Positions 1 to 55,889 of a DNA stretch of 55,889 nt are shown here, piece by piece (the stretch's first letter is position 1; each line of letters starts with the position of its first letter). This DNA is from an uncultured Faecalibacterium sp. (GTDB lineage: Bacteria > Bacillota > Clostridia > Oscillospirales > Ruminococcaceae). Location of the stretch: assembly GCA_934525735.1 (NCBI GenBank), contig CAKSZM010000005.1, positions 1-55,889 on the forward strand, in the 5' to 3' direction. The translations under genes were made by a program, and so were the position numbers. A model generated the notes under the pieces. The model was not told the origin of the DNA. It made no database searches and worked only from the letters and a program-made list of their open reading frames with translations.

Positions 1-438
1 CAGGTGGGCAACATGCTGTGCCCCATGCATTTTCCCATTCTGCTGTGCGGCTTTGTGCTGGGCGGCCCCTGGGGGCTTGCGGTGGGCTTCATTGCCCCGC
101 TGCTGCGCTCGGTGCTGTTCGGCATGCCGCCGATGTTTCCCATCGCCATCTCCATGGCCTTTGAGCTGGCCGCCTACGGCTTTGTGTCCGGCCTTGTCTG
201 GCGCAAAGTACAGCACACACTGCCCATGATGTACGCTTCTCTCGTCACCGCCATGGTGGCCGGACGTCTGGTCTGGGGTGCCGTGCGGTTCGTGCTGGCA
301 GGCCTGACCGGCTCGAGCTTCCCGTTCAGTGCATTCCTGTCCGGCGCACTGCTCACCGCCGTGCCGGGTATCATCGCACAGCTGGTGCTCATCCCTCTGA
401 TCCTTACCGCTCTGCAGAAAGCGAAGATCATCGACTAA
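1..438 (+). CDS. ECF transporter S component (5' end outside window)
   Basis: The frame is open from the first base, so this is the C-terminal 145 residues of a longer gene. The protein is very hydrophobic with about four membrane segments. It carries a PMHFPILLCGF...GGPWGL stretch typical of S components of energy-coupling factor vitamin transporters, which bind the substrate and dock on an EcfA/EcfT motor encoded elsewhere. The substrate cannot be read from the sequence. The gene ends just before a strong bidirectional terminator shared with the convergent sstT. Confidence 0.75.
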   Translation, partial: QVGNMLCPMHFPILLCGFVLGGPWGLAVGFIAPLLRSVLFGMPPMFPIAISMAFELAAYGFVSGLVWRKVQHTLPMMYASLVTAMVAGRLVWGAVRFVLAGLTGSSFPFSAFLSGALLTAVPGIIAQLVLIPLILTALQKAKIID

Positions 439-440
439 AC

Positions 441-479
441 AAAAAATGGCTGGCATCCTGCGATGCCAGCCATTTTTTT
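441..479. terminator. Bidirectional terminator between ECF S component and sstT
   Basis: A 12-bp perfect stem (atggctggcatc / gatgccagccat, 446-457 and 462-473) with a 4-nt loop is flanked by A and T runs, so it can end transcription from both converging genes. Confidence 0.9.
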
Positions 480-484
480 CTCTT

Positions 485-1741
485 TTAATTCTTCTTGCCG
501 CTCAGGAACTCCGGCAGGGGCTTGCCCTGCTTGAGCCACTGGTGATACTCGGCCGTTGCGGCGAACTCCACGTCGCCGGCGGAGTTCAGAGCAGTCTCCA
601 CAGAGTCCTGCACCACGCCGATGATGAAGCCGACACCCACCATCTGCATAGCGACATCATTGGAGATGCCGAACAGCGAGCATGCCATGGGGATCAGCAG
701 CAGGGAGCCGCCGGCCACGCCGGAAGCACCGCAGGCACCCAGAGCGCTCATAGCGCTCAGCACGATGGCGGCAGGCAGGGACACCTGAATGCCCAGCGTG
801 TTGGCGGCGGCCAGCGTCATGATGGTGATGGTGATGGCTGCGCCGTCCATGTTGATGGTAGCGCCCAGCGGGATGGACACGGAGTACATATCCTTATCCA
901 GACCCAGCTTTTCGCACAGAGCCATGTTGACCGGGATGTTGGCGGCGGAGCTGCGGGTGAAGAAGGCGGTCAGACCGGACTCCTTCAGGCAGCGGAACAC
1001 CAGCGGATACGGGTTGCAGCCCAGATAGATGAACATGATGAAGGGGGAGACGATGAGCGCCATGAACAGCATGGTGCCCACCAGCAGGGCCAGCAGCTTG
1101 CCGTACTGGGTAAAGATGGCCAGACCGTTGCCGGAAACATTGGTGTACACCAGACCCATGATGCCGAAGGGTGCCAGATTGATGATCCAGCGCACGATCT
1201 GGGACACAGCGTCGGCGGTGTTGGCCATGAAGGTCTTGGTGGATTCAGAGCCGATGCTCTTCATGGCAATGCCGAACATACAGGCCCAGAACAGGATGCC
1301 GATGTAGTTGCCGCTCATGATGGCGCTGACGGGGTTGGCCACAAAGTTTGTGAGCAGGGTGCCCATCACTTCGCCCAGACCCTGCGGGATCACATCGGAC
1401 TGGGCAGCATCTGCCAGCACGACCTTGACCGGGAACAGGAAGCTGGTGACAACGGCAATGGCCGCAGCCAGGAAGGTGGTGAGCATGTACAGCCAGATGA
1501 CCGTACCGAAGCGGCGGTCCAGCTTGGAAGAGCCCTGTGCCAGAGCGCTGGCCACGATGACGAACACCAGCACCGGGGCGATGCCCTTCAGAGCGCCGAC
1601 GAACAGATTACCAAATTCGCCCACCCAGCCGGCACCGGGAGCTACCAGTGCAAGCACTGCGCCGACGATCAGACCGATCAGGATGCGAATGATCAGGCTG
1701 ATGCCGTTGTAACGTGCAACTGCCTTGTTCAACGTTTTCAT
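485..1741 (-). CDS. sstT: Serine/threonine:Na+ symporter SstT
   Basis: 418 residues, the usual length for SstT of the dicarboxylate/amino acid:cation symporter family, which imports serine and threonine with sodium across the cytoplasmic membrane. Visible family marks are the SSAANIPVN motif and GATINMDGAAIT in the substrate-site hairpin and TM7 region, with about eight or nine hydrophobic segments. The ATG at 1741 is preferred over an upstream TTG at 1747 because AGAGGAG lies 8-9 bases in front of it. The gene is monocistronic, with a cre-like site over its promoter and a shared terminator downstream. Confidence 0.92.
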   Translation of the reverse strand: MKTLNKAVARYNGISLIIRILIGLIVGAVLALVAPGAGWVGEFGNLFVGALKGIAPVLVFVIVASALAQGSSKLDRRFGTVIWLYMLTTFLAAAIAVVTSFLFPVKVVLADAAQSDVIPQGLGEVMGTLLTNFVANPVSAIMSGNYIGILFWACMFGIAMKSIGSESTKTFMANTADAVSQIVRWIINLAPFGIMGLVYTNVSGNGLAIFTQYGKLLALLVGTMLFMALIVSPFIMFIYLGCNPYPLVFRCLKESGLTAFFTRSSAANIPVNMALCEKLGLDKDMYSVSIPLGATINMDGAAITITIMTLAAANTLGIQVSLPAAIVLSAMSALGACGASGVAGGSLLLIPMACSLFGISNDVAMQMVGVGFIIGVVQDSVETALNSAGDVEFAATAEYHQWLKQGKPLPEFLSGKKN

Positions 1742-1814
1742 ATGCAATACTCCTCTTTTCCGCGTGTATGCACACCGCGTACAGTTTCCTGTTCTTTGCG
1801 TGAGAACAGGTGTT

Positions 1815-1852
1815 ATTATAGCACATACGGCAAAGAAATGAAAGCGTTTTCA
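1815..1852 (-). promoter_or_regulatory. sstT promoter with overlapping CcpA cre-like site
   Basis: On the minus strand a TATAAT box (1815-1820) preceded by TGC has a CTTTCA -35 (1839-1844) 18 bases upstream. The 14-mer TGAAAACGCTTTCA (1839-1852) fits the Firmicutes cre consensus TGWAANCGNTNWCA at every fixed position and covers the -35. This predicts catabolite repression of serine uptake. CcpA binding is inferred, not shown. Confidence 0.65.
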
Positions 1853-1949
1853 GACATTTTCCGTTCACAAATTTGCTTTTCAGCCTGTTTCAGCGTTTTT
1901 TCTCATTCGAGTTGTTCTCCTACGGAATACAGTTCAGGTCTTCTCCCGC

Positions 1950-1983
1950 AAAAAAGCCGGAAACGCGCTCTGTCGTTTCCGGC
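1950..1983 (-). terminator. Intrinsic terminator (minus strand), no clear gene upstream
   Basis: A 10-bp perfect stem (gccggaaacg / cgtttccggc) is followed on the minus strand by TTTTTTG. The only coding signal directly upstream on this strand is a 22-codon frame at 2001-2069, so the terminator may mark a lost or very small gene or sRNA. Confidence 0.7.
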
Positions 1984-2194
1984 CCTGCAGAAGTTGCTCT
2001 TCAGTTTGCGACGCTGCCGCTGATGCTCAGGATGTTGGCACTGTCGTCCAACCCTCTGTAGACCGTCATCACGGCATAATTAAGAATGTCTCCTTTTCAC
2101 CAGATCTGTTTTTTCAGGGATATCGCTTTATCCTGTATGCAAAAGCGCCCGCCTTTCCATTGCACCGCTTTGAAAAATTTTCCCAAGACGCAAA

Positions 2195-2236
2195 AATGCC
2201 TGTGCAGCCGGTTTGCAATCACCGGGCACAGGCATT
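2195..2236 (-). terminator. Terminator of the GNAT gene
   Basis: An 11-bp stem (aatgcctgtgc / gcacaggcatt) sits directly after the stop of the 2246-2749 gene and is followed on the minus strand by a T run. Confidence 0.85.
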
Positions 2237-2245
2237 CCGTGTTTC

Positions 2246-2749
2246 TTATTCCAGCGGCAGGGCCATTGCCATTTTCTGGTAGGCAAAGCGCGGGGAGCCG
2301 TCCTTCACATGGATGACACCGCAGCGGGTAAAGCCGTTCTTTTCCAGAATATGCTGCATGATCTTATTGTCGGCGTGGGTGTCGGCGCGCAGGCTCTGGC
2401 AGTGCTCCAGGCACCACTCCAGCACAGCTGCGGCCACGCCCTTCTGCTTTCCGGCCGAAGCCAGCCGGTGCACCGTGCCGTAGGGCAGGGTATCATCCAG
2501 CCACTTTCCGTCCTCAATAACGGCATAGGTGGGGTCTGCCCCCAGAATAAACGCAAACACTGCCTCGATCTGTCCGTTGACCACATAGACGAACAGACGG
2601 TTTGAATCGATATCTTCTTCCAGCAGTTCCTGCGGAGGGAAGCTGTCGCCCCACTGGGTCGGGTTGCCTGCTTCCTTCATTGCTTCCCGGGCATGGGCAT
2701 AGATCTTCAGGATCTGCGGCAGATCTCCTCTCACTGCGCCACGAAACAT
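2246..2749 (-). CDS. GNAT family N-acetyltransferase
   Basis: 167 residues with a GNAT fold: an N-terminal FRGAVRGDLPQILKIY strand-helix, a central beta region, and the C-terminal LEKNGFTRCGVIHVKDGSPRFAYQ block (DN...F...GF.. G pattern) that closes many small acetyltransferases. RLASAGKQKGVAAAVLEWC fits the acetyl-CoA pyrophosphate loop, although the classical Q/RxxGxG/A is not exact. It uses acetyl-CoA to acetylate an unknown small substrate or protein in the cytoplasm. Single gene with its own terminator. Substrate unknown. Confidence 0.8.
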   Translation of the reverse strand: MFRGAVRGDLPQILKIYAHAREAMKEAGNPTQWGDSFPPQELLEEDIDSNRLFVYVVNGQIEAVFAFILGADPTYAVIEDGKWLDDTLPYGTVHRLASAGKQKGVAAAVLEWCLEHCQSLRADTHADNKIMQHILEKNGFTRCGVIHVKDGSPRFAYQKMAMALPLE

Positions 2750-2870
2750 TCATTCCACCTCTTTCGGGCCGCGCCGCGTCCTGCGGCACAGCTGCAAATG
2801 TAAACTGAACTTATTGTACTACATCTTGCCATAAAAATCCAGTTTTTGCATCACTCTGCCGAAGCGCAGC

Positions 2871-2904
2871 AAAAAAGCAGGGCACAGACTCTGCTGTGTC
2901 CTGC
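2871..2904 (-). terminator. Terminator of the AraC-type gene
   Basis: The stem gcagggcacag / ctgtgtcctgc (one mismatch) is followed on the minus strand by TTTTTTGC, 20 bases past the stop at 2924. Confidence 0.8.
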
Positions 2905-2923
2905 CGTTTTCTGCCAGAGATGC

Positions 2924-3307
2924 TCATGCACCGGTGCGTACTGTGCGGGCCTGACGGTACTCGCGCGGGCTGAGGCCGTAGCGCTCGTGGAACAGGCGGT
3001 AGAAATAGCTGGTGTTCTCGTAGCCCACCATGGAGATGATCTGCTGGATGTTCAGGTCACTGCGGCGCAGCAGCCTTGCTGCCGTTTCCACACGGTGTTT
3101 CTGCAGCAGTTCCTTGTAGGTCTTACCGGTCTGGGCGCGGACGCACTCGCTGACATACGCCAGCGAAACGCCGTATTCCCGCGCCACGTTGGAAAGGCTG
3201 GCTTCGCGGTAATTCTGGGTGATCTCTTTCATCGCCGCCTGCACCAGCGCTTCACGGCTCACCGTGCCGCCATGTGCTTCCAGCGGAAAATTCCGGATCT
3301 GCATCAT
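2924..3307 (-). CDS. AraC-type DNA-binding protein (HTH only)
   Basis: About 127 residues, essentially just the double helix-turn-helix of an AraC/XylS regulator. VAREYGVSLAYVSECV forms the first HTH and IIQQIISMVGYENTSYFYRLF with SPREYRQ forms the second HTH plus family signature. The frame is open another 56 codons upstream, but GGAGG 9 bases before the ATG at 3307 points to this start, and the upstream stretch is Pro/Arg-rich and not protein-like. No ligand or receiver domain is present, so it may respond to another factor or act like a minimal MarA/SoxS-type activator. Its target is not evident. Confidence 0.8.
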   Translation of the reverse strand: MMQIRNFPLEAHGGTVSREALVQAAMKEITQNYREASLSNVAREYGVSLAYVSECVRAQTGKTYKELLQKHRVETAARLLRRSDLNIQQIISMVGYENTSYFYRLFHERYGLSPREYRQARTVRTGA

Positions 3308-3490
3308 AATCAGTTTCCTCCGTAAAGGGTGCGGCGGGCGGGGGACAGGGGGGGGGAGGTCGGACGCCCGCCGCACAGGGATGGCTGGTTCCTCTTGAAC
3401 CTTACACCCTGAATACGACCCCGCCGGCCGGAATATTGCAGAAAGCTCAAAAATTTTTGTTATTTGCCGTTCCATAGTCCCGTCGTACAG

Positions 3491-3532
3491 AAAAAGACCG
3501 CTTCTGCGGTCAGGCAGAAACGGCCTTTTTCA
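3491..3532. terminator. Terminator of the pst-phoU operon
   Basis: A long stem (aaaaagaccgcttctgc / gcagaaacggccttttt, two mismatches) lies 45 bases beyond the phoU stop, with T runs on both strands. Confidence 0.85.
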
Positions 3533-3575
3533 GGAGAAATAAAGAAAACACGAACCCACAAGGGTATGGAAACAC

Positions 3576-4244
3576 TCAGAACATGCTCTCGTCCTTATAA
3601 CGGCCGGTGCGCACGAACTGCACCCACTCGGCCACGTTCACGGCGTGGTCGCCGATGCGCTCCAGATACTTGATGACCATCAGCAGATCCAGCGCCGCGT
3701 CCACCTTGGACGGGTCTGCGGCGATCTCCTGTGCAAGGGTGTGCTTGATGGCGTTGAAGTCGTAGTCCACGGCATCGTCCGCCTCAATGACCTTGCGGGC
3801 GGCAAGCTCATCTTCGGCGGTCAGGGCGGCAAGGGCGTCCAGGATCATCTGATGCGCCTTTTTGCCCATGGCAATGGCCTGGCTGACCGCCGGGTCGCCC
3901 TCCTTGCGGACGGTGACCAGATGGGGGATGATCTCGGCGATGTCGGCGGCGTGGTCACCGATGCGCTCGATGTCCGTCACCACCTTCATGGCGGTGGAGA
4001 TGCGGCGCAGGTCGCCTGCAACGGGCTGCTGACGCAGCAGCAGTGTCATGCAGCGGTGCTCAATGTCCCGCTCCATGTTGTTGATGCGGCTGTCGCCTTT
4101 GACGATAGTCTTTGCGGCCTCGGCGTCGGCCACGCACAGCGCCTGCAGAGCGTTCTCCACTGCATCGGCGGAGTTGCGGCCCATCTCGGCCAGCGAATTT
4201 TTCAGCGATTCCAGATCGGTATCGTACTGTTTGCGGATGCTCAT
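3576..4244 (-). CDS. phoU: Phosphate transport/signalling regulator PhoU
   Basis: 222 residues with the two tandem PhoU repeats, each marked by an ERIGDHAADIAE / ERIGDHAVNVAE metal-binding helix motif. PhoU links PstSCAB to the PhoR sensor kinase and restrains phosphate uptake when phosphate is plentiful. The start at 4244 follows AAGGAGG by 10 bases; the frame runs on upstream but that part overlaps pstB in another frame. Last gene of the pst operon, 20 bases after pstB. Confidence 0.95.
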   Translation of the reverse strand: MSIRKQYDTDLESLKNSLAEMGRNSADAVENALQALCVADAEAAKTIVKGDSRINNMERDIEHRCMTLLLRQQPVAGDLRRISTAMKVVTDIERIGDHAADIAEIIPHLVTVRKEGDPAVSQAIAMGKKAHQMILDALAALTAEDELAARKVIEADDAVDYDFNAIKHTLAQEIAADPSKVDAALDLLMVIKYLERIGDHAVNVAEWVQFVRTGRYKDESMF

Positions 4245-4264
4245 TGGTCTTGTTCCTCCTTGCA

Positions 4265-5032
4265 TTAACCGAACCGACCGGAGATGTAATCCTCGGTGCG
4301 CTTGTCCTGCGGGGCGCTGAAGATCTGGCCGGTGGGGCCCACCTCCACCAGTTCGCCCAGCAGGAAGAAGGCGGTGCGGTCGCTGACACGGGCTGCCTGC
4401 TGCATGTTGTGGGTGACGATGACCACGGTGTAGTTCTTCTTCAGCTCGCTCATCAGCTCTTCCACCTTCATGGTGGAGCCGGGGTCCAGTGCACTGGTAG
4501 GCTCGTCCATCAGCAGCACTTCGGGCTTGACCGCCAGAGCGCGGGCAATGCACAGACGCTGCTGCTGGCCGCCGGACAGGCCCAGAGCGCTCTTTTTCAG
4601 GCGGTCTTTCACTTCGTCCCAGAGGGCGGCGCCGCGCAGGGAGCTTTCCACCAGTTCGTCCAGCTCGGCCTTGTTGCGCACGCCGTGCAGCTTGGGGCCG
4701 TAGGTGATGTTGTCGTAGATGCTCATGGGGAAGGGATTTGCCTTCTGGAACACCATACCCACGCGGCGGCGCAGGTCGGTGAGTTGCATTTCCTTTGCAA
4801 AGATGTCTTCGCCTTTCAGCCGGACATCGCCCTCGATGCGCACGTTCGGCACAAGGTCGTTCATGCGGTTGAGCGTCTTCAGAAAAGTAGATTTGCCGCA
4901 GCCGGAAGGGCCGATGAGAGCCGTGATCTCCCGTTCGCCCACATCCAGCGAGATATTTTTCAGCGCCTTGAAGTCGCCGTACCAGAGGTTCAGATCTTTC
5001 GCCGAGATCACCGGCGTGTTCGTGTTTTCCAT
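4265..5032 (-). CDS. pstB: Phosphate ABC transporter ATPase PstB
   Basis: 255 residues, the normal PstB length. All ABC ATPase motifs are visible: Walker [10 protein letters not shown], signature LSGGQQQRL, Walker [12 protein letters not shown] and switch histidine [18 protein letters not shown] in the Q-loop region is a PstB hallmark. It energises phosphate import with PstC and PstA. It lies 17 bases after pstA and 20 bases before phoU. Confidence 0.97.
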
Positions 5033-5049
5033 AGTGTACCTCTTTATTT

Positions 5050-5907
5050 TTACTGCTTCTGTTTCAGCTTTGCCTTGGCCAGCCGTGCCGCCATGTTGAT
5101 GACCAGCACCAGCACCAGCAGCACCGCGCCGATGCCCCAGGCGGACGCAAAGTCGCCGTCCTCAAAGGCGCGCAGGTACAGCAGCACCGAAAGCGTTGCG
5201 CCGTTGGAGGTGTAGGCCTTGACCACACCGTTGGCGATGACCTCGGCCGCACCGGCGGTGAACAGCAGCGCGGCACTCTCGCCCACGATACGGCCCACGG
5301 CAAGGATGCAGCCGGTGACGATACCGTCGATGCTGCAGGGCAGCACGATGGTGCGGATGATGTGCCACTTGCCCGCACCCAGACCCATGGCACCCTCGCG
5401 GTAGCCCTGCGGCACCGTTTTGAGGGACTCCTGCGTGGTGCGGATGATGGTGGGCAGGTTCATCACCACCAGCGTCAGGCTGCCGGACAGCAGACAGGTC
5501 TGGAAGTCCAGCGCCTGACTGAACACCAGCATACCCACCAAGCCATAAATGATACTGGGGATGCCCGCCAGCGTTTCGTTGGTGAACTCGATCACCTCGA
5601 TGAGCCTGCGGTTGGTGGCGTACTCGGTCAGGTAGACCGCCGCGCCCACGCCCAGCGGCAATACGATCAGCAATGTCAGCAGGATAACATACAGAGTGTT
5701 GATGATGGCGGGCAGGATGCCGTCGGTGCCTTTCAGCACGCTGGCCTTCGTGGTCAGGAACTCCCAGCTGATATGCGGGATGCCGCGCCACAGCACCATG
5801 CCGATGATGCCTGCCACCAGCACCATGACCAGCACCGCCGCGGCCCAGACCAGCGCGTTCATCATCCGGTTCCATGCCCGGCGGGAGGAAGAAAAGCCCT
5901 TATTCAT
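5050..5907 (-). CDS. pstA: Phosphate ABC transporter permease PstA
   Basis: 285 residues with about six membrane segments and the cytoplasmic EAA loop ([22 protein letters not shown]) that contacts PstB. PstA and PstC form the phosphate channel. The ATG at 5907 overlaps the end of pstC by 8 bases, a sign of translational coupling. Confidence 0.95.
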
Positions 5908-6817
5908 CGCGGCTGCCTCCCTTCAGGACAACGTTCAGCACCACATTGATGATTATGACAAAGACGAACAGCACCAGCGCAATGCTGAACAGCGCCTGCC
6001 GCTGCAGGCCGCCGGCGTAGCTCATCTCCTTGGCGATGGCCGTAGTCAGGAAGGTGACGCTGCGGAACAGACTGTCCGGCATGTTGGGGCTGTTGCCAGC
6101 CACCATCATAACGGCCATGGCCTCGCCGATGGCGCGGCCGATGCCCAGCACGATGCCGGCGGCAATGCCGCTCTTGGCAGCGGGGATGCTGATCTTGAAC
6201 CAGGTTTCGGTATCGGTAGCACCCAGCGCCAGACTGCCCTGCTCATACTCGGGCGGCACGGCGTTGAGCGCCGTGACCGACACGGAGACGATGCTGGGCA
6301 GGATCATAATGGACAGCACCACGATGGCCGACAGCAGGCAGGCACCGGAAGCCTTGCCGAAGGTGCTTGCCACAGCGGGCACCAGAACCTGCATACCCAG
6401 CAGGCCGAACACCACGCTGGGGATGCCGGAGAGCAGCTCGATGGCCGTGACCACCACGGTGCGCACTTTGGGGTTTGCCGCCTTGGACAGGAACACCGCC
6501 GTCAGCAGGCCGATGGGCACACCGAGGATGGCAGCGCCCAGCGTGCCGTAGATGCTGGACAGGATGAAAGGCAGGATGCCGAACACCGGCTCGGCCGCCG
6601 TGGATGCCCACTTTGTGCCGAACAGGAACCTGAAAAAGCCGATCTTGTGGATGGCCGGCACGCCGGAGATGATCATGTACACCGTGATGAGCACCACGCA
6701 GCCTACGGCCAGCATACCGCACAAGAAGAAGATGAAGTTCATCACGGCTTCCAGCCATTCGGCGGGGGTGCGGGGCATCCGCACCCGCTTCAGCAGGGAA
6801 GAGGATTTTTTATTCAT
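5900..6817 (-). CDS. pstC: Phosphate ABC transporter permease PstC
   Basis: 305 residues with about six membrane segments and an EAA loop (YEQGSLALGATDTETWFKI). The start at 6817 follows AAGGAT; the longer open frame upstream reads through a palindromic-repeat cluster and is not likely to be translated. It overlaps pstA by 8 bases. Unlike the rest of the operon, it is separated from pstS by 344 bases filled with repeats. Confidence 0.94.
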   Translation of the reverse strand: MNKKSSSLLKRVRMPRTPAEWLEAVMNFIFFLCGMLAVGCVVLITVYMIISGVPAIHKIGFFRFLFGTKWASTAAEPVFGILPFILSSIYGTLGAAILGVPIGLLTAVFLSKAANPKVRTVVVTAIELLSGIPSVVFGLLGMQVLVPAVASTFGKASGACLLSAIVVLSIMILPSIVSVSVTALNAVPPEYEQGSLALGATDTETWFKISIPAAKSGIAAGIVLGIGRAIGEAMAVMMVAGNSPNMPDSLFRSVTFLTTAIAKEMSYAGGLQRQALFSIALVLFVFVIIINVVLNVVLKGGSRDE

Positions 6818-7161
6818 ATTCCGATCCTTCGAAAAAGCCGCGCCGACCCAGCCTTTCCGTGCAGGCCGACGCGGCGGGGTATTTTGTGAACGGCCTCGCC
6901 CTCTCAGTCTCGGCACTTCGTGTCTCGACAGCTCTCCCAAAGGGAGAGCCCCTGGCGAAACCGGAGACTTTGCATGGACTGCCAAGGCCTCTCACTTTGA
7001 AAGACTTCCCCCGGTCGGGACAGATTCTCCCCGCGCCGGGGAGAAATGTCACCGCAGGTGACAAAGAGAGGAGCAGATGTCGCGTGAGCGACAAAAAGGG
7101 GAACAAGGCGGCATTGCGCAAGCAATGACGGAGAGGGCGAGCCAGCTGAATTTTCACGCTT
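6818..7161. repeat. Palindromic extragenic repeat cluster between pstS and pstC
   Basis: The 344-base gap inside the pst operon holds no credible gene. At 6901-6951 lies a composite palindromic unit with the layout CTCAGTC-hairpin-GACAGCTC-hairpin-GAGCC. Further hairpins follow, including ctccccgcgccggggag (7028-7044), gtcaccgcaggtgac (7048-7062) and gtcgcgtgagcgac. A related unit lies at 47292-47335. The cluster may lower expression of pstCAB-phoU relative to pstS, by folding, processing or partial termination. Confidence 0.75.
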
Positions 7162-8061
7162 TTACTCGTTCACCGGCACAGCGCCTGCGGTGCGGATGAG
7201 GTCGGCAGCATCCTTGCTGGTGGCGAAGTCCACAAAGGCCTGTGCCTGCTCAGACAGAGTGACGCTCTTGTTGGTGACGAACACGAAGGGACGCTGGATC
7301 TTGTAGCTGCCGTCCTTGACGGTCTCCTCGCTGCACTCCACGCCTTCCACGGTGACCATGGCAACGGTGTCGCCCACAGCGGACAGAGAAGCGTAGCCGA
7401 TGGCCAGCGGGTTAGCCTCCACAGCGCTGATGACTGCGCCGGTAGCGGTCAGCTCCTGTGCGTACTTGCAGCTGTCCTTCACATCCACGATGCTCTCAAA
7501 GCCATCGCGGGTGCCGGAACCAGCCTCACGGCCGATCAGGACGATCTCGCCTGCGTCGCCGCCCACGTCGGCCCAGTCGGTGATCTCGCCGGTGAACATC
7601 TGCTTGAGCTGCTCCACGCTCAGGTCAGCCACCTTGCTGTCCTTGTTGACGATGATGGCAATGCCGTCCAGAGCCACAGTGGTGCCGTCCACATCGTTCT
7701 TCTCGTCGTCCTTCAGGGCGCGGGAAGACAGGCCGATGTCCAGAGTCTTATCGGTGGCGCCGGTGATGCCTGCGCCGGAACCGGTGGGGTCATAGCTGAC
7801 GGTGACGCCCGGCTCGATCTCGGCAAAGCCTTCGGTCAGGGCAGCGATGACATTCTTCATGGAAGTGGAACCGCCGGTAGCCACATTGCCGGACAGGGTG
7901 CCTGCGGCAGTGCTCTCAGCAGCGGAAGAAGCAACGGACTCTGCGGCAGAAGATGCCACGGTGGAAGTGGAAGATGCAGAACCGCCGCAGGCGGTCAGAG
8001 CGGCAGCAGCAACGGCTGCACCGCAGACAGTCAGGAACGAACGACGAGTGATCTTTTTCAT
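7162..8061 (-). CDS. pstS: Phosphate-binding lipoprotein PstS
   Basis: 299 residues. A signal peptide with RRSFL and lipobox LTAC-G makes it a membrane-anchored lipoprotein. It is followed by a Ser/Ala-rich linker and a PBP-like domain with GSTSM and GREAGSGTRDGFE, the two anion-binding loops typical of PstS. It captures extracellular phosphate for PstCA. Start at 8061 from GGAGG 10 bases upstream. First gene of the pst operon. Confidence 0.95.
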   Translation of the reverse strand: MKKITRRSFLTVCGAAVAAAALTACGGSASSTSTVASSAAESVASSAAESTAAGTLSGNVATGGSTSMKNVIAALTEGFAEIEPGVTVSYDPTGSGAGITGATDKTLDIGLSSRALKDDEKNDVDGTTVALDGIAIIVNKDSKVADLSVEQLKQMFTGEITDWADVGGDAGEIVLIGREAGSGTRDGFESIVDVKDSCKYAQELTATGAVISAVEANPLAIGYASLSAVGDTVAMVTVEGVECSEETVKDGSYKIQRPFVFVTNKSVTLSEQAQAFVDFATSKDAADLIRTAGAVPVNE

Positions 8062-8216
8062 AACCCTTTTTCCTCCAATAAACGCCGGTTTCTCTTTCCG
8101 GCAGGTCGGTTTCATGTTTTCCTTGGGAACGACCTTATTGTATCCCACCGCCGTTTTCCGTGCGACCACACCCGCGCAAAATAGAGGTAAATCTTTGGCG
8201 CATGGGTTTGCCTGCC

Positions 8217-8233
8217 TGTCAACTTTTTGTAAA
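8217..8233 (-). promoter_or_regulatory. Putative PHO box upstream of pstS
   Basis: On the minus strand TTTACA-aaaag-TTGACA gives two TTNACA half sites with an 11-base period, matching the PhoP direct-repeat layout of Bacillus. A weaker TTTCAC lies 13 bases further upstream. It is 156-172 bases before the pstS start. PhoP itself is not in this window. A TACAAT box at 8137-8142 might be the -10, but its distance is not ideal. Confidence 0.5.
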
Positions 8234-8313
8234 GTCAGCCGTGAAATCATCGCTCCGGATTTTACATTTTCCGAAAAAGCGCCGAAAATTTTCGTTTTCC
8301 GCTGGGCAGGGTG

Positions 8314-8354
8314 ACAAAAAACACCGGGCACTCTCATTTGAGAATGCCCGGTGT
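8314..8354 (-). terminator. Terminator of the lipoprotein gene
   Basis: A long stem of acaccgggca / tgcccggtgt, extended by tctca/tgaga, is followed on the minus strand by TTTTTTG. Confidence 0.9.
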
Positions 8355-8374
8355 TTGTCTCATATTGTATGCGG

Positions 8375-8851
8375 TCAGCCCTGCGGAACGACCTTATTCT
8401 CCGGCAAGGTGAGCGCAAACTGCCTTTTCTGTGCAGAGAGCGTGACCGTAAGAACCATCGGTTCATTACCTGCACAAAGTGCATTGTAAAGTTCCCGGTC
8501 CTCTGCTTTCACCTTGAAGGTCAGCGTGCACTTCTGTGTCAGACCCTGCAGGATATTGATCTTGTCGCTCTTGTTCTCCAGTTCAAGCGTTTTGTTCTGT
8601 ACCTGCGCCTGAAAGACCTCGCCAAAAGAACGATTCAGCGTCAGGGTATTCTTGATCCCCTTCACGTTGATGTTCAGCCGCACAAAGCCGGTATTATCGC
8701 TGTCCATCCAGCCGTAGGCCGGTTTTCCGGCAAAATAAATGCGGAACTCTCCCACATCGTAACCAGTATCCCCGCAACCCGACAGCGACACCGCAATTGC
8801 CGCAGCAGCTGCGCCCTTGATGAACTTTCTTCTCGTAATTTCGTTTGCCAT
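8375..8851 (-). CDS. Lipoprotein of unknown function
   Basis: 158 residues. The N-terminus ITRRKFIKG-hydrophobic-SLSGC-G combines a twin-arginine-like motif with a lipobox, so it is probably exported and lipid-anchored. The mature part is rich in beta-strand-like segments and holds no motif I recognise. The ATG at 8851 follows GAGGAGGG; an upstream extension of the frame lacks a ribosome site. It sits upstream of the pst operon on the same strand but is separated from it by its own terminator. Confidence 0.75.
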   Translation of the reverse strand: MANEITRRKFIKGAAAAAIAVSLSGCGDTGYDVGEFRIYFAGKPAYGWMDSDNTGFVRLNINVKGIKNTLTLNRSFGEVFQAQVQNKTLELENKSDKINILQGLTQKCTLTFKVKAEDRELYNALCAGNEPMVLTVTLSAQKRQFALTLPENKVVPQG

Positions 8852-8910
8852 AAAACCGCCCTCCTCAAAAGTTTTTTCGTACCTCAAGCTTACCACATTT
8901 ACAGTTTCTG

Positions 8911-9510
8911 TCAACCGTATTTTGCGCCGTCCGGGCAGTAGAACTGCACATACTTCTGCCACCCGTCCTCACTGATGGCCTTGCGGTAGCAGTTTACCAG
9001 CGCATCCACGGCCTGCCGGTCGGCAAAAGTGCCTGCATCCGGGCAGGGCAGCACCAGAATACGGAACCACGCATCAAAGAGATGCTCGGTAAAGCCGGTG
9101 TCCCGCGCACCGCACCGGGCGTAAAAGCCCAGCCGCCGCACGGCCATGGCCTCGTCCTCCGCCTTTTCCGGCCACTCGGACTCGATGAGGATCGCCTTTG
9201 CGAACTTCTCGTGCTGCGGCAGCTCTGCCAGCAGCTTCGCCCCAAGACCCTTGCCCCGGTAGGCGGGCAGCACGGCAAAGTAATCCAGCAGGCTCATCCT
9301 GCTGCCCACCGGGCGCACCATGAGCAGGTATGCCGCCAGCTGCCCGCCGTCAAACACACCCCATGTATGGGCTACCCCTGCCGACTCACTGTCAAGGATC
9401 ATGATCAGGGGTTTCAGCTCACTGGGCGGGAAGTCCCGGCGCATCTCGCTGCAATAGACCCGCGTCAGCTCGTCCCGGTTCAGCTTGCGCCAGCTGTAGT
9501 GTTTTTCCAT
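8911..9510 (-). CDS. GNAT family N-acetyltransferase
   Basis: 199 residues. The acetyl-CoA-binding motif A is clear (DYFAVLPAYRGKGLGAKLLAEL, with RGKGLG). The N-terminal MEKHYSWRKLNRDELTRVYC and the FYARCGARDTGF segment are typical of a Firmicutes GNAT subfamily of unknown substrate. Ribosome site AAAGGAGC. Monocistronic between the lipoprotein gene and nagE. Confidence 0.82.
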   Translation of the reverse strand: MEKHYSWRKLNRDELTRVYCSEMRRDFPPSELKPLIMILDSESAGVAHTWGVFDGGQLAAYLLMVRPVGSRMSLLDYFAVLPAYRGKGLGAKLLAELPQHEKFAKAILIESEWPEKAEDEAMAVRRLGFYARCGARDTGFTEHLFDAWFRILVLPCPDAGTFADRQAVDALVNCYRKAISEDGWQKYVQFYCPDGAKYG

Positions 9511-9567
9511 AAAGGTGCTCCTTTTTGCAATCTTTTCTTCAGTATAGCATATCCTGCAGCGGAACGC

Positions 9568-9616
9568 AAAAAGCCGCCGGGAGCGGCAGGCTTCTGCCTT
9601 TCTCCCGGCGGCTTTT
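9568..9616 (-). terminator. Terminator of nagE
   Basis: An 11-bp perfect stem gccgccgggag / ctcccggcggc has a T run on the minus strand, just beyond the stop at 9672. Confidence 0.85.
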
Positions 9617-9671
9617 ATTCGGATGCGGGATCAACCAGTCTCCCGCATGGAGGTCTTTGCAGGATGCTGCG

Positions 9672-11138
9672 TTACAGCATCTTCTTCAGCTCGTCGTACA
9701 CGAACTGCACCTTGGTGCCGATGATCACCTGGCAAGCGTTCTTGCTGGGACGGATGACACCGGCAGCACCGGCAGCCTTGACAGCCTTCTCGTCAACCTT
9801 AGCGTTGTCGAGCACCTCAAAGCGCAGGCGGGTTGCGCAGTAGCCAACTTCCTTCACGTTCTCCTTGCCGCCGACAGCAGCCAGAACAGCAGAAGCGACT
9901 TCGGTGTAGTTGTTGTTGGCCAGAACGACCTTCTTCTCAGCCTCTTCGTCGTCATCCTCACGGCCGGGAGTCTTCAGGTCGAACTTGGTGATGGCGAAGT
10001 AGAACACGAAGTAGAACACCAGGAATGCTGCGATGCCCAGAGGAATGATCATCCAGGTCTTTGCAGCTGCCGGCAGAGATGCAGAGAACACCAGGTCGGT
10101 AGCGCCTGCAGAGAAGCAGAAGCCTGCACGGAAGCCGGAGTAGTAGGTGATGATGGTGAAGATGCCGTACAGAGCAGCGTAGACAATGTACAGCGGGAAG
10201 CACAGGAACATGAAGCCGAACTCGAACGGCTCGGTGACGCCGCAGACGAAGGCGCAGATAGCAGCGGACAGAACCAGGCCGATAGCAGCCTTCTTGTTCT
10301 TAGCGGTCTTGACCATAGCCAGAGCAGCACCGGCGATACCGAACATCATGCAGGGGAAGAAGCCGGACATGTACATACCAAGGCTCCAGCCCACATCAGC
10401 GGAAGTCTCGCCTGCCCAGAAGTGGCTCAGGTCGCCCAGGCCGATGGTGTCGAACCAGAACACGTTGTTCAGAGCGTGGTGCAGGCCGGTGGGGATCAGC
10501 AGACGGTTCAGGAAAGCGTAAATGCCGGCGCCGATGCCGCTCATGCCAGCGATGCCCTTGCCCAGAGCGACCAGCGCGCCAAAGATGACGGGCCAGACGA
10601 ACAGCAGAACCACGGACACCAGAATGGAGATCACGCCGGTAGCAATGGCAACGAAACGCTTGCCGGAGAAGAATGCCAGCCAGTCAGGCAGCTGGGTATT
10701 CTTGAACTTGTTGTAGCAGGCAGCACCCACAACAGCGGCCAGAATGCCGATGAAAGAGTTGCCGGCGACCTTCTGGAAGGCGATATAGGTAGCGGTGCCT
10801 TCTTCCAGATGACGGACCATGCCGACCACGCCGGGGTTCAGCAGCTGCTGCATCATCAGGAAGCTGACCAGACCGGCCAGACCTGCGGTACCATCGTTGT
10901 CAGCAAGGCCGACAGCAGCACCAATGGCGAACAGCCATGCCATGTTATCGATCAGAGCGCCGCCTGCCTTGACCAGCAGGAAGCCGACAGTGTATGCTGC
11001 GCCGGAAGTCGGTGCACCGGGAACACCCATAACGCCCGGAGCAAGGGCATAACCGAGACCCATCAGGATGCCGCAGATCGGCAGCACGGCGACGGGAAGC
11101 ATCAATGCTTTGCCCAGTTTCTGGAGATACTTCATCAT
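9672..11138 (-). CDS. nagE: PTS N-acetylglucosamine-type permease, EIIC-EIIB
   Basis: 488 residues. The N-terminal EIIC domain has about ten membrane segments, the LLIPTGLHHALNNVFWFDT block and GVTEPFEFGFMF, as in GlcNAc permeases. A charged linker (EDDDEEAEK) leads to a C-terminal EIIB with the phospho-cysteine motif CATRLRFEV. EIIA is absent and must come from elsewhere. It imports and phosphorylates an amino sugar, using phosphate relayed from enzyme I, a homologue of which lies at 26562-28169. The ATG at 11138 is chosen because GGAGG is 10 bases upstream, while the ATG at 11147 is too close. Glucose specificity cannot be fully excluded. Confidence 0.88.
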   Translation of the reverse strand: MMKYLQKLGKALMLPVAVLPICGILMGLGYALAPGVMGVPGAPTSGAAYTVGFLLVKAGGALIDNMAWLFAIGAAVGLADNDGTAGLAGLVSFLMMQQLLNPGVVGMVRHLEEGTATYIAFQKVAGNSFIGILAAVVGAACYNKFKNTQLPDWLAFFSGKRFVAIATGVISILVSVVLLFVWPVIFGALVALGKGIAGMSGIGAGIYAFLNRLLIPTGLHHALNNVFWFDTIGLGDLSHFWAGETSADVGWSLGMYMSGFFPCMMFGIAGAALAMVKTAKNKKAAIGLVLSAAICAFVCGVTEPFEFGFMFLCFPLYIVYAALYGIFTIITYYSGFRAGFCFSAGATDLVFSASLPAAAKTWMIIPLGIAAFLVFYFVFYFAITKFDLKTPGREDDDEEAEKKVVLANNNYTEVASAVLAAVGGKENVKEVGYCATRLRFEVLDNAKVDEKAVKAAGAAGVIRPSKNACQVIIGTKVQFVYDELKKML

Positions 11139-11456
11139 AAAGTACATTCCTCCTTAAAGAATGTTTGTGTTTACAGACGTCTCTGGTTGTCAGCCGTCCA
11201 TAATTCCGTAATAAAATATTAACATACTTTTGCAAAAAAAGAAAGTCCTTTTCCCTTTATTTCTATCAAATTGCTACAAAAGTCCTTATTTGATGATTTT
11301 GCCGTCAACAATTTTTGTTTTCCGCGCACAAAAGTCTGCTTTATGCTGAAAATTCCTTTCTTTTTATATCCATTTTGCCCAAACGCTTGCATCCCACCGC
11401 AGAATCGGGTACTATACTATTATATGGAAAGCTGAAAACCGAAGGAGGTTTCTTTT
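11139..11456. promoter_or_regulatory. Divergent control region nagE / prmA
   Basis: 318 bases without a gene. For prmA on the plus strand TTGCAT (11388-11393), a 17-base spacer and TACTAT form a good sigma-A promoter. For nagE on the minus strand a TTTGCA, 17 bases, TATTAC arrangement near 11214-11242 is plausible but weaker. The rest is AT-rich with no clear operator. Confidence 0.55.
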
Positions 11457-12371
11457 ATGGAATGGACCGATATCCGCCTGACCGTGGCCAAGGCCGACGC
11501 CGAAAACGCCGAAGCCGTTGCCACCATGATCGCCGAAGGCGGCATCTATATCGAGGATTACAGCGACATCGAGCAGGAAGTGGCTGAGATTGCCCACGTG
11601 GATCTGATCGAGCAGGAGCTGCTGGACAAGCCCCGCGATACCGTCATCATCCATATGTATCTGGAACCGGGCGCTTCCCCCGTGGAGACGCTGGCTCTCA
11701 TCGCCGCCCGCATGGAAGCCGCCGGCATCGCCTACACCGTGGAGACCGAGGGTGTGGAGCAGGAGGACTGGCAGAACGGCTGGCGCAAGTATTACCATCC
11801 CATGGAGATCGGCAAGCGTCTGGCGGTCGTTCCTTCCTGGCAGGAGTACGACACGGACCGCGTGAAGCTGATTCTGGATCCCGGCCTTGCCTTCGGCACC
11901 GGCGGCCACGAGACCACCAGCCTGTGCATGGAAGCGCTGGACGAGCGGGTACACGGCGGCGAGCGGGTGCTGGACATCGGCACCGGCAGCGGCATCCTTG
12001 CCATTGCAGCCCTCAAGCTGGGCGCTGCCGCGGCCGAGGGCGTGGACATCGACCCCGTGGCCGTGCGCACCGCCGGCGAGAACGCCGCCCTGAACGGCGT
12101 GCAGGACAAGCTGACCGTTCTGGTGGGCGACCTGTCCGACAAGGCCAGCGGCAAATACGACATCATCACCGCCAACATCGTGGCAAACGCCATCCTCAGC
12201 CTCGCCCCCGCCGTGCCCGGCCTGATGGCCGAGGGCGCCGCCTTCATCGCCAGCGGCATCATCGACAGCCGCAAGGACGAGGTCATTGCCGGGCTGGAAA
12301 AGGCCGGTCTCGCCGTCGTGGAAGTCAAGGAGAAGCGCGGCTGGGAGTGCATCGTCTGCAAGAAGGCGTAA
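11457..12371 (+). CDS. prmA: Ribosomal protein L11 methyltransferase PrmA
   Basis: 304 residues. The SAM-binding core is explicit: FGTGGHETTSLCMEAL, then VLDIGTGSGILAIAA (motif I) and ANIVANAI (NPPY-like). The N-terminal domain with DWQNGWRKYYHP is the PrmA substrate-recognition region. It trimethylates L11 on the ribosome. Ribosome site AAGGAGG 8 bases before ATG. It lies 23 bases before rsmE, a common Firmicutes pairing. Confidence 0.95.
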   Translation: MEWTDIRLTVAKADAENAEAVATMIAEGGIYIEDYSDIEQEVAEIAHVDLIEQELLDKPRDTVIIHMYLEPGASPVETLALIAARMEAAGIAYTVETEGVEQEDWQNGWRKYYHPMEIGKRLAVVPSWQEYDTDRVKLILDPGLAFGTGGHETTSLCMEALDERVHGGERVLDIGTGSGILAIAALKLGAAAAEGVDIDPVAVRTAGENAALNGVQDKLTVLVGDLSDKASGKYDIITANIVANAILSLAPAVPGLMAEGAAFIASGIIDSRKDEVIAGLEKAGLAVVEVKEKRGWECIVCKKA

Positions 12372-12394
12372 CAAGAGGCTTTTCAGGAGGAACT

Positions 12395-13138
12395 ATGCCG
12401 CACCGTTATTTTACCACAGAGATCTCCGACGGCACCGCCACCCTGCGTGGAGCGGATGCCCACCACCTGGCACGGGTGATGCGCGCCCGGCTGGGAGACA
12501 CTGTCATCTTATGCGACGGCAACGCCGTGGAATACACCGCCACCATCACCGGCTTCGGGGATGAGTGCGTAGAATTTTCGGTGGAGCCGGGCTATCCCAG
12601 CGCCGCCGAACCCAGCGTGGAAGTTACCCTGCTGGCGGGCTATCCCAAGCAGGACAAGCTGGAACAGATCATCAAGCACGGCGTGGAGCTGGGCGCGGCG
12701 CACATCGTGCCCTTCTTCAGCCGGTACTGCGTAGCTGCCCCCAAAAAGGAAGAGCAGAAGAATGAGCGCTACAACCGCATCGCGCTGGAAGCCGCCAAGC
12801 AGTGCGGCCGGGGCGTGCTGCCGGACGTGGCCCTGCCGCTGCCCAACTTCGGGGCTGTGTGCCGCGCCTTTGAGCAATATGACCTTGTGCTGTTCTGCTA
12901 CGAGTGCGGCGGTGCGCCCCTGCGGGAGCTTCTGGCCGCTGCAAAGCCTGCCGGCGGTCAGAAGTTGAAACTCGCCATTGTGACCGGTGCCGAGGGCGGC
13001 TTTGCCGCCGAGGAGGCCGAAATGGCCGCCAAGGCCGGGGCGAAGACGGTGGGCCTCGGCCCCCGCATCCTGCGGTGCGAGACCGCCCCGCTGGCGGTGC
13101 TTTCCGCCGTGATGACCCTGACCGGGAATCTGGAATAA
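12395..13138 (+). CDS. rsmE: 16S rRNA m3U1498 methyltransferase RsmE
   Basis: 247 residues. A PUA-like N-terminal domain (HRYFTT...HHLARVMRARLGD) is followed by a SPOUT knot domain with IVTGAEGGFAAEEAE and LGPRILRCETAPLAVLSAVM, the SAM-binding trefoil marks of RsmE. It methylates U1498 of 16S rRNA. Start from AGGAGG 4-5 bases upstream of the ATG. Second gene of the prmA operon, ended by a strong terminator. Confidence 0.95.
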   Translation: MPHRYFTTEISDGTATLRGADAHHLARVMRARLGDTVILCDGNAVEYTATITGFGDECVEFSVEPGYPSAAEPSVEVTLLAGYPKQDKLEQIIKHGVELGAAHIVPFFSRYCVAAPKKEEQKNERYNRIALEAAKQCGRGVLPDVALPLPNFGAVCRAFEQYDLVLFCYECGGAPLRELLAAAKPAGGQKLKLAIVTGAEGGFAAEEAEMAAKAGAKTVGLGPRILRCETAPLAVLSAVMTLTGNLE

Positions 13139-13153
13139 GCGATCCCATGATGC

Positions 13154-13194
13154 GCCGCCGTGCAAGTCCAGACTTGCACAGCGGCATTTTTTTT
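13154..13194 (+). terminator. Terminator of prmA-rsmE
   Basis: The stem gccgccgtgcaagtc / gacttgcacagcggc (one mismatch) is followed by eight T residues. It forms the left border of the 13-26 kb accessory locus. Confidence 0.92.
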
Positions 13195-13204
13195 GCACGG
13201 CAGC

Positions 13205-13232
13205 TTGAAAAAAACACGGATTTTGTTATAGT
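13205..13232 (+). promoter_or_regulatory. Promoter of the kinase-STAND operon
   Basis: TTGAAA (13205-13210), a 16-base spacer and TATAGT (13227-13232) sit directly after the rsmE terminator and 30 bases before the first start codon, leaving a short leader. Confidence 0.65.
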
Positions 13233-13262
13233 AGAATCACACTTAATTTGCGGAGGTGCTGC

Positions 13263-15023
13263 ATGATGGCGGATCCTTGGAAACCTCGGGACGATCACTC
13301 CAACGAAATCACAAACCGCAGCCTTGCGCTGCTTGATTCGGAACTGCTCGACCAAAAATTGGCGGCATTCCTGCAGAAAGCCGCCAACGGCGGAGCCTCT
13401 GCATCGGAGGCTTTCACCGATATTTTAAAAAAAGATCTGTACAAGTTCCGGCGGGAGTTCCGCTGCTCGACCCAGTTCGTGCTCATGCGGATCTTTTTTG
13501 CCCGCTACGGCGGGGACAACACCCCTGAAAACGGCTTTACGATCTCCGTCGGCGGAGAGCCGCTTACCTTCCGCAACATCACCAGCGATCATGCCGAGGA
13601 TCTCCACGGCCTTGTCGAGGAGCTGAAAAAATATCAGCTGCTGCTGCGGGACACCGCAAAGCGCAAGCTCTTTCTGGATCTGCAGGAGGTCCCGGATGCC
13701 GTCCGGAATGCCGAGCAGGAAAAACGCTGGAACCGCGCCTGCGAGCTGATCGACGAAGCGCTGGAATGCACCCTGACCGGGAACGGCACAGCGGAGCCGA
13801 AGCCCCGGAACGAAAAAGACCCGGTCATGCCCCGGCAGGATCTTCTGGAGCTGGGACACTATCTCGGTCTGTCTTTGGCCGAGATGAACGCATTTCTGCT
13901 TCGTTCTCTTGACTTTGAAGACGGGCTGTTCTACAGCTTTTCCGGCGATCTCATCGAAGCGTATGGTTTTCTGACGCAAAGCTCAGCACAAAAGGTCGCG
14001 CTGTTAAAAGAGGAGTACCTCGTTCAGTCGCAAGCCTACCTCAAAGGCCATCAGCCGTCCGGCAAACGGGACAGCGACATGACAAAGAGACTGGGAGCGA
14101 TGCTCCCCGCTCTTGTATCCAGATGGCCCGTCGAAAAACGCGACAGCTATTTTATGGCTACGCTGCTCAGCAATTCCTTCTGGCTGGACAAGCCGTCGCA
14201 GACCGCGCTTCGGATCTACCACAATCTGGCGAAAGCGGCATATGACATGATCTGTCAGATCGAGGCGATCGAAAAGGACCGGAAGCTGAGCATGGAAGCC
14301 AAGCAGTCGGCCGTCAAAGCGGTCCTGACCGGAGATCCCGGCAGGGAAAGCCCGCATATGGTCTACGAAAAGATCATGAACATCCTCCGTCGGGAGGATG
14401 ACGCCCTGGAATCTCTGGGCGAAGAGGAGCGGAAAGCGATCGCGGATAAGCTGATCTCTTTCCAGTCCCGCACGACCAGAACCACCGTGCACAGCCACGC
14501 AGGGACAGCAAACGCAGTCCGCACCGCTCTGGTCCCAAGCAGCATCCCGGACCGCATGAAATCCTGGTGCGCGATCCGTCTGGGACCGGATAAAAAATTG
14601 ACCATCACCTGGCGGTTCGGAAACGAAGGCCGCACCCGTGTGCAGGATCTCCTGCTGGGAAACTGCACGGCGAAAGACAAGGACGGCGTCTCCCGGATCT
14701 ACGGCGTCCAGAAAGAGGATATGCTCTCCCTGCTGTGGGCATTTTTCAATGTCTACTGGGCTTATCTCAGGCCGTTCTCTGCCGGCGAACGGCTCGATGA
14801 GTTCTGCAATGCCGCAGACGCCGTGCTTGCGGCAGCCCTTCTGCCGCGGTTTTATGTGCCGCACATCTTTGAACAGGCTCTGCTCCGGTCGATCCTGTAT
14901 TCTGCAGCGGTAACCGCCAACTCCAGGTACCAAAGCCCGCCTGCCATGCTGCAGTCGGTCCGGGAGACCACCGTGCGCACCCGCGAGCGGAAACCCAGAA
15001 AAGGGAGGGATGAAAATGACTGA
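13263..15023 (+). CDS. Unknown protein, partner of the kinase-STAND protein
   Basis: 586 residues, soluble, helical and charged, without signal peptide or membrane segment. I recognise no domain. A stretch near residues 190-250 (LLELGHYLGLSLAEMNAFLLRS followed by S.DLIEAYGF) resembles the helical module that follows XRE-type helix-turn-helix motifs in some Firmicutes proteins, but this is weak. The C-terminus is Arg/Lys-rich (RTRERKPRKGRDEND). GGAGG lies 6 bases before the ATG at 13263; a second ATG at 13266 is possible. Its last 8 bases overlap the kinase gene, so the two are coupled and probably act together, as regulator, substrate or adaptor. Confidence 0.75.
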   Translation: MMADPWKPRDDHSNEITNRSLALLDSELLDQKLAAFLQKAANGGASASEAFTDILKKDLYKFRREFRCSTQFVLMRIFFARYGGDNTPENGFTISVGGEPLTFRNITSDHAEDLHGLVEELKKYQLLLRDTAKRKLFLDLQEVPDAVRNAEQEKRWNRACELIDEALECTLTGNGTAEPKPRNEKDPVMPRQDLLELGHYLGLSLAEMNAFLLRSLDFEDGLFYSFSGDLIEAYGFLTQSSAQKVALLKEEYLVQSQAYLKGHQPSGKRDSDMTKRLGAMLPALVSRWPVEKRDSYFMATLLSNSFWLDKPSQTALRIYHNLAKAAYDMICQIEAIEKDRKLSMEAKQSAVKAVLTGDPGRESPHMVYEKIMNILRREDDALESLGEEERKAIADKLISFQSRTTRTTVHSHAGTANAVRTALVPSSIPDRMKSWCAIRLGPDKKLTITWRFGNEGRTRVQDLLLGNCTAKDKDGVSRIYGVQKEDMLSLLWAFFNVYWAYLRPFSAGERLDEFCNAADAVLAAALLPRFYVPHIFEQALLRSILYSAAVTANSRYQSPPAMLQSVRETTVRTRERKPRKGRDEND

Positions 15024-18000
15024 CTCCGCCCGGCAGGATGCCCGCACCGCATGGCTTCTCCGCGAAGGCGACCAGCTCATTACCGCCGGCGGCGACCGGT
15101 ATACGATCCTGGACGGCGCTCCCGGTCTGGGCGGAAGCGGCGTAGTTTACCCGGCCCGGAAAAACGACGATGTTCTTCTGTACGCGGTCAAAGAGTGTTT
15201 TCCTTCCGGCGACGGTCTTTTTTGTTGGGAGCGCCGGAACGGCGTGATCCGTCCGGCAGCTGCTTTTCCCGGCATGGAGAACGATCTGCAAATGCTCCTG
15301 CCGCAGCTCCGCGCTTCTTATGAGCAGGAGAAAACGGTCAGTCAGGAGATCAGCAACCGCACGAACCGCGTTGTGGAGGTCCGCGACCGTCTTGCGGTCC
15401 GCGAAGTCATCACAAACGGGCAGACGTACAGTGTGGAACGCGGAGACTTTGCACCGGAGGAGCCGCTTTATCTGCTCATGCAGTACCAGACCGGCCGGAA
15501 CGGTTCGGCCGGCCGCGGCATGTTCCTGCCCGAATTGCTGGATGAGATCGCAAAAAAGCCCTGTTCCGGGTTTCCTCTGCGCACCGGCGGCCGGCCGTCG
15601 CCTCTGACCGCAGTACGCATCCTGCGGGAAGTGCTGCTGGCGCTGCAGGCAGTCCACGCGGCGGGCTATCTCTATGGGGACATCCAGCCGGGCAATCTTC
15701 TGTTTCTCGGTCAGGATCTGGAGCACGGCGAGATCGGGCATTGCTGTCTGCCGGATCTCGGCTGTGCCCGGAAGCTGGAGCCGGACGGTCAGACAGCACC
15801 GGTCGGGGACGGTCCGCTTTTTACCACCAGCGGCTATACCCCGCCCGAGATGCTGAACATCGGGCAGGCGCAGCCCCAGGATCTTCGCAGTCTGCGGCTG
15901 ACCCCCGCGGCCGACATTTATTCTGCCGGCCGGCTGCTGCACCTTCTGCTTACCGGGCGTTCCTACAAAGGCAGCCTTGAGCAGCACTTTTACCGTTTTC
16001 CCATGGCAAGGCAGCTTTCGCCCGCAGAGGTCCGCTGCACGCCGGACTGCTTCCGGCGGCTGGAAAAGCTGACGGAACGCATGGTCGCAACCGACCGAGC
16101 CGGCCGCGCCCAGACCGCAGAGGAAGTCTTGTACGGTGACGGCGGCCTCGATGCGCTCTGCAGCCTGCTGGCCCCTCCGCCGTGGCAGGTGACCCTTGCG
16201 GTGCCCATGTGGGACAGCAAAAAAGTCTTTGGGCGCGAAGAAGATCTGGAAGCCGTCGGCCGGATGCTGCAGGCTCCGGATGCATATAAGCCGCTCTTCC
16301 TGACCGGTTTTTACGGCATGGGCAAATCCACTCTGGCGGTCCGGTTTGCGCAGGGATGGAAACAGAACTATCCGGATGCGCAGGTGTTCTGGGTGCGCTT
16401 TCCCCAGCAGGGCGGCCTTCCGGTCCTGCTGGGAGAGACGATGGCGCAGGCGATCTCAACCGTTCAGACCCGCGACTCCGCCGGCTGCCGGCTGCCGCAG
16501 AAAACGCTCTGCGACGATGTGCTGGAGCAGCTTGGCCAAAATCTCCGCAGGGATGATCTGATCGTCATCGACAATGCGGACAGCGAAACCCTTACCCTGA
16601 CAGAGCTTTTGTACGGCACCGAGGACGAGCGGGATGCCGCGCAATGGAAGGAAGATCTTTATCCCAGACTGTGCAGCCTGCCCGCCCACATCCTGATGAC
16701 CACCCGGATGGCCGTGCAGAAGGAGAAGAGCTTTTATCACTATCCTGTAAAGCCGCTGTCTCTGTCCGCGCTGCGGGCCATGATGCGGAGCTATTATCCA
16801 GCGCCCTGTTCCGACAAGGTGCTGGATGACCTGATCACGCTGGTGGAATCTCACACCATGACCGTGGGCATGATCGCCCGCACCATGCAGGACAGCGGTA
16901 TCGCACCGGAGGAGATGCTGGAAAAACTCCGCCAACCCGGCGGCTACGATGACGAAGCTTTTGTCCGGATCCCGGGCGAGCAGCCGGGAGAAGGCGAGCG
17001 CCGCAGAAAGATCGAGGGTCATTTGCTGCGGCTCTTCCAGATCCAGAACCTTCCCCAAAAAGAGCAAGCCATCCTGCGGGATGCCCTGCTGATCGGTGAC
17101 AGCGGGATGCCCCGCGGCCTGTTCTGGAAGCTCAGCCCCGAGATCCGGAAGGGCAGCGACAAGGACGCCTACCAGCATCTTGTTGCCCTGGGCTATATCA
17201 GCGAGAGCCTGCAGGCACCGGCCGATGAACCGCTGCTGCACATCCACGCGCTGGTCCGGGTCGTGGGACGGAAAAAGGTTCCCCCGACGGAAGAGGAGAT
17301 CGAAGCGTTTCTGAGCGGTGTTCGGAACAATCGGTCGATGAAAGCGGATTCTGATGATTCCTTGTGGCCTTCTTTTTACTCAATGGAGGTCAAGCTTTTG
17401 TCTGTAGCGGAGTCCTACCAGATGGCATGGTCCTTTTCTCCACAAAATACCTATTTGTCCTTTAAGCGAGCTGTCGATGCGCTTGACTGGTATGATCATT
17501 CTCATCTGGCAAAACGGAATCGGGAATTTTCAGAAAAAGCACTCGTCCGCGGGGTCACCCTTCAGGATCTGAAAGAAAAGACACAGCCGCCTTTTTATGC
17601 CAGATCGTATATAGCAGTCTTCATGGATGCATGGCGTTTCTACTGCAAAAACCGCAGTCTTGCCATAAAGCCCGACGAAACAGGTTTTGCCCTGGAAGTA
17701 TACTCCAAATTCTTCGATTGGATGCATTTCAAGCGGCTGACAGATCTTGCACAGCTGGCTGCCGGTGCAGAGCCGATTTCTGTGCTCGTGAATGCCTGCC
17801 TGCAGCGTGATACCGCTCACCAAATCGTTTCCATCACAGAGAGTGATGAAGCCGACTGGCTCCGGCAGAAGGCAGAGCTTGGCAAACTGGTAGTCGGCCT
17901 GTATGAGCAAGAGGGTCTTCCGCCCACTTCAGAGATCGTGAGCATTCATGATACCCTGTGCGACATTCTCGAAGAAATCAATGACCCCTGTTTGAAAGAG

Positions 18001-18624
18001 TACCAGTTAAAAGCCGCCCTTGCAGAAGAGCGGCTTACCGGCCCATCCATCAATGTGATCTCGCTTGAATACAAAGATTGGCTGTTTCATCACGATCAAT
18101 CCCTTGAATATCGGTTTGCTATGCTCGATATGCCCGGAAAGTCCCTCTTCTACGCCAGGGAAGCCACAAAGATCATTCGTCACACTTATCCTTCGAAAGT
18201 ATTCTGGTCTTCCGACTCCTACTACTGCATCCGCTGGGATGGAACCTGCACAATCCTTTTAGATTCGGACAGGGAAGAAGAAGCGCTGCAGCATGTACTG
18301 CGTGATATTTCCACGATCGAAGCCATTCCCTCTGAGAGATTCGCACGGGAGCAGTTGGAAGCTTGCCGTTCTTGTTCCATGACGACCTATGAAACTTATC
18401 GGATCACGGATATCGGCAGTTCCGATTCGGCAGAGTGGAGGGTCACGCTTGTGCCATACCGCAGGGCATGTGCGATTTACCTGAACCGCGGCCAACCTGT
18501 CATGGCAGAGCACTACAAAAACAAGGCTCTTGCGCTTTACAAAAAATACGGTGACCCGGCCCTCTCCGGAAAGCCCGTTCTTTCTGAAGACACAACGCTG
18601 GATGCTTTTCTCTGTAAAACGTGA
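15016..18624 (+). CDS. Protein kinase fused to STAND/NB-ARC NTPase
   Basis: 1202 residues in three parts. Residues about 25-370 form a Ser/Thr kinase-like domain: glycine loop GLGGSGVVY (about 38-45), AVKE with Lys59, catalytic loop YGDIQPGN (Asp222, Asn227; the usual Lys is Gln224), DLG with Asp247, and SGYTPPEM in the activation/P+1 region. Residues about 395-720 are a STAND NTPase: Walker A GFYGMGKST (Lys437), Walker B DLIVIDNAD (Asp519) and LMTTR (about 561-564). The remaining ~480 residues are helical with no clear repeats and would be the sensor part by analogy with Avs/NLR-like proteins. The kinase retains key residues and is probably active. The ATG at 15016 is preferred over 15010 because GGGAGGG is about 7 bases away. 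An opposing PP2C gene follows. Confidence 0.9.
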   Translation: MTDSARQDARTAWLLREGDQLITAGGDRYTILDGAPGLGGSGVVYPARKNDDVLLYAVKECFPSGDGLFCWERRNGVIRPAAAFPGMENDLQMLLPQLRASYEQEKTVSQEISNRTNRVVEVRDRLAVREVITNGQTYSVERGDFAPEEPLYLLMQYQTGRNGSAGRGMFLPELLDEIAKKPCSGFPLRTGGRPSPLTAVRILREVLLALQAVHAAGYLYGDIQPGNLLFLGQDLEHGEIGHCCLPDLGCARKLEPDGQTAPVGDGPLFTTSGYTPPEMLNIGQAQPQDLRSLRLTPAADIYSAGRLLHLLLTGRSYKGSLEQHFYRFPMARQLSPAEVRCTPDCFRRLEKLTERMVATDRAGRAQTAEEVLYGDGGLDALCSLLAPPPWQVTLAVPMWDSKKVFGREEDLEAVGRMLQAPDAYKPLFLTGFYGMGKSTLAVRFAQGWKQNYPDAQVFWVRFPQQGGLPVLLGETMAQAISTVQTRDSAGCRLPQKTLCDDVLEQLGQNLRRDDLIVIDNADSETLTLTELLYGTEDERDAAQWKEDLYPRLCSLPAHILMTTRMAVQKEKSFYHYPVKPLSLSALRAMMRSYYPAPCSDKVLDDLITLVESHTMTVGMIARTMQDSGIAPEEMLEKLRQPGGYDDEAFVRIPGEQPGEGERRRKIEGHLLRLFQIQNLPQKEQAILRDALLIGDSGMPRGLFWKLSPEIRKGSDKDAYQHLVALGYISESLQAPADEPLLHIHALVRVVGRKKVPPTEEEIEAFLSGVRNNRSMKADSDDSLWPSFYSMEVKLLSVAESYQMAWSFSPQNTYLSFKRAVDALDWYDHSHLAKRNREFSEKALVRGVTLQDLKEKTQPPFYARSYIAVFMDAWRFYCKNRSLAIKPDETGFALEVYSKFFDWMHFKRLTDLAQLAAGAEPISVLVNACLQRDTAHQIVSITESDEADWLRQKAELGKLVVGLYEQEGLPPTSEIVSIHDTLCDILEEINDPCLKEYQLKAALAEERLTGPSINVISLEYKDWLFHHDQSLEYRFAMLDMPGKSLFYAREATKIIRHTYPSKVFWSSDSYYCIRWDGTCTILLDSDREEEALQHVLRDISTIEAIPSERFAREQLEACRSCSMTTYETYRITDIGSSDSAEWRVTLVPYRRACAIYLNRGQPVMAEHYKNKALALYKKYGDPALSGKPVLSEDTTLDAFLCKT

Positions 18625-18639
18625 TATTTTCCGCAAAAT

Positions 18640-18685
18640 AAACTCCGCCGCTGCACAGAACGGGATCTGTGCGGCGGCGGAGTTT
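18640..18685. terminator. Bidirectional terminator between the kinase and phosphatase operons
   Basis: A 19-bp near-perfect stem (aaactccgccgctgcacag / ctgtgcggcggcggagttt, one mismatch) stands between two convergent genes, with short A/T tracts on both sides. Confidence 0.85.
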
Positions 18686-18696
18686 GCTGTTTCAGC

Positions 18697-19392
18697 TCAC
18701 GATGATTTCAGCTCCAGCAGCAGACAGCTGGCGTCATCCGGCGAATCGAGGTTTTCCAGCCTCTGCCGGATCTGTTCCGGCGAGGCACGGTTCAGCAGCG
18801 GCTCCCATGAAAGAGGGTATGCTCCGTCCGTCATGAGAAGGATCCGGTCATACTGTTCCTCTGCAAACCCATATTCCACCCGCACATGCAGCAGCGCATC
18901 CGGCGTTGTGGTAAACGCCGTGTACTGCGCCGTGATGCCGTTTTCCGGCCGGCTGATGATTTTTCTCCCGCCGTTCTTCAGGGCAAGGATCAGCCCGTCT
19001 CCAAGATGGATCGTTGCATATGCACCTGTCCGGTCGGCCAGAAAGATCATCAGAGTTGAGGCCAGGGACGACACCTCCTGGTGATGCTGCTCCGCAAGCG
19101 CCCGGAGTTCGCTTCGCACTGCATGGAGCAGTTCGTAGCAGAGCTCGTCCGGATAGCGGGTATTCTGCAGCTCCAGAATGCTTTGTCTGGTGCGCAGCTG
19201 CCGCCAAACCGCTTCCAGCGCCGCTTTGCCACCCAGACCGCTGCAGGCATTGCCCGATCTTCCATCCGCAAGGCCATAGAATCTCATGCTGCCGTTCTCT
19301 GCACAGAAAAACGCATCCTGATTGCTCTGATGCTCATTTCCGGTGCGGGTGATATAGGTGTATTCTGCCGCTGCAAGTTTTCCATTTGCCAT
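18697..19392 (-). CDS. PP2C-family (PPM) serine/threonine phosphatase
   Basis: 231 residues. PPM motifs are present in order but divergent: TRTGNEHQSNQDAFF, GLADGRSGNACSG (usual VADGMGG), IHLGDGLILAL (usual GDSR), ILLMTDGAYPLSW (usual SDG) and the final SPDDASCLLLEL (usual DNAT). The metal-binding aspartates are kept, so it is probably an active Mn/Mg-dependent phosphatase that reverses the neighbouring kinase. Start at 19392, one base after the stop of the upstream gene, with AGAGAGG as ribosome site. Last gene of the minus-strand operon. Confidence 0.85.
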   Translation of the reverse strand: MANGKLAAAEYTYITRTGNEHQSNQDAFFCAENGSMRFYGLADGRSGNACSGLGGKAALEAVWRQLRTRQSILELQNTRYPDELCYELLHAVRSELRALAEQHHQEVSSLASTLMIFLADRTGAYATIHLGDGLILALKNGGRKIISRPENGITAQYTAFTTTPDALLHVRVEYGFAEEQYDRILLMTDGAYPLSWEPLLNRASPEQIRQRLENLDSPDDASCLLLELKSS

Positions 19393-19393
19393 C

Positions 19394-20533
19394 TCAGCCA
19401 ACCTCTCTGATCCCTGCCGCAGCCAGCTCTTTTCCCACGTCCGTGTCCGCTTTGATAAGATAAACAACACGGTTGTCGTTTTCATTTGAAGAGCGGAGAG
19501 AGACCGGCTCGACCCCAAGACCGATCGCTGTCAGACGGCCGGACAGATTCGGGTCTGCTTCACACAGCAGTTTTTTTACTTCTTTCGCACGGGCAAGGCC
19601 GAACTCTTTGGTGGCCTGCAGGGAACTGCCGTCATCCGCAGTGAAGCCGGAGACATAATAAGCATCCGTTGTTCCCGCCAGTTGTTCCGCCAGCGCAGAG
19701 AGCGCCGCTCTTGCCGCTGCCTCGTCCGCCAGCTCGGTAGAATCGCTTTTGAATGCGACCGCCTGCGGGTCGATCGCCGTCACGGACGGCAGCGTGTACG
19801 CTTCGCCCGTTTCGACGACCGTCACCGCCGGGGCATCTGCGGGAGTCTCGTATTCTTCCGGCAGATCATCCGGGAAACTGACGCTTGCGCCGCAGGCTTC
19901 CAGATAGGCCTTCCAGAACGCTTTTACAAAGTCTCTCTGTTTTGCGCTCAGCTTGTTCTGCGGGGACTGCACATCTCCCGCATAAAACCAATGGATCTGC
20001 GTTCCCTGCAGCTGAGCAAGCTCACCGTGCTCATCCAGTTCGCGGATCAGGGCAGGGATCTCGTCCGTGTTCTCCAGATCCAGATTCTGGAAACATACGG
20101 CGCCTGCCGTGCTCAATCCGCTGTGGGCGACCACGATTTCTTTGATGCCTGTCCGGGCAGTCTGCTGAAACGCCTGCACAAGATCGGTTTCGGGGTCATC
20201 CGCCCCGGCATTCACCAGCGCCTGCTGCAGATTCTGCCGGTTCAGGTTGTGCTGCTGCTGATTGCCTTTCTTGACGGGGTCAAATTTGAGGTTCTCGACC
20301 GCCGGGTCTCCATCTGCCTGGACTAATGTGATCTGCCCGCCGTCCAGCGCACTGGTCAGTTCCGGCACGTCCTCCATGCCGGCTGCCGTAACATAGGGGT
20401 TATTCTCGCCGTTCAGGAAGACCAGCGCAACCTCCTTGGAGCTGGAACTGCCGGTCTTTGCACAGGCAGTCAGGGTCAGAAGTGCGGCCGAAACAGCCGC
20501 AGCGGACAGGACGCGAAACATCTTATTTTTCAT
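19394..20533 (-). CDS. Lipoprotein with C-terminal OmpA-like domain
   Basis: 379 residues. A signal peptide with lipobox LTAC-A anchors it outside the membrane. The middle (about 35-230) has alternating strands and helices (EVALVFLNGEN, IKEIVVAHSGLSTAG, QGTQIHWFYAG) that might be a divergent von Willebrand-like or related fold; I could not assign it. The last ~120 residues resemble an OmpA/MotB peptidoglycan-binding domain (AVAFKSDSTEL, EFGLARAKEVKKLL, GLGVEP, NENDNRVVYLI). It would tether the system to the cell wall. It lies between the phosphatase and the membrane protein. Confidence 0.78.
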   Translation of the reverse strand: MKNKMFRVLSAAAVSAALLTLTACAKTGSSSSKEVALVFLNGENNPYVTAAGMEDVPELTSALDGGQITLVQADGDPAVENLKFDPVKKGNQQQHNLNRQNLQQALVNAGADDPETDLVQAFQQTARTGIKEIVVAHSGLSTAGAVCFQNLDLENTDEIPALIRELDEHGELAQLQGTQIHWFYAGDVQSPQNKLSAKQRDFVKAFWKAYLEACGASVSFPDDLPEEYETPADAPAVTVVETGEAYTLPSVTAIDPQAVAFKSDSTELADEAAARAALSALAEQLAGTTDAYYVSGFTADDGSSLQATKEFGLARAKEVKKLLCEADPNLSGRLTAIGLGVEPVSLRSSNENDNRVVYLIKADTDVGKELAAAGIREVG

Positions 20534-20587
20534 AGAAAGTTCTCCTTTTTTTCATGGCCTGCGGCTCCCGCCACAGGCTGTGGATCA

Positions 20588-21628
20588 TCAGACATTCCCG
20601 GGGAAGAAATTGACTGCTTTCTGGAGCGCAGGAGCTTCCTCCGTCACCGTCAGACTGCCCGGCGCAGCATTGACCGCGATAAGCTTGTCCAGCTGCTCCG
20701 GAAAATGCTCCGTGTCTGCCTTCAGCAGCTTCTCCGTTACATCCGGGCCGAAGTAATTCCCCAGTTCAACGGCCATCTGCAGCTGTTCCTCTTCCGCTTG
20801 AAGATGCAGCCGCTCCAAAGCCACACTGAGGTTTGCCTGGTCGTATTTGTCGTCGTCGAATCGGTTCAGGCCGTCTCTCAGGGACTGAAGCATTGTTTTG
20901 TGGAGGCCGCATACCTCATGGAGATAAAGCTCCGCATTTTCAAGCTGCTCGATCCGGTGCTGACGGGCGTCGCCGTCAAAATTGGTCACTGCGGCCAGCA
21001 GGGAGGTCAGCACAGGTAAACCAAGCAGCAGGCTTTTCGAGATACCGCCCTGCCGCTTGCCCTGATCAAGCTCTTCCAGCTGAGCATTCAGCTGCTCACG
21101 CTCGGCTGTGTGGTCTCCCTTTTTTCGTTCCAGATCATCCAGCTGCAGCAGGACGGCCGATTTTTCAGTAGCGATCTCGACCTCCTCCGCTGTAACATTC
21201 AGGTTCACATAGGAGAGGTAGCCCAGAACCACAACGGCCGCAGACAGTACGATCAAACCGATTTTTCCGCCGCTGACCTTCCGCGACGCAAGCGTTTCCG
21301 CCACATTCTGTGCCAGAACGCTTGCGCCGATATCAAGCGCCGCCGGGATCAGCAGGCAAAGCAGAAACGCCATACCGTAACCCGTGCTGAACACCTTGTT
21401 TCCCGCGCACCACACGCAAATGCAGTCAGCCACACAAGCCAGAGCCGTGCACACGATGCCCAGCGGTGACTTTTTCTTGAGCCAAAGCTTTTCCCACGCT
21501 TCCTTTTCCGCGTCGTCCGCCGCTTTCTTGAGGGCGGGTTTCTGGCCGTAACGGATTCCACGAACCACGTCCAGCTGACGGTAATTGATGATGTCTTTCG
21601 TCATGAAACCGCGTGTATTCATGTTCAT
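20588..21628 (-). CDS. Multi-pass membrane protein with coiled coil
   Basis: 346 residues. About four membrane segments can be seen: near residues 55-77, 80-108, 120-145 and 195-213. A charged coiled coil (EIATEKSAVLLQLDDLERKK... about 150-192) sits between TM3 and TM4, and a second helical region of about 120 residues follows. No domain recognised. The start codon overlaps the stop of the upstream gene (ATGA), so the two are translationally coupled. It may form the membrane platform for the lipoprotein. Confidence 0.75.
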   Translation of the reverse strand: MNMNTRGFMTKDIINYRQLDVVRGIRYGQKPALKKAADDAEKEAWEKLWLKKKSPLGIVCTALACVADCICVWCAGNKVFSTGYGMAFLLCLLIPAALDIGASVLAQNVAETLASRKVSGGKIGLIVLSAAVVVLGYLSYVNLNVTAEEVEIATEKSAVLLQLDDLERKKGDHTAEREQLNAQLEELDQGKRQGGISKSLLLGLPVLTSLLAAVTNFDGDARQHRIEQLENAELYLHEVCGLHKTMLQSLRDGLNRFDDDKYDQANLSVALERLHLQAEEEQLQMAVELGNYFGPDVTEKLLKADTEHFPEQLDKLIAVNAAPGSLTVTEEAPALQKAVNFFPGNV

Positions 21629-22107
21629 ACGGAGGCTTCCTTTCTTTTTCCGCTTTTTTCGCTTCGGGGGGTGCGCAACTCACGGATCTCGTCCTGCAGG
21701 AGGGACAGTTCCTGTTCCTCCGCTTCGACAAGAGCGGCAAGCTGACGTTCAGTCAATTCCTTGTCTGCCTTGTTGACCAGCGCATCCCGCCAGCGGGTGA
21801 TGCGTGTCTCGCGGAGCATGACCAGTTTGCACTCCTCTTCCCGCAGCGCCACAAGGCGGAGCAGGCAGCGGGCGGCTTCCTCGTTCAGATCACCCTCATC
21901 TGCAATCTTCTTGACTTTCTCGCGCAGCTCATCAAATTTTTTCTCAGCCGCGTCGTTCGGATAACGTCCGGTAGCATTATAGGAACCGGCATCCGCCCGT
22001 TCGATCGTATGGATGACCGTATGATGGTCCCAATCCAGAAAAATGTTCTCACGCTCATCTTCCGGAGGGGTGGCTGCCTCCGGCTTCTTTTTCTTAAAAA
22101 AGCCCAT
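21625..22107 (-). CDS. Small charged helical protein
   Basis: 160 residues, strongly charged, predicted largely coiled coil after residue 50. The N-terminus MGFFKKKKPE is basic and resembles a membrane-surface binding tail. There is no cysteine pair or enzyme motif. It lies 5 bases after the upstream gene and overlaps the membrane protein by 4 bases. Function unknown; probably a scaffold subunit of this locus. Confidence 0.7.
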   Translation of the reverse strand: MGFFKKKKPEAATPPEDERENIFLDWDHHTVIHTIERADAGSYNATGRYPNDAAEKKFDELREKVKKIADEGDLNEEAARCLLRLVALREEECKLVMLRETRITRWRDALVNKADKELTERQLAALVEAEEQELSLLQDEIRELRTPRSEKSGKRKEASV

Positions 22108-22112
22108 CTTAC

Positions 22113-22697
22113 TTATTCCTCCTTCACACCCATTCTTTTGATAAATTCATCGGCCGAAAAAGTTTTTGCGACTTTCGGCACTTCCTCTTCCACAACGGTA
22201 AAGTAGCCGGACTTGGAATATTTCACCAGCTGCAGATTCAGCTCCCGGGCAGCAAGCTCGATCTGCTGCTCCGCCTGTTCCGCCTTCCGGCAGATGGACG
22301 CCGCCAGCGCTGCACGCTGGGCGCGGGCACCCGTCACCTTGGCACGGCGCTCTTCCGCAGCCTGCTGCTGGGCACGGGCGCGGCGCTTCTGGCCGGTCGT
22401 CGTGTTCTTGGCTGCATCGGGCAGTGCCGGGGAGGGCAGGGCACTCTCCGCCGCCGGTGCAAGCGCACGGTACGTTTCCAGATCGCTGCAGACCGCCTTT
22501 TCCAGCGCAATGAGAACTCTTGTTTCATAAGCCGCAAGCTCCCGGCGGCAGCGTTCGAAGTAGGCACCCTGTACCGTTTTGTTCTGCAGCAGACGGTTTT
22601 TTTTCATCAGTCGGTCCACGATGCCCTTTATTCCCGCAAAGCGATCCGGCTTCCATTTCGGAACCGCCCATTCACCAGCCTTTTTTTCATCGTTCAT
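22113..22697 (-). CDS. Charged helical protein, first gene of the minus operon
   Basis: 194 residues, soluble, with long Ala/Arg/Glu-rich helices (QKRRARAQQQAAEERRAK, ICRKAEQAEQQIELAAREL) that probably form a coiled coil. The ATG at 22697 is preferred because AAGGAGA is 9 bases upstream; the ATG at 22703 is too close. No known domain. It opens the five-gene minus-strand operon and faces the nuclease operon across a palindromic control region. Confidence 0.7.
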   Translation of the reverse strand: MNDEKKAGEWAVPKWKPDRFAGIKGIVDRLMKKNRLLQNKTVQGAYFERCRRELAAYETRVLIALEKAVCSDLETYRALAPAAESALPSPALPDAAKNTTTGQKRRARAQQQAAEERRAKVTGARAQRAALAASICRKAEQAEQQIELAARELNLQLVKYSKSGYFTVVEEEVPKVAKTFSADEFIKRMGVKEE

Positions 22698-22756
22698 GGT
22701 CATTTCTCCTTTCGGATTAACTGTGCGCTGAGTATAGACCATCCTGCGTCGGCAAA

Positions 22757-22797
22757 TTTTTTAAGACCGGAATTTTCAAAATTTCCGGTCTTAAAAA
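22757..22797. promoter_or_regulatory. Large palindrome between divergent operons
   Basis: A perfect 14-bp inverted repeat (ttttaagaccggaa 22759-22772, ttccggtcttaaaa 22783-22796) has a centre that is itself nearly symmetric (tttt-c-aaaa). It lies midway between the two divergent start codons at 22697 and 22861, which suits a dimeric repressor/activator site controlling both operons. It could also fold as an RNA hairpin. No regulator gene of a known family lies in the locus. Confidence 0.6.
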
Positions 22798-22830
22798 TTT
22801 TCAGCCCGCCGCCTGTGATTTGATCTGTTT

Positions 22831-22844
22831 GTGGAATCTTCCAC
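22831..22844. promoter_or_regulatory. 14-bp palindrome GTGGAATCTTCCAC in the nuclease leader
   Basis: A perfect 6+2+6 palindrome sits just before the ribosome site (AAAGGA) of the nuclease gene. It could be an operator or a small mRNA hairpin limiting translation of the nuclease. Confidence 0.4.
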
Positions 22845-22860
22845 AGAAAGGATGTTGTCC

Positions 22861-23601
22861 ATGTCACGAAGTCCATACTCTTCCCTGCAGGCCAACGCAG
22901 TCTACGATGGCCCGCACGGCGCGGAATACCGCACAGACTCTGCCGGACGTGTCGTCCACTGGAAGGCAGAAGCTCACCAGACGCCGAAAGACGCCCAGCT
23001 GCGCAACCAAAAGGCGCAGTATACTCTGGAAGGAAAAGGCCCCGGCTTTGAACACGCCGGCCACCTCCTCGCGAACCAGCACGGTGGAGCAGGCGAGAAA
23101 TACAATCTTGTGCCGATGAACGCACACGTCAACACGGTGGATTACAAAGCCTTTGAAACAGAGACCACCCATCTCCTCAGCGATGGCAGCCGTGTTTTTC
23201 TGAACGGCTCTGTCAGCTACAGCATCAGCCCGGAACTGAACGGTGTCAATCAGCCGGAAGCGTTCATGGCAGATCGCACCACGGTCAGCCCGGACGGCAA
23301 GCAGACCGACCGCGAGTACGTCTCGTGGTCCAACCTGGACATGCGCGAATTTGAAACGGCCGGCAATGCTGAGAGTGAGTCTCTGATGAACCAGTTCGCC
23401 AACCCCGGTGCCGTTGCCTACGACGAAGAGAAAGATCTCATCCTCGATGAAAATACGGGCGGCGTGCTGAGCGAGGCCGAGGCTCCCGCCGCTGTTCCGG
23501 GCGCTGCCATGGCCGGCACCGCCGCTCTCAGCTCCGGTGAAACTCCAACGGCAGCTTCACCGGCCTGTGCAGAGAACGAACAGATGGCTCTGACGCTTTA
23601 A
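22861..23601 (+). CDS. DNA/RNA non-specific endonuclease family protein
   Basis: 246 residues. Residues about 20-110 match the beta-beta-alpha-metal endonuclease NS_2 type: DSAGRVVHWKAE, then FEHAGHLLANQHGG with the catalytic His68 (DRGH class), and YNLVPMNAHVN with Asn91. The Asp and Arg of DRGH are replaced by Glu/His and Ala, so activity needs testing. A beta-rich middle and a long Ala/Pro/Ser-rich acidic C-terminal tail follow. No secretion signal is seen. Proteins of this family are often toxin tips; here it stands alone at the head of an operon with a VirD4-like ATPase. ATG at 22861 follows AAAGGA by about 9 bases. Confidence 0.8.
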   Translation: MSRSPYSSLQANAVYDGPHGAEYRTDSAGRVVHWKAEAHQTPKDAQLRNQKAQYTLEGKGPGFEHAGHLLANQHGGAGEKYNLVPMNAHVNTVDYKAFETETTHLLSDGSRVFLNGSVSYSISPELNGVNQPEAFMADRTTVSPDGKQTDREYVSWSNLDMREFETAGNAESESLMNQFANPGAVAYDEEKDLILDENTGGVLSEAEAPAAVPGAAMAGTAALSSGETPTAASPACAENEQMALTL

Positions 23602-23617
23602 AGAAAGGGAATTGCCT

Positions 23618-24940
23618 ATGATGCAAGAGATGGTTTCCGGTTCCTACACCCGCAGCAACACTCTGCTGCCCCGGGCAGACGCCCTGGTGCGTCTGCCCTG
23701 CAGCTGCCACAACCAGCCGGCAGAGCTGGACATCACATCCCGGCAGCTGACCAAAGGCGTCATCCTGATCGGTGATCCCGGCTGCGGAAAAACGACGGCG
23801 GTCTGTTCGGTTTTAAAGCAGCTGCGCAGCAAGCTTGCGCCCGGCGACCTGCTGGCGGTCTATGACCCCAAGAGCGAGTTTGCAGACTCTCTCGGCCGGA
23901 AAGGGGATATCCTTCTGGGCGGCTCCGAAGCCCACGCTCCCAATGTCCGTTCTAATATTTTTTCAGAGGCGCTGGCCGGTCCGGCAGGCCGCAGATCCAT
24001 TTCCGTCGGCGCCCTGCGCGGCCGTCTCCATGCCATCGCCCTCGGCATCATCCCGGAAGAAAACAAGAGCGACACCCAGCCCTATTTCATCCACTCTGCC
24101 CGCCGGGCGCTTGAGATCATTCTGGAAGCATGCCTGCTCACACCGGCACTTCTGCCGGAGCTTTGCAACGAAGCGCTGCTTCAGGCGCTCGGCTCGGAGA
24201 AGTTCCTCGCACAGGTCATCCGCGTTTCCGGTCAGGGCAGCACCCTGCAGGAGCTGATCGGCTCCGGCAGCACACGCAATATCGCCCAGCAGAACGTTTA
24301 CGCGGAGCTGCTTCTGAACGCACAGCAGACGATGATGGGGTTCAACCGCGGAGCCGCCCCGGATGCAGAAAAATTTTCCATCGTCAGTGCGGTCCACAGC
24401 GATCCGGGCGGCCGGGCTGTCTTTCTGCAGAACCGCTGGACCGAGGGCGGCATGACACAGGCCTACGCCGGACTGCTCGTTCAGCTTCTTGTAGACGAAT
24501 GGCTCACCTATGGCAAAGGCCGGAAGCTTTACCTTGTGCTGGACGAGTTCTCCAACCTCGGGGCCGGTGTTCAGGCAACGCTTACAAAGGCGCTGAGCCT
24601 TGGCCGGTCGGCCGGTATCTGCCTGATCTGCACCGCACAGAACGTTTCGATGCTGAAAGAAAAGTTCAAAACGGCGCAGTCCATGCTGGCCAGCTTCCAG
24701 ACAAAGCTGCTCTTTCTCACCACAGACGCCGAGACCCGCGGGCTGATAAAGCATCTGTGCGGCAAGGTCAGAAGCCAGACTCTGAATTTCTATCCCGGTG
24801 TAAGCCTGACAGCCGGCGCCGTACAGGAAACGGATGCCGTCACCGACACCGAGCTGATGGATTTCGACATCGGCACCGCGGTCTATACCGCACCGGGACA
24901 GGCCCCCTGTATTGTAGACCTGCACGAGGAGGGATGCTGA
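23618..24940 (+). CDS. VirD4/TraG-like P-loop ATPase
   Basis: 440 residues. Walker A GVILIGDPGCGKTTAV (about 50-65), AVYDPKSEFADSLG and GDILL..NVRSNIFSEAL, and Walker B KLYLVLDEFSNLG followed by LSLGRSAGICLICTAQN match the coupling ATPases of type IV secretion and the wider FtsK-HerA class, which move DNA or protein as hexameric motors. No N-terminal membrane anchor is present, unlike true conjugation coupling proteins. No relaxase or T4SS genes are nearby. ATG at 23618 with AAAGGGA 7 bases upstream; 16 bases after the nuclease stop. Confidence 0.82.
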   Translation: MMQEMVSGSYTRSNTLLPRADALVRLPCSCHNQPAELDITSRQLTKGVILIGDPGCGKTTAVCSVLKQLRSKLAPGDLLAVYDPKSEFADSLGRKGDILLGGSEAHAPNVRSNIFSEALAGPAGRRSISVGALRGRLHAIALGIIPEENKSDTQPYFIHSARRALEIILEACLLTPALLPELCNEALLQALGSEKFLAQVIRVSGQGSTLQELIGSGSTRNIAQQNVYAELLLNAQQTMMGFNRGAAPDAEKFSIVSAVHSDPGGRAVFLQNRWTEGGMTQAYAGLLVQLLVDEWLTYGKGRKLYLVLDEFSNLGAGVQATLTKALSLGRSAGICLICTAQNVSMLKEKFKTAQSMLASFQTKLLFLTTDAETRGLIKHLCGKVRSQTLNFYPGVSLTAGAVQETDAVTDTELMDFDIGTAVYTAPGQAPCIVDLHEEGC

Positions 24941-24941
24941 A

Positions 24942-26102
24942 ATGACGGCGCTCCGGCGTTTCCTTGACGCACTGTTTCTGGATCAGCAGACCTATGCCGC
25001 ACTTTACAGCGATCCTTCGGTCCCGGCCGGGCCGGCTCTTCCGGAGCAGCTTCTGCCCCTGAAAGGCACCGCCGGCACGGACAGCCGGGACACCACGCGC
25101 TACATGATCAGCGGCGGCAAACGCTCCGCACGAGTCCTTGCCCTGCAGCGTGTCCTGACGGAAGAACCGATCCCCCGCACGGTGGTCATCACGGCAGACC
25201 CGCGCCTTGCAAACGATCTGTGCGTCACCGGCGTTCAGCTCGGTGCAGGCTATGACCCGATCCTGCATAAGCCCCCCATGCTGGCCGCCGGCATCCTCCA
25301 GAAAGCAGCACTGGCTGCAGGCTACTCCATCCCGGAAGCAGGATTTGCGATCTCAGCCTCTCTGAACGAGCTGCAAAATACCGGCGAGCTGAGTTTCGAG
25401 CGGTTCGTAATGAACGGCTGCGCCTCGCTCAGCTCCAGAGCCTTTCAATCCGGCCGCACCGATGCAGCGGCCACGCAGACTGTGCCGGGCGCAAGGCAGC
25501 TGGACTCTTACCGGCAAAGTTTCATCCGGAACTTTCCGTCATCCGGCAGCCGGCCGCGCAGTCTGCAGTCTCTTCTGACGGGGATCGGTCCTCTGGTTTT
25601 TTATGCGCCTTCGGCGGAAGAGATCTTTCTCGTGCTGGAGGATCTGAAGGGCGAGCTGCGCGCCGGGCATGTGGGCGCCGTGGTGCTGGACGAGGTCTGT
25701 TCCGTGCTCACGCAAAAAGCCCTGGACGAGCTTTCCCTCTTTTTCTGTCCGGTCATTCTGTCGGACGCCGATCTTCCCGCGCGCGGCATTTTCTCCGCCG
25801 CCTGTGTCGGCCTGACAGCAGGGCTGTTCTTCAACCATCAGTCCGGAGCCGCAAAGCTTTCCGAGTTCTTCGGCACGGTCAAACGGCCTCAGGTCACAAC
25901 CACGGCCAATTACGGAACTGCCGACAGCGAGTGGGGCGGCGGACCGTTCGGGATCTTCGGCAACACCACGGTTTCGTCAGGCACCTCTACGAGCACTGTC
26001 CTGATCACCGAACCGCGGGTCACATCCGCAAAGATCAGCGCACTTCCTGCGGGCGAAGCGTACTTATACAACAGCGGCCGGCTGTACCGCTGCCATGTGT
26101 GA
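24942..26102 (+). CDS. Unknown protein, possible degenerate ATPase partner
   Basis: 386 residues, cytosolic. Features resemble a worn copy of the upstream ATPase: RYMISGGKRSARVLALQRVL where a Walker A would lie but lacking GxGKT, VGAVVLDEVCSVL as a Walker B-like strand, and a C-terminal VSSGTSTSTVLITEPRVT..LPAGEAYLYNSGR like the tails of TraD/TraG proteins. It may form mixed rings with the ATPase or act as its adaptor. The start is one base after the ATPase stop (TGAAATG), so translation is coupled. The homology is inference only. Confidence 0.65.
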   Translation: MTALRRFLDALFLDQQTYAALYSDPSVPAGPALPEQLLPLKGTAGTDSRDTTRYMISGGKRSARVLALQRVLTEEPIPRTVVITADPRLANDLCVTGVQLGAGYDPILHKPPMLAAGILQKAALAAGYSIPEAGFAISASLNELQNTGELSFERFVMNGCASLSSRAFQSGRTDAAATQTVPGARQLDSYRQSFIRNFPSSGSRPRSLQSLLTGIGPLVFYAPSAEEIFLVLEDLKGELRAGHVGAVVLDEVCSVLTQKALDELSLFFCPVILSDADLPARGIFSAACVGLTAGLFFNHQSGAAKLSEFFGTVKRPQVTTTANYGTADSEWGGGPFGIFGNTTVSSGTSTSTVLITEPRVTSAKISALPAGEAYLYNSGRLYRCHV

Positions 26103-26122
26103 AAAGGAGAACTGTCGCTATT

Positions 26123-26485
26123 ATGATGAAAAAGCGCTTTTTCATGCGGCTTGGCGCCACAGCCGGAGCCGCGCTGGCCATCACCCTCTGGGTATCCGCC
26201 AATACCTTTTTCCCGTTCGGCAAGGCCCTGCTGCTGTTCGCCGTGCTCCTGGGCCTCGGCTTTTCGCTGGATACAGCGGGCCGCTGCCTGAAAAGCGCCC
26301 TCAGCGGGGTCGCCGGCTACGGTATGTTCAGTATCATCGGGCAGAGCCCGCTCGGGTTCATCGTGGTCATCATTGCCGCCATCCTGTTTCTATGGGCAGC
26401 CGTACTCGGCTGCACGGTCCTCGGTTACTGCAACCTCATCCGCAAATACCTTGAGGCCGATGCGCACGACCGGCTCCAGCCCTGA
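26123..26485 (+). CDS. Small membrane protein
   Basis: 120 residues with about four hydrophobic segments (AGAALAITLWVSA, ALLLFAVLLGLGF, SGVAGYGMFSIIG, FIVVIIAAILFLWAAVLGCTVL) and basic ends. No known family. Last gene of the nuclease operon, 20 bases after its neighbour, with AAAAGGAGA as ribosome site. It may anchor the ATPase, which lacks its own membrane domain. Confidence 0.7.
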   Translation: MMKKRFFMRLGATAGAALAITLWVSANTFFPFGKALLLFAVLLGLGFSLDTAGRCLKSALSGVAGYGMFSIIGQSPLGFIVVIIAAILFLWAAVLGCTVLGYCNLIRKYLEADAHDRLQP

Positions 26486-26506
26486 ACCGTCTGTTCCGGA
26501 CAAAAC

Positions 26507-26552
26507 AAAAACGCCGCCGCACAGGAGCCAGACTCTGTGCGGCGGCGTTTTT
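26507..26552. terminator. Bidirectional terminator, right border of the accessory locus
   Basis: An 18-bp stem (aaaaacgccgccgcacag / ctgtgcggcggcgttttt) separates the nuclease operon from the convergent ptsI. Confidence 0.92.
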
Positions 26553-26561
26553 CAGTTGGAT

Positions 26562-28169
26562 TCAGCCTTCTGTTTCCAGCAGTGCTTTTTTGACGTTGAG
26601 CAGGTTCTGCGGGCTGACGGAAAAGCTCCGCAGCCCCAGTTCCAGATACTGCACGGTGTTGGCCGGGTTGCCCACGGCAAGGCCGCAGATGGTCACCGGC
26701 ACATTGCCGGCCCTTGCAGCGTCCATCACCATAGTGATAAGCTTTTTCATCGCGTGGCTGGCCGGGCGGTAGTAGTGCTCGGCGCTGGCCAGCTCCCGGT
26801 CGGCGGCGTGGGTATACTGGGTCAGGTCGTTGGTGCCGATGACGAGGAAGTCGCACCCGTGGGCCACGAACTCTTCTGCGGTCAGGCAGGCCGCCGGGAT
26901 GCTGAGCATCACGCCGAATTTCGTGTTCTCATTGAAGGGCACGCCCCGTTCTCTCAGATGCTCCCGGCAGCGCTCCACCACCCGCATGGCGGCGTCCCAG
27001 TCCTCCACGTTGGTCACCATGGGGAACATCACCCGCAGCGGGCCGCGGGCGGCCGCCCGCATCAGCGCGCAGATCTGCGTTTCGAACTGGCGGGGCTGGC
27101 GCAGGCTGTTGCGGATGCCCCGCAGACCCAGCTTGGAGGACTGCAGTCCCTGATAGGCATCGGCCATGGTGCGGTCGGCACCAAAGTCGAAGGTGCGCAC
27201 CGTCACCGGCTTGCCCTGCGCTGCGGCAAGGCAGGAGCAGTAGAAGAAATACTGTTCCTGCTCATCCAGAATGCGCCCCGGCAGCATCATGTAGCTGCTG
27301 CGCAGCAGGCCCACGCCGCCCGCGCCGGACTGCATGGCCGTGTCAATGTCCTCGGGGCCGAAGCAGTTGGCCAGCAGTTCAAACTCCCTGCCATCCTTCG
27401 TGCGGTCGGGCAGGTCGCGCAGCAGGCTCATCTCTTCGTTCTCCCGCTGCAGTTCGCAGATGCGGGTCTCGGCCTGCTGGCGGGCCTCAGCGTCCGGGTC
27501 CAGGATGCACTCGCCCTTGGTCGCATCCAGAATGACCGTGCGGCCGTCGCAGTCATCCAGAAAATCCCGGCCCACCTGCACGACGCCCGGAATGTTCATT
27601 GCCCGGGCAATGATGGCGGCATGGCTCTGGCCGCTGCCCTCGGCGGTGATGATGCCCAGGATCATGCCGGACGGCACACTGAACAGGTCGGTGGGCATGA
27701 GCCGGTCGGCGGCAAGGATCACCGGATGATCCAGTGCCAGCCACATGCGGGGGCGGTTGGTCAGGATGTTGATGACCCGGCGGGTCGCGTCCAGAATATC
27801 CACGCTGCGCAGCTGCATGTAAGGGTTATCTTTCATATTGGCCAGCTGGTCGGCGTAGCGCTGACCCACCTGATTCATGGCCGCCGCCGCGCCGATGCCC
27901 GCATTGATGCAGAAACGCACCTCATTCATCATGCCTTCGTCTTCCAGCATCATGCTCTGGAACTGGAAGATGGCCTGCTCGGTGGGCGCAGCGCGGTCTG
28001 CCATGGAGTCCAGCTCCGTCTGCGCCGTGTGGATGGCGTCGGTCAGCATCTGCAGCTCCCGGGCCGGGCTGAACGGCCCCACCGTGGACGTTTCCACATG
28101 ATGTTCCAGCCGGCTGACCTGCCCCAGCACCAGCCCCGGCGAAGCGGAAGAGCCTTTATACACCTTCAT
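26562..28169 (-). CDS. ptsI: PTS enzyme I (phosphoenolpyruvate-protein phosphotransferase)
   Basis: 535 residues, slightly shorter than the usual ~570. The phospho-histidine motif is GSGQSHAAIIARAMNIPGV; the PEP site shows GLRGIR, GTNDLTQYTHAADRE and the catalytic cysteine in TICGLAVGNPA. It takes phosphate from PEP and passes it to HPr for sugar import, for instance by the nagE permease. No HPr gene is adjacent. The start overlaps the upstream patatin gene by 14 bases. Confidence 0.9.
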   Translation of the reverse strand: MKVYKGSSASPGLVLGQVSRLEHHVETSTVGPFSPARELQMLTDAIHTAQTELDSMADRAAPTEQAIFQFQSMMLEDEGMMNEVRFCINAGIGAAAAMNQVGQRYADQLANMKDNPYMQLRSVDILDATRRVINILTNRPRMWLALDHPVILAADRLMPTDLFSVPSGMILGIITAEGSGQSHAAIIARAMNIPGVVQVGRDFLDDCDGRTVILDATKGECILDPDAEARQQAETRICELQRENEEMSLLRDLPDRTKDGREFELLANCFGPEDIDTAMQSGAGGVGLLRSSYMMLPGRILDEQEQYFFYCSCLAAAQGKPVTVRTFDFGADRTMADAYQGLQSSKLGLRGIRNSLRQPRQFETQICALMRAAARGPLRVMFPMVTNVEDWDAAMRVVERCREHLRERGVPFNENTKFGVMLSIPAACLTAEEFVAHGCDFLVIGTNDLTQYTHAADRELASAEHYYRPASHAMKKLITMVMDAARAGNVPVTICGLAVGNPANTVQYLELGLRSFSVSPQNLLNVKKALLETEG

Positions 28170-29340
28170 TCTCTGTCACCTCCGGCAGCACAGGCTCTGC
28201 GTCCGGCGTGGTCAGGGTGCGCCAGACAATCGCCTGCAGGAATGTATTGGGCACCAGTGCCGCCAGCGCCGCCTGTGCGGCGTCGGCGCTGCCCTCGAAC
28301 AGCGGGGCGAAGCTCTGCATCCGCGCCTGATCGCAGGTGGCAAGAAAAGCATCCCCCAGCGTATGGGTCGTGTAATACTTTGCGGGGTCCACTCCGGCAT
28401 CTTCGGCGGCGGCTTCCAGCGGAGCAAGCTCCGCGTCCTTCATCTTTGCCAGCAGCAGCGCCGCGTCCGCCGTCAGGGTGACAGGGTATTTCTCCCGCAC
28501 CGCCTTCTGCACGGCTTCGAACTTTGCCCGGAAGGCTGCCGCATCGGCACTGCTGGCCGGGCCGCTGTCCACGGCATAGGCGCAGCCCCGGATGCGCCCG
28601 AAGGCCCGCAGAGTGTCGTGGTAGCCCAGCTCGATGTTGCGCCGGGCGGTGTCCGGATCAAAGCGGAGGATATCCCCCAGCTCCCAGTAGCTGCGTACCA
28701 TCACGGTGGGCAGGCCGGTCAGGTTGGGGCGGGTGATGCCCACACCCTCAAGGTCTACGCAGACCAGCTCTTCCGCGCCCATCTTTTTGGCAAGGCCGGT
28801 GGGCATGTTATCGCTGTAGCCGCCGTCCAGAAACTTCACCCCGTCGATCTCCCGCGCCCGCAGGGCGGGGAAGCAGGCAGCGGAGGCCATCAGGTAATCC
28901 CGGACCCGGCCCGCCGGGATCTCGTCCAGCGTCAGCTCCCGGGGCTTCAGGCCCCGCTGCTCCACCGTCACCAGGCCGAACCGGATGGGCGCAGCGCGCA
29001 ATGCATCCTCGTCCAGAACCCGGTCCACGATCTCTTCCAGCGGGGAAACATCCATGCCGCCGGCCTTTACGACACTGCGCAGGAACTGGTGCAGGGCCGA
29101 AAGATCTGCGTCCTGCTCCGGCAGTTCCATCACGTCCCGGCTGCGGATGGTCAGCCACATATCCCGGGCGGTCTCGTACTGATCCAGCACGAACATGGCC
29201 CCGTTCAGGCTGCCCACACTGGTGCCGGTGATGATCTGCGGGTGCCAGTCCAACTCCATCAGTGCGCGCCACACACCCACCTGATAGCTGCCGCGTGCGC
29301 CGCCGCCTGCCAGCACCAGCGCTTTCTGCCGTTGTTCCAT
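28156..29340 (-). CDS. Patatin-like phospholipase
   Basis: 394 residues. The patatin catalytic set is complete: oxyanion GGGARG (12-17), nucleophile GTSVGS (Ser41) and the DGG dyad Asp in FLDGGYSDNMP. It probably hydrolyses membrane lipids at the cytoplasmic face. Start at 29340, with GAGGGAGGG 6 bases upstream; a longer upstream frame has no ribosome site. It overlaps ptsI by 14 bases and shares its transcript. The C-terminal ~180 residues are helical and unassigned. Confidence 0.88.
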   Translation of the reverse strand: MEQRQKALVLAGGGARGSYQVGVWRALMELDWHPQIITGTSVGSLNGAMFVLDQYETARDMWLTIRSRDVMELPEQDADLSALHQFLRSVVKAGGMDVSPLEEIVDRVLDEDALRAAPIRFGLVTVEQRGLKPRELTLDEIPAGRVRDYLMASAACFPALRAREIDGVKFLDGGYSDNMPTGLAKKMGAEELVCVDLEGVGITRPNLTGLPTVMVRSYWELGDILRFDPDTARRNIELGYHDTLRAFGRIRGCAYAVDSGPASSADAAAFRAKFEAVQKAVREKYPVTLTADAALLLAKMKDAELAPLEAAAEDAGVDPAKYYTTHTLGDAFLATCDQARMQSFAPLFEGSADAAQAALAALVPNTFLQAIVWRTLTTPDAEPVLPEVTENEGV

Positions 29341-29379
29341 CCTCTGCCCTCCCTCGCGGATGCTCCTGCTTTTTGTTTG

Positions 29380-29459
29380 ATTATAGCATATTTCCCGCAA
29401 AAATTCTCCCGGTTTTTGTAAATAAACCGCTTTCTGCCGGTTAAGAAACATGCTATAAT
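29380..29459. promoter_or_regulatory. Divergent promoters patatin-ptsI / HAD
   Basis: Two extended -10 elements of the form TGCTATAAT face opposite ways: minus strand 29380-29388 for patatin-ptsI, plus strand 29451-29459 for the HAD gene. Neither has a strong -35. Confidence 0.6.
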
Positions 29460-29489
29460 GATTGGGATACTTTAAAAGGAGATTTTTCC

Positions 29490-30140
29490 ATGCACTGCAG
29501 ACAATGGATCTTTGATATGGACGGAACCCTGACCGACAGCATGACCGTAGTGTGGGAGGGTGCACCGGACGCTTTGCTGCGCCGCTTCGGCCGCACCCCG
29601 AAGGAGGACCTGCGCGCTGCCCTGCTGACGATGGGCATGCAGGAAGGCGCCCGGTACCTGATCCGGGAATACGCCCTGCCCCTGACCGAGACGCAGTATT
29701 ATGATGTGATGCGGGAGGTCATCGCCGAGCTGTACGAGACCGTGGAACTGAAGCCCGGCGTGCGGGAAATGCTGGCAAAGCTCAAAGCCGAAGGCGCCCG
29801 CCTGTGCCTGTGCTCCAACACCTGGGCCGAGCAGTGCAGAACCGTGCTGAACCGTCTGGGTGTGCTGGACTGCTTTGAGTTCATCGTGGAGGCACAGGGC
29901 GTGCTGCACAAGAGCCGCCCGGAGGTCTTTGCCGAGTGCATGGCCCGGCTGGGCGGGGCAGACCCCGCCTGCTGCGCCGTCTGCGAGGATGCCGTCTACG
30001 CTGCCTCCACTGCCCACAAAGCGGGCTACTATGTCGTGGGCATTGCCGACCGCACCTCCGCTTCGGACGAGCCGGAAATGCGGCGCATCTGCAACCAGTT
30101 TCTCACCCGCTGGGATCAGCTGGACTGGGCAGAAGCCTGA
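29490..30140 (+). CDS. HAD-superfamily phosphatase
   Basis: 216 residues. Motif I is DMDGTLTD (Asp9 nucleophile, Asp11), with a helical cap after it, motif II LCSNTW, a Lys in HKSRPEVF, and motif IV CEDAVYAA. This is the beta-phosphoglucomutase/phosphoglycolate phosphatase-like subgroup. It dephosphorylates an unknown small molecule. AAAAGGAG ribosome site; single gene. Confidence 0.87.
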   Translation: MHCRQWIFDMDGTLTDSMTVVWEGAPDALLRRFGRTPKEDLRAALLTMGMQEGARYLIREYALPLTETQYYDVMREVIAELYETVELKPGVREMLAKLKAEGARLCLCSNTWAEQCRTVLNRLGVLDCFEFIVEAQGVLHKSRPEVFAECMARLGGADPACCAVCEDAVYAASTAHKAGYYVVGIADRTSASDEPEMRRICNQFLTRWDQLDWAEA

Positions 30141-30171
30141 GCTGCGCCGCCGCTGCGGAAAGAATTCGGCT

Positions 30172-30205
30172 AAGAAGGACTGCTCCGGCGGCTCTTCTTT
30201 TTCTG
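30172..30205 (+). terminator. Possible terminator of the HAD gene
   Basis: An imperfect stem aagaaggactgc / gcggctcttctt with a TCCG loop is followed by five T residues. Weaker than most terminators in this window. Confidence 0.5.
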
Positions 30206-30220
30206 CTTTAGTCCGGTCCC

Positions 30221-30249
30221 TTGCATTTTCGGGGGCGGAGGAGTATGAT
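30221..30249 (+). promoter_or_regulatory. Promoter of the first GT2 gene
   Basis: TTGCAT (30221-30226), a 17-base spacer and TATGAT (30244-30249). The second GT2 gene has a nearly identical promoter, which suggests duplication of gene plus promoter. Confidence 0.65.
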
Positions 30250-30356
30250 AATAGAAATCAGCCTGTCCGCCGGACAGGAACTGTTTTTGATTTTACCGCA
30301 TCAACCGCATCACGCGTTAGGATAGATTTGAGAGAGCAAAAGAGGAGACCCCTGTC

Positions 30357-31340
30357 ATGAATCACCCGCTCGTCAGCATTATCGTGCCGGTATACAATGC
30401 ACAGAATAGTGTTGCCCGCTGCCTGAAGAGCCTCTGTGCACAGACGTGGAAAAATATCGAGATCATTCTCATCAACGACGGCTCCCACGATGAGAGCTAC
30501 TCCATCTGCGAGAGCTTCTGCCAGAAAGACCCCCGCATCGTTCTGGTGGATAAAAACAATACCGGTGTATCCGATACCCGCAACTGCGGCCTGTCCCTTG
30601 CGCAGGGCGATTACGTGCAGTTCGTGGACAGCGACGACTACATTGAGCCGGACTTTACCGAGCATCTCGTCACCGCTGCCGAAAAAAATCATGCCGATCT
30701 GGTCATTTCGCCTTACTGGATGGTCATCCCGGCCAATTCCACCAAGATGGCCGCCACGATGGAAAACCTGCAGGAGAATCTCGGCCTCGAACCCGAAAAA
30801 AAGCCGGACGAGATCCACGAATACGGTTTTCTGCCTGAGGGCGTGTATGACCGCGACACCTTTGCGCTCCGCCTGATGGACATGCCGGCATCCTTCTTTT
30901 ACAGTGTGCTGTGGAACAAGCTCTACCGCCGCGATATCGTGGTCCGGAATGCGCTCCAGTTCACCAGCGAAGTCCGTTGGGCAGAGGACATGGTCTTCAA
31001 TCTGGACTATCTCCTGTACGCGAAGGTCTGCGTTTCCGTTCCAACGCCGGGCTACCACTATGTGCAGAACGCCCAGAGCCTTCTGCACACGCAGGTCAAC
31101 CCGGCTGCCATCGTGCAGAACAAGCTGCAGATGTTCCAGTATTACAAAGAGACGTACACAAAGCTGGGCTTGTATGATGCGGTCCAGCCGCAGCTGTACC
31201 GTTATCTGGTCGCCTTTTCCGAGAGCGGCGCCCCGTCCGGCACGCTGACAAGCTTTCTGTCGGATCTGTCCCTGCGCTGGGCGCTCCGCTCTGCCGAGCC
31301 AAAGGTGCCGTCCTCTCATGCCGACCCCGCCAGCAGCTGA
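30357..31340 (+). CDS. Glycosyltransferase family 2 (paralogue 1)
   Basis: 327 residues. GT-A fold motifs: VSIIVPVYNAQ, ILINDGSHDES, NTGVSDTRNCGL and the nucleotide-sugar/metal motif FVDSDDYIEPD (DxD). LWNKLYRRDI later is shared with the two paralogues. No membrane segment. It transfers a sugar from a nucleotide donor, probably to a cell-surface glycan; donor and acceptor unknown. GAGGAG ribosome site, own promoter. Confidence 0.9.
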   Translation: MNHPLVSIIVPVYNAQNSVARCLKSLCAQTWKNIEIILINDGSHDESYSICESFCQKDPRIVLVDKNNTGVSDTRNCGLSLAQGDYVQFVDSDDYIEPDFTEHLVTAAEKNHADLVISPYWMVIPANSTKMAATMENLQENLGLEPEKKPDEIHEYGFLPEGVYDRDTFALRLMDMPASFFYSVLWNKLYRRDIVVRNALQFTSEVRWAEDMVFNLDYLLYAKVCVSVPTPGYHYVQNAQSLLHTQVNPAAIVQNKLQMFQYYKETYTKLGLYDAVQPQLYRYLVAFSESGAPSGTLTSFLSDLSLRWALRSAEPKVPSSHADPASS

Positions 31341-31357
31341 TCTTTCCTGAATCCAGC

Positions 31358-31386
31358 AAAAGAGCCGCTTTACGCGGCTCTTTTTT
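31358..31386. terminator. Bidirectional terminator GT2 / LytTR
   Basis: An 11-bp perfect stem (aaaagagccgc / gcggctctttt) followed by a T run separates convergent genes. Confidence 0.9.
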
Positions 31387-31393
31387 CATTCTG

Positions 31394-32116
31394 TCATGCC
31401 CGGAACCACGCCTGAAGGGTCTCCCGCACCGTGCTTTCCCGCCCGCGGGGGATGGGCACTCTGGCCCCGCTGGCCATCAGCAGCTCGCCCGCTGTCTGCT
31501 GGCGCACCTGCGCAAGGTTGACCACATAGGAGCGGTGCGGCTGCAGAAAGCGCCCGTCCTCCAGCAGGGGTTTCGCCACTTCGGAAAACGGCACCCGCAG
31601 CGACAGCGACGGCACGTCCTCGCCGCTGCGCAGATGGAAGTGCACAATGTGATGAGTGCACTCCAGATATTCGATCTCTGCATAGGCCAGCACCCGCAGC
31701 CCGGCGGCAGTGTTCACCGTCATGGCAGGGCCGTACTCCGGCTCGGTGGCCCGGTCCAGCAGGGTCGAAAGCTCCTGCTGATGCACCGGCAGCAGAAGAT
31801 ACTGCATGGCATCCACCCGGAAGGCGCTGTAGGCGTGTGCCGGGGTGCGGGCAATGAACGCGATGGGGGCTTTCCGGCCGCGGCGGCGCAGTTCTGCAGC
31901 GGCCCTCAGCCCGGCCGGATCGGCCACGGCCGATAACTCGATCAGGTACAGGTCGATCCGCTCGGCGTCTGCCTCCCGCCGCAGCAGCTGCTCCGGATCG
32001 GCCAGCTGCTGCACGATGCAGGCGTCTTCCCGCCGGGCAAAATATTCCATGCACTGGCGTTCCAGCCCGCTGCGCAGACCCGCATCCGGGCCGCACACCG
32101 CAATATGAAAGATCAT
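31394..32116 (-). CDS. LytTR regulator with degenerate receiver domain
   Basis: 240 residues. The N-terminal half has a response-regulator fold, but the acidic pair is lost (CGPDAG instead of CDDE), the phospho-acceptor position is Glu in YLIELS, and the conserved Lys is Leu (YLLLPV). The C-terminal LytTR DNA-binding domain is intact (EIEYLECTHHIVHFHLRSG, LLEDGRFLQPHRSYVVNL, IPRGRES). It is thus probably phosphorylation-independent. No histidine kinase is adjacent. It is divergent from the second GT2 gene and may regulate surface glycan genes. Confidence 0.87.
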   Translation of the reverse strand: MIFHIAVCGPDAGLRSGLERQCMEYFARREDACIVQQLADPEQLLRREADAERIDLYLIELSAVADPAGLRAAAELRRRGRKAPIAFIARTPAHAYSAFRVDAMQYLLLPVHQQELSTLLDRATEPEYGPAMTVNTAAGLRVLAYAEIEYLECTHHIVHFHLRSGEDVPSLSLRVPFSEVAKPLLEDGRFLQPHRSYVVNLAQVRQQTAGELLMASGARVPIPRGRESTVRETLQAWFRA

Positions 32117-32147
32117 CGTCAGCCTTCCTTTCTCTTCCCGGCCGTAC

Positions 32148-32176
32148 TTGCTTTTCCCGGCTCAATCGGGTATGAT
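32148..32176 (+). promoter_or_regulatory. Promoter of the second GT2 gene
   Basis: TTGCTT (32148-32153), a 17-base spacer and TATGAT (32171-32176), like the promoter of GT2 paralogue 1. Confidence 0.6.
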
Positions 32177-32210
32177 TATTTTGACTCTATTTTGTCAGAA
32201 AGGGGATCTT

Positions 32211-33131
32211 ATGTCAAATCCTCTCGTAAGCATCATCGTTCCTGTCTACAACGCCGAAAAGACCGCCGCCTACTGTCTTGAGAGCATCTGCGGGCAAACT
32301 TACCCCGCGCTGGAGATCCTCGTCCTGAACGACGGCTCCGCGGACGGTTCGCTGGCCGTATGCCGGCAGCTGGCGGCGCAGGATCCCCGCATCCGAGTGA
32401 TCGACAAACCCAACACCGGTGTTTCGGACACCCGCAACCGCGGGCTTGATCTGGCGCGCGGCAAATACGTCCAGTTCGTGGACAGCGACGACTGCCTGCT
32501 GCCGGAGTATACCGAAACGCTCGTTGCCGCTGCAGAACAAGCTGCTGCCGACCTTGTCATCTCTGCCTACTGGCTGGTTTTCCCGGCGGATTTTGAAGAG
32601 CGCCCGCGCTGGTGGGAAAAGGCTATTCAGCCTTTTGTCAAACGCAATCCGCCGCAGACTGCGCTGTTCGGTTTTCTCCCGGACGGCGTTTACACCGGGC
32701 AGGAATATGCATGCGAACTGATCCGCCGTCCTTACACCCTCTATCATGCCGCTCTCTGGAACAAGCTGTACCGCCGGGAGGCACTTGTGTCCCGCGGGCT
32801 TCATTTTGAGCGCATGCGCTCCTCGGAGGATTTCCGGTTCAATACAGCACTGCTGCCCGCCCTGCATACCGTTGCCGCCGTTTCCTATGCCGGGTACGGC
32901 TATGTCCAGAACGCAGGGAGCCTGTGCCACACGTCCATTTCCAACTGGGATCTTGTACAGAGCCGTTTTTCGATCTATCGGGACTACCGCTCTGCCTATC
33001 AGGAAATGGATCTGTACGCGGGGCAGCGCCGGCGCATCCTGGCCTCGTTCTTTGCGGAAAACGAGTTTACCCTGCCGTCTGTTCTGCCGCAGCAGCCTGT
33101 TCCGGAGCTCTTCCTCCGTCTGTTCGGCTAA
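32211..33131 (+). CDS. Glycosyltransferase family 2 (paralogue 2)
   Basis: 306 residues with VSIIVPVYNAEK, LVLNDGSADGS, NTGVSDTRNRGL and FVDSDDCLLPE (DxD), and LWNKLYRRE as in its paralogues. Soluble enzyme of the capsule/teichoic acid/polysaccharide type; substrate unknown. Start at 32211 from GAAAGGGG. It is followed after 40 bases, without a terminator, by paralogue 3. Confidence 0.9.
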   Translation: MSNPLVSIIVPVYNAEKTAAYCLESICGQTYPALEILVLNDGSADGSLAVCRQLAAQDPRIRVIDKPNTGVSDTRNRGLDLARGKYVQFVDSDDCLLPEYTETLVAAAEQAAADLVISAYWLVFPADFEERPRWWEKAIQPFVKRNPPQTALFGFLPDGVYTGQEYACELIRRPYTLYHAALWNKLYRREALVSRGLHFERMRSSEDFRFNTALLPALHTVAAVSYAGYGYVQNAGSLCHTSISNWDLVQSRFSIYRDYRSAYQEMDLYAGQRRRILASFFAENEFTLPSVLPQQPVPELFLRLFG

Positions 33132-33171
33132 AGAAAAAACACAGCACCCCAGAAAAAAAGGAGTACGAATC

Positions 33172-34056
33172 ATGTCTTCCCCTCTTGTCAGTTTCATTAT
33201 CCCTGCTTACAACGCGCACCTGTATATTGAGCGCTGCATCCGCAGCATCTGTGCGCAGACTTACCGGAATCTCGAGATCCTCATCCTGAATGACGGTTCC
33301 ACCGATGACACCCTCGCCCTGTGCCAGCGCCTGAAGGAAGAGGATCCCCGCATCGTTCTGATCGACAAACCCAACGAAGGCGGCTATCCCACCCGCAACC
33401 GAGGCCTGCGCCTTGCACACGGAAAATACATCCAGTTTGCCGACAACGACGACTGGCTGGAGCCAACCTTTACAGAGCGGCTGGTTGCTGCCGCCGAAGC
33501 CGAACAGGCTGATCTTGTGATCGCGCCCTACTGCATGACGATCCCGCTGCGCACCGCCGACCCTGCGCAGTGCGTCAACGGCCCGTTTGAAATGCGGGAA
33601 TACTGTTTCCTGAAAGAAGGCGCCTACACGCTGGAGGCTTACGCCCGCGAGCTGATCCGCAAGCCCAATACATTTTATTTTGGCGTGATCTGGAACAAGC
33701 TCTACCGCCGCGATCTGATCGAGAAGTTCAATATCCGGTTCGTGAGCGACACATTCTGCGACGATGACTACTTCAACATCCGGTATCTCCCGTATGTGCG
33801 CAAAGCCGTCGCGATCCCGGGTGCCGGCTACTATTACTATCAGAATCCGCAGAGCATCTGCCATGTGGATCTGCGCGTCTCCGACATCGTCTATGGCCGG
33901 GCACGTCTTGTACACCGCTACGCTGCGCTGTTCCGTCAGCTCGGCCTGGAGCAGGAGATGCGCTGGCCGGTTCACCGCTCGCTCTTCCTGAACGCCGAAA
34001 GCGTTCTGCCTTCGGGCCTTGCACAGAAGCTGCAGGACGCCACCACACAGATCTGA
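33172..34056 (+). CDS. Glycosyltransferase family 2 (paralogue 3)
   Basis: 294 residues with VSFIIPAYNAHL, LILNDGSTDDT and a variant metal motif FADNDDWLEP. NEGGYPTRNRGL differs from NTGVSDTRN of the other two, so acceptor or donor may differ. IWNKLYRRDL is shared. Ribosome site AAAAAGGAG. Co-transcribed with paralogue 2 and ended by a terminator. Confidence 0.9.
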   Translation: MSSPLVSFIIPAYNAHLYIERCIRSICAQTYRNLEILILNDGSTDDTLALCQRLKEEDPRIVLIDKPNEGGYPTRNRGLRLAHGKYIQFADNDDWLEPTFTERLVAAAEAEQADLVIAPYCMTIPLRTADPAQCVNGPFEMREYCFLKEGAYTLEAYARELIRKPNTFYFGVIWNKLYRRDLIEKFNIRFVSDTFCDDDYFNIRYLPYVRKAVAIPGAGYYYYQNPQSICHVDLRVSDIVYGRARLVHRYAALFRQLGLEQEMRWPVHRSLFLNAESVLPSGLAQKLQDATTQI

Positions 34057-34076
34057 CCCCAAAACAGCAGAACAAA

Positions 34077-34133
34077 TGCCCGGTGCACTGCCGGGAGCCG
34101 TCTGGTTCCTTTGCAGCGCCCCGGGCACTTTTT
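34077..34133 (+). terminator. Terminator of the GT2 pair
   Basis: Outer stem tgcccgg / ccgggca with a long structured loop is followed by six T residues. Confidence 0.75.
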
Positions 34134-34161
34134 TATTCCGGCAAGGCCGCCGGGTCTGTTC

Positions 34162-35961
34162 TCAGCAGCCGATGGCGGCGCACTTTTCTGCCAGCCAGAC
34201 CCGCTCTTCGTCGTTCAGGTGCGGGGCAAGCTTGGTGAACACCGTGCGGTGGTAGTTGTTCAGCCAGTCGATCTCGTCGCGGTCCAGCACACCGGGCAGG
34301 ATGGGCGAGGTGGCAATGGGCACGAACATCAGCGGCTCAAAGCCGAGGAAGGTGCCGTACTGGTTGTCGGCCTTGTGCACGCAGACCAGCTCGTTCTCGA
34401 TGCGCACGCCCACGAGGTCGGTCTCATACACGCCCGGCTCGTCGGTGACCACCATGCCCGGGCGCATAAGCACAGAGTTTGTGCCGCGCAGACTGTGGGG
34501 GCCTTCGTGAACGTTGCCCACAAAGCTGACGCTGTGGCCGGTGCCGCAGCGGTAGTTGATGAGGTGACGCCACAGCGGTTCGCGGGCGATGGTATCGATC
34601 ATCTTGCACTCGCAGTAGTCCAGCCAGACCGCCTTGGCCAGGTCGATGTGGCTCTGCAGCGTCCAGGTGTAGAACCGCTTCTCGTCCTCGGTCAGCTCGC
34701 CCAGCGGATAGGTTCGGGTGATGTCGGTGGTGCCGTCCATGTAGGTGGCGCCGCTGTCCACCAGCAAAAAGCCCTTGCGCTGCAGTTCGGCGTGGTTTTC
34801 CGGGGTGGCGTGGTAGTGCATCATGGCCGCGTTGCCGCCGTAGGCTGCAATGGTGCCGAAGCTCTCCACGATGAACTTGTCAGTATTGCTGCGGTACTTG
34901 TGCAGGATCTCGTCCACGGTCAGCTCGGTCAGGGTCTCACCGGCGGCAAGGCGCTGCTCCAGCTCGATCTGGAACCGCACCATGGCCACGGCGTCCCGGA
35001 TGTGGGCTTCCTTCGTGTGCGCCAGTTCGGTGTCGTTCTTCACGCCCTTCATCATCAGCAGGGGGTCGGTGCCGTTCTTCACGGTGAGGGCAGGGTTCTG
35101 CTCCAGCACCTGATACACGGCGTAGTTGACAGTGGATGCCTCGGCCAGCACGGTCTGCGGCTCGGTCTCGGCTGCCATGAAGTCCAGCACGGCATCATAC
35201 TCAGCCAGTGTCACACCGTTGGCGGCAAGCTCCGCCTTTGCTTCCGGGGTGACACGGGCGGTGTTGATGAACAGCACAGCCCGGTCCGGGGTGACGTAGC
35301 AGTAGGCCATAGCATAGGGGGTGCACTCGATGTCCATGGCGCGGAGGTTCAGCAGCCACGCGAGGTTATCCAGCTTGCCCACGAACTGCGCCGTGCAGCC
35401 CTGCTCCTTGAGCTTTGCGCGCAGCTGGTCCAGCTTTTCGGCAGGGGAGAAGCCCGCATATTCCTTCGGCAGGATCCATGCCGGGGTGTCCGGCAGGGCG
35501 GGGCGGCCCTCGGTCCACAGCTCGTCCTCGAGGTTCAGCGTCTTGATCGCACCGTGCTTCGGCTCCAGTGCCTTTTTCAGGCCGTTGACAAGGGCCGTGT
35601 TGGCGGTCAGGCCGCACAGGCCCAGCGTTTCGCCCTCGCCGAGGACGCGCGCGCAGTACTCTTCCACGGTGGGCACGCCCGGCTCGCCGATGCGCATCAA
35701 TTGGATCTCGGTGCCCGCGATCTCCTTTTCGGCCTGCACGAAGTACCGGCCGTCCGCCCACAGGGCACTCTCGGTGCGGGTGACAACGAAGTTGGAGTTC
35801 TCACCGTGAAAGCCCGAGAAGTAGGTCAGGCTGGTGTAGTGGTAGGGCAGGTACTCACTGGCGTGGGGGTCACCCACAGGGATGAGATAAACGGCCACGC
35901 CGTTTGCGGCCATGGCCTCGCGCAGAGCGGCAAGCCGCTCGGAAACGGTATTCATACTCAT
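34162..35961 (-). CDS. pepP: Xaa-Pro aminopeptidase (M24B)
   Basis: 599 residues, the three-domain form also known from eukaryotic aminopeptidase P. Two creatinase-like N-terminal domains precede a pita-bread catalytic domain whose metal ligands are visible: LVDSGATYMDGTTDITR (two Asp), GTGHSVSF (His), DEPGVYE (Glu) and IENELVCV (Glu). It releases the N-terminal residue from peptides with proline second. The start MSMNTVSER at 35961 follows AGAAAGAAG; the frame extends much further upstream only because it reads the antisense of the next gene. Confidence 0.93.
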   Translation of the reverse strand: MSMNTVSERLAALREAMAANGVAVYLIPVGDPHASEYLPYHYTSLTYFSGFHGENSNFVVTRTESALWADGRYFVQAEKEIAGTEIQLMRIGEPGVPTVEEYCARVLGEGETLGLCGLTANTALVNGLKKALEPKHGAIKTLNLEDELWTEGRPALPDTPAWILPKEYAGFSPAEKLDQLRAKLKEQGCTAQFVGKLDNLAWLLNLRAMDIECTPYAMAYCYVTPDRAVLFINTARVTPEAKAELAANGVTLAEYDAVLDFMAAETEPQTVLAEASTVNYAVYQVLEQNPALTVKNGTDPLLMMKGVKNDTELAHTKEAHIRDAVAMVRFQIELEQRLAAGETLTELTVDEILHKYRSNTDKFIVESFGTIAAYGGNAAMMHYHATPENHAELQRKGFLLVDSGATYMDGTTDITRTYPLGELTEDEKRFYTWTLQSHIDLAKAVWLDYCECKMIDTIAREPLWRHLINYRCGTGHSVSFVGNVHEGPHSLRGTNSVLMRPGMVVTDEPGVYETDLVGVRIENELVCVHKADNQYGTFLGFEPLMFVPIATSPILPGVLDRDEIDWLNNYHRTVFTKLAPHLNDEERVWLAEKCAAIGC

Positions 35962-36016
35962 GTTGTTCTTCTTTCTGCCGGAAAAACGCCCGGCGGCGGT
36001 GATTTTTGCTGGCTTT

Positions 36017-36045
36017 ATTGTATCATTCCCCGGGAAAGATTGCAA
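36017..36045 (-). promoter_or_regulatory. Promoter of pepP
   Basis: On the minus strand TTGCAA (36040-36045), a 17-base spacer and TACAAT (36017-36022). Confidence 0.65.
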
Positions 36046-36135
36046 TGCGGGAGCCTTCCGGCCCGAAAACGCAACCAAATTGCAAAAAATGTTACAATTT
36101 TTTCTTGAAAAAGGGCGTTTTCCCATTGACAGACT

Positions 36136-36144
36136 TGTTATAAT
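36136..36144 (+). promoter_or_regulatory. Extended -10 of the CobW GTPase operon
   Basis: TGTTATAAT is a full extended -10. The region just upstream is AT-rich and includes AAATTG...CAATTT (around 36077-36100), an inverted repeat that could bind a metal-responsive repressor; that is speculative. Confidence 0.5.
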
Positions 36145-36213
36145 AGGAGTGTAAGATTTTTGAGCCAGCACTCTGCGGCTCTGTGTGCTACAAAAGAAAG
36201 AGGCATTTGAATC

Positions 36214-37410
36214 ATGACCAAAATCGATATTTTCTCCGGTTTCCTTGGTGCCGGTAAAACGACCCTGATCAAGAAGCTGATCAAAGAGGCTTTCGCAGGC
36301 CAGCAGGTGGTGCTGATCGAGAACGAGTTCGGCGAGATCGGCATTGACGGCGGCTTTCTGAAGGAGTCCGGCATCCAGATCAACGAGCTGAACGCCGGCT
36401 GCATCTGCTGCTCTCTGGTGGGCGATTTCCGCACCGCCCTGCAGCAGGTGGTGGAGCAGTACCACCCCGACCGCATCGTCATCGAGCCCTCCGGCGTGGG
36501 CAAGCTGAGCGACGTGACCCGCGCTGTGGAAGGCGTGGCCGAGCATCTGGATGTGCAGCTGAACAGCTTTGTCACCGTGGCCGACGTGAACAAGGTCAAG
36601 ATGTATATGAAGAACTTCGGCGAGTTCTACGATGACCAGATCAGCCATGCAAGCTGCATCCTGCTCAGCCGCACCCAGACCGCCAGCGAGGAAAAGATCG
36701 CCGCTGCCGTGGCCATGCTGCGCGAGAAGAACCCCACCGCCACCATCGTTACCACCGCATGGGACGAGCTGACCGGCGAGCAGATCCTGAAGGCCATGTC
36801 CACCAAGGATGACTTCAAGGCAGAGCTGATCGCCATGGCTGCCAAGGCGAACGAAGAGCACGCCCACGAGGACGAGGATGAGCACGAACATCATCACCAC
36901 GATCACGACGAAGATCATGACCACGATGATCATTGCTGCTGCGGCCACCACCATGACCACGACGATGATGACGACGAGGACGAGCACGAACATCACCATG
37001 ATCATGACCACGATGGCCATTGCTGCTGCGGCCACCACCATGACCATGATGATGACGAAGAGGGCCATGAGCATCACCACGAGCACGGCGACCATTGCGG
37101 CTGCGGCCATCATCACCATCATCATGACCACGACGCCGACGAGGTGTTCACCAGCTGGGGCGTCGAGACGGCCCGCAAGTTCACCAAGGCCGAAGTGGAG
37201 CACGCTCTCACCGAGCTGGACACCGGCAATTACGGCATGATTCTGCGCAGCAAGGGCATCGTGGACGGCGGCGCCGACGGCTGGCTGGAGTTCGACTATG
37301 TGCCCGGCGAGTGGGAAGTGCGCACCCGCAGCGCTGATGTGGGCGGCAAACTGGTGGTCATCGGCTCCAAGCTGAACGAGAAGGCCATTGCAGAGCTGTT
37401 CGGCTGCTGA
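36214..37410 (+). CDS. CobW/COG0523 metallochaperone GTPase with His/Cys-rich insert
   Basis: 398 residues. GTPase motifs: Walker A SGFLGAGKTT, VLIENEFGEIGID, metal-binding CICC (CxCC class) and EPSGVGKL as the Walker B-like site. A metal-rich insert lies at about residues 218-308, with three units of the form D-D/G-H-C-C/G-C-G-HHH, interspersed with Asp/Glu. A CobW C-terminal domain follows (VETARKFTKAEVEHAL...GWLEFDYVPGEWEVR). The family delivers Zn, Ni or Co using GTP. The insert could buffer many metal ions. It is followed after 34 bases by a second GTPase. Confidence 0.9.
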   Translation: MTKIDIFSGFLGAGKTTLIKKLIKEAFAGQQVVLIENEFGEIGIDGGFLKESGIQINELNAGCICCSLVGDFRTALQQVVEQYHPDRIVIEPSGVGKLSDVTRAVEGVAEHLDVQLNSFVTVADVNKVKMYMKNFGEFYDDQISHASCILLSRTQTASEEKIAAAVAMLREKNPTATIVTTAWDELTGEQILKAMSTKDDFKAELIAMAAKANEEHAHEDEDEHEHHHHDHDEDHDHDDHCCCGHHHDHDDDDDEDEHEHHHDHDHDGHCCCGHHHDHDDDEEGHEHHHEHGDHCGCGHHHHHHDHDADEVFTSWGVETARKFTKAEVEHALTELDTGNYGMILRSKGIVDGGADGWLEFDYVPGEWEVRTRSADVGGKLVVIGSKLNEKAIAELFGC

Positions 37411-37444
37411 TACCGTGTGAAATAAGAAGGAGAAACCATACCTT

Positions 37445-38407
37445 ATGGCAAAAGAAATTCCGGTCTACCTGTTTGTGGGCTTCCTCGAGAGCGGCAAGAC
37501 CAAGTTCATTCAGGAGACCTTTGAAGACCCCAACTTCGACTCCGGCGACAAGACCCTGCTGCTGATCTGCGAAGAGGGCGAAGAAGAGTATAACCCCAAG
37601 AAATTCGCCTTCCCCGGCGTGACCGTCAAGGTCATTGAAGACAAGGCCGAGCTGAACCCGCAGAATCTGGCAAAGCTGGAAAAGGAAGCCGACGCAGGCC
37701 GCGTAGTCATCGAGTACAACGGCATGTGGCTGCTGCAGGATCTGGCCGAGGCTCTGCCCGAAAGCTGGATCGTCTACCAGTGCATCGCCACCGCCGACGG
37801 CACCACCGCCCTGACCTATGCCCGCGACAACTCCATGCGCAGCCTGCTGCTGGACAAGATCGCCCGCAGCGAGCTGATCGTGTTCAACCGCGCCGAGGCC
37901 GTGAACAACGACGCAGCCCGTCAGGAGCTGCACAAGCTGGTGCGTCAGGCATCCCGCAAGTGCGACATCGCCTATGAGTTCGCCGACGGCAGCGTGGCCT
38001 ACGACGACATCCCCGACCCGCTGCCCTTTGATCTGGACAAGCCCGTTGTGGAGATCGGCGACGACGATTTCGGCATCTGGTACATGGACTGCCAGGACGA
38101 GCCGCAGAAGTATACCGGCAAGACTGTGAAGTTCCTGGCACAGGTGTGCCAGACCAACCGCGCCGGCAAGAACAGCTTTGTGCCCGGCCGTTTCGCCATG
38201 ACCTGCTGCGTGCAGGACATCCAGTTCGTGGGCTTCCCCTGCAGCTACGACGGCTACAAGGCGCTGGAGCAGCGTGCATGGGTGCGCGTGACCGCAAAGG
38301 TCAACTACAAGTTCCACAACATCTACCGCGGCAAAGGCCCGGTGCTGACCGCCATCTCGGTGGAGCCTGCCGAAAAGCCGCTGAACGATGTGGTAACATT
38401 CTCTTAA
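37445..38407 (+). CDS. CobW-like GTPase fused to DUF1980/TIGR03943-type domain
   Basis: 320 residues. The N-terminal P-loop is VYLFVGFLESGKTKF, a CobW/P47K variant. There is no CxCC motif; WSIVY-type strands and IVFNRAEAVNND fit the G-domain. The C-terminal ~120 residues (YTGKTVKFLAQV, VPGRFAMTCCVQDIQFVGFPC, AWVRVTAKVNY) look like the domain of TIGR03943 proteins, which in Firmicutes pair with permeases of metal-related loci. Partner of the upstream GTPase; probable role in metal handling. No permease is nearby. Confidence 0.8.
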   Translation: MAKEIPVYLFVGFLESGKTKFIQETFEDPNFDSGDKTLLLICEEGEEEYNPKKFAFPGVTVKVIEDKAELNPQNLAKLEKEADAGRVVIEYNGMWLLQDLAEALPESWIVYQCIATADGTTALTYARDNSMRSLLLDKIARSELIVFNRAEAVNNDAARQELHKLVRQASRKCDIAYEFADGSVAYDDIPDPLPFDLDKPVVEIGDDDFGIWYMDCQDEPQKYTGKTVKFLAQVCQTNRAGKNSFVPGRFAMTCCVQDIQFVGFPCSYDGYKALEQRAWVRVTAKVNYKFHNIYRGKGPVLTAISVEPAEKPLNDVVTFS

Positions 38408-38432
38408 CCCGAAATTTCAAGGAGGTTCCGGC

Positions 38433-38897
38433 ATGAAAACACTGTTCCGTATCCTTGGCACGGCCGCTGCTGTGGCCGTTACCGGCGCTGCCATCGTGGC
38501 GCTGGACAAGATCCTGAACCAGAAAGACCCGCTCCACGTGGAGGAGGTCGAGTTCCCCGAAGAGGCCGAGCAGGACGCCGACGAGGCGGAAAAGGCTGCC
38601 GAAGCCTACACCGAGGGCGAAGCAAAGGCAGAGCAGCCCGCTGAGGCCGAAGCTGCTGCGCCGGAAACTCCCGCTGAACCGGAAGCTCCCGCACAGCCCG
38701 CCCCCGAAGAAGCCGCCCCGGCTGCAGAAGCACCTGCCGCCGAAGCCCCGGCTTACGACCCGGAGGCTCCGAACCCCAACCCCGTTGAGGCCGGCCCTGC
38801 CGTTGCCCCGAAGGACGAGAACGGCAAGTTCGACGCCACCAAGATCGCTGATGCCAGCGATTTCGGCGACTGGGAAGAACAGGGCTGCAAGGGCTGA
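38433..38897 (+). CDS. Membrane-anchored Ala/Glu/Pro-rich protein
   Basis: 154 residues. One N-terminal hydrophobic segment (about 5-25) without lipobox precedes a long acidic low-complexity region of Glu-Ala-Pro repeats and a short conserved-looking end (DENGKFDATKIADASDFGDWEEQGC). It is probably anchored in the membrane with a flexible tail; side unknown. Function unknown. AAGGAGG ribosome site, 25 bases after the GTPase gene, so likely the third gene of that operon. Confidence 0.7.
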   Translation: MKTLFRILGTAAAVAVTGAAIVALDKILNQKDPLHVEEVEFPEEAEQDADEAEKAAEAYTEGEAKAEQPAEAEAAAPETPAEPEAPAQPAPEEAAPAAEAPAAEAPAYDPEAPNPNPVEAGPAVAPKDENGKFDATKIADASDFGDWEEQGCKG

Positions 38898-38912
38898 TTT
38901 TTCCGTAACAGC

Positions 38913-38945
38913 AAAGAGGACGATGCGCGCTGCATCGTCCTCTTT
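38913..38945. terminator. Bidirectional terminator GTPase operon / Crp-Fnr
   Basis: 14-bp perfect stem (aaagaggacgatgc / gcatcgtcctcttt) followed by T5. Confidence 0.92.
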
Positions 38946-38949
38946 TTAT

Positions 38950-39639
38950 TTATTGTCCCCGCGCCAGCTGCTGCAGCTTTTTCTTATCCAGCACCTGCAC
39001 GCCGCCCCGGAACAGCCGCACCCAGCCCTCCTGCGCGAAGTATTTGAGCATCCGGCTCACCACCTCGCGGGCGGAGCCCATGTACCGCGCGATCTGGTCG
39101 TGGGTCATGCGCACCTCGTCGCCGCCGGTCTTGGCCAGCTCATCGGAGAGAAAGATGGCCAGCCGCCGGTCGGCGCTCATGAACAATACCTGCTGCATCG
39201 TCCACATGCTGTCCGAGAAGCGCTCGGCCGTCATCTGGTAGGCGTAGCAGCGTACATACACGTTCTGCTGCATCAGCCTGCGGAAGATGCCTGCGCTGAT
39301 GCACAGCGCTTCGGTGTCCTCTTCGGCATCAATGTACAGGTCGATGTTCACCGAGTCCATCACGCAGGAAGCGGACAGAATGCACACCTCCCCGCCGAAC
39401 AGCCGGTACAGGGTCACGTCCCGGCCGTCTTCCGAGAGCAGGTAAGCCCGCAGCTGCCCCGACCGCAGCAGCAGGATGCCCACGCAGCTTTCCAGCGGGC
39501 TGTGCACCCGGTCTCCCTTTGCATATTTCACCGGCCGGGTGTACCGGCAGAGCATCTCCTGTTCTTCAGCCGTCAGCTGCTCCCAGAAGGGGAACGCACA
39601 GGCCAGACACCCGCGGTGCTCATTGGTTTTCTCCGGCAT
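38950..39639 (-). CDS. Crp/Fnr-family transcriptional regulator
   Basis: 229 residues. An N-terminal cyclic nucleotide-binding-like beta roll (YAKGDRVHSP..GILLLRSGQLRAYLLSEDGRDVTLYRLFGG) leads to a C-terminal winged helix (MTHDQIARYMGSAREVVSRMLKYF). The N-terminal GCLACAFPFW has a CxxC that, with further cysteines, could make it redox- or Fe-S-responsive, but the full FNR cysteine set is not evident. The ATG at 39639 is preferred to a GTG at 39648 because GGAAAGGG lies 8 bases away. It is 5 bases downstream of the flavoprotein gene, suggesting redox control. Confidence 0.88.
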   Translation of the reverse strand: MPEKTNEHRGCLACAFPFWEQLTAEEQEMLCRYTRPVKYAKGDRVHSPLESCVGILLLRSGQLRAYLLSEDGRDVTLYRLFGGEVCILSASCVMDSVNIDLYIDAEEDTEALCISAGIFRRLMQQNVYVRCYAYQMTAERFSDSMWTMQQVLFMSADRRLAIFLSDELAKTGGDEVRMTHDQIARYMGSAREVVSRMLKYFAQEGWVRLFRGGVQVLDKKKLQQLARGQ

Positions 39640-39644
39640 ATGCT

Positions 39645-40502
39645 TCACCCTTTCCGCAGGGCCTTGACCGCTTCGGTGGCGGCCAGCGCGCCCTCGTATA
39701 CGGCCTTTGCCACCTGCAGCAGCCCACCGGTACAGTCACCCGCTGCATACAGGCCGGGCACGGTGGTCTGCATCTTCTCATCCACCACGATGCGGCTGCC
39801 GTCCACTTCGGCACCGAGCTTCCGGGCCAGTGCCGTACTGCCCGCCACGCCCAGCGCCACGAACACGCCGCTCACCGCCAACGGTGCGCCGCCGGACAGC
39901 TGCACACCGGTGACGGCCTTCTCGCCCAGAACGGCCTCCACCTTCTGCGGGAGCACCTTCACCTCCGGCGGGAACTGCGCCGTCAGCGGTGCGCCGTTCG
40001 TCAGCAGGGTGACGCTCTTCACCACCGGCAAAAGCGCCTGCACCTCGTGCAGGGCGTACTCGCCGCTGCCCAGCACCGCCACGTCCTTTCCCCGGTAGAA
40101 AAAGGCGTCGCAGGCGGCGCAATAGCTGACGCCGTGGCCTTCCAGCCCGGCAAGACCCGGGATGCGCGGCGCCGCACGGGAAGCGCCTGTAGCAAGGATG
40201 ACTGCATCCGCCGGGTAATCTCCGCCCAGCGTTTCTACTGTGAGTTGATCGGTATAGGTCAGGCCCACCGCCTCGGCAGCGACGAACTTCGCGCCCAGCC
40301 GCTTTGCGTTTTCGATGCTGCGGCGCTCCAGCTCGGTGCCGGAGACCGGCTGGGCAAAGCCGTAATAGTTTTCGATTTTTTCGGCGCGGTCCAGCGCGCA
40401 GGGACCTTTGGTCAGCACGGTGGTATCCGCGCCGGCGCGGACGGCGTACAGCGCGGCGGACACGCCCGCCGGGCCGGAACCGATGATGATGATTCTGGGC
40501 AT
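39645..40502 (-). CDS. Thioredoxin-reductase-like flavoprotein
   Basis: 285 residues. FAD-binding IIIIGSGPAGVSAAL, redox-active CAACDAFF, NAD(P)-side LGSGEYALHEV (the usual GGGDSA is altered) and VPGLYAAGDCTGG. Slightly short for TrxB (~310) and divergent at the NADPH motif. It may reduce a thioredoxin-like partner or use another donor. First gene of a two-gene operon with a Crp/Fnr regulator. AAAGGAG ribosome site. Confidence 0.87.
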   Translation of the reverse strand: MPRIIIIGSGPAGVSAALYAVRAGADTTVLTKGPCALDRAEKIENYYGFAQPVSGTELERRSIENAKRLGAKFVAAEAVGLTYTDQLTVETLGGDYPADAVILATGASRAAPRIPGLAGLEGHGVSYCAACDAFFYRGKDVAVLGSGEYALHEVQALLPVVKSVTLLTNGAPLTAQFPPEVKVLPQKVEAVLGEKAVTGVQLSGGAPLAVSGVFVALGVAGSTALARKLGAEVDGSRIVVDEKMQTTVPGLYAAGDCTGGLLQVAKAVYEGALAATEAVKALRKG

Positions 40503-41021
40503 AATTCTTCTCCTTTGCAGGTCAACGATTCAGAATAGCCTCCGCGTTCGCTCTGGCTATTTTCAGCGGAAAATGGCATCTGTCACACCGTTCCCCTCAT
40601 CAGTCAGGACGAGAAGCTTTATCATCCTTCCCAAAAGCCCGCCCATCTGAAAAGCTGTCGCGCAGCGACTTCAAACCGGCGGAAGCCGAAAATGCGGTAA
40701 AGAGATCTTCACGCCGAACAGGCGTGAAAATCCAGTATTTTCGGCTGGAGCCTGCCTCTTCAGGGTTAAAAGGGGCGAGCAGCCCCTTTTTCGTTGCGGG
40801 GAGAGGGGAGTCCAGAGGGTGAGAGGGAGAGTCGAAACACCCCGCTCACCCTCTGGCCCAGCGGAGCGACCCTTTTCTTCTAGTATACTCTCTTTTCTCC
40901 CCGATTTCTGTGACCCGGTCGCAAAAATCAAATTTTTGTCGGCATCTGCCACTTTTCAGGCGAAAAAGAGTATGTTATACTGTTTCAGTCCACTGAATTT
41001 TCTGCCACGGAGGCTTATTTT
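40503..41021. repeat. Intergenic region with palindromic repeats
   Basis: 519 bases with no credible gene. Hairpins: ttcacgcc/ggcgtgaa near 40709-40728, aaaaggggc/gcccctttt (40768-40790) and ccagagggtgag (40812-40823) / ctcaccctctgg (40845-40856). The last looks like a mobile palindromic repeat unit. A -10 TATACT near 40977-40982, with TTTCAG 16 bases upstream, fits the asparaginase promoter. Confidence 0.65.
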
Positions 41022-42029
41022 ATGGCCAAACAACGTATCCTTTTCATCACCACCGGCGGCACCATCGCCAGTGTGCGCACCCAGCAGGGCCTGAAACCGG
41101 TGCTCACCAGCGAAGAGCTGCTGGCGCATCTGCCCGAGCTGAACGACCTGTGCATCCCCGAAACGCTGGCGCTGTGCAGCATCGACAGCACCGACCTCGG
41201 CCCTGAACACTGGCTCATGATGGCCAAGGCCGTGCAGGAGAATTACGCCCTGTACGATGGCTTCATCATCTGCCACGGCACCGATACGCTGGCCTACTCG
41301 GCTGCGGCGCTGTCCTACCTGATCCAGAACGCCGACAAGCCCATCATCCTCACCGGTGCCCAGCAGCCCATCTCCAACGAGATCACCGATGCCAAGAAAA
41401 ACCTGCGAGACAGCGTGATCTGTGCGCTGGATCAGGGCAGCCGGGGCGTCATGGTGGTGTTCGGCGGGCACGTCATCGCCGGCACCCGCGCCAAGAAGAA
41501 CAAGACCATCAGCTACGACGCCTTTGCTTCGGTCAACTTCCCGGAGCTGGCGCTGGTGCAGGGCGACCGTCTGGTGCGGTATATCCCGTCGCCGTGGCCC
41601 ACCGGCCCGGTGGAGTTCGGCCGGACGCTGGACCCGAAGATCTTCCTGCTCAAACTGACCCCGGCCACCGATGCTGCCCTCATCCCGGAGATTTTCCGCC
41701 TGTACGACTGCGTCATCGTGGAAAGCTTCGGTGTAGGCGGCATCCCGCAGCAGCTGATGGACGCCTTCGCCGAGGGTCTGGGCGACTACGACAAAACCCA
41801 CAAGGTGCTCATCATGACCACGCAGGTCACCTACGAGGGCAGCGATGTGGGCGTGTACGAAGTGGGCAAGCGGGTCAAGAACCGCTTCCGCTTCCTCGAG
41901 GCCCACGACATGACCATTGAGGCCGTGGTCACCAAGAGCATGTGGCTGCTGGCGCAGAACTGCGACAGCTTCGACCAGCTGCAGCAGCGGTTCTACCGTC
42001 AGATCAACTTCGACACCTTCTATCACTGA
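41022..42029 (+). CDS. ansA: Type I L-asparaginase
   Basis: 335 residues. Asparaginase signatures are FITTGGTIAS with nucleophile Thr14, and CHGTDTLAYSA with the second threonine; TGAQQPI and SFGVGGIP follow. No signal peptide, so the cytoplasmic low-affinity type. It hydrolyses asparagine to aspartate and ammonia. Monocistronic, with promoter and terminator of its own. Confidence 0.93.
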   Translation: MAKQRILFITTGGTIASVRTQQGLKPVLTSEELLAHLPELNDLCIPETLALCSIDSTDLGPEHWLMMAKAVQENYALYDGFIICHGTDTLAYSAAALSYLIQNADKPIILTGAQQPISNEITDAKKNLRDSVICALDQGSRGVMVVFGGHVIAGTRAKKNKTISYDAFASVNFPELALVQGDRLVRYIPSPWPTGPVEFGRTLDPKIFLLKLTPATDAALIPEIFRLYDCVIVESFGVGGIPQQLMDAFAEGLGDYDKTHKVLIMTTQVTYEGSDVGVYEVGKRVKNRFRFLEAHDMTIEAVVTKSMWLLAQNCDSFDQLQQRFYRQINFDTFYH

Positions 42030-42041
42030 GCATCGATCAGC

Positions 42042-42074
42042 AAAAAGGACGCGGCAGACGCCGCGTCCTTTTTT
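42042..42074. terminator. Bidirectional terminator ansA / azlD
   Basis: 13-bp perfect stem (aaaaaggacgcgg / ccgcgtccttttt) followed by T residues between convergent genes. Confidence 0.92.
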
Positions 42075-42075
42075 G

Positions 42076-42405
42076 TTAAAACACCAGCTGCACCAGCAGT
42101 ACGTAGCAGATCGTGCCGCCGGCCACGCTCAGCAGCGTCTCGTGCTTCCACTTGTGCAGGCCGATGGTCACCAGAAGCGCAATGGCCTCTGGGATGCCGC
42201 GGCTGCCCGCAAAGGGGGTGACGCTCTTGAGGCAGTAGACGATCAGCATCCCGAAGATGGCGGCGGGCAGCACCCGGCCCAGATACCGCACCACCTCCGG
42301 CGGCTGCTGGTCCTTGGACGAAAACACCACAAAAGGCAAAAAACGGGTCAGCATCGTGGCGGCCGTGCACACCGCGATGGTGATGCCCATCTGGATCGCG
42401 GTCAT
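42076..42405 (-). CDS. azlD: Branched-chain amino acid exporter small subunit AzlD
   Basis: 109 residues with three to four membrane segments (MGITIAVCTAATMLTRFLPF at the N-terminus, VVRYLGRVLPAAIFGMLIVYC). Size and motifs fit AzlD. With AzlC it exports branched-chain amino acids or analogues. Its start overlaps the azlC stop (ATGA), typical of this pair. Confidence 0.9.
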   Translation of the reverse strand: MTAIQMGITIAVCTAATMLTRFLPFVVFSSKDQQPPEVVRYLGRVLPAAIFGMLIVYCLKSVTPFAGSRGIPEAIALLVTIGLHKWKHETLLSVAGGTICYVLLVQLVF

Positions 42406-43172
42406 GCGTCCACCTCCTTATCCGTTGTTTCTTCTGCCGGAACGTCCTCGGCCTTTTCAATGGGCTTGCGCAGCGCCAGCAGCAGCACCAGAATGCAGAC
42501 CATGGACGGCAGCAGGAAACTTCCGGAACCGAAGATCACCAGGCACACCAGCGGGGCGGCAAGGCCGATAAGCGCGCTGTAGTGCTGTTTGTCCTTTTCC
42601 CACTGATTGAGGAAGATGACCGTGAACATGGCGGTCATGACGAAATCCACGCCCTCGGTGCTGAAGGGCAGCACCGAACCCACCACGGCGCCAAGGCCTG
42701 CGCTGAGCACCCAGTAGCACTGATCCAGGAAAGTGATGAAGAACATGAACCAGCCCTTGTCCACGCCCTCCGGCGGCTCGGCGGAGCAGGTGATGGAAAA
42801 GGTCTCGTCGCTCATGGCAAAGATCATATAAAAGCTGCGCCAGCCGCATCCCTTGTAGCGCTCCAGCATGGCAAGGCCGTAGAACAGATGCCGCGCCTGG
42901 ATCATCAGCGCCATCAGAAAGGCCGACAGCGGCGAGAACGCGCTGAGCAAAAGGCTGGCCAGCACAAATTCCAGCGAGCCGCCGTAGACCACCGTGCCCA
43001 TGAGCATGGGCATCCACACCGGCAGTCCCAGCGACTGCACATAGATGCCGTAGCCCATCCCCAGTACAAAGTAGCCCGCCAGCACCGGGATGGTCTGGGG
43101 CGCGGCGGCACGCAGAGCCGGCAGAACAGTCCCGTCCCGTTTTTGAAATTTTATCGTTTCTGTATTCTGCAT
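42402..43172 (-). CDS. azlC: Branched-chain amino acid exporter large subunit AzlC
   Basis: 256 residues with six to seven membrane segments and AzlC marks: IPVLAGYFVLGMGYGIYVQSLGL, YGGSLEFV, ARHLFYGLAMLERYK and MSDETFSI. It has a charged C-terminal tail. Start at 43172 after GAAAGAGA. Overlaps azlD by 4 bases. Confidence 0.93.
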   Translation of the reverse strand: MQNTETIKFQKRDGTVLPALRAAAPQTIPVLAGYFVLGMGYGIYVQSLGLPVWMPMLMGTVVYGGSLEFVLASLLLSAFSPLSAFLMALMIQARHLFYGLAMLERYKGCGWRSFYMIFAMSDETFSITCSAEPPEGVDKGWFMFFITFLDQCYWVLSAGLGAVVGSVLPFSTEGVDFVMTAMFTVIFLNQWEKDKQHYSALIGLAAPLVCLVIFGSGSFLLPSMVCILVLLLALRKPIEKAEDVPAEETTDKEVDA

Positions 43173-43214
43173 TTTTCTCTTTCAACCTATTATTTCTATC
43201 TGAATAATGTTTTT

Positions 43215-43242
43215 ATTATAACAGGATTCTCTGCTTTTGCAA
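43215..43242 (-). promoter_or_regulatory. Promoter of azlCD
   Basis: On the minus strand TTGCAA (43237-43242), a 16-base spacer and an extended TGTTATAAT (-10 at 43215-43220). Confidence 0.75.
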
Positions 43243-43412
43243 GAGCCTGCAGGCAGGTATTTTCGGCACAATGACGGAAAATTTATTTTTGATTTGTGCA
43301 GTTTTTAAGAATCCAAAGTCGTTTTTTTTATTTTAACGCATTAAATAATTTTAAACGGTCCCGCCAGCCAGATTTCTGCCCAAACTGCTGTTTTCGCTTT
43401 AGTCGTACTCAT

Positions 43413-43441
43413 TTGACAACCGCCGTCTCTTCCGGTATTCT
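43413..43441 (+). promoter_or_regulatory. Promoter of the DUF5058 gene
   Basis: TTGACA (43413-43418), a 17-base spacer and TATTCT (43436-43441). The predicted leader is about 70 bases. The DNA between 43243 and 43412 is AT-rich without a gene. Confidence 0.75.
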
Positions 43442-43471
43442 GTCCGCAAGGCAAAGACGCCGGGCACAGAA

Positions 43472-43493
43472 CATCCGGCTTTTTTCGTTCAAG
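43472..43493 (+). promoter_or_regulatory. Leader hairpin followed by T6 (possible attenuator)
   Basis: gccgg-loop-ccggc followed by TTTTTT lies inside the predicted leader of the DUF5058 gene, between its promoter and ribosome site. It could terminate early and allow attenuation. I recognise no riboswitch class. Confidence 0.45.
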
Positions 43494-43518
43494 CTGTATT
43501 CAGAGGGAGGACGATCTC

Positions 43519-44220
43519 ATGGCAACCATGAAAGATATCATCCAAAGCCCGCTGCTGCTGGCGCTGGTCATCGGCGGGCTTTTGTACATTGCCGGGTTTT
43601 CGCTGGTCTATCTGAAAAAGGCCTACGACCACTGTCTGGAGCTGGGCATCACCCGCAAGGAGCTGAGCAGCGTCATCAAGTCCAGTCTGGTGTTTTCCAT
43701 CGTGCCCAGCCTGTCCATCGTGGTGGGTCTGTTCGTGCTCATCGCGGTGCTGGGCAGCGTGTGGGCATGGTGGCGGCTGTCGGTCATCGGTTCGCTGTCC
43801 TACGAGACTATGATCTCCAGCTCCATCGCGCAGGTGCTGGGCTACGTCTCTTCGGCCGAAATGCTGGAAAGCGCCACCGGCCGCCAGTTCGGCGTGGTGA
43901 TGATCCTGATGAGTGTGGGCATGCTGAGCGGTTTCCTGATCCTGCTGCCCTTCGGCAAAAAGCTGTGCAAAAGCGTGGACCGCTCCGCAGCCGACAACGG
44001 CGGCAGCACCTGGAAAAACGTGCTTTCCGGCGTGTTCATGCTGGTAATGTTCTCGGTGTACATAATCCATGTAAAAAATGAAGGCTGCAGCTGTGCAAAC
44101 CGGCTGCAGCCTTTCTGCGTCTCTTGTATCTGCCCTGAAAGCATGCTACACTTGTCGAAAAAGGAGGCATTTTTATGTGGTTCGTTTTCGCGCTGGGCAG
44201 TGCGGTGTTTGCCGCGCTGA
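43519..44220 (+). pseudogene. DUF5058-type membrane protein, C-terminus apparently replaced
   Basis: Residues 1 to about 180 look like a DUF5058 membrane protein: about four membrane segments, LVYLKKAYDHCLELGITRKEL, SIVPSLSIVVGLFVLIAVLG and WWRLSVIGSLSYE. After VYIIHVKNEG the frame runs through a terminator-like hairpin (44081-44113) and into the next gene, giving a Cys-rich tail (CSCANRLQPFCVSCIC) unlike a membrane protein. I infer a 3' deletion that removed the last membrane segments. It might still make a shortened protein. GGGAGG ribosome site and good promoter remain. Confidence 0.6.
44081..44113 (+). terminator. Terminator-like hairpin within the DUF5058 reading frame
   Basis: 11-bp perfect stem aaggctgcagc / gctgcagcctt. 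T tract is weak on the plus strand and strong on the minus strand. Its position inside the frame supports truncation of the gene. Confidence 0.6.
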
Positions 44221-44588
44221 CCTCCATTCTGGCCAAGATCGGCATCGAGGGCGTCAACTCCACGCTGGCCACCGCCATCCGCACCGTGGTGGTTCTGGCC
44301 ATGAGCTGGGGCATGGTGTTCCTCACCGGCACCCAGACCGGCATCGGGGATATCTCCCGCCGCAGCTGGCTGTTCCTGATCCTGTCCGGTCTTGCCACCG
44401 GTGCAAGCTGGCTGTGCTACTACCACGCTTTGCAGATCGGTGCCGCCTCCAAGGTGGTGCCCATCGATAAACTGAGCGTGGTCATCACGCTGGCACTGGC
44501 CTTCATCGTCCTGCGCGAGCCGGTCACGGCCAAAAACCTCATCGGCTGCGCCCTCATCACGGCCGGCACCCTGTTCATGGTGCTGTGA
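44175..44588 (+). CDS. EamA-type half-size transporter
   Basis: 137 residues with four to five membrane segments, equal to one EamA repeat (WFVFALGSAVFAALTSILAKIGIEGVN, RRSWLFLILSGLATGASWLCYYHALQIG, KVVPIDKLSVVITLALAF, REPVTAKNLIGCALI). Such half-size members work as dimers to export metabolites. Substrate unknown. AAGGAGG ribosome site 8 bases before the ATG. Confidence 0.87.
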   Translation: MWFVFALGSAVFAALTSILAKIGIEGVNSTLATAIRTVVVLAMSWGMVFLTGTQTGIGDISRRSWLFLILSGLATGASWLCYYHALQIGAASKVVPIDKLSVVITLALAFIVLREPVTAKNLIGCALITAGTLFMVL

Positions 44589-44844
44589 TCCCATGCAATT
44601 CCCCCGAAGAGGCTGTTGCACATTGTTTTAGCCGAAAGTGCAGCAGTCATTTTCAAAATTAAACGTATAATCAAACAATTCAAAAAAGCATGTGCATCAC
44701 AAATCCATCGAAAATTTCTGTTTTTCGAGAAAATTTGTTGCACATGCTTTTGTTTTGGACATTGATACTGTTTGATTCTTACGCCTATTCGTACAAAAAT
44801 AGAGGCTGTCGCATGTGCAACAGCCCCTTTCATTTTATCTGTTT
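44589..44844. other. Intergenic stretch with three related hairpins
   Basis: 256 bases without a gene. Hairpins: ggctgttgcac / gtgcagcagtc (44611-44665), likely terminator of EamA; aaaagcatgtgca / tgcacatgctttt (about 44683-44745); and ggctgt / acagcc with the loop cgcatgtgca (44803-44825), likely terminator of the marR gene. All three share a GTGCA/TGCAC core. Confidence 0.6.
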
Positions 44845-45312
44845 TTACTGCTCTGCTTTTTCGTCTTTCTTTTTCAGCATGTCCAGCTCCGGCATCAGCT
44901 CATTGCTGATGACCGTGAGCATCTCTTCCAGCTTGTCCACGTCTTCTTCGGGGAAGCGCCGGCGCACGCGCTCGATCACCGTGCTCAGGTACGAATAGCT
45001 GATGTTGTAGTAATCGATATACTTCTGTGTAGGCCGCAGGTGGTATTCCCGCCGGTCGGTGGTGGACTGGATCTTTTCCACATAGCCCTTTTTCACCAGG
45101 CTGCCGATCTTGTAGGCGGCATTGGGGGTGGAGATCTGCATCATGCGGGAAAACTCCGCAATGGTGGGTTCGCCCATGGCCATAATGCCTTCCATACAGA
45201 AGGACTCCACTGTGGTCAGGGTCGCTTCGCGGGTGGCAAAACGCTGAAAGACGTTCTGGTAAAAATGCAGTTTGAATTTGGTGTAAACCTCCTGAAAAGC
45301 CTGTTCCAGCAT
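44845..45312 (-). CDS. MarR-family transcriptional regulator
   Basis: 155 residues with a winged helix: GEPTIAEFSRMMQISTPNAAYKIGSLVKKGYVEKIQSTTDRREYHLRPT, the recognition helix plus wing of MarR proteins. It binds DNA as a dimer and usually responds to a small ligand. It lies 83 bases downstream of nhaC on the same strand, so it may be co-transcribed with the antiporter and regulate it. Confidence 0.88.
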   Translation of the reverse strand: MLEQAFQEVYTKFKLHFYQNVFQRFATREATLTTVESFCMEGIMAMGEPTIAEFSRMMQISTPNAAYKIGSLVKKGYVEKIQSTTDRREYHLRPTQKYIDYYNISYSYLSTVIERVRRRFPEEDVDKLEEMLTVISNELMPELDMLKKKDEKAEQ

Positions 45313-45395
45313 AGGTCGCGCGCCTCCGATAGTTCATTTTCTTTAAGTATACCACAGTTTGCCCGCGCCGCAAAGCAGAATTTTGCCGCCGGGTG

Positions 45396-47060
45396 TTATT
45401 CGGCTGCTTTTTTCATCGTGCGGGCGCGGATGATGCTCAGCACCGCCAGCTCCACCGCGATGGCCACGGCCAGCAGCACCAGCGAGGTGAACAGGCTGCC
45501 GTTTGCGCCCAGAACAGCCTGTGCAATGCCGGTGATGACGTAGCACGCCGCCGAGCAGGAAGCCGCCGTAATGGCATAGGGCAGCTGGGTGGACACATGG
45601 TTCACATGGCTGCAGTGGGCGCCGGCAGAGGCCATGATGGTGGTATCCGAGATGGGGGAGCAGTGGTCGCCGCAGACCGCGCCGGACAGGCAGGCGGCGA
45701 TGGAGATGACCAGCATCTCACCCTCCGGGAACGCATGGCACACAATGGGGATCAGGATGGAGAAGGTGCCCCAGCTCGTGCCGGTGGCAAAGGCAAGGAA
45801 CACCGCCACCAGGAAGATGATCACCGGCAGCATGTACTGCAGGGCAGCGGCGGAGCCGTTCAGCAGGTTTGCAACATAGTACTTTGCACCCAGCAGGCCG
45901 GTCATGCCGGACAGGGTCCATGCGAGGGAGAGGATCAGCATGGGGCTGACCATGGCCTTGAAGCCCTCGGGGATGCAGGCAGCAAAGTCCTGAAAGGTCA
46001 TCACGCTGCGCACGCGGTAGAACACAAAGGTGAACAGCAGTGCGATGCTGCTGCCCAGCACCAGACCCGCCGAGGCGTTGCAGTCGGCAAAGGCGGTGAT
46101 GAAGTCCACACCCTCAAAGAAGCCGCCGGTGTAGATCATGCCGAAGATGCAGGCCGCGATCAGCACCAGCACCGGGGCGATCAGGTCTGCAACATGGCCA
46201 CGGGTGTCGGTGCCGTCATCCACGTCGTTGCCGTAGGGGCGATCCTCGGTGGTGAACAGGTCGCCGTTCTTCGCGTTGTCCTCGTTGAGCTTCATGGAGC
46301 CGAAGTCGGTGCCGGTGAAGATGAGGAACAGGCTCATGACGATGGTCAGAATGGCATAGTAGTTGTACGGGATGGTGCGCAGGAACATGGTAAAGCCGTT
46401 GATGCCGGACCCCTCCGGCACCGAGGAGGTGACGGCCGCCGCCCAGCTGGACACCGGCGCAATGATGCACACCGGCGCGGCGGTGGCGTCGATGAGGTAG
46501 GCCAGCTTTGCACGGGAGACCTTCTGCCGGTCGGTGACCGGGCGCATGACCGAGCCGACCGTCAGGCAGTTGAAGTAGTCATCCACAAAGATCATCACAC
46601 CCAGCAGCAGGGTGGCAAATTGCGCGCCTGCCCGGGTGTGGATGTGCCTGGACGCCCAGCGGCCGAAGGCTGCCGAGCCGCCGGCTTTGTTCATCAGAGC
46701 CACCAGAATGCCCAGCATGACCAGGAACACCAGAATGCCCACATTGCTGCTGTCCGAGAGCTTGGCGATCATGCCGCCGTCCTCGTTGAAGAACAGGGTA
46801 TTGATGGCCAGTTCCAGATTGCCGTTGGCATACAGCAATGCACCGGACGCGATGCCCACCAGCAGGGAAGTGTAGACTTCCTTGGTGTTCAGCGCCAGCA
46901 CGATGGCAATGACCGGCGGCAGCAGCGAGAAGATGGTGCTGTACACCGAGCAGGTGTAGGTGGCAGGGTCGGCGATCTTGCCGGGAGTCACCGCGGTGCA
47001 CCACAGCAGCAGCGCAAACACCAGCAGTGCGCCGAACCACGAAAGGTTTTTGTTTTTCAT
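45396..47060 (-). CDS. NhaC-family Na+/H+ antiporter
   Basis: 554 residues with about twelve membrane segments. Family marks: FVDDYFNCLTVGSVMRPVTDR, IAPVSSWAAAV, FATGTSWGTFSILIPI and GDHCSPISDTTIMAS. It exchanges sodium (or an organic substrate, as in malate-lactate members) for protons across the cytoplasmic membrane. The exact substrate is not readable from sequence. First gene before marR. Confidence 0.9.
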   Translation of the reverse strand: MKNKNLSWFGALLVFALLLWCTAVTPGKIADPATYTCSVYSTIFSLLPPVIAIVLALNTKEVYTSLLVGIASGALLYANGNLELAINTLFFNEDGGMIAKLSDSSNVGILVFLVMLGILVALMNKAGGSAAFGRWASRHIHTRAGAQFATLLLGVMIFVDDYFNCLTVGSVMRPVTDRQKVSRAKLAYLIDATAAPVCIIAPVSSWAAAVTSSVPEGSGINGFTMFLRTIPYNYYAILTIVMSLFLIFTGTDFGSMKLNEDNAKNGDLFTTEDRPYGNDVDDGTDTRGHVADLIAPVLVLIAACIFGMIYTGGFFEGVDFITAFADCNASAGLVLGSSIALLFTFVFYRVRSVMTFQDFAACIPEGFKAMVSPMLILSLAWTLSGMTGLLGAKYYVANLLNGSAAALQYMLPVIIFLVAVFLAFATGTSWGTFSILIPIVCHAFPEGEMLVISIAACLSGAVCGDHCSPISDTTIMASAGAHCSHVNHVSTQLPYAITAASCSAACYVITGIAQAVLGANGSLFTSLVLLAVAIAVELAVLSIIRARTMKKAAE

Positions 47061-47150
47061 AATGATCCCTCTTTTTTCAAATGTCGGCCGTGCATACCGC
47101 CTTCCACCCGGGAAAGACTATCCCCACAGGATGCAAAGGAGGCAGACACG

Positions 47151-47339
47151 GTGCCGGACTATAAAGCGATGTACTTTGAGCTGTTCCGCGCCAGCGTGCA
47201 GGCCGCGCAGCTTTTGCAGGACGCCCAGCAGCGGGCCGAACAGCAGCTTCTGGACGCCGACCCGCCGCCGCTGCGGCTGGAGCCGGAGAAACTCCCTCAG
47301 TCACCTTCGGTGACAGCTCCCTCTGAGAGGGAGCCTTAG
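47151..47339 (+). CDS. Small conserved-looking protein, C-terminus inside a repeat
   Basis: 62 residues from a GTG start, with AAAGGAGG 8 bases upstream. MPDYKAMYFELFRASVQAAQLLQDAQQRAEQQL recalls a short helical protein family seen in many Clostridia (M.DYK.MYF.LF...). The last ~15 residues (PQSPSVTAPSEREP) come from a palindromic repeat that has run into the 3' end. Function unknown. Confidence 0.6.
   Translation: MPDYKAMYFELFRASVQAAQLLQDAQQRAEQQLLDADPPPLRLEPEKLPQSPSVTAPSEREP
47292..47335. repeat. Palindromic repeat unit (same family as 6901-6951)
   Basis: Two adjacent hairpins, gtcacc-ttc-ggtgac and gctccctct-gagagggagc, in the same order and with the same joining bases (CTCAGTC...GACAGCTC...GAGCC) as the unit at 6901-6951. 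Confidence 0.7.
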
Positions 47340-47353
47340 CATCGCCGCTGTGT

Positions 47354-47382
47354 AAGCCTTCCCCCTTGGGGGAAGCCTTTTT
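47354..47382 (+). terminator. Terminator of the small-protein gene
   Basis: Stem aggcttccccc-type pairing (ccttccccc / gggggaagg) followed by T5 on the plus strand. Confidence 0.65.
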
Positions 47383-47771
47383 CAGCCCTTCTTCGCCTCG
47401 GCCTTGGCCGCAAACTTCGCGTTGTTGATGACAAAACGCTCATGGGTGCCGCCGCCCACGGGGCCTTTCCCGTCGTGCAGGGTCACTTTGAAGGTGAGCT
47501 TGCGGCCCTCGACGGCCACCAGTTCGCTCTCGCAGGTCACGGTCATGCCCACAGGGGTGGGAGCCGTGTGTTCCAGCTCCAGCTTGGTGCCCACAGAGCC
47601 GTTGCCTTCGCCCAGCGCGTCGGCCACGCTCATCCAGCAGGTCTTTTCGGCCAGCGCCACCAGTGCGGGGGTGGCAAATACATCCAGCGTGCCGCTGCCC
47701 ATAGTCTTTGCGGTGTTTGCTTCGGTGACGAGCACGCTCTGCTCGCCGCGGATTCCGGTTTCCAGTGTCAT
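47382..47771 (-). CDS. Hotdog thioesterase, FlK-like
   Basis: 129 residues of a hotdog fold. TPALVALAEKTCW carries the acidic residue of the helix and ELEHTAPTPVGMTVTCESEL the active-site histidine, as in fluoroacetyl-CoA thioesterase-like proteins. It probably hydrolyses an acyl-CoA. The ATG at 47771 is preferred over 47777 since GGGAGG is 8 bases upstream. Confidence 0.83.
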   Translation of the reverse strand: MTLETGIRGEQSVLVTEANTAKTMGSGTLDVFATPALVALAEKTCWMSVADALGEGNGSVGTKLELEHTAPTPVGMTVTCESELVAVEGRKLTFKVTLHDGKGPVGGGTHERFVINNAKFAAKAEAKKG

Positions 47772-47936
47772 ATACATTTCCTCCCTGTGCGCCTGCGGGC
47801 GCATTTTATTTTTATATTCTATAAGATACCACATTTTCTCCCGGAAATCACCTGCTTTGGCGCATTTCGTCAAAAACGCCTCTTTTGTTCCGGCGGCTCC
47901 TGCGGTATGATAAAACCGGAAAAGGAGGAAGCGTAT

Positions 47937-48710
47937 ATGAACGACTTCTGGAAATCCTACGACATCACGGCGGCAGAATACGGAGCCGGCTACGAATGCT
48001 ACCCGCTGTTCGGTACAGTGCATCTGACCGAGCTGGCTGTTTCTGCGCTGTTCATTCTCGGCATGGCGCTGTGGTACCGCTGCAGCGCACCGCGCACCCG
48101 GCGGCGCATTCTGGCGGGTGTCACAGTTGCTCTTCTGGCCGACGAAGCCGCCCTGCTGCTGGGCATGGCCTGCACCGGCCAGTGGAACTGGAGTTATCTG
48201 CCGCTGCACCTGTGCAGCATCAACGTGTTCGTCTGCCTGTACAATACCCTCACCGACCGGGCGTGGTGCAAGGAAGAGCTGTACGCGCTGTGCATCCCCG
48301 GCGCGGCGCTGGCCCTGCTGTGCCCCAGCTGGCGGGACGTGCCGGGCTGGTTCACCCTCATCAACCTGCACTCGGTCAGCATCCACGCACTGCTGGTGCT
48401 GTATCCGGTTTTGCTGGTAGTGGGCGGCTACCGCCCCAGCGTGCGCCGGGTGCCGCAAGTGCTGGCCTTCCTGTTCGGGTCCGCGCTGCCCATCTACTTT
48501 CTCAACAAGCCCCTGCAAACCAACTTTTACTTTCTGAATAACCCCTACGGCAACGTCATCACCAGCACCTTTACCGCGTGGTTCGGCGAAAAATATTATA
48601 TTCTCGGCTTCCTGCCCGCCATCGCGCTGGCTCTTGCTATTATGTATGCGCCGTGGGCGGCAGGGGAATGGCACACTCGGAAACACTATCCTCCGCACAA
48701 AAAGCCCTGA
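47937..48710 (+). CDS. YwaF/TIGR02206-type integral membrane protein
   Basis: 257 residues with about seven membrane segments. Family features are WNWSYLPLHLCSINVF, LINLHSVSIHALLVLYPV and FYFLNNPYGN. Proteins of this family are uncharacterised membrane proteins of Firmicutes. AAAGGAGGAAG ribosome site; single gene with a strong terminator. Confidence 0.82.
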   Translation: MNDFWKSYDITAAEYGAGYECYPLFGTVHLTELAVSALFILGMALWYRCSAPRTRRRILAGVTVALLADEAALLLGMACTGQWNWSYLPLHLCSINVFVCLYNTLTDRAWCKEELYALCIPGAALALLCPSWRDVPGWFTLINLHSVSIHALLVLYPVLLVVGGYRPSVRRVPQVLAFLFGSALPIYFLNKPLQTNFYFLNNPYGNVITSTFTAWFGEKYYILGFLPAIALALAIMYAPWAAGEWHTRKHYPPHKKP

Positions 48711-48733
48711 CCTGAAAAACGAGATTTTCCTCC

Positions 48734-48766
48734 CGGAACCGCAGACCCCCTGCGGTTCCGTTTTTT
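48734..48766 (+). terminator. Terminator of the YwaF-like gene
   Basis: 11-bp perfect stem cggaaccgcag / ctgcggttccg followed by T6. Confidence 0.93.
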
Positions 48767-48880
48767 CTTTTTCGCCGCTGAAAACGCACCCTTTTTGCAA
48801 ATCAAAAGCGCAGTCTTTTTGCGTTTTACCGCGCAAAATAGACAATTCTGTCTCCGTGATAAAATCTTTACTAAAAGCCC

Positions 48881-48937
48881 TTGACAAGCCGCATACAGCG
48901 TGATACTATGAACACATGAACAGACGTTCATATGAAT
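48881..48937 (+). promoter_or_regulatory. arsR-family promoter with overlapping operator
   Basis: TTGACA (48881-48886), a 17-base spacer and TACTAT (48904-48909). Immediately downstream is the inverted repeat ATGAAC-agac-GTTCAT (48916-48931), flanked by further ATGAA half sites at 48908 and 48932. It resembles the operators of SmtB/CzrA/CadC metal sensors and covers the start of transcription, so the repressor can block RNA polymerase. Confidence 0.8.
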
Positions 48938-48960
48938 CGCAACGGAAGGAGAGATCTGCA

Positions 48961-49295
48961 TGGCAGAACCTGCCCCTGAAAAAAACAGCGTAAAGCCGGA
49001 AGAGCTGGATATGCCGGACGACGAAGTTCTGTATGAACTGGCCGACCTGTTCCGGGTGTTCGGCGACTCCACCCGCATCAAGATCCTGTACGCCCTGCAT
49101 GACAACGAGCTTTGCGTGCAGGACATCGCGGACGCCGTGCAGCTGAGTCAGTCAGCGGTGAGTCATCAGCTGCGTGTGCTCAAGGACTCCAAGCTGGTGC
49201 GCTTCCGGCGCGAAGGCAAAACCGTTTACTACGCACTGGACGATGACCATGTGCGCAGCATCCTCTCGCTGGGGATGGACCATATCGAAGAATGA
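48961..49295 (+). CDS. ArsR/SmtB-family metal-sensing repressor
   Basis: About 111 residues from the ATG at 48960/48961. Winged helix with LFRVFGDSTRIKILYAL, ELCVQDIADAVQLSQSAVSHQLRVLKDSKLVRFRREGKTVYYAL. The last helix has Asp-x-His, ten residues, His-x-x-Glu (DDDHVRSILSLGMDHIEE), the alpha-5 zinc/cobalt site of CzrA/SmtB; the cysteine of ELCV could add an alpha-3 site. It probably represses itself, the HMA protein and the P-type ATPase until zinc or cadmium rises. Confidence 0.92.
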
Positions 49296-49337
49296 TCTCC
49301 CGGGCTTCGGCCCGAAAAGAAAGGCTGGTATTGCATT

Positions 49338-49559
49338 ATGAAAAAGACCTACAAGATCGAAGTGGACTGCGCAAACTGCGCCCAGAAGATGGAGGACGCC
49401 GCCAACACCGTGGCAGGTGTGGAGAAGGCAACGGTCAGCTTCATGACCCAGAAGATGAAGGTGGAGTTTGCTGAGGGTGCCGACCCCCACGCCACCATGG
49501 AAAATGTTCTGTCTGCCTGCAAGAAGGTGGAGGACGACTGCGAGATCTTTGACATCTGA
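49338..49559 (+). CDS. Heavy-metal-associated (HMA) domain protein
   Basis: 73 residues with a ferredoxin-like HMA fold and metal-binding VDCANCAQKME (CxxC). It would hand metal to the downstream P1B-ATPase, which itself lacks an N-terminal HMA domain. 42 bases after the repressor gene, followed by a terminator. Confidence 0.9.
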   Translation: MKKTYKIEVDCANCAQKMEDAANTVAGVEKATVSFMTQKMKVEFAEGADPHATMENVLSACKKVEDDCEIFDI

Positions 49560-49586
49560 GTGCTGACCCTTCCCGCACAGAACCGG

Positions 49587-49610
49587 CTCCCCCGGAAGGG
49601 GGAGTTTTTT
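49587..49610 (+). terminator. Terminator after the HMA gene
   Basis: 7-bp GC stem ctccccc / gggggag plus T6. It separates repressor-HMA from the ATPase, perhaps partially. Confidence 0.8.
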
Positions 49611-49629
49611 GCACCGGGAGACATGTGTT

Positions 49630-49830
49630 CCCCATCGTTCCCGTTGAAAAAATCGGCAGTTTTCAACACTTTCCACCTACTTTTCAACACTCCTCGCGGA
49701 AAACTTTGAAAATAAACGTGGAAAAGATCTTTTCTTTTGGAAAAACTGCGTTGAAAACCCGGGTAAAACCGTGGAATACTCAACTTTTCGGGGAAAACCT
49801 GTTGAATTCCCGCGCGCCCCGCGGCGTACA
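49630..49830. other. Intergenic region with repeated TTTTCAAC / GTGGAAAA-like motifs
   Basis: About 200 bases ahead of the ATPase hold no clear gene but many copies, in both orientations, of short motifs such as GTTGAAAA, TTTTCAAC, TTTCCACC, GTGGAAAA and TGGAAAAA. No canonical DnaA box is present. No obvious -35/-10 was found. It might be protein-binding repeats or the remains of another element. Confidence 0.45.
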
Positions 49831-49856
49831 GCGGACAAAGCAAAAGGAGTTTTCGT

Positions 49857-51749
49857 ATGAACAAAAAGCAGAAGAAGACCCTGTACCGGATCCTGATCGC
49901 TCTGGCGCTGGTGGTCGTTCTCAAGCTCCTGCCGGAGTTCCCGACCCCGGTGGAGCTGGCGCTGTACTGCATCCCGTACCTCGTGGTTGGCTGGGACGTG
50001 CTGCGCAAAGCCCTGAAGGGCATCAAGAACCGTCAGCCCTTTGACGAGTGCTTCCTGATGGCAGTGGCCACCGTGGGTGCGTTCGCACTGGGCGATTACG
50101 TCGAAGGCTGCGCTGTCATTATCTTCTATCAGATCGGCGAGCTGTTCCAGTCTGTCGCCGTGGGCAAGAGCCGCCAGAGCATCTCCAGCCTGATGGATAT
50201 CCGCCCGGACTACGCCAACATCGAAGGTGAGGACGGCAAGCTGGAACAGGCGGACCCGGACGATGTGGAGATCGGCACCGTCATCGTGGTGCAGCCCGGT
50301 GAGCGGGTGCCCATCGACGGTGTGATCGTGGAGGGCACTTCCGCCCTGAACACCGCCGCCCTGACCGGCGAAAGCCTGCCCCGGGACGTACAGGCCGGGG
50401 ACGAGGTCATCAGCGGCTGCGTGAACATGACCGGCCTGCTGAAGGTAAAGACCACCAAGGAGTTCGGCGAATCCACCGTCTCGAAGATCCTTGATCTGGT
50501 GGAGAATTCCAGCATGAAGAAGGCCCGGGCTGAGAACTTTATCACCCGTTTTGCCCGGGTATACACTCCCGCTGTGTGCTACAGCGCTCTGGCGCTGGCC
50601 GTGCTGCCGCCCATCGTGCTGCTGCTTCTGGGCCAGCCCGCCCGCTTCGGCGACTGGATCTACCGCGCCCTGACCTTCCTCGTCATCAGCTGCCCCTGCG
50701 CGCTGGTCATCAGCATCCCGCTGAGCTTCTTCGGCGGCATCGGCGGTGCATCGGCCTGCGGCATTCTGGTCAAAGGCTCCACCTATCTGGAAGAGCTGGC
50801 CCGCACCGGCATCGTAGTGTTCGACAAGACCGGCACCCTGACCCAGGGCACCTTTAAGGTGACCGGCGTTCACCCGGCGGACGGCATCAGCGGAGAGCAG
50901 CTGGTGGAAGCCGCCGCGCTGGCCGAGAGCTGGTCCAAACACCCCATCTCCATGAGCATCAAGGCCGCTTACGGCAGGGAGATCGACCCCTCCCGCGTCA
51001 CCGACGTGGAGGAGCTGGGCGGCCACGGCGTGACCGCAAAGGTTGACGGCAAAACCGTCGCCGCCGGCAACGCCCGCCTGATGGAGCGGCTGGGCCTGAC
51101 CGCCCCCGCTGTCAGCGAGACCGGCACCATCGTGCACGTTGCCATTGACGGCAAATACGCCGGTTATCTGCTCATTGCCGATGTGGTCAAGCCCCACAGC
51201 GCACAGGCCATCCGCGGCCTGAAAGAAGCCGGCGTGCGCAAGACGGTCATGCTGACCGGCGATGCCGAGCCGGTGGCAAAGGCGGTCTCCGCTCAGCTGG
51301 GTCTGGATGAATATCACGCCGGTCTTTTGCCCGGCGACAAGGTGGACCAGATCGAAAAGCTGATCGCCGAAAAGAAGCCCAAGGAGAACCTCGCCTTTGT
51401 GGGCGACGGCATCAACGATGCACCGGTGCTGTCCCGCGCCGATGTGGGCATCGCCATGGGTGCTCTCGGCTCCGATGCTGCCATTGAAGCCGCCGATGTC
51501 GTCCTGATGGACGACGACCCGGCCAAGATCGCACTGGCCATGCGCATCGCCCGCCGCACCCTGCGCATCGTGTATCAGAACATCGTGTTCGCACTGGTCA
51601 TCAAGTTCGCCTGCCTGCTCCTCGGCGCTCTGGGCATTGCCAATATGTGGACTGCCATTTTTGCCGATGTGGGCGTCATGGTGCTGGCCGTGCTCAACGC
51701 CACCCGTGCCCTGTACACCAAAGACCTCGCAAAGAAGAACAAGGATTGA
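49857..51749 (+). CDS. P1B-type heavy-metal ATPase (Zn/Cd/Pb type)
   Basis: 630 residues. Motifs in order: TGES (actuator), ISCPCALVIS (CPC in the metal channel), DKTGTLTQG (phosphorylated Asp), SKHPIS (HP), MLTGDAEP and GDGINDAPVLSRADVGIAM. The penultimate membrane segment carries FADVGVMVLAVLNATRAL, whose Asp with Gly marks zinc/cadmium/lead exporters. The N-terminus lacks an HMA domain, supplied in trans by 49338-49559. It exports metal at the cost of ATP. AAAAGGAG ribosome site. Confidence 0.94.
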   Translation: MNKKQKKTLYRILIALALVVVLKLLPEFPTPVELALYCIPYLVVGWDVLRKALKGIKNRQPFDECFLMAVATVGAFALGDYVEGCAVIIFYQIGELFQSVAVGKSRQSISSLMDIRPDYANIEGEDGKLEQADPDDVEIGTVIVVQPGERVPIDGVIVEGTSALNTAALTGESLPRDVQAGDEVISGCVNMTGLLKVKTTKEFGESTVSKILDLVENSSMKKARAENFITRFARVYTPAVCYSALALAVLPPIVLLLLGQPARFGDWIYRALTFLVISCPCALVISIPLSFFGGIGGASACGILVKGSTYLEELARTGIVVFDKTGTLTQGTFKVTGVHPADGISGEQLVEAAALAESWSKHPISMSIKAAYGREIDPSRVTDVEELGGHGVTAKVDGKTVAAGNARLMERLGLTAPAVSETGTIVHVAIDGKYAGYLLIADVVKPHSAQAIRGLKEAGVRKTVMLTGDAEPVAKAVSAQLGLDEYHAGLLPGDKVDQIEKLIAEKKPKENLAFVGDGINDAPVLSRADVGIAMGALGSDAAIEAADVVLMDDDPAKIALAMRIARRTLRIVYQNIVFALVIKFACLLLGALGIANMWTAIFADVGVMVLAVLNATRALYTKDLAKKNKD

Positions 51750-51767
51750 TCTCCGTCTGCAACCGCA

Positions 51768-51813
51768 GGGGCTGTTGCACAAGGATAGAAGCCAGTGCAG
51801 CAGCCCCCTTTTA
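51768..51813 (+). terminator. Terminator of the P-type ATPase gene
   Basis: Stem ggggctgttgcac / gtgcagcagcccc (one mismatch) followed by TTTTATT. Related in sequence to the hairpins at 44.6-44.8 kb. Confidence 0.85.
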
Positions 51814-51814
51814 T

Positions 51815-51846
51815 TTGGCGTAGATGGTGGATCTTCTCCCGCGGGC
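51815..51846. repeat. Direct repeat copy A (tRNA 3'-end-like junction)
   Basis: A 32-base sequence starting TTGGCGTAGATGGTGGATC recurs with one mismatch at 54574-54605, where it is the end of a tRNA remnant. The two copies bracket a 2.7-kb block. Confidence 0.7.
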
Positions 51847-52682
51847 AGAGCAGCTTCTTGCGCTTTTGCGGGAAAATGACCCCCGCCTTGCCGCCGGAAA
51901 AGCCGCCAAGGATATTTAACGGCCGGAGACATCCCTTGCGCAAAGCTCCCTGTTCACCGGTGCCATTCACGAACCGCAGATGTACACCGAGCTGAAGAAA
52001 GAGATCGTATCCGCCAACCGCATCGATGCTGCAAATGTTCTATGTCACCGTCTGGGGCAAAGCGGCGGAAGATTGGAACAGTGAGGAAGTACTTGATAAT
52101 CTGTATGCACTTTCGGACAGCCCAATTTTGCTGGGCGAATTGCAGACCCTTCTGCAATACCGGTACGACCACATTGATTTCATTGACGAACCGGTGGACG
52201 TGGGCTTTGACTGCCCGCTGGACCTGCACTGCACCTACACCCGCGACCAGCTGTTGGTAGCACTGGATTTCCTGAAACCTGCTACCGTCCGCGAAGGTGT
52301 GAAGTGGCTGCCGGAAAAGCAGCTGGATGTGTTCTTTGTGACCCTGAACAAGGCCGACAAAGATTACTCGCCCACCACCATGTACAACGATTATTCCATC
52401 AACGAGAACCTGTTCCACTGGCAGAGCCAGAGCACCACCTCCGAAAATTCTGCCACTGGTCAGCGGTACATCCATCACCGGGAGAAAGGAAGCCGTGTGC
52501 TGTTGTTCGTTCGGGAGTTCAAGGCAGATTCCCGCTTCGGCGGTGCCGCCGCCTATACTTACCTTGGCACTGTGAATTATGTCAAGCATGAAGGTTCCCG
52601 CCCGATGAATATCACATGGAAGCTCGACCGACCCATCCCGGCACGGTTCCTCAAAAAGACCAACAAGTTGGTGGTCGGTTAA
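51824..52682 (+). pseudogene. DUF3427/PLD-type DEAD helicase, internal deletion
   Basis: Two fragments of one large protein. The first frame (from about 51824) reads LLPRAEQLLALLREND..., meets a stop at 51917-51919, and continues in frame as [19 protein letters not shown] then [16 protein letters not shown], the start of the PLD-like module of restriction-type helicases. At about 52025 it jumps to another frame, where [19 protein letters not shown] begins a 218-residue C-terminal DUF3427 domain (SPTTMYNDYSINENLFHWQS, GQRYIHHREKGSRVLLFVRE, GSRPMNITWKLDRPIPA). The helicase motor, normally several hundred residues, is gone. The C-terminal frame at 52026-52682 is open but probably non-functional. 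A NUDIX gene follows 12 bases later. Confidence 0.8.
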
Positions 52683-52694
52683 AAGGAGAATATC

Positions 52695-53096
52695 ATGAAG
52701 GTTGTTCGCGTTGTCGCAGCCGTCATCTGCGACTCCATCCAGACCAAACACAGAATTTATGCCACTGCCCGCGGCTATAGTGACTACAAGGGCCAGTGGG
52801 AATTTCCGGGCGGCAAAATCGAGCCGGGCGAGACCCCGCAGCAGGCGCTGAAACGAGAGATCGAGGAAGAACTGGACACCGAAATCGCGGTGCACGACAA
52901 AATTGGGACCATCGAATACGACTATCCGGCATTTCATCTTTCGATGGACTGTTTCTGGTGCGAGGTTCTTTCCGGCGACCTTGTTTTGAAAGAAGCCGAA
53001 GCCGCGCGCTGGCTGGCAAAAGACGAGCTGGATTCTGTACAGTGGCTCCCGGCCGACCAGACGATTTTGGAAAAAATCCGGGAGGCAATGTCGTGA
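52695..53096 (+). CDS. NUDIX hydrolase, MutT-like
   Basis: 133 residues. The Nudix box is complete: GKIEPGETPQQALKREIEEEL (Gx5Ex7REUxEExGU form), with the WEFPGG substrate-loop motif in front. It probably cleans up oxidised nucleoside triphosphates. AAAGGAG ribosome site. Such NUDIX genes often sit beside DUF3427 helicases, so it may be the surviving partner of the deleted gene. Overlaps the esterase gene by 4 bases. Confidence 0.9.
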   Translation: MKVVRVVAAVICDSIQTKHRIYATARGYSDYKGQWEFPGGKIEPGETPQQALKREIEEELDTEIAVHDKIGTIEYDYPAFHLSMDCFWCEVLSGDLVLKEAEAARWLAKDELDSVQWLPADQTILEKIREAMS

Positions 53097-53779
53097 CCGC
53101 AAAGCAAGTTCAAATCGGAGACAGACTCTGCCGCATTTACGGCACAGACTGCGCCGAATCTCTTCTGCTCCAGATGACGGATGAACACGAATTGCAGAAC
53201 ATGGACAACGAAATTGCAGCCATTGCACAGGGTCCGGCACATTCGTTTCTGTTTGCCGCTATTCCCGTGAAAAGCTGGAACGATGAACTTTCCCCGTGGG
53301 AGGCTCCTGCGGTATGGGGAAAAGAAAGTTTCGGCGGCAACGCAGCGGACACCCTGCGCTTTCTGACAGAACAGGCGATCCCCACCCTGAAACAGCAGTT
53401 TGCACTGCCGGAAAATGTCCGGATCATTCTGGGCGGCTACTCGCTGGCCGGATTGTTCGCGCTGTGGGCATCCACGCAGACAGCTCTGTTTTCCGGCGTT
53501 GCGGCTGCTTCGCCTTCCGTATGGTTTCCGGGATGGATGGAGTTTGAACAGCAGCACCCCATTCAGGCGCAGCGCATTTATCTGAGCCTTGGGGACAGGG
53601 AAGAATGTACAAAGAACACAATCATGGCCGCTGTGGGCGATAACATCCGCGCCCTGCATCATGAGCTTGTTGTGTGTGGAAAGACTTGCACTCTTGAATG
53701 GAACCGCGGGGGCCATTTCAAAGATGCCGACCTGCGCACGGCAAAGGCTTTCCGCTGGGTGATGGAGGATATGCGATGA
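53093..53779 (+). CDS. Alpha/beta hydrolase, esterase D-like
   Basis: 228 residues. Nucleophile elbow GGYSLAG (GxSxxG), YLSLGDREE with a likely catalytic Asp, and the final GGHFKDAD with the catalytic His, as in putative-esterase/enterochelin-esterase-like proteins. No signal peptide. The GTG start at 53093 overlaps the NUDIX stop (GTGA) and has GGGAGG upstream. Substrate unknown. Confidence 0.83.
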   Translation: MTAKQVQIGDRLCRIYGTDCAESLLLQMTDEHELQNMDNEIAAIAQGPAHSFLFAAIPVKSWNDELSPWEAPAVWGKESFGGNAADTLRFLTEQAIPTLKQQFALPENVRIILGGYSLAGLFALWASTQTALFSGVAAASPSVWFPGWMEFEQQHPIQAQRIYLSLGDREECTKNTIMAAVGDNIRALHHELVVCGKTCTLEWNRGGHFKDADLRTAKAFRWVMEDMR

Positions 53780-54222
53780 ATATTCTGATTGATGCCGACG
53801 GTTGTCCCGTGGTTGACCTTACTTTGCAGATTGCAAAGCAGTTCGGCATCCCGGTCATCATTTTGTGCGATACCTCGCACCAGATCGAGCGTGAGGGTGT
53901 GCAGACGCTGGTATTCGACAAGGGTGCTGACAGTGTGGACTTTGCGTTGGTCAACCGAGTAAAGCCGGGAGATATTGTCGTGACACAGGACTACGGACTG
54001 GCGAGTATGTGTCTCGCCCGGTGCGCCAGAGTGCTGAACCAGAACGGCTTGGAGTATACTGCTGACAACATGGATGCCCTCATGCTGCGGCGGTACGAAA
54101 ACAAAAAGCTCCTTCGTGCCGGCAAGCACCCGAAGGGGAGTGCGAAACGGACGAAGGAGCAGGATGCGAGGTTTGCGGAGACGCTGGAGCATGTTCTAGG
54201 AGGTATCTTATATGAACTATAA
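53776..54222 (+). CDS. YaiI/YqxD family (DUF188) protein
   Basis: 148 residues: NILIDADGCPVVD, DKGADSVDFALVNRVKPGDIVVTQDYGLASMCLAR and LRRYENKKLLRAGKHPKGSAKRT match the PIN-like DUF188 family. Possible nuclease or RNA-related function, uncharacterised. The start overlaps the esterase stop by 4 bases. Confidence 0.9.
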   Translation: MNILIDADGCPVVDLTLQIAKQFGIPVIILCDTSHQIEREGVQTLVFDKGADSVDFALVNRVKPGDIVVTQDYGLASMCLARCARVLNQNGLEYTADNMDALMLRRYENKKLLRAGKHPKGSAKRTKEQDARFAETLEHVLGGILYEL

Positions 54223-54466
54223 AGTCGGACGGTCGATTGGGCAGTTCTTGTTTTTTCTGAGCATCTGCCTGTTGTGTATCGCCGTATTTTTCAACTTATC
54301 CGGCATCATCGTTCCGATCCTCGTTATAGCCGGCATACTGGCCGCTCTGGCAGGGTTGATCGTTTATTTTCTTTTTTGGAGATGTCCTTACTGCCGCAAA
54401 AACCTCCCCATAAAGTCCATGTACGATATCGATTTTTGCCCGAACTGCGGAAAGAGACTCGGCTAA
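54212..54466 (+). CDS. Small membrane protein with C-terminal zinc ribbon
   Basis: 84 residues: two hydrophobic segments (about 10-30 and 33-55), then a zinc ribbon with two CxxC knuckles (RCPYCRKNL, DFCPNCGKRL). AGGAGG ribosome site; starts inside the DUF188 gene. Function unknown. Last gene of the four-gene operon. Confidence 0.78.
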   Translation: MNYKVGRSIGQFLFFLSICLLCIAVFFNLSGIIVPILVIAGILAALAGLIVYFLFWRCPYCRKNLPIKSMYDIDFCPNCGKRLG

Positions 54467-54744
54467 GTAACAGCCCGCAGGGCTGATTGCTTGCGGCCTG
54501 TGGGCCGCCGCCCTGTTCTCATCCGCACCATCTTAGCCGCAAAAAAGGCACCAGCCTGAGCCGGTGCCTTTTGTTGGCGGAGATGGTGGATCTTCTCCCG
54601 CGGGCTAAGCAACAGCCCGCAGGGCTGGTTGCTTGCGGCCTGCAGGCCGCCGCCCTGTTCTCATCCGCACCATCTTAGCCGCAAAAAAGGCACCAGCCTG
54701 AGCCGGTGCCTTTTGTTGGCGGAGATGGTGGGATTCGAACCCAC
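54461..54744. repeat. Two tandem 142-bp units carrying tRNA 3' ends
   Basis: Unit 1 is 54461-54602 and unit 2 is 54603-54744, differing at few positions. Each contains, read on the minus strand, a tRNA 3' acceptor end (CATCTCCGCCA), then a terminator (AAGGCACCGGCTCAGGCTGGTGCC plus T6) and downstream flank. Unit 1 keeps about 15 bases of the tRNA; unit 2 keeps 28. This looks like duplication at an integration site. Confidence 0.8.
54717..54744 (-). tRNA. tRNA-Ser 3' fragment (T arm and acceptor end)
   Basis: The minus strand reads GTGGG-TTCGAAT-CCCAC followed by CATCTCC and GCCA: a complete T arm, 3' acceptor strand and CCA. Nothing tRNA-like precedes it. The acceptor strand pairs exactly with GGAGATG of the 5' fragment at 55301-55342, so the two are probably halves of one split gene. 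Confidence 0.75.
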
Positions 54745-54833
54745 TTTCCAAAACGCAGAAAATTCCGCCTTCTGGAGAGAATTGGGAGAGATTTTACGCC
54801 CGTTGGAGAGAACCGGCGAGAGAGATTCCGGGA

Positions 54834-54971
54834 GCCAGAATTCAGGAATGGCTGGGGCACAGCGACTTCTCCACCACCGCAAACATCTACGCCCACCTCG
54901 ATTACGCTTCCAAACTCTCGTCTGCACAGGCGATGCTGGAAGGGCTGGGCTATGGCAATGCGTCAGCATGA
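54834..54971 (+). pseudogene. Tyrosine recombinase (integrase) C-terminal fragment
   Basis: 45 codons ending in TGA: ARIQEWLGHSDFSTTANIYAHL then DYASKLSSAQAMLEGLG. LGHSDxSTT..IYAH is the box II region of phage/ICE tyrosine recombinases, with the His of box II and the nucleophile Tyr. The catalytic domain before it is missing. It is a relic of an element that integrated at the adjacent tRNA gene. Confidence 0.85.
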
Positions 54972-55059
54972 TGCCATACGCCCACAAGACAGGGTGGACG
55001 GGCGATGTTTCGGCAAAAAAGAATGGACAGACGAATAAAATTCATCTGTCCATTCGATT

Positions 55060-55151
55060 TGGCGGAGCATCAGGGAGTCGAACCCTGGCACCGGTCTCCC
55101 GGCCTATCGCATTTCGAGTGCGACCTCTTACGACCACTTGAGTAATGCTCC
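55060..55151 (-). tRNA. tRNA-Ser (anticodon CGA)
   Basis: 92 bases including an encoded CCA. Acceptor GGAGCAT pairs with ATGCTCC; D arm CTC..GAG; anticodon stem TCGCA/TGCGA with loop CTCGAAA (anticodon CGA, codon UCG); a long variable arm GGCCGGGAGACCGGTGCC typical of tRNA-Ser; T arm AGGG-TTCGACT-CCCT. It appears complete and functional. Confidence 0.95.
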
Positions 55152-55300
55152 ACATATTAAATTTTAGAATGCTCCGTGCATTCTGGGAAAACTTTGGAGA
55201 GAATTTCAGGAGAGAACGACCGAAAATCGTTCGCTCTCGAAGCCGGAAAACCCGCATGAAACCTAGCAAAATCGGAAATCCACTTCCAAAAAGCCAGTTA

Positions 55301-55342
55301 GATTTCGAGTCGTTCTCGTTACGACCGCTTCGATACATCTCC
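55301..55342 (-). tRNA. tRNA-Ser(CGA) 5' fragment, broken in the anticodon arm
   Basis: The minus strand reads GGAGATG, TA, a D arm TCG...CGA, then anticodon stem AACGA and loop CTCGAAA, ending after TC of the 3' stem. The expected continuation TCGTT and the variable and T arms are absent. The break at the anticodon arm is a typical integrase cut site. Confidence 0.8.
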
Positions 55343-55415
55343 ATATTTAGCCTTTATAGTATAGCAAAAAAGCGATTTTCCGTCAACTGTTTTTTCGGGC
55401 GGAGAACCGCCCCCG

Positions 55416-55451
55416 GCGCGTGCGGAAAAGCGGTTCCGCACGCGCTTTTTT
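55416..55451 (+). terminator. Terminator-like hairpin before the MATE gene
   Basis: 12-bp perfect stem gcgcgtgcggaa / ttccgcacgcgc followed by T6. Confidence 0.85.
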
Positions 55452-55531
55452 GCGGTGCGGGGCCGGGCTGCCGGCTTGCGGATGCCTGCGGTTCCGGCGC
55501 AGAGGGGCTATCTTTTTTGCCGCATTTCCGC

Positions 55532-55537
55532 TATAAT
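55532..55537 (+). promoter_or_regulatory. -10 box of the MATE gene
   Basis: TATAAT 45 bases upstream of the start codon. The -35 is weak (no good match at 16-18 bases). Confidence 0.5.
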
Positions 55538-55581
55538 AAAAGGGCGATCGTTCAATTTTGAAATAAGAGAGGTTTTTTCCA

Positions 55582-55889
55582 ATGGCGCAGGCAAGGCAGG
55601 ATATGGGCACCGGCAGCGTGAAAAAGCGGATGCTGCAGCTGATGATCCCCGCGGTGGTGGCACAGGTGGTGAACCTGCTGTACAACATCGTAGACCGCAT
55701 TTACATCGGGCACATTGAGGGCATCGGCGCGGCGGCGCTGACCGGCGTAGGGCTGTTCACGCCCATCCTGATGCTGCTGAACGCCTTTGCCATGCTGGTG
55801 GGTGCCGGCGGTGCACCGCGCACCGCCATCGCACTGGGGCAGGGGGACCGGCAGCAGGCCGAAAAGATCATCTCCAACAGCTTTACGGT
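55582..55889 (+). CDS. MATE-family efflux transporter (3' end outside window)
   Basis: The first 102 residues of a longer gene. LMIPAVVAQVVNLLYNIVDRIYIGHIEGIGAAALTGVG is the conserved first-helix region of MATE (DinF/NorM-like) exporters, followed by a second hydrophobic segment and GAGGAPRTAIALGQGD. It exports drugs or metabolites using a sodium or proton gradient. Ribosome site AAGAGAGG. Confidence 0.92.
   Translation, partial: MAQARQDMGTGSVKKRMLQLMIPAVVAQVVNLLYNIVDRIYIGHIEGIGAAALTGVGLFTPILMLLNAFAMLVGAGGAPRTAIALGQGDRQQAEKIISNSFT

Follow-up and report, generated by a model that had tools for sequence, protein, structure and literature searches.

A possible phosphorylation-gated nuclease-ATPase conflict locus in an uncultured Faecalibacterium sp., with a gene trio recurring in a distant Oscillospiraceae genome

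We found that three genes of an eleven-gene locus in an uncultured Faecalibacterium sp., encoding an uncharacterised protein (A), a kinase (B) and a PP2C phosphatase (C), recur as a trio in a distant Oscillospiraceae genome; this recurrence is new here. The locus lies in a window of 55,889 nucleotides (the whole stretch of DNA analysed). We read it, tentatively and with somewhat less than even confidence, as an unnamed phosphorylation-gated nuclease-ATPase conflict system, probably directed against invading DNA. This reading starts from the domains observed in four of the proteins (B, C, H, I) and from the finding that A, kinase and PP2C recur together at a single distant locus.

The interval from rsmE to ptsI holds 11 ORFs, grouped in three operons of which A-B and H-K point rightward and C-G leftward; order and strands are those that a first-pass annotation of this DNA had given. 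The flanking genes it named were recovered by Pfam (rsmE, Methyltrans_RNA, E 3.6e-45; ptsI, PEP-utilizers_C, E 6e-73), as was prmA (E 6.7e-82). The features are as follows.

Gene A, 13263-15023, + strand: about 586 aa; no Pfam family above cut-off
Gene B, 15010-18624, + strand: 1204 aa; kinase, STAND/NACHT-like NTPase and helical C-terminal part
Inverted repeat/hairpin between B and C (converging operons A-B and C-G), 18640-18685, no strand assigned: terminator-like, no adjacent T-run
Gene C, 18697-19392, - strand: PP2C phosphatase (PP2C_2, 2.1e-24)
Gene D, 19394-20533, - strand: predicted lipoprotein with an OmpA-like C-terminal domain by motif
Gene E, 20588-21628, - strand: membrane protein with several hydrophobic segments (hydropathy); no Pfam family above cut-off
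Gene F, 21625-22107, - strand: small protein; no Pfam family above cut-off
Gene G, 22113-22694, - strand: small protein; no Pfam family above cut-off
Inverted repeat of 23 nt between the divergent genes G and H (operons C-G and H-K), 22754-22801, no strand assigned
Gene H, 22831 (or 22861)-23601, + strand: DNA/RNA non-specific endonuclease (Endonuclea_NS_2, 1.6e-16)
Gene I, 23612 or 23618-24940, + strand: TrwB/TraG/VirD4-type ATPase
Gene J, 24942-26102, + strand: no family in Pfam, NCBIfam, PADLOC or PHROGs
Gene K, 26123-26485, + strand: small membrane protein (hydropathy); no Pfam or PHROGs family
Hairpin between K and ptsI, about 26507-26552, no strand assigned: T-run; z -5.6 and -4.4

The overlap is 14 nt between genes A and B and 4 nt between E and F; the gaps C-D and I-J are 1 nt each, and 10-16 nt separate the end of H from the start of I. 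The boundaries had been described as terminators, which held in part. Hairpins were present at three boundaries: B-C (z -8.2 for the + strand RNA; second value z -6.8), K-ptsI, where the structure is likely a bidirectional terminator, and 3' of rsmE, where a hairpin with a T-run was seen by eye at about 13154-13194. However, the hairpin between B and C lacks a T-run, and a terminator pattern scan gave 30 sites (expected 15.1, sd 4.4), none of which corresponds to these hairpins. The repeat between G and H (RNA z -6.2 and -4.6) is possibly a shared operator of operons C-G and H-K. Promoter-like sites numbered two against a chance mean of 3.6, that is, no excess. GC content was about 0.53-0.62 per 2-kb window, the locus resembling its flanks; Rfam gave no family at threshold in the window, whose sole tRNA lies at 55060.

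Most of the protein families named in the first pass were recovered by profile: kinase (B, Pkinase 2.7e-11, Pfam), PP2C, NS_2 nuclease and TrwB/TraG ATPase (I, TrwB_AAD_bind 8.4e-23 and TraG-D_C 4.3e-12). The STAND assignment of B stayed below the curated Pfam cut-offs (AAA_16 3.2e-5, NACHT 1.8e-4, and AAA_22), next to a Walker A motif at 433, IVIDN at 518 and LMTTR at 562. The best solved relative of I is the TrwB structure (8.7e-6), and the protein carries a Walker A motif at 54 and LVLDE at 308. By eye, the motifs of the kinase, NTPase, PP2C and nuclease look intact, which, in these families, we take to predict active enzymes. The phosphorylation switch proposed in the first pass, together with its STAND-type NTPase, PP2C, nuclease and VirD4/TrwB-type ATPase, found support.

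The OmpA-like lipoprotein fared less evenly. D has a lipobox-like LTAC at 21-24 and a hydrophobic stretch at 6-24, and its OmpA-like part is indicated by a weak NCBIfam MotD match (residues 259-362, E 0.023) and by motifs recognised by eye; on the other side, Pfam gave no OmpA support at E<=1. A search for a solved-structure relative of D found none. The predicted structure of A (pLDDT 63; best PDB match E 1.5) yielded nothing meaningful, and the single-sequence prediction for J (pLDDT 35) was unusable. J was also considered as a degenerate paralogue of I and this was not supported: single-sequence hhalign gave E 0.29 and 0.12, full-length shuffling gave z 1.7 (34 of 500 shuffles as good) and the C-terminal parts gave z -0.5. 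PHROGs, searched with ten proteins (A and C-K), returned no match better than E 0.006.

The second locus, L001, was found by scanning GTDB species genomes with an alignment of A: 96 pattern matches were obtained and one was confirmed, on contig JAJQDP010000009.1 of an Oscillospiraceae MAG. Here three genes follow one another on the same strand: the PP2C at 8991-9743, the A relative at about 9803-11443 and the kinase at about 11463-13022. By sequence comparison, A and the PP2C are clearly related to their L001 counterparts (A: 28% identity, E 3e-38, shuffle z 58; PP2C: 37% identity, shuffle z 62), and the kinase is of the same family (shuffle z 15.6, a family-level match; the pair was unreported by tblastn at E<=0.1). 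None of 300 shuffles reached the score in any of the three tests. Gene A represents an uncharacterised protein family and would be a core partner of the kinase and PP2C.

Upstream of the trio, L001 encodes a HerA-like ATPase (4175-6778; DUF87 3.2e-7, PADLOC DndH 2.2e-18) and, directly 3' of it, a nuclease of 180 aa (Colicin-DNase 9.9e-13, WHH 5.6e-8). Both loci have an ATPase and a nuclease side by side. The nucleases are unrelated (L001 nuclease vs H, z -0.7) and the ATPases remotely alike (vs I, z 4.7, a score reached by 1 of 300 shuffles), so that the layouts are parallel and homology is not shown: L001 has a HerA-type ATPase and a colicin/WHH DNase, whereas the window has a TrwB-type ATPase and an NS_2 nuclease. 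When D-K were compared with ten other L001 frames there was no clear counterpart (z <=3.3) bar two pairs, K with a membrane frame (z 6.8) and I with an AAA gene (z 6.7).

Other differences concern the kinase and the remaining genes. The L001 kinase frame is about 516-560 aa with no fused STAND domain seen, whereas the window kinase is fused to one. L001 lacks detected D-G-like genes and has a SUMO-like (ubiquitin-like) protein (3.3e-8), a ThiF-type E1 (1e-15; PADLOC E1-E2 5.2e-13), a probable E2 (E2-like motifs by eye) and a JAB-like protein (E 0.032, below cut-off), together with transglutaminase, SPFH, AAA ATPase and M50-like genes. L001:1-16767 and L010:6529-10562 are parts of the same contig (G001 C49), which also carries TPR and YbjN-like genes, and together they form a long conflict-like locus. 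We know of no published description of it.

With the trio in L001, and the window PP2C in the operon facing A-B, operons 1 and 2 are linked. The ATPase-nuclease pair beside the L001 trio points to the membership of operon 3. The first-pass view of the three operons as one unit is, then, partly supported; against it, this unity depends on one distant second locus, and D-K are without clear counterparts there.

Relatives of A outside the window were few in the genome samples. The wider A profile matched a single genome, that of L001 (G001), in each of three overlapping samples: 297 genomes of its family, 391 of the class and 398 of the phylum. In protein searches with A, E and I, each of which scored about 8000 candidates, such that distant relatives may escape, A gave five clusters. 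Two were almost the same as the window protein (99 and 93%), and the more distant P0006, P0007 and P0008 had 42, 41 and 31% identity. I gave two clusters at E<=1e-20 and E gave one at E<=0.001. These clusters represent 227 (A), 186 (I) and 111 (E) member sequences, so the window's own version is not rare in sequence data. Pattern scans of viral contigs, which mostly detect close relatives, were negative for A, J, D and E; a phage collection gave no relative of I, and plasmids gave none of J, A or H. Two plasmid records of Curtobacterium matched I at 25% identity, and the one examined had no kinase or PP2C annotated within 15 kb. On Curtobacterium plasmid pS16 (L036:14935-17583) the TrwB-like ATPase, 25% identical to I, has no membrane segments at its start, and single-stranded DNA-binding and HNH endonuclease genes lie just downstream.

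The arrangement on the Curtobacterium plasmid also bears on the reading in which the locus consists of separate neighbours: A-B-C for signalling, D-G for the envelope, and H-K as a remnant of transfer and nuclease genes of a mobile element. In its favour, that plasmid ATPase is near an HNH endonuclease gene and has no kinase or PP2C neighbours, each operon has boundaries of its own, and E, I and J are almost without detected relatives, conservation having been shown for the trio alone. However, one member of the trio, the PP2C, lies inside operon C-G, and L001 too has an ATPase-nuclease pair beside its trio. Moreover, no relaxase, integrase or transposase was noticed by eye near the locus, and megablast against phage and plasmid records gave no match. 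We regard separate neighbours as unlikely.

Named systems were compared gene by gene. No system with this gene set was found in the profile libraries (Pfam, NCBIfam, PADLOC) and no description of it was recognised in the open PMC literature, judged by title and opening abstract, in agreement with the first-pass annotation, which knew of no named system with exactly this set. Among the MADS models mad1-mad8 (PADLOC), only B (mad6, 5.6e-15) and I (mad8, 2.4e-12) matched within A-J. For B, PD-T4-6 (5e-17) ranks ahead of mad6, and the NCBIfam MAD6 score was 34.6 bits against a cut-off of 460. As a control, the phosphate ABC ATPase PstB (4265-5032, - strand) matched mad3 (3.2e-36) and mad8 (4.3e-11). 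Since it matches mad8 about as well, the mad8 match of I carries no weight, and MADS membership was rejected because a housekeeping protein scores alike. The PADLOC mad3 and mad8 models pick up P-loop ATPases in general. The window shares with MADS a kinase and P-loop ATPases; it differs in that A-J match only the generic mad6 and mad8 and in that the locus has no methyltransferase.

HerA/FtsK ATPases occur with nucleases and STAND-related ATPases in anti-invader systems, according to two papers (PMC10853773, PMC12839542). The capture systems and DndFGH, as outlined in the first of these (PMC10853773), may share with the window a HerA/FtsK-superfamily ATPase, a nuclease and a STAND/Orc-related ATPase. 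In the window, by contrast, I is of the TrwB/TraG type, a wider relative, H is a predicted standalone NS_2 nuclease, and a kinase, a PP2C and A are added; no HTH protein was recognised in A-J at E<=1 (Pfam). For the BREX core (PglX/PglZ/BrxC), the sole PADLOC match among A-J was that of D to PglZ, at E 0.012. Zorya consists of ZorA/ZorB with an OmpA-type domain and nuclease genes, and the window likewise has a membrane protein and an OmpA-like wall-binding protein near a nuclease; D, however, is lipoprotein-like and not MotB-like, and no ZorA-ZorD model matched A-J at E<=1 (PADLOC; K outside the scan).

C is close to the PP2Cs of TerY-P-like triads, with A standing where the vWA protein would be. 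Of 291 class genomes searched with the PP2C profile at E<=1e-12, four matched; one is the L001 genome, and in all three others the PP2C adjoins vWA-type frames (vWA motif by eye). On plasmids, four records matched C at E<=1e-3; two have an annotated vWA neighbour and one other carries no annotation. These neighbourhoods favour a TerY-P-like stress switch, in which A replaces the vWA protein and the cluster adjusts an envelope or DNA-damage response with no attack on invaders, as does a class of conflict systems in which kinase, PP2C and vWA genes co-occur, reported in PMC7159879. The PP2C, of one close group, and the kinase of the triad are present in the window, but Pfam gave no vWA (TerY) family in A-J at E<=1, and the window has A for the vWA protein and a kinase fused to STAND. 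The triad is not known to include a nuclease or a DNA-pump-type ATPase. We consider a stress switch quite improbable.

The first-pass annotation had also proposed that the machine releases or delivers a nuclease, and this part was not supported. A contact-dependent or export machine, in which the coupling ATPase I sends H through the envelope under kinase/phosphatase control with D-G as envelope parts, has in its favour the resemblance of I to type IV coupling proteins and the lipoprotein and membrane proteins among D-G and K; NS_2 domains are common in secreted toxins, and type VI secretion is known to be under kinase/PP2C control. Nevertheless, we give it little chance, since Pfam found no type IV secretion channel genes (VirB4 etc.) in A-J and no secretion component among the ten flanking proteins scanned, H has on inspection no evident export signal, trafficking domain or adjacent immunity gene, and I has no hydrophobic or membrane segment (hydropathy). 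In the rest of the window, type IV secretion channel genes were not seen by eye.

With nuclease export less likely, we return to the phosphorylation-gated conflict system. B would sense an invader or an envelope signal through its STAND NTPase and C-terminal part, and nucleotide binding would switch on the kinase. The kinase would phosphorylate A, as substrate or adaptor, and perhaps other partners, and C would reset the switch. The signal would license H-I-J-K as a module: I, the TrwB/HerA-type ATPase, would grip or pump DNA for H to cut. K perhaps holds I at the membrane, and D-G would link this complex to the membrane and the cell wall. On this reading both the window and L001 combine a phospho-switch with an ATPase and a small nuclease.

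A broader proposal, which we hold with more doubt and consider rather unlikely, is that the two loci represent a new phospho-immune class, in which a rare A/kinase/PP2C core is set on interchangeable ATPase-nuclease effectors and varied sensing or tagging modules. These modules would be a STAND sensor with a wall-bound complex in the window and a ubiquitin-like conjugation set in L001. If the readings are true, a nuclease-ATPase defence would be switched through phosphorylation by a STAND-fused kinase and reset by its own phosphatase, a switch it would share with a locus encoding a ubiquitin-like pathway. They would also offer a route to how bacteria restrain a nuclease without an immunity protein, and add the uncharacterised family A as a likely substrate or adaptor.

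Elsewhere in the window, PADLOC on ten further proteins gave, beyond PstB, a single other match. This 218-aa protein (52026-52682, + strand) aligns only with positions 729-934 of the 945-position mREase_IV model (3e-44), and thus resembles a standalone C-terminal piece of the type IV restriction enzyme model. It lies about 25 kb off and was not counted as a defence island.

The ptsI gene (26562-28169, - strand) had 27-37% identity to its best matches in three Clostridia genome samples (43 of 128 class genomes at E<=1e-40, 13 of 150 of one family at E<=1e-85 and 29 of 61 of another at E<=1e-60), which reflects either a divergent gene or a poorly sampled lineage of the window. A neighbouring GTPase-like protein had matches in 25 of 107 genomes, at 46-69% identity.
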